A stretch of 34,776 nt of DNA, taken from Bacteroidota bacterium (lineage in GTDB: Bacteria; Bacteroidota; Bacteroidia; Bacteroidales; Prolixibacteraceae). Each line of letters starts with the position of its first letter. Positions within the stretch are counted from its first letter, which is position 1. Where the stretch lies: assembly GCA_030698405.1 (NCBI GenBank), contig JAUYMU010000129.1:1-34776 (forward strand), read 5' to 3'. Below the pieces are notes generated by a model. It made no database searches, was not told the origin of the DNA, and saw nothing but the letters and a program-made list of their open reading frames with translations. The translations under genes and the position numbers were made by a program. Shown piece by piece: positions 1-34,776 of the stretch.

Positions 1-128
1 CACTATACTGTAAAGCAGTAAGGTGGAGGTTAAGGCCTCCCTGACTCTTATCGTGAACAAAAATAGCCGGAAAGATATTTTTCTCAGCATACTCTAACGA
101 TCTAATTTACAAGAATATTATTTTCGAG
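1..128. other. unassigned leading sequence before the MlaF fragment
   Basis: These bases do not continue the ABC ATPase frame. A small GGAGG/CCTCC inverted repeat lies at about 25-40. On the minus strand a frame of about 36 codons stays open from about 110 to the window edge, but I recognise nothing in it. It could be a misjoined contig end. Confidence 0.4.
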
Positions 129-140
129 CCGAATTGCTGC

Positions 141-416
141 CTGGCCCGCACCATTGTGGTTGACCCCATGATTATGCTTTACGATGAACCCACTACAGGA
201 CTCGATCCGGTAACTTCTGACGAAATCAGCGAACTTATCAATGAGGTTCAGAAAAAATACAAGACTTCTTCCATTATCATCACGCACGATATTGAATGTG
301 CGCGTGCTACGGCCGACCGCATAATCATGCTGAAAGACGGAGAAGTTTATACTGAAGGCTCCATCGACGATTTTGAAAATTCGACTGACCCTTTAATCAA
401 ATCATTTTTTAAGTAA
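141..416 (+). CDS. C-terminal part of an Mla-type ABC transporter ATPase (MlaF-like), 5' part missing or disrupted
   Basis: The readable part holds the second half of an ABC nucleotide-binding domain. LARTIVVDP follows where the signature helix should be, then the Walker B/D-loop stretch LYDEPTTGLDP and the H-loop IITHD. The next gene encodes an MCE (MlaD) protein, so this is most likely the ATPase of an Mla/Ttg2-like lipid transporter acting between inner and outer membrane. Upstream of about 130 the frame no longer resembles the family: the LSGG signature and Walker A are absent, and stops appear in the leading bases. A family member has about 250 residues, and only about 90 remain. Either the window begins at a contig end with poor sequence or the gene is truncated. 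The first usable start codon in frame is a GTG at 156, but that start would not give a working ATPase. Confidence 0.75.
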   Translation: MARTIVVDPMIMLYDEPTTGLDPVTSDEISELINEVQKKYKTSSIIITHDIECARATADRIIMLKDGEVYTEGSIDDFENSTDPLIKSFFK

Positions 417-435
417 TTATAAAAATATCAGCATC

Positions 436-1161
436 ATGGATAATCATTCACCACAATTTAAGGTTCGTTTAGGGTTGTTTGTTGTAGGCGGACTGGCACT
501 TTTTGTTTTGGCAATATTTATTATCGGGAAACAAAAAAACCTTTTTAACCCGGTATTTAAGCTTACCACCACTTTTTACAATGTGAGCGGTCTTCAGGTT
601 GGAAACAACATCCGTTTCTCCGGAATCAATGTTGGTACTGTTGACAATATAAGTATTGTAAACGATTCAACGGTTAGGGTTGACATGATGATCAGGCAAG
701 AGGTTAAGCAGTTTATTAAATCGGACTGTATTGTTGCCATTGGCTCGGAAGGATTGATTGGCGATCGTTTACTGATTATTACCCAGGGAAGCGCCAATTC
801 TCCTTTGGCGAGGGAAGGAGAGGAGCTGGCTTCGGTGGAACCGGTTGAAACCGATGCTATTATGGAAAGCGTTCAGATAACTGCAGCAAATGCTGAGGTA
901 ATTACCGAACAACTTGCTGAAATTATGCTCAAAATAAATGGAGGAGAAGGAACGCTAGGCAGATTGATTCAGGATACTACAATTGCCCGGAACATTGATC
1001 AGACCATTCTTAATTTAAAGAAAAGCTCGAAGGGATTGGATGAAAACATGGAGGCCGCAAAACATAATTTCCTGCTGAAGGGATTTTTCAACAAAAAGAA
1101 AAGAGAAGCTGAACGGAAGGCCAGGGAAGCTGAAGTGAGAAAAGCAGCAGGGCAAAAATAA
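436..1161 (+). CDS. mlaD: MCE-domain (MlaD-family) lipid transport protein
   Basis: A 241-residue protein with a short cytoplasmic N-terminus, one membrane anchor at about residues 12-31 (VRLGLFVVGGLALFVLAIFI) and an MCE domain at about 40-115. The domain contains the usual elements: F.VSGL..GN.VR..GI.VG.V and later GSEGLIGDR. MCE proteins form hexameric rings in the periplasm that carry phospholipids between membranes. The C-terminus (about 145-241) is a predicted helical tail ending in a very basic, coiled-coil-prone stretch rich in K, R, E and A. It starts 19 nt after the ABC ATPase stop, which is the usual ATPase-then-MCE order, so the two are probably co-transcribed. The permease (MlaE) would lie upstream, outside the window. 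There is no Shine-Dalgarno sequence, as expected in Bacteroidota. Confidence 0.88.
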   Translation: MDNHSPQFKVRLGLFVVGGLALFVLAIFIIGKQKNLFNPVFKLTTTFYNVSGLQVGNNIRFSGINVGTVDNISIVNDSTVRVDMMIRQEVKQFIKSDCIVAIGSEGLIGDRLLIITQGSANSPLAREGEELASVEPVETDAIMESVQITAANAEVITEQLAEIMLKINGGEGTLGRLIQDTTIARNIDQTILNLKKSSKGLDENMEAAKHNFLLKGFFNKKKREAERKAREAEVRKAAGQK

Positions 1162-1227
1162 ACAAATCAGGAAAAAAATAGTATTCACCTGTTAAAACGG
1201 CTTCTTAAAATTATTCAAAAATGGCAG

Positions 1228-3078
1228 ATGCAAATGAGATTCAAAATTATTTTCATGTATCTTTTTGTTTCAGTATTAACAAGTGATTTTGCATTTGCCC
1301 AGCATACTTCTGCAAAAAAAGATTCCACCAAACTTTATGAAAATATTGAAACCTATTCCGAAAGGAGCAATTTTACGAAATTTATGTACCGGTTGTTTTT
1401 TAAGCCAATTGCACCAGTTCCGGATAAGAAAAAAGGTGGAAAAAAAATATACAAGAGACTGATTCAAAAACCATACAGCGCTTTTGAGGGAAAAATAATC
1501 AGGAAAATAAACATTGAAACACTCGATCCGTTTGGCAGTTCAATTGGCGACACCATTCATACATCGCTCAATTGGTTATCGAAAACCGGAAACAAGATGC
1601 ATATAAAATCTCATGGAATCACTATTCGAAACCTGCTGCTGATCCATCAAAACCAGCCGTTTGACTCGTTGCTTGTAAAAGAATCGGAACGATTGGTCAG
1701 AAGCAGGGAATACATCCGCGATGTTTCATTTTTCGTAAAATCTGCGTCAAAAGGCTCCGACTCCGTGGATGTTTTCATTCGTGCATTGGATATCTGGAGC
1801 ATTATTCCCGGTTTTTCAACTTCAACTTCACGCACCACTATTGGGTTAACCGATCAGAACTTCTTAGGCTTTGGCCATCAATTTGAGAACGAAATTACCC
1901 GCAACTATACAAAAGGCAATTATGCGTTCCACACCAATTATTCGATTCCCAATATCAGGAACACTTATGTAAGTACAACCCTGGATTATGCAATTGATGG
2001 TGACCGTTATTACAGTAAAAGCCTGACCATTGACCGCCCGTTTTTTTCGCCTTTTGCCAGATGGGCAGCCGGAGTAAATTTCATTCAGCAATTCAGCGAC
2101 GATTCGATACCCACAATCGTAAATACAATTTACAGGCAAAACCGGTATAAATTTAATGCTCAGGATTATTGGGCAGGAAGCGCTATACAACTTTACAAAA
2201 GCAATTCAGAATACAGCCGGACAACCAATTTTATTGCTGCTGCACGGTTTTTACGGGTTCGTTTTCTTGAAAAACCAAGTGAAATAATTGATCCTCAACA
2301 TTTTCTTTCAGATGAGAATTTCTATTTGGGAAGCCTTGGCGTTTCTACACGAAGATATGTTCAGGATAAATACATTTTTAAATATGGCATCACCGAAGAT
2401 GTTCCTGTCGGCAAGGTTTACAACCTGACAGGCGGTTATCAGGAAAAAAACAATGCCCGTCGGTTTTATTTGGGAGGACGTGTTTCCATGGGCAATTATT
2501 TTGATTGGGGATACCTGAGTTCCAATGTAGAATTTGGAACTTTTTTCCGGGGTTCACATGCCGATCAGGGAGTCATTAAGCTGGATGTCAATTATTTTAC
2601 AGGATTAATTGAAATTGGAAAGTGGAAATTCAGGCATTTTGTAAAACCGCATCTTACCGTTGGAATAAACCGCCTGGCGCTGGATAGTCTGACACTCAAT
2701 GATGAATATGGCCTGATTGGATTTCGCAGTCATGAACTGACAGGTACCAGTCGTTTTTTATTTACGGTACAGACACAGTCGTATGCTCCGTGGGATTTTA
2801 TCGGATTCAGGTTTGGTCCCTTTGTCAGCTATTCGATGGGAATGCTTGGCGACGACCTGTTGGGTTTTAAAAACAGCAAGGTTTATTCGCAGTTTGGCGT
2901 GGGAGTTTTAATCAAGAATGAGCATCTGGTGATGAATTCCTTTCAAATATCCATTTCATTTTATCCAAATATTCCAGGTATCGGTCGAAATATTTTTAAA
3001 ATGAATTCATTCTCGACGGACGATTTTGGCTTTCGGGACTTTGAAATTGGAAAACCGGGAGAAGCAGTATTTCGGTAA
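1228..3078 (+). CDS. outer-membrane beta-barrel protein of BamA/TamA type with POTRA-like domain
   Basis: A 616-residue protein. Residues 1-25 are a signal peptide ending FAFAQ. About 85-190 resemble a POTRA domain: an I.KINIETLDPFG strand, then a helix around a long Q.FDSLLVKESERLVRSREYI segment, then VDVFIRALDIWSI. From about 200 the sequence is alternating aromatic/polar strands of a barrel, starting with GLTDQNFLGFGHQF, a pattern typical of Omp85 barrels. The likely role is insertion or export of outer-membrane components; the specific substrate cannot be read. It follows the MCE gene after 66 nt and may belong to the same envelope unit. ATGs at 1228 and 1234 are both possible starts, and the second gives the more standard signal peptide MRFKIIFMYLF. 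It is followed by a strong hairpin terminator. Confidence 0.78.
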   Translation: MQMRFKIIFMYLFVSVLTSDFAFAQHTSAKKDSTKLYENIETYSERSNFTKFMYRLFFKPIAPVPDKKKGGKKIYKRLIQKPYSAFEGKIIRKINIETLDPFGSSIGDTIHTSLNWLSKTGNKMHIKSHGITIRNLLLIHQNQPFDSLLVKESERLVRSREYIRDVSFFVKSASKGSDSVDVFIRALDIWSIIPGFSTSTSRTTIGLTDQNFLGFGHQFENEITRNYTKGNYAFHTNYSIPNIRNTYVSTTLDYAIDGDRYYSKSLTIDRPFFSPFARWAAGVNFIQQFSDDSIPTIVNTIYRQNRYKFNAQDYWAGSAIQLYKSNSEYSRTTNFIAAARFLRVRFLEKPSEIIDPQHFLSDENFYLGSLGVSTRRYVQDKYIFKYGITEDVPVGKVYNLTGGYQEKNNARRFYLGGRVSMGNYFDWGYLSSNVEFGTFFRGSHADQGVIKLDVNYFTGLIEIGKWKFRHFVKPHLTVGINRLALDSLTLNDEYGLIGFRSHELTGTSRFLFTVQTQSYAPWDFIGFRFGPFVSYSMGMLGDDLLGFKNSKVYSQFGVGVLIKNEHLVMNSFQISISFYPNIPGIGRNIFKMNSFSTDDFGFRDFEIGKPGEAVFR

Positions 3079-3098
3079 TTGGCAAGTCAATGAAACAT

Positions 3099-3135
3099 AG
3101 AAGGCCGTCTCAAAACAAGTTTGAGACGGCCTTCT
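3099..3135. terminator. bidirectional hairpin terminator between convergent genes
   Basis: A perfect 16-bp stem (3099-3114 with 3120-3135; arm AGAAGGCCGTCTCAAA) closes a 5-nt loop. It sits between the barrel gene (+) and the cold-shock gene (-), so it can stop both. There is no long T-run on either side. Confidence 0.8.
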
Positions 3136-3163
3136 GTAAATGAATGTCTTATATAAAATTAGA

Positions 3164-3355
3164 CTAAGCCAGTTTTACATTAACTGCATTTAATCCTTTT
3201 TTTCCATCCTGAAGATCAAACGTTACTTCGTCGTTTTCTCTAACTTCGTCGTTTAAACCAGATACATGTACAAAATATTCTTTGTCTGATGCACTGTCTT
3301 TAATAAATCCAAATCCTTTTGAATCGTTGAAAAATTTTACTGTTCCTTTGCTCAT
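3164..3355 (-). CDS. cold-shock domain protein (CspA family)
   Basis: A 63-residue single-domain cold-shock protein. It starts MSKGTVKFFND and shows both RNA-binding motifs of the family: RNP1 (KGFGFI, about residues 12-17) and an RNP2 equivalent (EYFVHVSGL). Such proteins bind single-stranded RNA and DNA and act as RNA chaperones in the cytoplasm. The start at 3355 is chosen because the family begins with this methionine; an upstream in-frame extension to 3406 adds 17 hydrophobic residues with no homology. The 5' region is strongly AT-rich and probably a long untranslated leader, as is usual for csp genes. It is convergent with the barrel gene. Confidence 0.93.
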   Translation of the reverse strand: MSKGTVKFFNDSKGFGFIKDSASDKEYFVHVSGLNDEVRENDEVTFDLQDGKKGLNAVNVKLA

Positions 3356-3505
3356 GATAATTGTAATAAATAATAATATAAAATAAATGTCTCGCAAGAT
3401 ACGCATTTATATTTAATAATAGATTTTATTTCAATAATTTAATAAATATACATTTCTTTTAACTGACAGGGAAATGGCTTTATTAGTGTTTCTTATTTAT
3501 TCATG

Positions 3506-3513
3506 TACCTTTG
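3506..3513 (+). promoter_or_regulatory. possible Bacteroidota -7 box (TAnnTTTG)
   Basis: TACCTTTG matches the TAnnTTTG consensus and ends 4 nt before the preferred ATG (3518) of the L,D-transpeptidase gene. If used, the transcript would be nearly leaderless. No clear TTTG -33 element is seen at the usual 19-21 bp distance, so this is tentative. Confidence 0.3.
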
Positions 3514-3517
3514 GCGT

Positions 3518-4198
3518 ATGAGAAAAATAATAATTTACGTATTATTCCTTCTAATACCGATTGTAAATAATGCTGGTGTAAACGAATCAGTTACAAAAAA
3601 AGTAATCGGTAATGACATTTATTCTCTTGTGAATTTAGCCGATACAGGCTTGTCAAGAGTTGTATTTGACCTGGCAGTTAAAGGCATGACAAAACTTATT
3701 ATTAGTGGCAAATTACAGAATCCGAACATTGTAACCATCGCCGACTATTCGCAATCGAGTAATAAAAAGCGCCTGTATGTTATCGATCTGAAAAACAGAA
3801 AACTATTGTACAATACATACGTAGCTCATGGCAGGAACACTGGTGATGAATTTGCCAAATCCTTCTCGAATGTCGAGGGTTCCTTTAAAAGCAGCCTTGG
3901 TTTTTATGTCACCGAAAAGCCTATCATTGGTCCCAATACCGGATATGCGCTTTTGATCAAAGGTGTTGAAAAGGGTTTTAATGATCATGCGGTAAAACGT
4001 GAGATTATTATACATGCTGCCGAATATGCAAGCGAAAATTTCATTAAAAAACACGGTCGTTTGGGCCGAAGCTACGGTTGTCCTTCGCTTCCTCCCGACA
4101 TGAACAAACCGATTATTGAAACCATTAAGGGCGGAACATGTTTGTTTCTATACAATCCGAACAAAGAATATATCGGAAAATCAACTCTGCTTAATTAG
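3518..4198 (+). CDS. murein L,D-transpeptidase catalytic domain protein
   Basis: Encodes 226 residues from the ATG at 3518, with an N-terminal hydrophobic signal (RKIIIYVLFLLIPI). The catalytic YkuD-type fold spans about residues 70-215. The active-site block holds the His (IIIHAAEY) and the nucleophile in GRSYGCPSLP (Cys188). This matches the secreted 'L,D-transpeptidase catalytic domain' family, which acts on peptidoglycan stem peptides (3-3 cross-links or attachment of proteins) in the periplasm. An earlier ATG at 3503 would add five residues and lies on a possible promoter box, so 3518 is preferred. Its 3' end overlaps the convergent second L,D-transpeptidase gene by 18 bp. Confidence 0.83.
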   Translation: MRKIIIYVLFLLIPIVNNAGVNESVTKKVIGNDIYSLVNLADTGLSRVVFDLAVKGMTKLIISGKLQNPNIVTIADYSQSSNKKRLYVIDLKNRKLLYNTYVAHGRNTGDEFAKSFSNVEGSFKSSLGFYVTEKPIIGPNTGYALLIKGVEKGFNDHAVKREIIIHAAEYASENFIKKHGRLGRSYGCPSLPPDMNKPIIETIKGGTCLFLYNPNKEYIGKSTLLN

Positions 4199-5485
4199 CC
4201 CATAAACATCGTCCAGAAAAACGACTTTTCCTTCAACAATTTTTACCGGCATATAAATTATAAATACCGGTACTTTTTTTTCCAGCTTTACTATTTTTGA
4301 TTCGGTATCTTTTACACCGGTTTTTAATAAAGTAGTATCAATCTTACCATCGGTAAGTAAATCAGCAAGTTCAACAGGTTTTTCCAGCCTTATACAACCG
4401 TGACTTAGAAATCTTGAATCTTTTGCAAAACCACCTTTTGAGTTCGTGTCGTGCAGGTAAATACTGAAAGGATTTTCAAGGTTAAACTTCAAAATACCAA
4501 GTGAATTGTTTGGGCCTGTTGATTCGCGGAAAAAATACGGAAAGGTTTTTTCTGTATAGCTGGCCCAGTTTAAATCATAATCGTCAACAACTTTGCCTTT
4601 TGCATCAACCACCTCAAAATTATTCCGTTCGAGGTAAGTTTCATCTTTTTGTACTTTTGGCAACAGTTCTTTTGATGCGATTGAAAAAGGTACGTTCCAG
4701 AATGGAAAGGTTACAATATTTGTGATATATGATGCAATTGTGGGAGTCGGGTTTTTCTTCTTTCCTGCTACTGACCGCATTTGCAGTGCAGGTTTGTCAT
4801 TTTTGAAATACTCAACTTCAGTTGCCGGAATGTTTGCAACTACGTATTCCGATTCACCATTTACGGAAAGGTACTTCCGGTAATTCATCGCCAGAAGTAT
4901 CGTTTTGTACTTCAAAGTATCATTCGGAGTGATTGAATCATTCAGAAATTGTTTGTAAACAATATAGTCAGGATCCTTGCATTCCAGCCGGGCAATCATT
5001 GCTGAAACCGATTCTCCGGGATCTGAATTCAGCAACTGAGCAACGTAAACCGAATCTCTTGGAGCGCTAACTTCATCATAATCAAACTTAACAAAGCCTT
5101 CCTGAAGTGCTTTTATGAAATTTAAGACCAAGCCTGTTAGTTGTTGATCTGCAGCTTCCTTTATTACAATGTCTGTCTTATTTTTTCCGGATAAGGCAAC
5201 ACGAATCTGTTCGATTTGATTTTTATCCGAAACCAAGCCGAAATTGTTCGGTGATTCAATTGCATCAAGCCATTCGTTGGCAGTTTTTATATTTTTTTTC
5301 GATGAAAACCAAAATTGATTGTCATCATTAGAGGTATAGAAATTCTGAACCATCGGATCTTCCGTCACGATTTTCATTGGTGTTTGTTTCTGCACACATC
5401 CAATGGCGAAAAAACAAACCGACAGGCTAATTAAGAGAATTTTTTTTGATGCTGAAATGCCTGTTTTGGTAAAAAGATGATTCAT
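4181..5485 (-). CDS. YcbB/LdtD-like L,D-transpeptidase lipoprotein
   Basis: Encodes 434 residues from the ATG at 5485. A signal ending FFAIGC (Cys30) looks like a lipobox, so the protein is probably membrane-anchored. The N-terminal ~230 residues resemble the scaffold found in YcbB-type enzymes. The C-terminal catalytic domain has the conserved YLHDTN (His345) and the nucleophile motif FLSHGCIRLEKP (Cys364). The expected role is 3-3 cross-linking of peptidoglycan. A TTG at 5521 would extend the frame by 12 residues without improving the signal peptide. The last codons overlap the tail of the other L,D-transpeptidase gene on the opposite strand. A sequence shared with the next minus-strand gene lies 60-100 nt upstream. 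Confidence 0.87.
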   Translation of the reverse strand: MNHLFTKTGISASKKILLISLSVCFFAIGCVQKQTPMKIVTEDPMVQNFYTSNDDNQFWFSSKKNIKTANEWLDAIESPNNFGLVSDKNQIEQIRVALSGKNKTDIVIKEAADQQLTGLVLNFIKALQEGFVKFDYDEVSAPRDSVYVAQLLNSDPGESVSAMIARLECKDPDYIVYKQFLNDSITPNDTLKYKTILLAMNYRKYLSVNGESEYVVANIPATEVEYFKNDKPALQMRSVAGKKKNPTPTIASYITNIVTFPFWNVPFSIASKELLPKVQKDETYLERNNFEVVDAKGKVVDDYDLNWASYTEKTFPYFFRESTGPNNSLGILKFNLENPFSIYLHDTNSKGGFAKDSRFLSHGCIRLEKPVELADLLTDGKIDTTLLKTGVKDTESKIVKLEKKVPVFIIYMPVKIVEGKVVFLDDVYGLIKQS

Positions 5486-5546
5486 AAAAAGAGTTTTTTG
5501 TGAAGTTTGATTTGTGTACAAAATTGGTTCTTTTTACGAATGTAAA

Positions 5547-5585
5547 TGTTACACAATTTATGCAAAATGTTACATTATTCACATA
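5547..5585 (-). promoter_or_regulatory. shared upstream element, copy 1
   Basis: Upstream of the LdtD-like gene. On the plus strand it reads TGTTACACAA, a short spacer, GTTACAT, then ATT and CACAT. The same order of words recurs at 6551-6591 upstream of the CHRD-like lipoprotein gene. It may be a binding site for a common regulator; the identity is unknown. Confidence 0.4.
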
Positions 5586-5624
5586 AAAACACCCACAAAT
5601 GTCCGGAAGGAAAACTTGTGGGTG
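5585..5624 (-). terminator. rho-independent terminator of the CHRD-like lipoprotein gene
   Basis: A 9-bp stem CACCCACAA (5590-5598) / TTGTGGGTG (5616-5624) is followed on the minus strand by a T-run (TTTTTA). It lies 36 nt after the stop codon at 5660. Confidence 0.8.
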
Positions 5625-5659
5625 CTGTTAAAATAATTTTCTCAAAAAAACTACAAACC

Positions 5660-6460
5660 CTAATTGGATCCAATATTACCTTGACTTATGATGTTGGCAG
5701 TAATTGCCGATGTTTGATAAATGTTGATATAACCAACATATACCAACCAGTTTTCATAAGTGATTGCAGTTCCGCTGTCAAGTGTTCTGATGTTGGTATA
5801 ACTTTTACCGGTAGTTCCATTAACATTGCTCAGCGTTTTTCTAATCGTCCCATCATCTACTGATGCGATTGAACCAAGGTTGATGGTGGCAGGGTATGAT
5901 TCGCCTGAAATAGTGCCAATTAGCGAAATGGTTACCAGGGTATTTCCATTTTCCCTTTTTTCGAACAGCGCCGTTCCCGAAACACCATAAACTCCAATTG
6001 TACTCAGTACATAAGATTTTTTGGTAGTGGTTATTACATTTCCACCAATATCGCCTTGTGCAAGAATTACAGTGGGTTCGCTGCTGCTTTTAAGAACTTT
6101 GATACATCCGTCGTAAGCAATCAACTGACTGTAAGTCATATTTACCACTGTTGAACTTTTTCCGGTTGCATCAACAGGACTAAGCGTTTGTACAACTACG
6201 CCTTCTTCAACAGTTGAATACATGTGCAGGTTTGCAGGATGAGTTCCCGATGGGGCATTGGTCAGCACAATATCGATGGTCGTTGAAGTGTTACTGGTTT
6301 CGGTGAAAGTAACTTTTCCTGATACACCAAGTACGTCTTTTACAGCAAGATCGTATGACTTATTTTGTCCGGGCGCATCATCTTTATCACATCCGCCGGC
6401 TAACAAAAGTACTGCTGTAACCATTGTTAACAGGATTATTCCTTTTCTAATTATGAACAT
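5660..6460 (-). CDS. lipoprotein with two CHRD-like repeats
   Basis: 266 residues. The signal peptide ends in the lipobox LAGGC (Cys24), followed by an acidic DKDD. Two tandem modules follow, at about 45-142 and 155-266. Each has the frame V(S)GKVTF or V(S)GTALF, a central P-A-x-(L/I) segment, a GKS turn, and an ending QGDIGGN or QGNIGSN. The first keeps GTHPANLHM and resembles the CHRD-type 'GxHPAHIH' core of superoxide-dismutase-like lipoproteins. In the second module the histidines are replaced (GESYPATINL), so it is probably structural. Function is unknown; the location is envelope or surface. It is transcribed alone and is followed by its own terminator. Confidence 0.7.
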   Translation of the reverse strand: MFIIRKGIILLTMVTAVLLLAGGCDKDDAPGQNKSYDLAVKDVLGVSGKVTFTETSNTSTTIDIVLTNAPSGTHPANLHMYSTVEEGVVVQTLSPVDATGKSSTVVNMTYSQLIAYDGCIKVLKSSSEPTVILAQGDIGGNVITTTKKSYVLSTIGVYGVSGTALFEKRENGNTLVTISLIGTISGESYPATINLGSIASVDDGTIRKTLSNVNGTTGKSYTNIRTLDSGTAITYENWLVYVGYINIYQTSAITANIISQGNIGSN

Positions 6461-6550
6461 TTTACAAGGTATTGGTATCTTTCCGCTTCTGGCGGATCAG
6501 CTGTGAATGTATTTTCACACAGCAAAGATGAATACTTTGAACCCGGTAAG

Positions 6551-6591
6551 TGTTACACAACAATTTGAAAGAGTTACATCATTCTCACATT
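6551..6591 (-). promoter_or_regulatory. shared upstream element, copy 2
   Basis: TGTTACACAA, then GTTACATCATT and CTCACAT, 91-131 nt upstream of the CHRD-like gene. It matches 5547-5585 over nearly its whole length with small gaps. It lies between the start of this gene and the repeat at 6625. Confidence 0.4.
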
Positions 6592-6624
6592 CCACTCTTC
6601 ATTCGTTTGCCCCCAATATTCTTT

Positions 6625-6655
6625 CTCCCCTCCTTCGGAGGGGTTGGGGGAGGCC
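6625..6655 (+). repeat. C-rich/G-rich intergenic hairpin, copy A
   Basis: CCCCTCC, loop TTC, GGAGGGG, then TTGGGGGAGG. It sits 3 nt after the stop of the peptidase gene (-). It belongs to a family of five in this window (see 16120, 21394, 24749, 33238). Confidence 0.75.
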
Positions 6656-6658
6656 TGT

Positions 6659-8704
6659 CTATTTCATCTTCGCAACCGCTTCTTCCGTGGCTTTCAGAAT
6701 GGCTTCGTTCGAAAGTGGCTTTCCGACTGCCTGTTTCATCCATTCGTTCGGCGTTAACTGCCCCAGTGCGAAAATGCGCAGCACTTCAGGAGCAAACTCG
6801 TGCGTTTTGAAATGTTCTTCCAGCTGGAAATGAATGAGGTGGCCGAATGCGTAATTCGGAAGGTACATCGGCGAGTTGATCATGTGCGAATAAATGCCCA
6901 GAATGGGTTGGTCTTTCATGCCGAAAACCGGCGCGTAATAAGTGTTCCAGATGTCTTTGGTGATTGTCAGAACTGCGTCGCGCAACTCAGCTGCCGTAGC
7001 TTTCGGGTTGGCATACAGCCATTGCCACATTTTCATGTCAACCACCGAAACGCCCATAATTTCGTAAAGCGACCAGAAAATATCCAGTGTTTTCAGGGTT
7101 TCCTTCTCCGGATTCGTGTCTTTCATATTCAGCAAAAACAAGTCTCTTTCCTGAAATACAAATGCCAGCGCTTCGGTAAAAGCAGTATTCGGAACGCCGT
7201 TGATCATGTAATTCGGAACATCGTTGAGCGAAATAGTTTGTTCCACATTGTGACCGAACTCATGAATGGCAATGTTGTAGCCTTTGTAATTCATGCCAGT
7301 GGCCGGAATACGGGTGCGCAAATGTGCTTTTTCGGCTTTCATCGAAGCGCCCCATGCGTGTCCTGAACCACGCGCCGGATCAACGGCAATGCGCGAGGCA
7401 AGGAATTCCGACTTTTCTTTGGTGAATCCCAGTTTCAGGAGCAGGTTTCCCAAATCGGCTTCGAGCGCCAGCGCGTTCGGGTATTTCTTTTCGGTGATCG
7501 AATTCAGCATTTCTTCGTTGATCGAACTGCGGGCTTTAAAACCGTCGTACCAGATGTCCCAGGGAGCCAGGTCGCGTCCCAACCGTTTTTTGATGATTTC
7601 GGCCACTTCCTTAATTTGCGGTGAAGCCAGAAATTCGGTGAACAGTTTTTCAACTTCAGGCTGCGGAACCTGCATTCCTGCCGAAAAAGCGCGCTGAATG
7701 GCGGTTGGCATGGTCGGGCTAAATTCATCGACAGCCTGAAAAACATGAAAGTTATTCAGAATCTGCTGATATCGTCCATCGGTTTCAGCCGGACTTTCAG
7801 TTTTTGCACCTGTAACAAGTACTTCGTTGGTAATCGGGTTCCAGTCCTGATTTCCGGAGTTAATCACCACTTTCGGAATCGACTGATCGATGATACGCTG
7901 CATGACCTGATAGATCAGCCCCTGTTTTTCGTAGCCCACTTCCTTGTTGGAATAGTTGGCTTTTATTTCGTCGCGAAGGTTCCAGTGACTAAGCAAAACC
8001 ATGTCAGCAGGAAATAGTTTTTGGTTGTCTTTGTTCAGCAAATTGCCCATGTAAATGTTGTAATCGGCAATGTAGGCATCGCCTTCAGCCGAAACTTTCG
8101 ATTCCTGCTGAACCAATTCCGAAGGTACTCGTGAGTTGAATACATCGCCCATCCGTGCAAAACCCCATTCCAGCGGCGACCATTCCGACGCGAGTTGATT
8201 CTTTTCTTCGGTTGAATAATACGGAAAGTTGAGGGCAACGATGAAAGCGATTTTGTTGCCGTAAAAATCGTTCATCAGGTGGGCGCCAGGATTGTAACCT
8301 GCAAACAGTGGGTCGATAGGCAGAACTTCGCCCTTCTGAAGCTGCACATTCTCCTGCATATCGAGTGCCAGTTTGTTGAAATGTCCGTAAAGCGATTCGA
8401 AATATTCCGAAAAACGGGTGAAAGTAGCTTCCTTTTTTGCAGGATCGGCTATGAAATTTTCGGTACAGAACGTAATAAATTCTTCCGCAGTTCCATCCGC
8501 ATCGCGCCAAAGAGAAGCGGCATGTTTGACTCCTTTTTCGGTCAGGGCAGCATCACTGCCCGGATTTTTTTCACTGATGGCTTTAATGGCCGCGAAAACG
8601 GTTGCTTCGGAAATTCCGACCAGAGCGCCTTGTTTCTTTTCGGTTTTCTGACAAGCTGGAATCATAACAAAACAGGCTAAAATGAAAATGAAATTTTTGA
8701 TCAT
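6659..8704 (-). CDS. zinc metallopeptidase lipoprotein with HEFGH-x25-E motif
   Basis: 681 residues from the ATG at 8704. The signal peptide ends MIPAC, a lipobox. The catalytic block reads HEFGH followed, after 25 residues, by E in TEALAF. That HExxH-x25-E spacing is the gluzincin arrangement of family M3; the rest does not obviously follow a well-known M3 enzyme, so substrate and sub-family stay open. It is expected to be anchored on the periplasmic or outer face and to act on peptides. An upstream in-frame extension to 8797 lacks a signal peptide at its start and is rejected. This gene is visibly richer in G+C than its neighbours, which gives long spurious open frames on the opposite strand and may point to different ancestry. 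Confidence 0.75.
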   Translation of the reverse strand: MIKNFIFILACFVMIPACQKTEKKQGALVGISEATVFAAIKAISEKNPGSDAALTEKGVKHAASLWRDADGTAEEFITFCTENFIADPAKKEATFTRFSEYFESLYGHFNKLALDMQENVQLQKGEVLPIDPLFAGYNPGAHLMNDFYGNKIAFIVALNFPYYSTEEKNQLASEWSPLEWGFARMGDVFNSRVPSELVQQESKVSAEGDAYIADYNIYMGNLLNKDNQKLFPADMVLLSHWNLRDEIKANYSNKEVGYEKQGLIYQVMQRIIDQSIPKVVINSGNQDWNPITNEVLVTGAKTESPAETDGRYQQILNNFHVFQAVDEFSPTMPTAIQRAFSAGMQVPQPEVEKLFTEFLASPQIKEVAEIIKKRLGRDLAPWDIWYDGFKARSSINEEMLNSITEKKYPNALALEADLGNLLLKLGFTKEKSEFLASRIAVDPARGSGHAWGASMKAEKAHLRTRIPATGMNYKGYNIAIHEFGHNVEQTISLNDVPNYMINGVPNTAFTEALAFVFQERDLFLLNMKDTNPEKETLKTLDIFWSLYEIMGVSVVDMKMWQWLYANPKATAAELRDAVLTITKDIWNTYYAPVFGMKDQPILGIYSHMINSPMYLPNYAFGHLIHFQLEEHFKTHEFAPEVLRIFALGQLTPNEWMKQAVGKPLSNEAILKATEEAVAKMK

Positions 8705-8882
8705 ATCGTATGTGAGTTTTTTGTTGTTCGATTGAAAGCCCAAAATACCAAAAAATAAAAGATTAATGCTATGATGTTTGGCAGGGTGGTACGACATAAA
8801 TAATTATCTTGCAAAATCAATGGATTCAGACAATTTAGCCATACATAAAAAGAGTGACTGAATCGTTGAATCATCAGATTAA

Positions 8883-10058
8883 ATGATTTATATATCAGAT
8901 ATTTGCAAGCTTATGATTGTTGAAGAACGAGTTCTCGGGTACATTGCAAAAGCCCAAACGGAAGATGTTAGTCCATTTTATATTTACGATATTCAGGCCA
9001 TTCGGAAAAAATGTGCTGATTTCAGTTCAATTCCATACCGGAATAAGTCTATTCACTTTGCCACCATGGCCAATATCAATCCTGAATTTTTAGCGGTTGT
9101 GAAGTGTTCGAACCTGAATGTTTTTGTAAACTCACCGAAGCATCTTGAAAGTGTTAAAGAAGCCGGATTTAAAGGATCAGAGATAGTTTTCACCTCCTCC
9201 GCCATGTCGGAAAATGTGATGAAAAAGATTTTTGCTGAGAATTTGCAGGTCAATCTTGATTCTGTCGGGCAGCTTGAATTATGGCAGCGTTTATTTCCTG
9301 AAAAAGCGGTTGGAATTCGCTGCAACATTGGCGGAATGGTCAAACCGTATTCTACCCGTGCCGGTTTTTTCCTGGGCAAAGAAAGCAGGTTGGGATTAAC
9401 CGTCGATGAAATTAAAGGAATCGCAAACAAGCAAATTATCAAGGGATTGCATTTGTATGTTGGCACCGATATTTTTGATGCCAACTATTTTATCGGATGT
9501 TACCGGGCTCTGATCGAACTTTCGTATGATTTCCCTGAGCTTGAATATTTGAATTTCGGTGGCGGTTTTGGCGTTTCGGAGCAGGGAGATGAATTCTTTG
9601 ACATCAAAACTTACGGCGAAAAAGTGAGCGCCCTGATGGACGAAGTTTCGTTGAAAAGAGGCAAATCAATACAAATGATTCTGGAACCCGGACGAATAAT
9701 TGGCGGGGAAGCGGGTTGTTTTGTTTGTCAGGTGACGGACGTGAAAGAAAGGGAAAATCAGGTTTTCGTAGGGGTAAACGCATCAACGGCACAGTTTACC
9801 CGACCGTTGATTTATCCTGAATCTGCCAATCATCCGGTTGTAATTATCAGGAATGGTGCTTTGCTGGAAACAGAAAATCAGGTAAATACCACCATTTATG
9901 GCTGCTCAACGTATTCGCGCGATATCTTCTGTAAAGGCAAACAATTGCCGCAGCTTTCCATTGGCGATTTGGTAATTTTTGCCAATTCCGGTTCGTATTG
10001 CGCTTCATCGTATTGCGAATTTTTGGGCTTTGATAAACCGAAAGAGATTTTCTTATGA
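8883..10058 (+). CDS. PLP fold-type III (DapDC/ODC-like) decarboxylase homologue lacking the PLP lysine
   Basis: 391 residues with the two-domain layout of diaminopimelate/ornithine decarboxylases: an alanine-racemase-like barrel at about 30-290 and a C-terminal beta domain at about 295-391. Conserved landmarks are SRLGL (168-172), H190..VGTD, the glycine loop GGGFG (226-230), EPGR (268-271), a Cys (GCSTYSRD, Cys341) and GSY (Tyr372). The motif that normally reads YAxKAN, with the lysine that binds PLP, is FATMAN (59-64), so Met62 stands where the Schiff-base lysine should be. The protein may bind PLP without a covalent bond, do other chemistry, or be a regulatory pseudoenzyme. An alternative start is the ATG at 8913. 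It precedes the radical SAM cassette on the same strand and may work with it. Confidence 0.8.
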   Translation: MIYISDICKLMIVEERVLGYIAKAQTEDVSPFYIYDIQAIRKKCADFSSIPYRNKSIHFATMANINPEFLAVVKCSNLNVFVNSPKHLESVKEAGFKGSEIVFTSSAMSENVMKKIFAENLQVNLDSVGQLELWQRLFPEKAVGIRCNIGGMVKPYSTRAGFFLGKESRLGLTVDEIKGIANKQIIKGLHLYVGTDIFDANYFIGCYRALIELSYDFPELEYLNFGGGFGVSEQGDEFFDIKTYGEKVSALMDEVSLKRGKSIQMILEPGRIIGGEAGCFVCQVTDVKERENQVFVGVNASTAQFTRPLIYPESANHPVVIIRNGALLETENQVNTTIYGCSTYSRDIFCKGKQLPQLSIGDLVIFANSGSYCASSYCEFLGFDKPKEIFL

Positions 10059-10147
10059 AACGAACCCCGATGTATCAGGGTCACTCTTTATAAACAGGTT
10101 AAACAATGGGAAATTAATAACAAGCGGGCCAACATTAATTCATAGTC

Positions 10148-10331
10148 TTAAAAAACCTTATTTTTAAAGAAAAAACCTCAGTAGAAAGGTCACGAAAATA
10201 CGACCAAACCTTATTACCTTATTTATGAAAGTTGAATACAAAAGACAATCATCCCAAAATAAGGTAATAAGGTTGTAGAATATGAGCATGAGTTTTCTAC
10301 TGAGGTTGCCTTTTAAAATAATGTTTTAAAA
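10148..10331. repeat. nested-palindrome element, copy 1 (MITE-like or structured RNA)
   Basis: Three concentric inverted repeats. The outer pair (10148-10169 with 10310-10331) is imperfect. The middle pair (10174-10187 with 10294-10307; AACCTCAGTAGAAA) is a perfect 14 bp. The inner pair (10207-10224 with 10257-10274; AACCTTATTACCTTATTT) is a perfect 18 bp. A second copy lies at 15189-15359. This element fills most of the 315-bp gap between the PLP-like gene and the cassette; nothing else was seen in that gap. Confidence 0.85.
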
Positions 10332-10373
10332 AAGTCAATGTTACTTGAATACAATTAATAACAATATTTTCGA

Positions 10374-11465
10374 ATGATCCCGGAATTTTTAGAAGGAAAA
10401 TCAGCCTATAAAATCTTCCAAAGTGTTGGAAAGACTGTTTACAAGGACAATCCGTTCTACAGGGGAACCGAGTCGGGAATTGAAAAGCTTTTGTTGAACG
10501 AAAATTCGGCTTTCAGAAATCATTCTGACATTAAAATGTTTGTATTGAGAGATGGAAATCAGCTGGTGGCGCGATTTGCAGTCATTCACGATTACTGGTT
10601 GGACGCGTGTCTTCAACTTTCATTTTTTGAGGCCCTTGCCGATTTAGGCGATATTTTTCCCATCATCAAAAAGGAGATTCAAAAGCACTATCCAACCTGC
10701 AAAAAGGTAATCGTCGGAATCAATGGGCATCTGAATTACGGAGCGGGGTTTTTGCTGAATAGGTTCGACGAAGTGCCGCTTTTCGGTTTGCCTTATACAC
10801 CGCGTTATTATCCTGAATATTTTAAAGGATTGACTCAGAAGAAGATGTTCTCTTACCGGTTTTCGATGGAAGTCTATCACCAATGGGCCAATTCTTACCC
10901 TGCATCCCGGCAACTGGACGGGCTAACCGTTCGGTACATGGACAAAAAAAACATACAATCAGAAAGCGCCATTTACACCAAACTGAACAACGAAGCATTC
11001 ATAGCGCATCCATACTGGGTCGATCGCGAAGAAGCGGAGGATTTGGAACTCTTCAAACCGTTTCGTTATTTGCTCGACAATGAAAATCTGATCATTGCCG
11101 AAATGAATGGGGAACCCATCGGTTTTTACTTTTGGTATCCCGATTTTAATCAGTTGGTACCTTCGAAACGTGATTTTAATCTCTGGGATATCATCAATTA
11201 CCGAATTTTGAACAAGGAAATCGACACGTTCCGTTTTACTGAAATCGGGATCATCCCCAAATATCGGAGAAGTCCGGTGGCGTTGGCTTTGATCAGCAAA
11301 TCGCTTCCGAAACTGATTGAAAAAGGATACAAATATTGCGAAGGCGGTTTTATTTTCGAGGAGAACAAAGCGTCGATTGCTTTTGTAAGCCGGATTCTGG
11401 AACGCTGTTACGGCGAAAAACCAGAACCTTACAGAGAATTTGCCGTTTATGAAACAAATCTATGA
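10374..11465 (+). CDS. YghO-like GNAT-fold protein, function unknown
   Basis: 363 residues, cytoplasmic, no signal peptide. The N-terminal part (DNPFYRG, about 25-30; FVLRDGNQLVARFAVI, about 58-73; SFFEALAD) and the centre (GxNGHLNYGAGFLLNRFDEVP and YTPRYYPEYFKG) follow the pattern of the YghO family. The C-terminal half (about 190-360) contains a second GNAT-like segment with EIGIIPKYRRSPVALAL, a region resembling the acyl-CoA pyrophosphate loop. No family member has a function I can name. It is the first gene of a four-gene run; its stop overlaps the next start by 4 nt (ATGA), so translation is probably coupled. Element copy 1 ends about 42 nt upstream of its start. Confidence 0.7.
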   Translation: MIPEFLEGKSAYKIFQSVGKTVYKDNPFYRGTESGIEKLLLNENSAFRNHSDIKMFVLRDGNQLVARFAVIHDYWLDACLQLSFFEALADLGDIFPIIKKEIQKHYPTCKKVIVGINGHLNYGAGFLLNRFDEVPLFGLPYTPRYYPEYFKGLTQKKMFSYRFSMEVYHQWANSYPASRQLDGLTVRYMDKKNIQSESAIYTKLNNEAFIAHPYWVDREEAEDLELFKPFRYLLDNENLIIAEMNGEPIGFYFWYPDFNQLVPSKRDFNLWDIINYRILNKEIDTFRFTEIGIIPKYRRSPVALALISKSLPKLIEKGYKYCEGGFIFEENKASIAFVSRILERCYGEKPEPYREFAVYETNL

Positions 11466-12472
11466 ACCAGTATATTGAGAAAAGATTAGTGGCCAAAGAT
11501 TTGCCAGACGAGTGGAATCTGCTGGCGGAAAACTATTTTCAGAAACGGGAATTTTTAAGCTATACTGAAAAATATAACCCTTGCGTGCAACGATATTATT
11601 GCCTTTATGAGCACGATAAACTCCTTGCTGCTGCCATTATCTATTCTTTGCGCCTCGATTTATTTACCTACCTCCGGATTAAAAGTCCGCTAAAAATGAA
11701 CATTGCCGGAATTCCCTGTTCTGTTTCTTCTTCAGGAATATTTGGCAGCAAGGAACACAAAGAACAGCTTAAAAATTTCATCTTCATCAATGAAAAAGGC
11801 TTTGTACTCTTTCTGAATCTGGATGAAAAACCCCTTCATGAAACAAATGCAACGGGTAAAACTCTGCCAACCATTCTGCTAAAAAATACCTTCAAATCGT
11901 GGGAAGAATACCTCGTTCATTTACGGTCGGATTACCGCCGGAGGTTGCAGAAAATAACCAAAACCGGCTCCGGCACTGAACTGATTAAAACCGCTTGTTC
12001 TGTTTTCGACGAAGAAATGTACCGGCAGTATTTGCAGGTTTATTCGAAAAGTACCGCAAAACTCGAAAAATTAAGTTTTTCCTTTTTTAAGAATCTGCCT
12101 CCGGAATTTCATCTTGTAGCTTGTCGCAAAAACGGGCGGACAATCGGTTGGAACATCCTTTTACAGAGCGACCGTTCGCTGTTTTTCTTTTTGGGCGGCA
12201 TCGACTATCAGCAGAACGCCGAAAATCAAACCTACCTGAAACTATTAACCAACATTGTTGCTGAAGGAATCGTGCAAGGTGTTGATCTGATTGACCTTGG
12301 GCAAACTGCTGAAATTCCGAAAATGCGGTTGGGCGGGCAAGCTCAGACAAAATACATGGAGGCCAGGCACAGCAATTCCCTTTTTCATCGCCTGCTTAAA
12401 TTCAATGAAAAATCGCTGGAATACAAAAAAGAGATTTTCAATCACCATGTAATGAAGGAGATAAATTTATGA
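11462..12472 (+). CDS. BioF2/FemAB-like acyltransferase (GNAT fold)
   Basis: 336 residues, no signal peptide. The C-terminal half carries the pattern of Acetyltransf_6/FemAB-like proteins: W..YL..LRSDYRRRLQKI (about 155-172), a helical middle with YLQVYSKSTAKLEKL, the strand block LVACRKNGRTIGWNILL, then GGIDYQQN and DLIDLGQT....MRLGG at the end. FemAB-type proteins form amide bonds with aminoacyl or acyl donors, and the acceptor here is unknown. Both ends overlap neighbours by 4 nt (11462-11465 and 12469-12472). That arrangement implies it works stoichiometrically with the YghO-like protein and the radical SAM enzyme that follows. Confidence 0.68.
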   Translation: MNQYIEKRLVAKDLPDEWNLLAENYFQKREFLSYTEKYNPCVQRYYCLYEHDKLLAAAIIYSLRLDLFTYLRIKSPLKMNIAGIPCSVSSSGIFGSKEHKEQLKNFIFINEKGFVLFLNLDEKPLHETNATGKTLPTILLKNTFKSWEEYLVHLRSDYRRRLQKITKTGSGTELIKTACSVFDEEMYRQYLQVYSKSTAKLEKLSFSFFKNLPPEFHLVACRKNGRTIGWNILLQSDRSLFFFLGGIDYQQNAENQTYLKLLTNIVAEGIVQGVDLIDLGQTAEIPKMRLGGQAQTKYMEARHSNSLFHRLLKFNEKSLEYKKEIFNHHVMKEINL

Positions 12473-13839
12473 GGATATTGTTTGTTCGTCCCGACAACTC
12501 GCCTGAAACCATTGGCTTGCAGCATCTGATGGTGGTTGAACCTTTGGAACTGGAAATTCTGTACACACTGATTCGCGAACACGATACGGCGGAAATTATC
12601 GACATGCTGCTCGAAAAACGGAGCATTGAATATTTCATCAGGAAGTTCAATCCCGATGTGTTTTGCGTAACCGGCTACATCACCAATGTTTCAAAAATGA
12701 TTGAATACTGCCAGATTGCAAAATCAATTAATCCGGAAATTGTCACCATTGTTGGAGGTGTTCATTGCGAAGTTTGTCCTGAAGATTTTGAGAGCGAACA
12801 CATTGATTTCAGGGTGATTCGGAATGCAGCCGTTACTTTTACCGGCTTGCTGAATTACATTGAATATCAGCAGGAACTTCCTTCAGGAATAGCAAAAAAA
12901 GGCGAAAATATTATTCCTGCAACTCTTCCGCCGTTCAATTTTAAAATACCCATCGCCAACCGTCAGTCGGTAAAAAAGTATCGCGACAATTACTTCTACA
13001 TTTTTAGCGATCGGGTCGCACTGATGAAAACTTCGTTTGGCTGTCCGTTCAATTGTAGCTTTTGCTTTTGCACGGTTATTACACAGGGCAAGTATTTCCA
13101 GCGCGATATGATGGAAGTTATGCAGGAATTGGAACAATTGGAGGAAAAAGAGATATACATTGTGGACGATGATTTTCTGGCGGATAAAACATGGCTCGAG
13201 CTGTTTATTCAGGAAGTAAAAACGCGAAAAATTGCAAAAAACTATTTGGTTTACGGACGTGCCGATTTTATTGCCAACAATGCGGATTTAATGAAGGAAC
13301 TCGCTGGAATTGGCCTGAAAACCGTGATCGTTGGTTTCGAAAGTTTCTTTGAAAAAGACCTTGAAAAATACAATAAGAACACCAAGGTCGGTTTGTACAA
13401 ACAAACCATGCAAGTGCTGAAAGCCAACAAAATAGATTGTTTTGCCACGATGATTGTGTCGCCCGATTGGGACAAAGCTGACTTCAAAAAAATGGTTCAA
13501 TCGGTGAAAGAGCTTGGAATTCACTACGTCAATCTTCAACCGCTGACACCATTGCCAAAAACGAATTTTGAATCGCCGGTTGAATCTTTGCTCATCAAAA
13601 GAACCGAATACGACAAATGGGATTTGGCACATGTCAGCATTCAACCAACGAAAATGAGCGTGGCCGAGTATTACAAAGAGATTCTGAAAGCGTATAATTC
13701 AATCCTTTTTCAGCCCGCAATTTTGCTGAAATACCTTGTTAACAATTCGCCCAAAATGTTGTACCGAATGTTGATGGGCAGCATCAGGGTGGGAAATCAG
13801 TACAAACGAAAAATAAAGGAAGCCTCCAGATATGCCTAA
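12469..13839 (+). CDS. B12-binding-type radical SAM enzyme 1
   Basis: 456 residues. The N-terminal ~130 residues look like a cobalamin-binding Rossmann domain (RILFVRPDN; DVFCVTGYI; IVTIVGGVH), but the classical DxHxxG histidine motif is not evident, as in BchE-type enzymes. The usual GEGE segment before the linker is replaced by RNAAVTF. The radical SAM core starts at SFGCPFNCSFC, giving the Fe4S4 ligands C192, C196 and C199 (CX3CX2C); an extra Cys201 follows. DDDF occurs downstream in the barrel, as in related enzymes with a DDNF or similar strand. The C-terminal tail is helical and basic. Such enzymes do methylation, cyclisation or C-C bond chemistry; this substrate is unknown. The stop overlaps the next start by 8 nt. 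Confidence 0.85.
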   Translation: MRILFVRPDNSPETIGLQHLMVVEPLELEILYTLIREHDTAEIIDMLLEKRSIEYFIRKFNPDVFCVTGYITNVSKMIEYCQIAKSINPEIVTIVGGVHCEVCPEDFESEHIDFRVIRNAAVTFTGLLNYIEYQQELPSGIAKKGENIIPATLPPFNFKIPIANRQSVKKYRDNYFYIFSDRVALMKTSFGCPFNCSFCFCTVITQGKYFQRDMMEVMQELEQLEEKEIYIVDDDFLADKTWLELFIQEVKTRKIAKNYLVYGRADFIANNADLMKELAGIGLKTVIVGFESFFEKDLEKYNKNTKVGLYKQTMQVLKANKIDCFATMIVSPDWDKADFKKMVQSVKELGIHYVNLQPLTPLPKTNFESPVESLLIKRTEYDKWDLAHVSIQPTKMSVAEYYKEILKAYNSILFQPAILLKYLVNNSPKMLYRMLMGSIRVGNQYKRKIKEASRYA

Positions 13840-15154
13840 GATTTTATTTATCCAACCCACTCAATATGCCGAAAATGGCAAATTGTGCAAGCAGTCGAAA
13901 ATTCACCTGCCCGGACTGGCATTTCCGCTTTTGGCGGCTTATACCCCAAAACACTGGGAAGTTGAATTGTGCATCGAAGTAATTGATGTGGTGAATTTTG
14001 ATTCGGATGCCGACATTATTGGAATTGGCACCATGGGACATGCCACTTTTCGGGGAATCGAGATTGCCAAAGAGTTTAAAAAGCGAAACAAAACAGTGGT
14101 AATGGGCGGTTACATGGCTTCGATTGCCAAAGAGGAAGCCATCAAATATGTGGATTCGGTGGTGGTGGGTGATGCTGAGATTTCGTACCTGAAAATGCTG
14201 GAAGATTTCGAAAAGCATGGAAAATTGCAGCCATTTTACGATTATCCGATTACGAAATTAGAGAACTTGCCCGTTCCCAGATACGACTTGCTTCTGAAAA
14301 AGCAGATTGGCGACATGTTGCCGGTTCAGGCCGGAAGAGGGTGCACTTTTACCTGTTCTTTTTGTTCCATCGCCTGTTTGTACGAAGGAAAATATTTGTT
14401 TCGACCGGTCGATGAAGTTATCAGGGACATTAAAGCGGTGAAAGAGTTGGGATTCAAACGGTTTTATTTAATCGACGACAACATCGTTTCCAACCCGTCG
14501 TACCTGAAAGAACTCTGCGAAAAAATCGCTCCGTTGAAGATGCACTGGGCAAGCCAGTGTGCGCTGCACCTTGCAAAAAAGACCGATTTGCTCAAACTGG
14601 TAGTGAAATCGGGTTGCGATTTAATGAGTTTTGGCGTTGAAAGCATTGATCAGGAATCGTTGAACAGTCTGGAAAAACCTTGGGTGAAAGTTAGCGAACA
14701 CGCAGAAAATTTCAGAATACTAAGCGAAGCCGGAATTACCGTCAGCACCGAAATGATTGTCGGAACTGACTTCGACACGGAGGAATCCATTCGCGCCACT
14801 TTTGACTTTATACATCTGAATAAAGTGCCCATTCCACGTTTTTACATCCTGACTCCAGTTCCCGGAACAGCACTATTCAGGCAATTCAAGGAACAGGGAC
14901 GTTTGCTGACGGAAGATTTGAAAGAGTTTAACGGGGCGCAATGCGTGCATATTCCTGATAAAATCAGTCCTGAAAATCTGACACGAATGTACTGGTGGCT
15001 CAATAATCGGATCTTTTCCTTGAAAAGTATTGTTCACAGGGTTTTGCTCAACAAGTACCTTTGGAGAAACCCTAAAATGTTGCTGTTCGCTCTTGGTGTA
15101 AATTTCCACTATCGCTATTATGTGAGAAAGAAGGTAACTCCGAATATTTTTTAA
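13832..15154 (+). CDS. B12-binding-type radical SAM enzyme 2
   Basis: 440 residues. The N-terminal cobalamin-like fold (KILFIQPTQ; DIIGIGTMGHATF; VVMGGYMAS) has its segment before the linker as VVVGDAEISYL, close to the common GE(G)E form. The cluster motif is GRGCTFTCSFCS with ligands C171, C175 and C178 (CX3CX2C). The barrel contains FYLIDDNI and GVESIDQ, typical of the B12-radical SAM group. The C-terminal region, with TPVPGTALFRQFKEQGRL and a helix ending in RVLLNKYLWRNP, recalls the DUF4070-like tail. It is clearly a paralogue of the previous gene and the last gene of the cassette. No function can be named. Element copy 2 follows 35 nt after the stop. Confidence 0.86.
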   Translation: MPKILFIQPTQYAENGKLCKQSKIHLPGLAFPLLAAYTPKHWEVELCIEVIDVVNFDSDADIIGIGTMGHATFRGIEIAKEFKKRNKTVVMGGYMASIAKEEAIKYVDSVVVGDAEISYLKMLEDFEKHGKLQPFYDYPITKLENLPVPRYDLLLKKQIGDMLPVQAGRGCTFTCSFCSIACLYEGKYLFRPVDEVIRDIKAVKELGFKRFYLIDDNIVSNPSYLKELCEKIAPLKMHWASQCALHLAKKTDLLKLVVKSGCDLMSFGVESIDQESLNSLEKPWVKVSEHAENFRILSEAGITVSTEMIVGTDFDTEESIRATFDFIHLNKVPIPRFYILTPVPGTALFRQFKEQGRLLTEDLKEFNGAQCVHIPDKISPENLTRMYWWLNNRIFSLKSIVHRVLLNKYLWRNPKMLLFALGVNFHYRYYVRKKVTPNIF

Positions 15155-15188
15155 GAAACATCAAATTGGATCAACCTTAATACGATGT

Positions 15189-15359
15189 CTTAAAAAACCT
15201 TATTTTTGAAGAAAAAAAACTCAGTAGAAAGGAAATAACTAACATAACCAAACCTTATTACCTTATTAATATGACTATCAACCCAAAATAAGGTAATAAG
15301 GTTGTGGGCTGAAGCGTGGATTTTCTGCTGAGGTAACCGTTTAAAATAAGGTTTTAAAG
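15189..15359. repeat. nested-palindrome element, copy 2
   Basis: Same architecture as 10148-10331. Outer arms AAAACCTTATTTT (15194-15206 with 15343-15355) are perfect. Middle arms CTCAGTAGAAA (15220-15230) pair with 15322-15332, with one G-T pair. Inner arms AACCTTATTACCTTATT (15251-15267 with 15287-15303) are perfect over 17 bp. Arms are conserved between copies while loop sequences differ. Confidence 0.85.
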
Positions 15360-15528
15360 AAAAGGCGATCAATATTAATTCGATATGGGATCACTCAAAA
15401 AGATTTCTTTCTTATTACTTAAATCCAGATTTTTTTAAGCAAACATTGAAACTGTTTGTTCAATAACAAAGAGAATCCTGTCTGCGATTATTAGAAAAGC
15501 AGTAAAACCTAATTTAAAGACAGAACAA
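15360..15528. other. intergenic region without a recognisable gene
   Basis: The remainder of the 374-bp gap between the cassette and the acidic protein gene. It is AT-rich and I see no ORF, RNA or clear promoter; it presumably holds the promoter of the gene at 15529. Confidence 0.5.
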
Positions 15529-16050
15529 ATGAAATTTTCAGAAATCATAAAGCGAAATTCATGGCTCAGTGTTGAGCTGGTATTTTTACAACTATATCCT
15601 GACCAAAAGAAGAGTATTTCGGGTTATGAAAGGGTTTTTGGCGATTTTAAGTTGCTCAGCCCAATTGATACCGATTTTGTAATCATGGTTAGCAGGGAGA
15701 AAGATGATTTCGACAACGAAGAATATGCACATGTTTGCGGATACAAAAATCATCCGGAGGATAATGCTGAGGACCAACCCAATTCGTTTGCAATTGAATT
15801 TACGAATTGGAGCGAATGGCTTGGAATGGATATAGACGAAAAATCGATAAAGGATTTTACCGAACTGGAACTGATTTCTCATTGCCTGTACGAGATGACT
15901 TTTTTCGGATTTGATCAGGAAACAATTCAGAAAGAATGGAAGGAAATCGAAAATGAGGTGGACGAAATAGAGAACATGACCGAAGAGGAAAGGAAAACCA
16001 AATTAAAATCATGGGACGATTTGAAAAAGGAATTGGACTGGGATGATTAA
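15529..16050 (+). CDS. acidic cytoplasmic protein, DUF6557-like
   Basis: 173 residues, strongly acidic, without signal peptide or membrane segment. It opens MKFSEIIKRNSWLSVE, continues with LYPDQKKSISGYERVF, and has a conserved-looking centre EFTNWSEWLGMDID and ELISHCLYEMTFFGFDQE. From memory this matches the DUF6557 family common in Bacteroidota; no function is known. The C-terminus (about 130-173) is a charged helix, probably coiled coil. It is likely transcribed alone; a C-rich/G-rich hairpin follows 70 nt downstream. Confidence 0.7.
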   Translation: MKFSEIIKRNSWLSVELVFLQLYPDQKKSISGYERVFGDFKLLSPIDTDFVIMVSREKDDFDNEEYAHVCGYKNHPEDNAEDQPNSFAIEFTNWSEWLGMDIDEKSIKDFTELELISHCLYEMTFFGFDQETIQKEWKEIENEVDEIENMTEEERKTKLKSWDDLKKELDWDD

Positions 16051-16119
16051 ACGTCCAAGACAAAATTTTGACACACAGACGGATGATTATATCGTCGCAA
16101 TTCAGAATTTGCTTTTTTT

Positions 16120-16155
16120 AAGCCTCCCCTTTTGGGGGAGGTTTGGAGGGGGCTT
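16120..16155 (+). repeat. C-rich/G-rich intergenic hairpin, copy B
   Basis: AAGCCTCCCC, TTTT, GGGGGAGG, TTT, GGAGGGGGCTT. Two alternative stems are possible: CCTCCCC with GGGGAGG, and AAGCCTCCCC with the distal GGGGGCTT. It ends 13 nt before the next start codon. Confidence 0.78.
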
Positions 16156-16168
16156 CAAATTATAAAAT

Positions 16169-17617
16169 ATGAAGATTCTTTTAACGGGTGCCACCGGATA
16201 CATTGGCAAAAGGCTTCTTCCGGTTTTGTTGGAATTGGGACATGAAGTGGTATGCTGTGTGCGGGATAAAAAACGGTTTCCTACAGAAGGAATTTATCTG
16301 CATCCGGGTATTTCTTTGCTTGAAGTCGATTTTCTGAAAGACATTCCATCGGCGGAGTCGGTTAAAGACATTGATGTTGCTTATTACCTTATCCATTCGA
16401 TGAGTTCGAACACGGGCGACTTTGAAAAACTGGAAGCCGTTTCGGCGGAAAATTTCATTCGGCTCGTTCAGCAAACATCTGCAAAACAAATCATTTATCT
16501 GGGTGGAATTACCAACGAAGAAATACTTTCACAACATCTGGCTTCAAGAAAAAATGTTGAGGTGATTTTGGGCAGTAGTGAAATTCCACTGACAACGATT
16601 AAAGCCGGTATTATTGTTGGATCGGGTAGCGCTTCCTTCGAAATTATCCGCGATCTGGTGGAAAAACTGCCTTTGATGATCACCCCACGATGGCTGGATA
16701 CCAAATGTCAGCCCATCGCCATCCGGAACGTGCTCGAATTTTTATCCGGAGTTTTACTGAAGCCTGAAACCTTCAACCAATCCTACGACATTGGTGGACC
16801 GGATGTGTTGACTTACAAAGAAATGCTGCTTCAGTTTGCGGGGGTGCGAGGCCTGAAAAGATATATTTACACGGTGCCGGTAATGACACCGCGACTTTCT
16901 TCCTATTGGCTGTATTTTGTTACTTCCACATCGTACAAACTTGCTGTAAATCTGGTTCACAGTATGAAAGTGGAAGTGGTTGCCAACGACAACCGGCTCG
17001 AAAAGCTGCTTGATGTTCGCCCAATCGCATACAAAGAGGCGGTAAAACTGGCATTTCAGAAGATTGATCAAAACAATGTGGTATCGAGCTGGAAAGATTC
17101 GCTGGTTTCGAGTTATGCCGATAATTCGCTGCTTGAGCATGTCAATGTTCCAACAGATGGATGTTTTACCGATAAAAGGGAAAAATTAATTTCAGGAAAT
17201 GTTGATCAGGTTTTGGAAAATATATGGTCGATTGGCGGAGAGCGTGGCTGGTATTACGGCGATTGGCTCTGGAATATACGCGGTTTTATGGACAAAGTAC
17301 TTGGCGGAGTTGGTTTACGACGCGGCCGCACAAACTTAAATGCGATTAATACAGGCGATACGCTCGATTTCTGGCGTGTACTTGCTGCCGACAAACCCAA
17401 CATGCGATTACTTCTTTATGCCGAAATGATTTTGCCGGGAGAAGCCTGGCTTGAATTCAGGATCGTTAAAAAAGAGGATCAGTATTATTTACAGCAAACA
17501 GCCACCTTCAGGCCAAAAGGACTGGCTGGACGATTGTACTGGTATTCCGTTCTGCCATTTCATTTTTTTGTGTTTGACGGTATGGCTGAAAATGTAATCA
17601 GTTATAAAAGCGAATAA
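16169..17617 (+). CDS. atypical SDR oxidoreductase with DUF2867-like C-terminal domain
   Basis: 482 residues. An N-terminal NAD(P)-binding Rossmann domain carries GATGYIG (residues 6-12) and continues like NmrA/atypical SDR proteins (VAYYLIHSM; IIYLGGI). A helical linker follows, and a C-terminal domain (about 325-475) has ENIWSIGGERGWYYGDWLWNIRGFMDK and LDFWRVL. That combination is the 'SDR plus DUF2867' architecture seen in many bacteria. The substrate is unknown; a role in quinone, lipid or stress redox metabolism would be a guess. It is followed at once by a terminator hairpin. Confidence 0.82.
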   Translation: MKILLTGATGYIGKRLLPVLLELGHEVVCCVRDKKRFPTEGIYLHPGISLLEVDFLKDIPSAESVKDIDVAYYLIHSMSSNTGDFEKLEAVSAENFIRLVQQTSAKQIIYLGGITNEEILSQHLASRKNVEVILGSSEIPLTTIKAGIIVGSGSASFEIIRDLVEKLPLMITPRWLDTKCQPIAIRNVLEFLSGVLLKPETFNQSYDIGGPDVLTYKEMLLQFAGVRGLKRYIYTVPVMTPRLSSYWLYFVTSTSYKLAVNLVHSMKVEVVANDNRLEKLLDVRPIAYKEAVKLAFQKIDQNNVVSSWKDSLVSSYADNSLLEHVNVPTDGCFTDKREKLISGNVDQVLENIWSIGGERGWYYGDWLWNIRGFMDKVLGGVGLRRGRTNLNAINTGDTLDFWRVLAADKPNMRLLLYAEMILPGEAWLEFRIVKKEDQYYLQQTATFRPKGLAGRLYWYSVLPFHFFVFDGMAENVISYKSE

Positions 17618-17654
17618 AAGATATTCCACCCTTTTTTAGAGGATGGAATATTTT
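17618..17654 (+). terminator. rho-independent terminator after the SDR gene
   Basis: Arms AAGATATTCCACCC (17618-17631) and GGATGGAATATTTT (17641-17654) pair with one mismatch and end in a T-rich tail (TTTTCATTTT). It may also serve the convergent copper-protein gene. Confidence 0.75.
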
Positions 17655-17684
17655 CATTTTGAATATTCGGTGAAGAATATTGTA

Positions 17685-18959
17685 CTATTGTTTCACGAAC
17701 TTCAAAATGTCTCTTTTACTTCCGGCATTAATTTCCATAAAATAGATTCCGCTTCTGAAATTGCTGAGATCGTATCTCAAATATTCGGCATTTCCGGAAA
17801 ATACCTTTTGGTGAATCAATGTTCCGGCGATGGAGTACACTTTTAGCGAACTTACTTTTTCATAATTGACCGGCAGCTTTAATTCTATGTAATTGCTGGC
17901 AGGATTGGGATACAATCGAATGTTATCCACTTTGTCCGGATTTTTCGCTACAGTTGGAAGGAAAATATCGGTAAAAGCAGTGTTGTGAACAAAACTGACA
18001 ATGGTATCGCTTTTTACATTGTCCAGCGAAATGCGCCAGGCATGATCTGCAGGTGGTGCATTGTAAACCCCGTTTTTATTGTGGTCGGCATAAAAATCAA
18101 GATTATATGACATGCCGGGTTTGATGGCCCATGATAAAACATCAAAATTTGGTCCGGCAACAGAAGCAACAACTACATTGTCCATATCCATTCCCATTTT
18201 ATCCCTTACGAACAGGGTGAGTTTCTGGCTAACATGTGGAGTCATTGCAGTAAAGCGAAGTGTTAGTTTTGTTTTCCAGTCAATGTTGGTAAAAGTGGTA
18301 TTGTGCACAAAATCAATTATCGAATTTCCGGTCACGTTATCGAGCGACCGCTGCCATGCATGATCAGTGGGAGGTGTATTGTAAACGCCGTTTTTATTAT
18401 GGTCGGCAAAGAAGTTCACCCAATATGATTTTCCTACTTCAATTCCCGGAACTTCGATCGAGAAGGTTTGCGACGCTGTAGTTTTTACTCTTCCAATTTC
18501 CATCATGGTGGCCTTATCAATTACAGCCAGCCAAAGAGTTTGACCGATATGAGGATTCATAGCGGTAAAATTAACTGTTAGTTTTAGAGGTTCTGCAGAT
18601 TTCGGGCTTACAATCGCTTTGCCTTTCATTCCGGTTAAATGCGGGTCGCAATGGTAATCATAGGTTCCGGCGGTATTAAAAACAAACTCATATGTCCAGT
18701 TTAAACCTACATCGTTCCCGAATGATTCAGGATTAGAAGGAAAAGTTGCTTTGGTGCCGTTAACATTATGACCCATAGCGCCGGTGTTCGTCCAGACTAC
18801 CTTATCACCAGCTGTGATGGTTAATTGTGATGGGGTAAATGCAAAGTCGGTTACAGCAACCCGGTGGGTAGTCTGGCCTGCCAGATTCAAACTGAAGAAT
18901 GCGAAAATGAACGCTGCAAAAAGCGTTCTGAGAGAAGATGAGGTAAAATTTGTTTCCAT
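17685..18959 (-). CDS. secreted blue-copper (plastocyanin-like) protein with T9SS sorting domain
   Basis: 424 residues from the ATG at 18959. The signal peptide ends NLAGQ. A cupredoxin domain follows at about 30-120 with copper ligands visible: His in GAMGHNVNG and Cys/His/Met in YHCDPHLTGMKG. Then come two ~105-residue tandem repeats (about 125-340), each with DHNKNGVYN.PP.DHAW, an Asp/Asn-rich loop that looks metal-binding. The last ~80 residues (IRLYPNPASNYIEL ... SGIYFMEINAG) are a type A C-terminal sorting domain, so the protein should cross the outer membrane by the type IX system. An in-frame extension to 19019 adds 20 residues ahead of the signal peptide and is rejected. It may shuttle electrons or store copper at the surface. 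Confidence 0.87.
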   Translation of the reverse strand: METNFTSSSLRTLFAAFIFAFFSLNLAGQTTHRVAVTDFAFTPSQLTITAGDKVVWTNTGAMGHNVNGTKATFPSNPESFGNDVGLNWTYEFVFNTAGTYDYHCDPHLTGMKGKAIVSPKSAEPLKLTVNFTAMNPHIGQTLWLAVIDKATMMEIGRVKTTASQTFSIEVPGIEVGKSYWVNFFADHNKNGVYNTPPTDHAWQRSLDNVTGNSIIDFVHNTTFTNIDWKTKLTLRFTAMTPHVSQKLTLFVRDKMGMDMDNVVVASVAGPNFDVLSWAIKPGMSYNLDFYADHNKNGVYNAPPADHAWRISLDNVKSDTIVSFVHNTAFTDIFLPTVAKNPDKVDNIRLYPNPASNYIELKLPVNYEKVSSLKVYSIAGTLIHQKVFSGNAEYLRYDLSNFRSGIYFMEINAGSKRDILKFVKQ

Positions 18960-19120
18960 AGCTTTTAGTTTTAATAAATTAATGATGAACACGTTATCAA
19001 TAACCTTAACACCTGACAAATAAGTTTGTTTTAAGAAAAGGATAAAAAAGTATTTTATTATTCATGCACTAAAAAACGGGTGAGTTGAAGCAATCAATGT
19101 GTGCTTGATTTAAAACATAA

Positions 19121-19151
19121 AAGATCATCCTGATTTTTTTAGGATGACCTT
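19121..19151 (-). terminator. rho-independent terminator after the M29-like gene
   Basis: On the minus strand AAGGTCATCCT, a 9-nt A-rich loop and AGGATGATCTT form an 11-bp stem with one G-U pair, followed by TTATGTTTT. The mismatch pattern fits minus-strand RNA better than plus. Confidence 0.75.
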
Positions 19152-19166
19152 TGTATTTTGTCGGCT

Positions 19167-19190
19167 AGAGACGCGATTAATCGCGTCTCT
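19167..19190. repeat. 24-bp perfect palindrome (AGAGACGCGATT type), copy 1
   Basis: AGAGACGCGATT followed by its exact complement, 12 nt past the stop of the M29-like gene. A near copy lies at 20814-20837, also just past a minus-strand stop. The context TGACCTTT...TTTTG...TAGAGACG is also shared, so the repeat is probably about 50-60 bp. Confidence 0.8.
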
Positions 19191-19202
19191 ACAACCATTT
19201 GT

Positions 19203-20396
19203 TTAGTTTTTCAGAACACCGTTCTCAACCAAAACCTTACCATCAACTTTTAATGTACTTCCGGGTAAAAATGAAGCCAGTGAATAGGGGGTTTTATTTT
19301 CTCCGCCTGCCCAAACATTGTTACCAACACCAATTGTCACCATGCCCGCCGGCATCCACGCAACCAGTTTACTCCCCGGTTTTATCGACACATTTGGATT
19401 CAGACCTAAGTCAATGAAAGCAAATTCATCTTTACCGGTTCCGGCTGCATCGTACATTTTTTTGAGTGGTTCAAGCCCCGATTTTGCCGTCATTGAGGTT
19501 AGTTTTCCAGCTTTAAAATTCAGGGTAAGTCCGGTAATTTCTTTACCCTGATAGAATTGGCGGTCAACTACAACTGTTCCTTCAGCAGTTCCCGGAACAG
19601 GCGACAAATAGGCCTCTCCTGCCGGAAGATAAACCTGTGATGCAGCAAATCCCTTTTTCAGATCGTCAGCAGAAAGAACTCCATCGCTGACAAAAACCGG
19701 TCGCTTTTCAATACGCATTTTCAAATCAGTTCCGTTCGGGTTGGTAATCTGAACTTCCTTTCCTCCTGAAAGTACTGTCTGCACTGCTTTTCCGGTAGCC
19801 TCCAATTTCAAATAATCCACATTCACGCCTTTCCAGAATAAATCTGACAACTCTTTTAGCGATAAGCCATACTGTTTGGCATTCGCTTCAGTGGGATTCA
19901 GACCGTTTCCCAGATTTACCCCTTTTACGTTTCGCTTTTCAATCAATTCATTTACAGGTTCATTGGCTTTAGCCCTTGTAACAAAACGTTCTGGCGGAAT
20001 ATCTGCAAATAACCCAATTGCTTCGGAATAATCGACATTAATTACAGCGGTTACAAAACCGAACATCTTCAAATCACTTTCAGAAACACGTGAATCATAT
20101 TTTTCAGGTACTTCCGTTACCCAACGCCGGTTCATCCGGTCGCTTCCAATTGTCAAAATCGGAAAAGCGCCCAACTTTCCAACATTGATCACAATATTTT
20201 CCAGCAATTCAAGATCGCGCACCCCGCCGGAAATCATGACAAATTCACCTTCCTGAATATTGGCGCACTGATTAACCAGTTTTTGAGCCAAAGCTTCCGT
20301 TTCTGCCGAACCCTTTACAGGCATCGGTTGTGCATTCGAAACGAAAAGAAAACCCATGATAAAAATGATAACTGCAAAAGTCTTTTTTGTATTCAT
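19203..20396 (-). CDS. M29 (aminopeptidase T-like) homologue, metal ligands apparently lost
   Basis: 397 residues with a signal peptide ending VSNAQ, so exported, unlike the usual cytoplasmic M29 enzymes. The fold pattern is recognisable: LPAGEAYLSPVPGTAEGTVVVD (first Glu), FIDLGLNPN, GMVTIGVGNN, AGGENKTPYSLASF, and a final VDGKVLVENG. In active M29 peptidases these places carry a glutamate near GLN, a His in GxxHxALG and HxD after GGxNxS. Here they read Asp, Thr and YSLA. Three or more ligands therefore seem missing, and it may be a non-catalytic relative. It is a single-gene unit with its own terminator at 19121-19151. Confidence 0.72.
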   Translation of the reverse strand: MNTKKTFAVIIFIMGFLFVSNAQPMPVKGSAETEALAQKLVNQCANIQEGEFVMISGGVRDLELLENIVINVGKLGAFPILTIGSDRMNRRWVTEVPEKYDSRVSESDLKMFGFVTAVINVDYSEAIGLFADIPPERFVTRAKANEPVNELIEKRNVKGVNLGNGLNPTEANAKQYGLSLKELSDLFWKGVNVDYLKLEATGKAVQTVLSGGKEVQITNPNGTDLKMRIEKRPVFVSDGVLSADDLKKGFAASQVYLPAGEAYLSPVPGTAEGTVVVDRQFYQGKEITGLTLNFKAGKLTSMTAKSGLEPLKKMYDAAGTGKDEFAFIDLGLNPNVSIKPGSKLVAWMPAGMVTIGVGNNVWAGGENKTPYSLASFLPGSTLKVDGKVLVENGVLKN

Positions 20397-20813
20397 TCGA
20401 ATTTCTCCTTTTGATTAAAGTTTTGAAACACCTGATGTAAATCTCTGTGTGGAAAGAATGTAAATTGTAGTGCAGAATTATTGAAGTCCTTCGGAAATTC
20501 TTATCGTTTACGAAACGACAATTAAACAATTGATACCAGTTTTTCAGGTTCTTGAAACCCATTTCAGGTAAGCCAATTGAGTTGTAGAAGCAATTTATTT
20601 GTCAGTCGTTGATTTAAAAAGTTCGAATTGGTTTATCCTGAATACAGGGGAATCCAATTTATAACCTTCTGACAAAGAATTTAGTGTTCTTTTGCAAGGT
20701 TGGCCGATCTGACTTTTGGTAAGATTTAATAACAATAACATTCAGGAATAGTTTACAAAAACAAAAAAGGCCAACCCGAATTTTACTTCAGAATGACCTT
20801 TTATGTTTTGGGT
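20397..20813. other. 417-bp intergenic stretch, no gene recognised
   Basis: Upstream of the M29-like gene and downstream of the DUF2442 gene. It has no convincing ORF and no clear TAnnTTTG box on the minus strand. It presumably contains the promoter of the M29-like gene. Near its right end lies a T/A-rich segment resembling the context of the palindrome at 19167. Confidence 0.5.
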
Positions 20814-20837
20814 AGAGACGCGATTTATCACGTCTCT
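20814..20837. repeat. palindrome (AGAGACGCGATT type), copy 2
   Basis: AGAGACGCGATT/TATCACGTCTCT, differing from copy 1 in two bases of the right arm. It lies 4 nt past the stop of the DUF2442 gene and can form a hairpin acting as a terminator. Confidence 0.75.
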
Positions 20838-20841
20838 TTAT

Positions 20842-21123
20842 TTAACCAATTTTTCCTTCATATAAATCGTAAATTGGAAAAATCAGATCGTAATCGTTCC
20901 AGTTTAAATTGCCATCCACAATCTGAAATTTGGCGAAATATTCCTCGTTCAAATACTTTTTAATTGACAGATGAAGCGACTTAGTTAAGAATGGTTTGAA
21001 ATCAACTAATTTCTCTGCTCCATCATTAAAACGAATCCGGATAGCAAAATCGCCCAGATATCTGGCAGAATCTATTTTGATCTCCTGCACATCTGCATCA
21101 TTGTAAATTACTGAAATCTTCAT
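20842..21123 (-). CDS. DUF2442 domain protein
   Basis: 93 residues: VQEIKIDSARYLGDFAIRIRFNDGAEKLVDFKPFL and NWNDYDLIFPIYDLYEGKIG follow the DUF2442 pattern. Proteins of this family are small and often paired with a DUF4160-type partner in a two-gene unit with toxin-antitoxin-like organisation; the function is not established. The ATG overlaps the stop of an upstream reading frame (ATGA), which is what a coupled pair would show, but that upstream frame appears damaged. Confidence 0.8.
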   Translation of the reverse strand: MKISVIYNDADVQEIKIDSARYLGDFAIRIRFNDGAEKLVDFKPFLTKSLHLSIKKYLNEEYFAKFQIVDGNLNWNDYDLIFPIYDLYEGKIG

Positions 21124-21302
21124 TTTATTTTTTTTGAAATCCGTTCAAAATCAACATCCTTATGGTACACAAAATAGCTAATCCATTTTTCAATAATTCT
21201 TTCAGCACAATGCTCCAGAAATTCTTCAAAGTCTTTCAACTCCCTTCCTGTCAGCGGTTTTTTACCTTTGATGTTAGTTACAGTAAAAATATAAAATCTG
21301 TA
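21120..21302 (-). pseudogene. degenerate partner ORF upstream of the DUF2442 gene
   Basis: An open frame of 60 codons begins after a TGA at 21303-21305 and has no ATG, GTG or TTG at its start. It reads like the C-terminal part of a real protein (KGKKPLTGRELKDFEEFLEH and RIIEKWISYF) and ends in a stop that overlaps the DUF2442 start. The frame immediately upstream (KKAYRIRDTDFIF) continues in another phase, which suggests a frameshift near 21280. It may be a DUF4160-like partner remnant, or a sequencing error may have broken an intact gene. Confidence 0.45.
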
Positions 21303-21393
21303 TCACGTATCCTATACGCTTTTTTAGCCGCTAATGGAGGGGGATTTGGTATATTTTCATTTAGTGATATACAATCAGAACCTTTGCTGCCGT

Positions 21394-21431
21394 AGCCTCT
21401 CCCTTTCGGGGAGAGGTTGGAGAGGGGCTTC
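21394..21431 (+). repeat. C-rich/G-rich intergenic hairpin, copy C
   Basis: AGCCTCTCCC, TTTC, GGGGAGAGG, TT, GGAGAGGGGCTTC. It lies 4 nt past the stop of carB (-), in a position to act as its terminator. Confidence 0.78.
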
Positions 21432-21435
21432 TTTT

Positions 21436-24400
21436 TTAATCCTTGTATTCGTCCCAGCTTTTTATCGACAAATCCTCAATTTTGTATTTACAGAATGCAT
21501 AAATAAACGCGCTGGCCACACGGGCGTTCGTGATGAGCGGAATACTGTAATCAATCGCGCTGCGGCGGATGGTGTAACCGTTGCTGATTTCGCGGCTGGT
21601 ATGGTCTTTAGGAATGTTGATCACCAGATCGATCTTTTTTTCCTTGATTAATTCAAGCGTATTCGGATGCTTGTCGGTTTCATCGGGCCAGTAAACCCGT
21701 GTCGATTCTATTCCGTTATCGCTTAAAAATGTTTGTGTTCCGCCTGTTGCAAACAAATTGAATCCACGCTCGGAAAGTAATTTTGCACTTTGAATCAGCT
21801 CTACTTTCGATCGTGCAGGACCGGACGAAATCAGGATGTTTTTCTTCGGAATGGTGTAACCCACCGAAAGCATCGATTTCAGGATTGCTTCGTAAAAGTT
21901 TTCGCCAATACAACCCACTTCTCCGGTTGACGACATATCGACACCCAGCACAGGATCTGCATTCAGCAAACGTGCAAAAGAGAATTGTGGCGCTTTTACA
22001 CCTACGTAATCAAGTTCAAACAGCGATTTGTCCGGCTTCTGGAAAGGCGCATCCAACATTACTTGCGTGGCAATTTCTATCAGGTTGTATTTCATTACTT
22101 TAGATACAAATGGGAAACTACGCGATGCACGTAAATTACATTCAATCACCTTGATGTCGTTGTCTTTTGCCAGCAACTGCATGTTGAAAGGCCCGGTAAT
22201 ATTGAGTTCTTTGGCAATCTGTTTGGCTATTTTCTTAATCCGGCGAATGGTTTCAACATACAATTTCTGAGGTGGAAAAACGATGGTCGCATCGCCCGAA
22301 TGCACTCCGGCAAACTCAACGTGTTCCGAAATCGCATAAGCCACCACTTCACCGTTTTTGGCTACTGCGTCGATCTCTATTTCTTTGGCCTGTTCAATAA
22401 ATTCTGAAACAACCACCGGATGTTCTTTCGAAACATTGGCGGCCAGTGTCAGGAAATGTTGCAACTGGTCCCGGTTCGAAACCACATTCATAGCTGCACC
22501 AGAAAGCACGTACGAAGGGCGGATCAAAACCGGAAATCCAACTTCATCCACAAAAGTATAAATGCCTTCGATGGTTGTCAGTTCCGACCAGCGTGGCTGG
22601 TCAATTCCCAGCGTATCGCAGAGTGAACTGAACTTTTTGCGGTCTTCGGCACGGTCGATATTTAGCGGCGAAGTTCCCAGAATAGGCACATTCTGACGGT
22701 GCAGTTTCATGGCAAGGTTGTTCGGAATCTGGCCGCCCATCGAGAGAACCACGCCTTTCGGTACTTCCAGATCAACAATGTCCATCACCCGCTCAAAAGT
22801 CAATTCGTCGAAATACAGGCGGTCGCAGGTATCGTAATCGGTACTCACCGTTTCCGGATTGTAATTGATCATGATCGAGCGGTAATTTTCCTTGTGGATC
22901 GTCGTGATTGCGTTAACGCTACACCAGTCAAATTCAACCGAACTTCCGATGCGGTAAGCTCCCGAGCCCAAAACGATCACCGATTTGTCATCCCTCGGAA
23001 ATTCTATGTCGTGTTCGTTTCCGTTATAGGTGAGGTACAGGTAATTCGTTTGCGCCGGATACTCGCCGGCCAGCGTGTCGATTTGTTTTACTGAAGGTAG
23101 AATGTTTTTGCTTTTACGCCATTCGCGCACCTTCAGCAAATCGCCGTTAATTTCTTTGTTCGAAGATTTCAGCACCAAACGGGCAACCTGAAAATCGGAA
23201 AATCCTTCTTTTTTAGCCTGAAGCAAAAGCGAATCATCGAGAGTCGGCAACGAATTAACTTCTTCGAGTTTATTTTTTGTTTTGTGAATGTTTTGCAGTT
23301 TTTGCAGAAACCAGCGGTCAATTTTGGTCTTTTCGTAGATTTCATCTACCGAATAACCTTTGTTGAAAGCTTCCGCAATGGCAAAAATACGACGGTCGGT
23401 CGGGTGAATCAATTCTTCATCAATTTGCTCAATGGTAATTTCTTCCTTGTTGGCCACAAAACCGTGCATTCCGATTCCAACCATCCGAATTCCTTTCTGA
23501 ATAGCTTCTTCGAACGAACGACCAATTGACATGATTTCGCCGACAGACTTCATCGAACTTCCGAGGTTTTTCGATACTCCTGAAAATTTATTCAGATCCC
23601 AGCGCGGAATTTTACAAACGATATAATCGAGTGCAGGTTCGAAGGCGGCGGTGGTCACTTTGGTAACCTGGTTATTCAGTTGGTGCAATCCGTAACCCAA
23701 TCCGAGTTTTGCAGCCACAAAAGCCAGCGGATAACCGGTTGCTTTCGATGCCAGTGCCGAAGAGCGCGACAGACGGGCGTTTACCTCGATAACGCGGTAA
23801 TCTTCCGAATGCGGATCGAGCGCATATTGTACGTTACATTCGCCAACAATTCCGATGTGACGGATAATTTTGATGGCCAGTGCACGTAGTTTGTGATATT
23901 CTGAATTTGAAAGCGTTTGCGAAGGAGCAACCACGATACTTTCGCCGGTATGAATTCCCAACGGGTCGAAGTTCTCCATGTTACAAACCGTGATGCAATT
24001 GTTGAAACGGTCACGAACCACTTCGTATTCAACCTCTTTCCAGCCTTTGATCGATTCTTCAACCAAAATCTGAGGTGAATAGGTAAATGCTTTTGATGCC
24101 AGTTCTTTCAATTCCTCATCGTTCGAGCAAAAACCGCTGCCCAGTCCACCGAGTGTGTATGCTGCCCGGATAATGATTGGATAACCAACGATTTTAACTG
24201 CGGCATACGCTGCTTCAAGATTTAAACACGCAATACTTCGGGGTGTCAAAACGTTAATTTCCGCCAGTTTCCCTGAAAATATCTCGCGGTCTTCGGTGTC
24301 AATAATCGACTGAACCGGAGTGCCCAATACTTTCACATTGTATTTTTCCAGAATTCCCTGCCGGAACAAGGCAACACCACAGTTCAGTGCAGTCTGTCCG

Positions 24401-24669
24401 CCAAAAGCCAGCAGAATGCCATCCGGTTTTTCCTTGATAATAACCTGTTCAACGAAAAATGGAGTCACCGGCAAAAAATAAATCCGGTCGGCAATGTCCG
24501 TCGAAGTCTGGATGGTTGCAATATTCGGATTGATCAGGATGGTTTCAATATTCTCTTCCTTCAGCGCTTTCAAAGCCTGTGAACCCGAATAGTCAAACTC
24601 TCCGGCTTCGCCGATTTTCAGCGCTCCCGAACCCAGTACAATTACTTTTTTAATGTCTTTATTTATCAT
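21436..24669 (-). CDS. carB: carbamoyl-phosphate synthase, large subunit
   Basis: 1077 residues, the full family length. The first ATP-grasp half opens [30 protein letters not shown]. The second half begins near residue 553 with [23 protein letters not shown], the internal duplication that defines CarB. The C-terminal ~135 residues ([41 protein letters not shown]) form the allosteric MGS-like domain. The enzyme uses ammonia from CarA, bicarbonate and two ATP to make carbamoyl phosphate for arginine and pyrimidines. It lies downstream of carA with a 108-bp gap that holds repeat D. Confidence 0.97.
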   Translation of the reverse strand: [1077 protein letters not shown]

Positions 24670-24681
24670 GATGCTTTAAAG

Positions 24682-24707
24682 TTTCAAGTTCCAAATTTCA
24701 AGTTCCA
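24682..24707. repeat. short direct repeat TTTCAAGTTCCA x2
   Basis: Two copies of TTTCAAGTTCCA (24682-24693 and 24696-24707) in the carA-carB gap, right upstream of the carB start. Low-complexity intergenic sequence; no function is implied. Confidence 0.6.
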
Positions 24708-24748
24708 GGTTTGTGCTTCAGATTTTGCAATTGCCTTGATCTGGCACA

Positions 24749-24777
24749 AAGTCCCCCTTGGGGGATTTAGGGGGCTT
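24749..24777 (+). repeat. C-rich/G-rich intergenic hairpin, copy D
   Basis: AAGTCCCCCTTGGGGGATTTAGGGGGCTT: CCCCC/GGGGG stem plus a distal GGGGG block. It abuts the stop of carA and lies inside the carA-carB unit, so it could lower or tune carB expression relative to carA. Confidence 0.78.
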
Positions 24778-25866
24778 TTACTTTTTTCTTTTGTATTCAA
24801 TCACATTGTTGATGAAATCGTCGAACAAAAATTCCGTGTCAACCGGTCCGCTGGCGGCTTCAGGGTGAAACTGGGTGGAGAAGAATGGTTTGGTTTTGTG
24901 CCGGATTCCTTCGTTGGTTTGGTCGTTCACATTGGTAAACAAAGGTTCCCAATCTTCAGGCAAGGTTTTGGTATCCACAGCAAAACCGTGGTTCTGCGAA
25001 GTGATGAAACATCGGTCGGTTCCCTGTAGCAAAACCGGTTGATTGTGGCTGCGGTGACCGAATTTCAGCTTATAAGTTTCAGCTCCGGCAGCACGTGCCA
25101 GCAACTGATTTCCCAGGCAAATTCCCATGATTGGTATTTCGGCAATCATTGTTTTGCGGATGTTTTCAACCGTCGCATCGCACAAGGCAGGGTCGCCCGG
25201 GCCGTTCGACAAGAATATTCCGTCAAAATCTTCACCGCTGAAATCGTAGTCCCACGGCACAACTATTACTGTCGCATTTCGGTCGAGCAAGCAGCGGATG
25301 ATATTGTATTTCACACCGCAATCGACTAAAACCACGCGGTGTTCTCCGTTTCCAAATACTTGTACTTTATCGGTACTTGCAATGGCAACCAGGTTTTCCT
25401 GATTCGGATCGTAAAAGTCGATCACTTCGTCGTCAAACTCGATTTTACCAAGTAACGAACCTTTAACTCTGATAATTTTTGTCAAAGCACGCGTGTCGAT
25501 CCCGAACAAACCCGGCACTTTGTTTTCTTTCAGCCAGTCGCCCAAACTTTTAATAGCGTTCCAGTGACTGTATTCAAACGAATAATCAGAAACAATTAAA
25601 CCGGAGATATGAATTTTATCCGATTCATAAAACTCATACAAACCTTGCTCTTTCGAGTCACTTGGCACACCATAATTTCCAATCAGGGGAAAGGTTGAAA
25701 CGAGTATCTGACCCGTATATGAAGGATCTGTTAAACTTTCGGGATATCCGGTCATGGCAGTATAAAAAACCACTTCTCCGGCTACCGATTTTTCATATCC
25801 GAACGATTTTCCTTCAAATGTTGTCCCGTCTTCCAGAATCAACCTGGCTTTTCTTAGTTGTGTCAT
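24778..25866 (-). CDS. carA: carbamoyl-phosphate synthase, small (glutaminase) subunit
   Basis: 362 residues. The N-terminal CPSase domain starts with ARLILEDGTTFEGKSFG and contains GEVVFYTAMTGYPESLTDPSY. The C-terminal class I glutamine amidotransferase domain has the nucleophile in IMGICLGNQ (Cys250) and the His-Glu pair in FHPEA (His334, Glu336). It releases ammonia from glutamine for CarB. It precedes carB on the minus strand and is divergent from argR. Its leader holds a 43-codon ORF and an intrinsic terminator ending 19 nt before the ATG, so expression is probably controlled by attenuation, with ArgR as a second possible input. Confidence 0.97.
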   Translation of the reverse strand: MTQLRKARLILEDGTTFEGKSFGYEKSVAGEVVFYTAMTGYPESLTDPSYTGQILVSTFPLIGNYGVPSDSKEQGLYEFYESDKIHISGLIVSDYSFEYSHWNAIKSLGDWLKENKVPGLFGIDTRALTKIIRVKGSLLGKIEFDDEVIDFYDPNQENLVAIASTDKVQVFGNGEHRVVLVDCGVKYNIIRCLLDRNATVIVVPWDYDFSGEDFDGIFLSNGPGDPALCDATVENIRKTMIAEIPIMGICLGNQLLARAAGAETYKLKFGHRSHNQPVLLQGTDRCFITSQNHGFAVDTKTLPEDWEPLFTNVNDQTNEGIRHKTKPFFSTQFHPEAASGPVDTEFLFDDFINNVIEYKRKK

Positions 25867-25883
25867 CGTTGCTATGCTATTTA

Positions 25884-26015
25884 TTAAAAAAAATGCGTTT
25901 GACTACGGCTGTAGGGCAAACGCATGGTTGTTATTTTAAACAAACTTTCTTTCCTATGTGTCTTCGTAATTTCAACCTGGTGCTTTTCAAGTTTCAATTC
26001 GTTTGTGTTTTTCAT
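25884..26015 (-). CDS. putative carA leader peptide (43 aa)
   Basis: ATG at 26015-26013, stop TAA at 25886-25884, 17 nt before carA. The peptide begins MKNTNELKLEKHQVE and ends MRLPYSRSQTHFF. Its last 13 codons coincide exactly with the terminator hairpin and T-run, so a ribosome reaching the stop would unfold the terminator. It has three Arg codons (AGG at 21, CGT at 32 and 37). The layout resembles pyrL, the 44-codon leader of E. coli pyrBI. Expression is inferred from position only. Confidence 0.55.
   Translation of the reverse strand: MKNTNELKLEKHQVEITKTHRKESLFKITTMRLPYSRSQTHFF
25886..25925 (-). terminator. intrinsic terminator/attenuator in the carA leader
   Basis: Minus-strand arms ATGCGTTTG and CAAACGCAT (9 bp), with an inner CTAC/GTAG helix, are followed by a run of eight T. 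No gene lies upstream on this strand (argR diverges), so the terminator can only act on carA transcription. A CAAACG word early in the leader (26000-26005) could pair with CGTTTG of the 5' arm (25917-25922) as an antiterminator. Confidence 0.8.
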
Positions 26016-26024
26016 TGTCGGCCA

Positions 26025-26032
26025 CAAAAATA
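26025..26032 (-). promoter_or_regulatory. possible -7 box for the carA transcript
   Basis: TATTTTTG on the minus strand matches TAnnTTTG and lies 9 nt before the leader-peptide ATG. The -33 side is an undistinguished T-run, so this is tentative. Confidence 0.35.
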
Positions 26033-26070
26033 TAATTTTTTTCTGAAAAAAAAGTCTGTTTTATTTATTT

Positions 26071-26109
26071 AATGCATATTTTTGCATCGAAAATGTATAA
26101 ATATACAAA
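26071..26109. promoter_or_regulatory. tandem ARG boxes (ArgR operator)
   Basis: Two palindromes with centres 21 bp apart: ATGCATATTTTTGCAT (26072-26087) and TGTATAAATATACA (26094-26107). As 18-bp boxes (26071-26088 and 26092-26109) they are separated by exactly 3 bp, the standard geometry for an ArgR hexamer. The second box touches the argR ATG. A TATTTTTG box (26077-26084) matching the Bacteroidota -7 consensus for argR lies inside box 1, so bound ArgR would block its own promoter. Confidence 0.65.
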
Positions 26110-26592
26110 ATGAAGAATCGCACCAAAAGACAGCTTGCAATTAAACAGGCAATTCTCAGTGGCCGGATCAGCAGTCAGGATGAGCTTTTGCACATCATGA
26201 AAGATCAGGGCTTCGAGTTGACGCAGGCTACCTTGTCGCGCGATTTGAAAATTTTAAAAGTTGCAAAAGTTTCCGATCAGGCATTGGGATATGTATATGT
26301 TATTCCTGAAGGATTGAATACTGAAAACCAACGCGAAAATTCACGGATAAATTTTCTAGCCGATGGTTTTCGCGATTTGCAGTTCTCCGGAAATCTTGCT
26401 GTTATGCGAACAATGCCCGGCTATGCAAGTAGTCTGGCCGCAGTAATTGATAATTCAGAACCGTATGAAATCATTGGAACAATAGCCGGTGACGACACCA
26501 TTCTAATCATCATGCGCGAAGGAGTTACCCACAGCGACCTGATCAACAGTCTGATACTGATTATGCCAAAACTGGAAGACAAGCTGGGATGA
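26110..26592 (+). CDS. argR: arginine repressor
   Basis: 160 residues. The winged-helix N-terminal domain carries the recognition motif TQATLSRDL (38-46). The C-terminal hexamerisation/arginine-binding domain has PGYASSLAAVID and GTIAGDDT (123-130), the family signature. With arginine bound, it represses or tunes biosynthetic genes. It is the first gene of the rightward arginine cluster and lies divergent to carAB; the tandem palindromes just upstream suggest autoregulation and possibly control of carAB. Confidence 0.95.
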   Translation: MKNRTKRQLAIKQAILSGRISSQDELLHIMKDQGFELTQATLSRDLKILKVAKVSDQALGYVYVIPEGLNTENQRENSRINFLADGFRDLQFSGNLAVMRTMPGYASSLAAVIDNSEPYEIIGTIAGDDTILIIMREGVTHSDLINSLILIMPKLEDKLG

Positions 26593-26648
26593 GAAAGTGG
26601 TCGGTTTTCAGTGGTCATTGTTCAGTCGCAGTTGGCAGTGGATGAATG

Positions 26649-26717
26649 GTTGTCATGTTGTCAAAATTTGTTGTCAGTTGTCAAAAATATCCTTTGCCGT
26701 TTGCCTTTAGGCAACGG
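26649..26717. repeat. GTTGTCA repeats and a small hairpin after argR
   Basis: Four copies of GTTGTCA (26649, 26657, 26670, 26677) are followed by a hairpin CCGTTTGCC/GGCAACGG (26697-26717). The 192-bp gap between argR and the acyltransferase gene holds nothing else I recognise. Confidence 0.55.
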
Positions 26718-26785
26718 ACATGAGATACAAAATAGTAACACAGGAAAAGGAAGATTTGTGAGAAGATTTTGAGATTCCTGAAAAA

Positions 26786-26799
26786 TGAAAAATTATTCA
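26786..26799. promoter_or_regulatory. possible single ARG box
   Basis: TGAAAAATTATTCA fits TGAATwwwwATTCA with one mismatch. It precedes the preferred start of the acyltransferase gene (26809) by 9 nt. No second box at 21 bp is convincing. Confidence 0.35.
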
Positions 26800-26808
26800 A
26801 AAACGAAA

Positions 26809-27510
26809 ATGAAAGAGTTAAAAAATATTCAGGTATTGGTTGCAACAGACGAGCATTTATCGTTTGTTGATCAGGTGAACGATGCCATCGAAAGCGCTTC
26901 AAAAGAGCGCGGAACTGGTATTGCGAGAAGAACTTACGATTACATTGCCACCAAAATGAAAGAAGGCAAAGCCATTATTGCCCTCGAAAACGGTAAAACA
27001 TTTGCCGGTTTTTGCTATGTTGAAACTTGGGGAGAAAAAAGCTTTGTTGCCAATTCAGGATTAATTGTTGCCAAAGATTACCGCGGAATTGGTCTGGCTA
27101 CTGCGATTAAAAGAAAAGCATTTATGCTTTCAAGAACAAAATATCCGGATGCCAAAATATTTGGTTTGACCACCGGATTGGCAGTAATGAAAATCAACCA
27201 CGAATTAGGCTATCGTCCGGTTACTTTTTCAGAATTAACTACAGATGAAGATTTCTGGAAGGGGTGCCAAAGTTGTGTGAATTACGATATTTTGCAGCGT
27301 ACAAATAAAAGCAAATGCCTTTGCACCGCGATGGTGTTTGATCCTGTCTGGGAAAAAGACAAAAAAGAAGGGAAAAAGAAAAATGGCTGGGCAATTAAAG
27401 GTACTTTGCTGGATATTATCAAAAAAATGAAGCGAAACAAAAACGAAACATTGCCCAATGAATCTACAATTTTGACATTTTTATTCAAAAAGAAAATACA
27501 GAAAATATGA
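26809..27510 (+). CDS. GNAT acyltransferase of the arginine cluster, probable N-acylglutamate synthase
   Basis: 233 residues from the ATG at 26809. The GNAT core at about 60-140 has GKTFAGFCYVETW, SGLIVAKDYRGIGLATAIKRKAF (acyl-CoA loop RGIGLA) and IFGLTTGLAVMKINHELGYRPV. The C-terminal part is Cys-rich: FWKGCQSCVNYDI and CLCTAMVFDP could hold a metal. Its constant place between argR and argG in Bacteroidota suggests it makes the acylated glutamate that starts the pathway; acetyl versus succinyl cannot be told. An earlier ATG at 26785 adds eight residues but overlaps the possible ARG box, so the later start is preferred. Confidence 0.78.
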   Translation: MKELKNIQVLVATDEHLSFVDQVNDAIESASKERGTGIARRTYDYIATKMKEGKAIIALENGKTFAGFCYVETWGEKSFVANSGLIVAKDYRGIGLATAIKRKAFMLSRTKYPDAKIFGLTTGLAVMKINHELGYRPVTFSELTTDEDFWKGCQSCVNYDILQRTNKSKCLCTAMVFDPVWEKDKKEGKKKNGWAIKGTLLDIIKKMKRNKNETLPNESTILTFLFKKKIQKI

Positions 27511-27594
27511 AACGAGCCAAGAGAATCACTTTTTACACAGGAGAATGATTATTGGCGAGTTCCATATGGCAATTAAAAAACAAATTATAGACAT

Positions 27595-28788
27595 ATGAAA
27601 GATAAAGTAGTTTTAGCATTTAGCGGAGGTTTGGACACTTCGTATTGCGCAAAATACCTGTCGGTAGAAAAAAATCTGGACGTTTACACAGCCATTGCCA
27701 ATACCGGCGGATTCAATCAAACAGAGCTGGATGCTGTTGAGAAAAAGGCATACAATCTGGGAGCTGTGAAGCACGTCACGTTGGATGTAACCGATACCTA
27801 TTACGAAAAAAGCATCAAATACATGGTTTTCGGAAACATTCTCAGGAACAATACTTACCCGATTTCGGTAAGTTCGGAGCGTGTTTTTCAGGCCATTGCC
27901 ATTATTGAATACGCGAAACAAATCGGTGCAAAATATGTAGCCCACGGAAGTACAGGCGCCGGAAACGATCAGGTTCGTTTCGACCTTACTTTTCAGATTC
28001 TTGCTCCTGAAATAGGGATTTTGACTCCGACCCGCGATCTCGAACTGAGCCGTCAGGAAGAAATTGATTACCTGAAAGCGCATGGCGTTGAAGCTGACTG
28101 GAAAAAGATGGACTACTCCATCAACAAAGGACTTTGGGGAACCAGCATCGGTGGAAAAGAAACTTTAAAATCGAACAAAACTTTGCCTGAAGATGCTTAT
28201 CCATCTCAACTTACCGAAACCGAAGAAAAAGAAATTACAATTGATTTCATCGGAGGCGAACTAAAAGGAGTGAATGGCGAAATTTTTGAAAATCCTGTGA
28301 ATGCCATCCGTGCTTTGGATGCGCTTGCTGCTCCTTTTGCCATTGGCCGCGACATGCACATTGGCGATACCATCATCGGTATCAAAGGCCGTGTAGGGTT
28401 TGAGGCTGCTGCGCCGATCATCGCAATCAAAGCGCATCAGATGCTCGAAAAACATACGCTCACCAAATGGCAGCAATACTGGAAAGAGCAGCTTGGCAAC
28501 TGGTACGGAATGTTTCTTCACGAAGCGCTTTATTTTGAGCCGGTTATGCGCGACATCGAGAAATTCCTCGAACATTCGCAGCAAACCGTTACCGGAAAAG
28601 TGATCATCAAACTGAAACCATACAATTTTGTGTTGGTAGGAGTTGAATCTGACCACGATTTAATGCGTTCAGAATTTGGTGAATACGGCGAAAAGAACAG
28701 TGCATGGACAGCCGACGATGTAAAAGGCTTTACCAAAGTACTTTCCACTTCGCTGAAGATTCACAATTCGGTGAATCATGGCTTCTAG
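27595..28788 (+). CDS. argG: argininosuccinate synthase
   Basis: 397 residues, full length. The N-type ATP pyrophosphatase loop is AFSGGLDTSYC (9-19). Other family blocks are VAHGSTGAGNDQVRFD, LTPTRDLELSRQEEIDYL and INKGLWGTSIGG. It joins citrulline and aspartate at the cost of ATP to give argininosuccinate. It starts 84 nt after the acyltransferase gene and is followed by an imperfect hairpin repeat that begins in its stop codon. Confidence 0.96.
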   Translation: MKDKVVLAFSGGLDTSYCAKYLSVEKNLDVYTAIANTGGFNQTELDAVEKKAYNLGAVKHVTLDVTDTYYEKSIKYMVFGNILRNNTYPISVSSERVFQAIAIIEYAKQIGAKYVAHGSTGAGNDQVRFDLTFQILAPEIGILTPTRDLELSRQEEIDYLKAHGVEADWKKMDYSINKGLWGTSIGGKETLKSNKTLPEDAYPSQLTETEEKEITIDFIGGELKGVNGEIFENPVNAIRALDALAAPFAIGRDMHIGDTIIGIKGRVGFEAAAPIIAIKAHQMLEKHTLTKWQQYWKEQLGNWYGMFLHEALYFEPVMRDIEKFLEHSQQTVTGKVIIKLKPYNFVLVGVESDHDLMRSEFGEYGEKNSAWTADDVKGFTKVLSTSLKIHNSVNHGF

Positions 28789-28847
28789 CTACTGGCCGCT
28801 AGCTGCTTGCTTTTTTGCCAGTTGCTAGTAGCCAGCCGCTAGTAGCT
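28787..28847. repeat. imperfect hairpin repeat of GCTAGTAGC type
   Basis: Arms AGCTACTGGCCGCTAGC and GCCAGCCGCTAGTAGCT flank a T6 run and GCCAGTTGCTAGTA. Words GCTAGTAGC and GCTACTGGC recur in both directions. It overlaps the argG stop and fills the gap to argC. Confidence 0.65.
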
Positions 28848-28881
28848 CAATTTCAAAATAAAAATCTTGTACCAGAAGAAA

Positions 28882-29850
28882 ATGATAAAAGTTGGAATTA
28901 TAGGCGGCGCAGGTTACACAGCCGGTGAACTGATCCGTATTTTACTGAACCACCCACAGGCAAATATCGCTTTTGTGCAAAGCACGAGCAATGCAGGAAA
29001 CCTGGTTTCTGATGTTCATACCGATTTATTGGGCGATACCGATATTCAATTTGTTCCTGAAGCTGATTTTTCAAGCGTTGATGTGGTTTTCTTCTGCATG
29101 GGGCATGGCAAATCGAAGGAATTTCTTCAGAAAAATATTCTTCCTGAAAATTTGAAGATCATTGATCTTAGCCACGACTTCAGGTTGAAAAAAGAGGGAA
29201 ATGCATTTGTTTACGGCTTGCCTGAACTGAACCGGGAAATCATCAGGAATTCCAATAAAATTGCAAATCCGGGTTGTTTTGCAACCGGAATTCAGTTGGC
29301 TATTTTGCCATTGGCAGCCGCTGGGTTGATCAAAGACGAACTGCATGTAAATGCCATTACCGGTTCAACCGGCGCGGGACAGGCGCCAAGTACAACTTCA
29401 CATTTCAGTTGGAGAAACAGCAATTTATCGGTTTACAAAGCTTTTGAACATCAACATCTGGGCGAAATTGGCGAAAGTCTGAAGCAGTTACAGCCTGATT
29501 TAAACCACGATATCAACTTTATTCCGGTTCGCGGAAATCACACCCGCGGTATATTTGCTTCGGTTTACACCAGATTCGACGGTTCCATAGAAGATGCCCG
29601 GAAATTATATCAGGATTATTACGAATCGCATCCGTTTGTGTTTGTGAGCAAAACCAATCCAGATTTAAAGCAAGTGGTAAATACCAATAAAGCAATTGTT
29701 TATCTTGAAAAACACGGCAATAAACTGATGATACTTTCTGTGTCAGACAATCTACTGAAAGGTGCATCAGGACAGGCAGTTCAGAACATGAACCTGATTT
29801 TCGGTCTGGAAGAAACGGCAGGATTGAATTTGAAGGCAGTGGCATTTTAA
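28882..29850 (+). CDS. argC: N-acyl-gamma-glutamyl-phosphate reductase
   Basis: 322 residues from the ATG at 28882. The NADP-binding loop is GIIGGAGYTAGEL (5-17). The catalytic Cys sits in NPGCFATG (Cys132), and the family block HQHLGEIGE follows. It reduces N-acyl-glutamyl phosphate to the semialdehyde used by ArgD. A TTG at 28867 would add five residues without homology. A spacer of about 90 bp with a hairpin repeat separates it from argG. Confidence 0.96.
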   Translation: MIKVGIIGGAGYTAGELIRILLNHPQANIAFVQSTSNAGNLVSDVHTDLLGDTDIQFVPEADFSSVDVVFFCMGHGKSKEFLQKNILPENLKIIDLSHDFRLKKEGNAFVYGLPELNREIIRNSNKIANPGCFATGIQLAILPLAAAGLIKDELHVNAITGSTGAGQAPSTTSHFSWRNSNLSVYKAFEHQHLGEIGESLKQLQPDLNHDINFIPVRGNHTRGIFASVYTRFDGSIEDARKLYQDYYESHPFVFVSKTNPDLKQVVNTNKAIVYLEKHGNKLMILSVSDNLLKGASGQAVQNMNLIFGLEETAGLNLKAVAF

Positions 29851-30050
29851 GAAGTGATCAGTGATCAGTCTCAGTTGGCAGAAAAAGGCACAAGTACCAA
29901 GATTAGTCTCTGGATCTTCTGATCTTTTGACGGCTTGGAACTGAAAGGAGCTCTGAAAGAGCTTAATATGAATAACCGCGGGTGAAACCCGTGGCAAATT
30001 GGAATCGAAAACCAGAACCCTGAATGGGGTTCAACTACAAATGATAGAAA
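29851..30050. repeat. argC-argD spacer with three small hairpins
   Basis: First a stuttering GTGATCA stretch (about 29854-29870). Then come three GAA-loop hairpins: AGCTC/GAGCT (about 29948-29963), CCGCGGGT/ACCCGTGG (29976-29994) and GAACCC/GGGTTC (30015-30032). This arrangement is a familiar intergenic repeat type in Bacteroidota. The 200-bp stretch has no gene. Confidence 0.6.
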
Positions 30051-31178
30051 ATGAATTTATTCGACGTATATCCGTTACTCGACATCACTCCGGTTAAAGG
30101 AGAAGGTTGTTACATGTGGGACGAAAACGGAACCAAATACCTTGATTTATATGGTGGTCATGCTGTAATTTCAGTCGGACATTCACACCCGCACTACATA
30201 AAAAGATTGACCAGTCAATTGAACGAGATTGGTTTTTACTCCAATTCAGTGCAGGTTCCGCAGCAGCAGGAATTGGCCGACAAATTGGGGCAAGTTTCCG
30301 GCTGCCCGGATTACCAGCTTTTCCTTGTGAATTCAGGAGCCGAGGCAAACGAAAATGCACTGAAACTGGCTTCTTTTGTTACTGGCCGGAAAAAAATAGT
30401 AGCCTTCAAAAAGGGTTTTCATGGGAGAACTTCAGCAGCAGTTGCAGTAACCGACAATCCGAAAATTATTGCTCCGGTCAATCAAACTTCCAATGCAATT
30501 ATTCTTCCGTTTAACGATTTGGAATTGCTTGAAGAGCAGCTAAAAACCAATGAAATCGCAGCAGTAATTATCGAAGGTATTCAAGGAGTCGGCGGTATTC
30601 ATGTTCCCGCGGAAGGTTTTCTGGTTGAGGCTGAAAAACTTTGCAAGCAATACGGAGCATTGCTGATTCTGGATGAAATTCAATCAGGCTATGGACGCAG
30701 CGGAAAGTTTTTCGCACATCAATATACTGATGTAAGACCCGATATTATCACCGTAGCCAAAGGAATGGGCAATGGTTTTCCCGTTGGTGCAGTGTTGATT
30801 GCTCCTGAAATTAAGCCCTGGCACGGGATGTTGGGAACAACTTTCGGTGGAAATTATCTGGCTTGTGCAGCAAGTCTGGCCGTACTTGAAATTATGGAGA
30901 ATGAAAAACTGGTTGAAAATGCAGCAGAAGTAGGTAGCTATCTGATCGGAAAACTGAAGAGATTTTCAGGAATAAAAGAAGTACGCGGACTCGGATTGAT
31001 GATCGGACTCGAATTTGACAAACAAATTAATGACATTCGTCATGTTTTATTAAAAAAACATCATATTTTTACCGGCGTTAGTGGAGCAAACACCATCAGA
31101 TTACTTTCTCCTTTAACTTTGACCAAAGAACAAGCCGATGTTTTCCTTGAAGCTTTGGCCGAAACGATTCAGGAATAA
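30051..31178 (+). CDS. argD: acylornithine aminotransferase
   Basis: 375 residues, PLP fold-type I class III aminotransferase. It shows NSGAEANENALKLA (94-107), the aspartate in LILDEIQSGYGRSG (Asp208) and the PLP lysine in ITVAKGMGNGFP (Lys237). It converts N-acyl-glutamate semialdehyde and glutamate to N-acylornithine. It lies after argC in the usual Bacteroidota order argR-GNAT-argG-argC-argD-proC. Confidence 0.94.
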   Translation: MNLFDVYPLLDITPVKGEGCYMWDENGTKYLDLYGGHAVISVGHSHPHYIKRLTSQLNEIGFYSNSVQVPQQQELADKLGQVSGCPDYQLFLVNSGAEANENALKLASFVTGRKKIVAFKKGFHGRTSAAVAVTDNPKIIAPVNQTSNAIILPFNDLELLEEQLKTNEIAAVIIEGIQGVGGIHVPAEGFLVEAEKLCKQYGALLILDEIQSGYGRSGKFFAHQYTDVRPDIITVAKGMGNGFPVGAVLIAPEIKPWHGMLGTTFGGNYLACAASLAVLEIMENEKLVENAAEVGSYLIGKLKRFSGIKEVRGLGLMIGLEFDKQINDIRHVLLKKHHIFTGVSGANTIRLLSPLTLTKEQADVFLEALAETIQE

Positions 31179-31252
31179 AAAGTGGAATGAGAAAAAGTTT
31201 CTTATCGTTTAAATTACAAATGGTAAATTGCTAAATAGTAAATACTTAAAAG

Positions 31253-32044
31253 ATGATTGACCAGAAAATAACCATTATCGGTGGAGGAAACCTTGGAGGC
31301 GCTGTTGCATTTGGTTTAATAAAATCGAAGCAAATACAACCTTCAGACTTAACGGTTTCCGATCGTTACACCAGTATTTTGAAAAAATTTCAGGAGCAAG
31401 GAGCAACAACAACGGACAACAATGTAGAAGCAGTCAGGAATGCCGATATTATTATTCTGGCAATAAAACCTTATCAGGCAAATGAAATCCTTGCAGAGAT
31501 CAAGCCAGTTCTGAATTCAAATCAAATTCTGATTTCTGCGGTTGCAGGTTTGGGACTTCCAAAACTTGAAGAAGCCTTGAGCGGTTCAGGAGTACAGATT
31601 TTCAGAATTATGCCCAATACTGCAATTGCCATTCAGGAATCGATGACCCTGATTTCGACCAATGTAAAATCGGAGGAAGTACGCAATCTGGTGGTTCATA
31701 TTTTCGATCAATTGGGCAAAGCGCTTATTATTGCTGAAGATTTAATGGCAGCGGCAACTGTACTTGGTTCGTGCGGAATTGCATTCGCTTTGCGGTACAT
31801 GAGGGCTGCTATGCAGGGTGGAATCGAAATGGGTTTCAGCGCCGAAATGGCCCAATTTATTACTGCACAAACAGTAAAAGGTGCAGCACAGTTGATTCTT
31901 GAATCGGGCAGACATCCGGAGCAGGAAATAGACAAAGTAACCACACCGCGCGGAATTACCATTACCGGATTGAATGAAATGGAGCACAAAGGTTTCAGTT
32001 CTTCCTTGATACAAGGACTGATTGCCTCTTTCAATAAATGCTGA
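31253..32044 (+). CDS. proC: pyrroline-5-carboxylate reductase
   Basis: 263 residues. The NAD(P) loop is IIGGGNLGGAVAFGLI (8-23). ILAIKPYQANEIL, FRIMPNTAIAIQ and the C-terminal TPRGITITGLNEMEHKGF are family signatures. It reduces pyrroline-5-carboxylate to proline. The stop overlaps the proB start by 7 nt, so the two are co-translated. Confidence 0.95.
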   Translation: MIDQKITIIGGGNLGGAVAFGLIKSKQIQPSDLTVSDRYTSILKKFQEQGATTTDNNVEAVRNADIIILAIKPYQANEILAEIKPVLNSNQILISAVAGLGLPKLEEALSGSGVQIFRIMPNTAIAIQESMTLISTNVKSEEVRNLVVHIFDQLGKALIIAEDLMAAATVLGSCGIAFALRYMRAAMQGGIEMGFSAEMAQFITAQTVKGAAQLILESGRHPEQEIDKVTTPRGITITGLNEMEHKGFSSSLIQGLIASFNKC

Positions 32045-33141
32045 TTTTGAAAACACATTTACGCTATAAAAAAATAACTGTCAAAGTTGGCAGTAACGTT
32101 CTAACCAAGTCTGATGGTACGTTGAATGACGCCAATATTTCGCATTTGGTTGACCAGATCGCTTTTCTGCATCATAAAGGGGTGGAAATTGTGCTGGTTT
32201 CATCGGGTGCGGTTGCGGCAGGAAGAGGCGAAATCGGGAATGGTAAAAGGCTGGATACTGTTTCTGCACGTCAATTGTGGTCGGCAGTTGGTCAGGTTAT
32301 CCTGATAAACAAGTATGCCGAAGCCTTCAAAAAATATGGAATGTCGTGTGCGCAGGTTCTCACTACCAAAGAGAATTTCAGCGATCGGGTGCATTACCTG
32401 AACATGAAAAACTGTATTTCTACGTTGATTGAAAACAAGGTGATACCGATTGTTAACGAGAACGATACCATTTCGGTTACTGAATTGATGTTCACTGACA
32501 ATGACGAACTTTCGGGATTAATCGCTTCGATGGAAAACTCCGAAGCGTTGATTATCCTGAGCAACATTGACGGAATTTACGATGGTTCGCCCGATTTGCC
32601 CGAATCAAAAGTGATTCGCGAAATTACGTCCAAAAGCAAACCGCTGAACGAAGCAATTTCGACAGCAAAATCGAACTTTGGGCGCGGAGGGATGCTGACC
32701 AAATACCACATTGCCAAAAAAGTGGCAAAAGGTGGTATCAACGTTCACATTGCCAATGGAATGAATGCAAATACACTTCTCCGGATAATGAATACGGAGG
32801 ATGAAATCGTTCATACCACGTTTTTATCGGAACAGAAGAAATCATCGAATTTTAAAAAGTGGATTTCGTATTCCGAAAGTTTTGCCAAAGGTGAGCTGGT
32901 TGTAAACGAAGGTGCAAGAAACGCACTGCTTTCAAGTCAGGCTACCAGCTTGTTGCCCGTTGGAGTTGTATCCGTCGGAGGTACTTTCGAGAAGGGTGAT
33001 CTTGTAAAAATAAAAGACGAAACCGGCCATTTGATCGGAATCGGAAAGTCGGAATACAATGCTGAAAAAGCTGAAAAATACAAAGGAAACAAAAACAAAA
33101 AAGCAGTCGTGCATTACGATTATTTATACATCATGGAATAA
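32038..33141 (+). CDS. proB: glutamate 5-kinase with PUA domain
   Basis: 367 residues. The amino-acid kinase domain (about 10-260) has ITVKVGSNVLT, VSSGAVAAGRGEIG, PIVNENDTIS, DNDELSGLIA and GRGGMLTKY. A C-terminal PUA domain (about 278-355) follows, with GELVVNEGARNALL and GDLVKIKDETGHLIGIG. It phosphorylates glutamate for proline synthesis and is the usual target of proline feedback. It overlaps proC by 7 nt. Confidence 0.95.
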   Translation: MLILKTHLRYKKITVKVGSNVLTKSDGTLNDANISHLVDQIAFLHHKGVEIVLVSSGAVAAGRGEIGNGKRLDTVSARQLWSAVGQVILINKYAEAFKKYGMSCAQVLTTKENFSDRVHYLNMKNCISTLIENKVIPIVNENDTISVTELMFTDNDELSGLIASMENSEALIILSNIDGIYDGSPDLPESKVIREITSKSKPLNEAISTAKSNFGRGGMLTKYHIAKKVAKGGINVHIANGMNANTLLRIMNTEDEIVHTTFLSEQKKSSNFKKWISYSESFAKGELVVNEGARNALLSSQATSLLPVGVVSVGGTFEKGDLVKIKDETGHLIGIGKSEYNAEKAEKYKGNKNKKAVVHYDYLYIME

Positions 33142-33237
33142 TATTAACTAAGTAACTCGGGATTTGTGTTTTGATACCCTTTTCATAGACCCCTTAAATT
33201 TCCGCCTTCAAACGGCAACGAATTCCTGAGTTATATT

Positions 33238-33266
33238 CCCCCTTCCACCCCCTGGAAGGGGGCTTT
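33238..33266 (-). repeat. C-rich/G-rich intergenic hairpin, copy E
   Basis: CCCCCTTCCA, CCCC, TGGAAGGGGG, CTTT. Read on the minus strand it matches copies A-D best, so it is inverted relative to them. It ends 14 nt before proA. Confidence 0.72.
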
Positions 33267-33280
33267 ATATTTTAAAAGTT

Positions 33281-34531
33281 ATGACGATAAAAGAACTACT
33301 TACACTGGTTTTAAAAGCCAGCAGAAAACTGAACCTCGTTTCAGTAGAAAAAATCAATGCGGTTTTATCGGATGTGGCAGAAGCTGCAATCGCGAATACA
33401 ACGTTTATACTTCAGGAAAATGCCAAAGACCTGAGCCGCATGGATCCGGCTGATCCGAAATACGACCGTTTGATGCTGACAGCCGACCGGATTAAAGGTA
33501 TTGCTGCCGATATCATGAATGTTGCCTCACTTCCTTCGCCTTTGGGACGAATATTGAGCGAAACCGACCGTCCGAATGGTCTTCATATCAAAAAAATTAC
33601 TGTTCCGTTTGGAGTCATCGGAATCATTTATGAAGCCCGGCCAAATGTTACGCTCGATGTGTTTTCGTTGTGCCTGAAATCGGGAAATGCCTGCGTTTTG
33701 AAAGGCGGAAGCGACGCTAACGATTCGAATGTTGCCATTGTTAAAGTGATTCAGGAAGTGCTCCGGAAACACGAACTCGATGAAAATATACTTTCGCTGC
33801 TGCCGGTTGGGCGAGAAGCAACTGCCGAATTGCTTCATGCACATGGATTGGTCGATCTGATTATTCCGCGCGGTTCGCAAAGCCTCATAAATTTTGTGCG
33901 CGAAAATTCAAGTATTCCGGTAATAGAAACCGGAGCTGGGATTTGTCATACTTATTTCGATGAATCGGGCGATACCGCCAAAGGACAGGCCATTGTAACC
34001 AATGCAAAAACCCGTCGCCCGAGTGTTTGCAATGCACTCGATTGCCTGATCATTCACAAAAGCAGGCTTGCCGATTTGCCTGCACTAACAGAACTTCTTC
34101 CGCAAAGTCAGGTGGTAATTTATGCTGATCCAAAAGCATTTCAGGCGCTGGAAGGAAAATATCCGGAATCGCTGCTGCAACCTGCCAATGAAGAATCATT
34201 CGGCACCGAATTTTTATCGTACAAGATGTCGGTAAAAACGGTAGCTGATTTTGACGAGGCGCTGGATCACATTGCGCAATACAGCTCAAAACACTCCGAA
34301 GCAATTATTGCAGAAGATAAGGAGACGATTGAAATATTTCAGAAATCGGTGGACGCTGCAGCTGTTTATTGCAACGTTTCGACTGCTTTTACCGATGGGG
34401 CGCAGTTTGGTTTGGGTGCAGAAATAGGAATTTCAACACAAAAACTTCATGCCCGCGGCCCAATGGCGCTCGAAGAACTGACGAGTTACAAATGGATTGT
34501 GGAAGGTGACGGGCAAATCAGGCCAAAGTAA
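33281..34531 (+). CDS. proA: gamma-glutamyl phosphate reductase
   Basis: 416 residues of the aldehyde-dehydrogenase superfamily. It shows [44 protein letters not shown] and the catalytic cysteine in [14 protein letters not shown] (Cys250). It reduces glutamyl phosphate to the semialdehyde that closes to pyrroline-5-carboxylate. The 139-bp gap after proB includes repeat E and a weak outer palindrome (AACTCGGGA.../...CCTGAGTT). Confidence 0.96.
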
Positions 34532-34648
34532 AAGAGGAAAACGCAGAAAGTCCTTTTCTGAAAAGAAAATTGCTCTATCTTTAAACAGCAAATTGCAATC
34601 AAATAACATACTGACAAACAATTGTTTCAGTATTTAAATATAAATTGA

Positions 34649-34776
34649 ATGAGACATTTTACATCAGTTCACGACCTGAAAAATCTGGACGAAGCTTTAA
34701 AACTTGCTTTTGAACTTAAGAAATCACCCTATAAATATCAGTATCTGGGTAAAAACAAAACCTTATTGCTGGTATT
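34649..34776 (+). CDS. argF: N-acylornithine carbamoyltransferase (N-terminal part, runs off the window)
   Basis: The first 42 codons read MRHFTSVHDLKNLDEALKLA followed by a stretch with KNKTLLLV. This opening (MRHFTSVxD) is characteristic of the N-acetyl- or N-succinyl-ornithine carbamoyltransferase branch, not of ordinary ornithine carbamoyltransferase. The SxRT carbamoyl-phosphate motif would come just after the window end. With ArgC and ArgD making acylornithine nearby, this completes the acylated route to citrulline. Whether the acyl group is acetyl or succinyl depends on residues beyond the window. Confidence 0.85.
   Translation, partial: MRHFTSVHDLKNLDEALKLAFELKKSPYKYQYLGKNKTLLLV

Follow-up and report, generated by a model that had tools for sequence, protein, structure and literature searches.

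A conserved five-gene block of paired transferases, paired radical-SAM proteins and a lysine-free decarboxylase fold: a candidate operon for an amide-linked lipid

A five-gene block and its distribution

The window, a 34,776-nucleotide stretch of a Bacteroidota genome (contig JAUYMU010000129.1), contains five open reading frames, all on the + strand and spanning positions 8883-15154, which we term DC, G1, G2, R1 and R2 (Table 1). The last four overlap by 4, 4 and 8 nt and keep their order in relatives, in agreement with the tight coupling proposed in a preliminary description of this DNA, and profile matches bear out the protein families named there. Comparison with relatives suggests that DC starts at the ATG at 8913, giving a protein of 381 aa. 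DC and G1 are separated by 315 nt (10059-10373) containing an inserted hairpin repeat element; in a sister genome whose G1 is 92% identical (L047), the two genes overlap in ATGA. GC content is 41.2% in the block and in its flanks alike, a lack of difference that speaks against a recent foreign island. Two flanking genes were tested in three genomes of the same family, and in none did they lie on one contig.

Table 1 Features of the block and its surroundings in the window.
Feature	Positions	Strand	Length	Assignment
DC	8883..10058	+	391 aa	Diaminopimelate/ornithine-decarboxylase-fold protein
Hairpin repeat	10130..10335	.		Dispersed repeat, inserted in the DC-G1 gap; outside the pathway
G1	10374..11465	+	363 aa	GNAT-fold N-acyltransferase, YghO / bacterial ceramide synthase superfamily
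G2	11462..12472	+	336 aa	Acetyltransf_6 / FemAB-like acyl- or aminoacyl-transferase
R1	12469..13839	+	456 aa	B12-binding radical-SAM protein
R2	13832..15154	+	440 aa	Radical-SAM protein, weak B12-binding domain
Hairpin repeat, second copy	15172..15361	.		3' of R2; outside the pathway

The five-gene block is a real, conserved unit. Other genomes carry homologues of all five genes in identical order, and because of this shared order the arrangement lies far beyond chance. Scanning one genome per species by pattern identified 58 G1 loci in several phyla (as named by submitters), in bacteria that are only distantly related and for the most part uncultured. Carriers with records not labelled as metagenome bins include Lachnospiraceae bacterium AB2028 and G41 and Petrocella sp. 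FN5. G2 is present in 51 of these loci and a B12-type radical-SAM gene in 52, so that the possibility raised earlier, that the genes are not conserved as neighbours, clearly fails. DC, which had been assigned to the set from its position, indeed belongs to it: it lies 5' of G1 in 31/58 loci, with another open reading frame intervening in two of them. A search of 395 genomes sampled from the phylum, with the alignment of DC as query and a threshold of E<=1e-60, matched the window's own genome alone.

The front of the operon varies among carriers. DC is replaced by a pair of genes, one for an acyl-AMP ligase and one for an acyl carrier protein (ACP), in 15 of the 16 loci titled Lachnospiraceae; the sixteenth locus is cut. 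Neither ACP nor ligase was found in any DC-type locus among the 58, nor in the eight other loci from Bacillota and Calditrichota that lack DC. No description of the gene set was found in the literature searched, of which the broader listings were sampled only in part; a search combining five cluster terms and one pairing "radical SAM" with YghO each returned no match. To the extent of that search, the earlier statement that no described pathway with this exact set is known stands.

Transferases, radical-SAM proteins and a lysine-free fold

G1 is homologous to E. coli YghO over its full length (hhalign 99.5%, 355 columns). It scores below the cut-off against Acetyltransf_1 (0.0027), and a PDB profile search returned only weak GNAT matches. 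Its identity to YghO is only 18-22%, and closer YghO relatives are encoded elsewhere in its own genome; for both reasons, the acceptor of G1 may differ widely from that of YghO. The window's G2 likewise falls below the Acetyltransf_6 cut-off (3.5e-4), and 27 of 35 aligned G2 members match this family at E<=0.01, the best at 2e-11.

R1 carries a radical-SAM domain (3e-15) and a B12-binding domain (2e-14), both above cut-off, and its Cx3Cx2C motif is invariant in all 24 aligned sequences. Its profile neighbours are HpnR, the nearest (154 bits versus a cut-off of 650), and BchE. R2, the most conserved member of the set (mean column identity 67%), has a clear radical-SAM domain (3e-16) and a weak B12-binding domain (24 bits against a cut-off of 32); its nearest profiles are PhpK, ApyD, HpnJ and BchE, with scores far short of each cut-off. 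The profile neighbours of the two proteins include non-lipid enzymes (PhpK, AprD4 and ApyD).

DC has the two-domain architecture of fold III and matches PF02784 (5e-17) and PF00278 (1e-15). In all 32 copies compared, however, Met62 replaces the Schiff-base lysine of the AxKAN motif, Tyr192 replaces the stacking histidine and Thr343 replaces the catalytic donor cysteine; in DapDC/ODC the cysteine comes from the other subunit, and the histidine stacks on PLP. Met62 aligns with lysine in all five PDB alignments printed. The cofactor anchors (the GGG loop, EPGR and a tyrosine), predicted to bind the phosphate and the pyridine ring, are kept in 32/32 copies. Two rows from the window's own genome were dropped from one of the residue comparisons: L105, whose longest open reading frame is not DC, and L116, whose SYKTN lysine stretch was misaligned. 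Judged by these residues, DC is very probably no decarboxylase, and we reject the reading of DC as an ordinary one; amine supply by decarboxylation is therefore unlikely. The gene is under purifying selection, with a dN/dS of 0.10 and an open reading frame in all 32 copies counted, which rules out a decaying pseudogene. We also considered a lysine supplied in trans by G1, and rejected it on finding no lysine invariant among 41 G1 sequences; invariant lysines do occur in R1 and R2.

A proposed pathway and its alternatives

Four features point towards lipids. Besides the ceramide-synthase homology of G1 and the ligase and ACP of Lachnospiraceae loci, one divergent variant of the cassette carries an extra gene for phosphatidylserine (PS) decarboxylase, and MMPL exporters lie inside or beside the cassette in three relatives. 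The latter two rest on few loci: at a tblastn threshold of E<=1e-5, PS decarboxylase was matched in 0/58 loci and MMPL in 2/58. These exporters also narrow the earlier observation that no transporter is present, which is true of the window's block but not of a few relatives. Together the four features point to a lipid with an amide linkage, modified through radical-SAM/B12 chemistry. The lipid-linked amide suggested in the preliminary description is thus supported indirectly, while the lipid itself is something we infer. We consider it an evenly balanced question whether the five genes form a compact operon that makes an amide-linked lipid or a molecule resembling one.

In such an operon, G1 would acylate an amine-bearing precursor at its amino group with a fatty acyl chain taken from ACP or CoA as the acyl carrier, a step modelled on its YghO/ceramide-synthase relatives, and G2 would perform a second transfer, either acyl or aminoacyl. 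R1 and R2 would use SAM radicals to methylate or re-link unactivated chain carbons, with cobalamin used probably by R1 and perhaps by R2. DC would not decarboxylate: keeping a pocket for a B6-type phosphate and ring without the Schiff-base lysine, it probably works in tight coupling with G1 and keeps the amine substrate or a B6 vitamer in place. At the operon front in Lachnospiraceae, DC gives way to an AMP-binding acyl ligase with a dedicated ACP; since neither was found in DC-type loci or in the eight other loci without DC, an acyl-ACP donor is proposed there only by analogy. Searches with E. coli Spt (tblastn, E<=1e-5) gave no serine palmitoyltransferase match in the window, the 58 loci or four further ones, so that this enzyme does not supply the amine there; SPT-like proteins are encoded elsewhere in the window's own genome, away from the cassette.

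A different pathway, which we consider unlikely, would resemble an exosortase-A-associated or butirosin-like toolkit whose product is no membrane lipid. An amino acid would be loaded on a carrier protein, the DapDC-fold protein would act on or bind the carrier-bound amino acid, and FemAB/GNAT-type transfer to a glycan or small molecule and radical-SAM tailoring would follow. The residues missing from all 32 DC copies speak against it, as do the membership of G1 in a lipid N-acyltransferase superfamily and the failure of DC and the ACP/ligase pair to occur together in any of the 58 loci. We think it quite improbable that the product is a small, soluble natural product (an antibiotic-like compound or a signal), built on an amino-acid scaffold that receives methyl groups from the two radical-SAM enzymes and acyl groups from the two GNATs. 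Many B12 radical-SAM enzymes do act in pathways of this kind (PhpK, ApyD, TokK and CysS are among the profile and PDB matches) and the distribution across phyla is patchy, but the scan of window genes recognised none for an NRPS, a PKS or a precursor peptide, and the four lipid pointers weigh the other way. Finally, a block that decorates hopanoids, with R1 as the C-3 methylase, is very unlikely: HpnR is the best NCBIfam profile of R1 and the window's own genome has a partial squalene-hopene-cyclase C-terminal match (58 bits against a Pfam cut-off of 26, positions 49-282 of 319), but the HpnR score is far under its cut-off and no cyclase match (E<=0.001) occurs in the other six of seven cassette genomes, two of which are 85-86% complete.

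Returning to the amide-lipid operon, its conservation across phyla leads us to expect that its product is selectable and most probably resides in the membrane. If that product is a lipid, it would be a new biomarker and would show B12/radical chemistry put to a new use, and DC poses the question of which functions stay open to a PLP-fold protein that has lost its defining residue. A bolder proposal, which we regard as doubtful, takes the cassette as the mark of a new class of amide lipids in bacteria, with radical-SAM-built carbon chains and a spread over many phyla. DC would then be the first lysine-free fold-III B6 protein selected for function, binding either PMP or an already formed adduct of PLP and an amine (or using a lysine from a partner subunit) and presenting it to G1.

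Relation to known systems

LysA, BtrK and the exosortase-A decarboxylase (TIGR03099) differ from DC at the lysine, histidine and cysteine positions in 32/32 copies, and the window's DC scores under every NCBIfam cut-off listed. R1 shares with HpnR, BchE, HpnJ and PhpK-type enzymes the domain order of B12-binding followed by radical SAM, and the Cx3Cx2C motif, invariant in R1 and R2, is common to both sides; R1 and R2 nevertheless lie far below the curated cut-offs listed and in a different gene neighbourhood, and R2 is set apart by its weak B12 domain. Acetyltransf_6 and FemAB-like transferases share their family with most G2 members, the window's G2 being just under the cut-off; its PDB profile search gave chance-level matches, with no solved homologue found. 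A further parallel is the bacterial ceramide synthase system (bCerS / aca / YghO, with AasR, AcpR and Spt), to which G1 is linked as a full-length homologue and in which, as in the Lachnospiraceae cassettes, an N-acyltransferase is paired with an acyl-AMP ligase and a dedicated ACP. The cassette differs in the low identity of G1, in loci without a serine palmitoyltransferase match, in having DC rather than ligase and ACP in the window's clade, and in the addition of G2 and the radical-SAM enzymes.

Gene content and conservation of the block

All five open reading frames of the preliminary description were confirmed on one strand, and the last four overlap by 4, 4 and 8 nt. Pfam and NCBIfam profiles place DC in the DapDC/ODC fold, G2 among Acetyltransf_6/FemAB-like proteins, and R1 and R2 among radical-SAM enzymes, with a B12-binding domain that is clear in R1 and weak in R2; G1 gives a weak GNAT match. 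No block protein reached the cut-off of any NCBIfam family listed, so no NCBIfam name can be assigned to any of the five. Further along the window, carAB on the minus strand faces a run of arginine and proline genes.

Positions of features in the window
Feature	Position	Notes
DC	8883-10058	lysine-free; probably a pseudo-decarboxylase partner
Hairpin repeat, copy 1	10130-10335	in the DC stop/G1 start overlap; ~200-bp dispersed element
G1	10374-11465	YghO-like GNAT
G2	11462-12472	Acetyltransf_6/FemAB-like
R1	12469-13839	radical-SAM, B12-binding
R2	13832-15154	radical-SAM, weak B12-binding domain
Hairpin repeat, copy 2	15172-15361	the two copies flank the four-gene part
carAB (minus strand) and arginine/proline run (plus strand)	21436-34531	the run: arginine repressor, argininosuccinate synthase, semialdehyde dehydrogenase, aminotransferase, P5C reductase, amino-acid kinase

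Among 295 genomes of the order, four close G1 relatives (62-66%) lie in the same gene order as in the window; in one of these genomes, G264, R2 stands alone on a separate contig. G264 and G171 carry an ORF of 222-223 aa between DC and G1. Orthologues of R2 (E<1e-150) and of G2 (E<1e-50) are confined to one identical set of 7 of the 295 genomes, with both cut-offs chosen after the match lists were known. In two additional genomes (G090, G124) the set is divergent or broken, and the three remaining genomes sampled from the family to which the window belongs have no R2 or G2 matches. The cassette is apparently undescribed; a literature search, with subscription literature mostly outside its reach, returned no description among the matches listed.

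A dispersed hairpin repeat (z -8.6 vs shuffles) lies within the 315 nt that separate DC from G1 in the window. Searching the genome with the block gave 28 matches: the block itself and 27 short matches, all to the hairpin part of the query. In the sister genome, whose G1 is 92% identical, DC and G1 overlap in ATGA; in the window each end of the insert is bordered by ATGA, which kept both reading frames open. The arrangement looks as if insertion of the repeat had duplicated ATGA. The GC content of the block equals that of its flanks.

Alternative front ends across species

When G1 was used for a pattern scan across species, each represented by one genome (84,980 according to the tool's description), 96 stretches were returned, 58 of which encode G1 relatives; 54 of these 58 records are titled MAG, and phylum labels follow the submitters' naming. 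Counted from mechanical ORFs, G2 is present in 51 of the 58 loci, a B12-type radical-SAM gene in 52, and DC upstream of G1 in 31. In 29 of these 31, DC either overlaps G1 or is no more than 120 nt away; in L055 and L062 another ORF separates the two. Some loci (e.g. L065, L069, L070) have a radical-SAM gene between G1 and G2, and L057 ends in G2. Four loci (L072, L076, L077, L080) form a mini-cassette of DC, G1 and a SPASM-type radical-SAM gene, with no G2-R1-R2.

Upstream DC is missing from 27 loci: 24 from Bacillota or Calditrichota, L048 (which begins at G1), L086 (which has no ligase either) and L078, a DC-less mini-cassette in which G1 is accompanied by part of a SPASM-type radical-SAM gene. 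Of the 16 loci titled Lachnospiraceae (L088-L103), 15 carry an AMP-binding ligase and an acyl carrier protein ahead of G1, and the sixteenth (L100) is cut by a contig end; in L097 only a ligase fragment remains, at the contig start. L084, titled Epulonipiscium and assigned to Lachnospiraceae by the tree's taxonomy, has no carrier protein in the ~480 bases before G1. None of the 58 loci was found to combine DC with ligase/carrier protein, and ligase and carrier protein are both absent from the eight remaining DC-less Bacillota/Calditrichota loci. A class-I methyltransferase (F8) is found in 13 of 58 loci, leaving out a 17-bit match in L076.

Two recurring upstream gene contexts, F15-F18 (L088, L091, L095, L099) and F6 runs (L089, L090, L092, L096, L098), lie beside the same cassette, which suggests that in Lachnospiraceae it occupies two or more genomic positions. 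In an R2 tree (24 rows), nine Bacillota/Calditrichota rows form a group apart from the 15 DC-bearing ones (support 100/100). A quick G1 tree (41 rows) groups the DC-bearing loci with L078 (29 rows; SH-aLRT 99) and does not unite Bacillota.

A possible lipid product

We infer the reactions and product of this conserved cassette, and an amide-linked lipid appears the likeliest product, with about an even chance of being correct. YghO homology and neighbouring phosphatidylserine decarboxylase and MMPL genes are pointers to a lipid rather than proof. In the divergent cassette L139 (genome G188), a phosphatidylserine decarboxylase gene (2731-3429) overlaps G1 by 4 nt, and a second copy lies elsewhere in that genome. 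In L063 the gene immediately before DC encodes an MMPL exporter, and L138 has one next to its cassette; in L073 an MMPL-type relative (6717-8660; 27% to the L063 exporter) lies between R1 and R2. Against a lipid link, tblastn found Spt and phosphatidylserine decarboxylase in 0 of 58 loci each, and MMPL in 2 of 58.

YghO homologues in the window's genome include a tandem pair (G000:C81:55924-58245) and a further one (C138:8097-9209). Because YghO relatives closer than G1, as well as SPT-like enzymes, are encoded outside the block, G1 looks like a specialised paralogue. The alignment of G1 to E. coli YghO spans the full length of G1, and the yghO gene adjoins fatty acyl-AMP ligase, ACP and serine palmitoyltransferase genes; PMC9386255, PMC11324152 and PMC11087976 describe the YghO family as ceramide N-acyltransferases.
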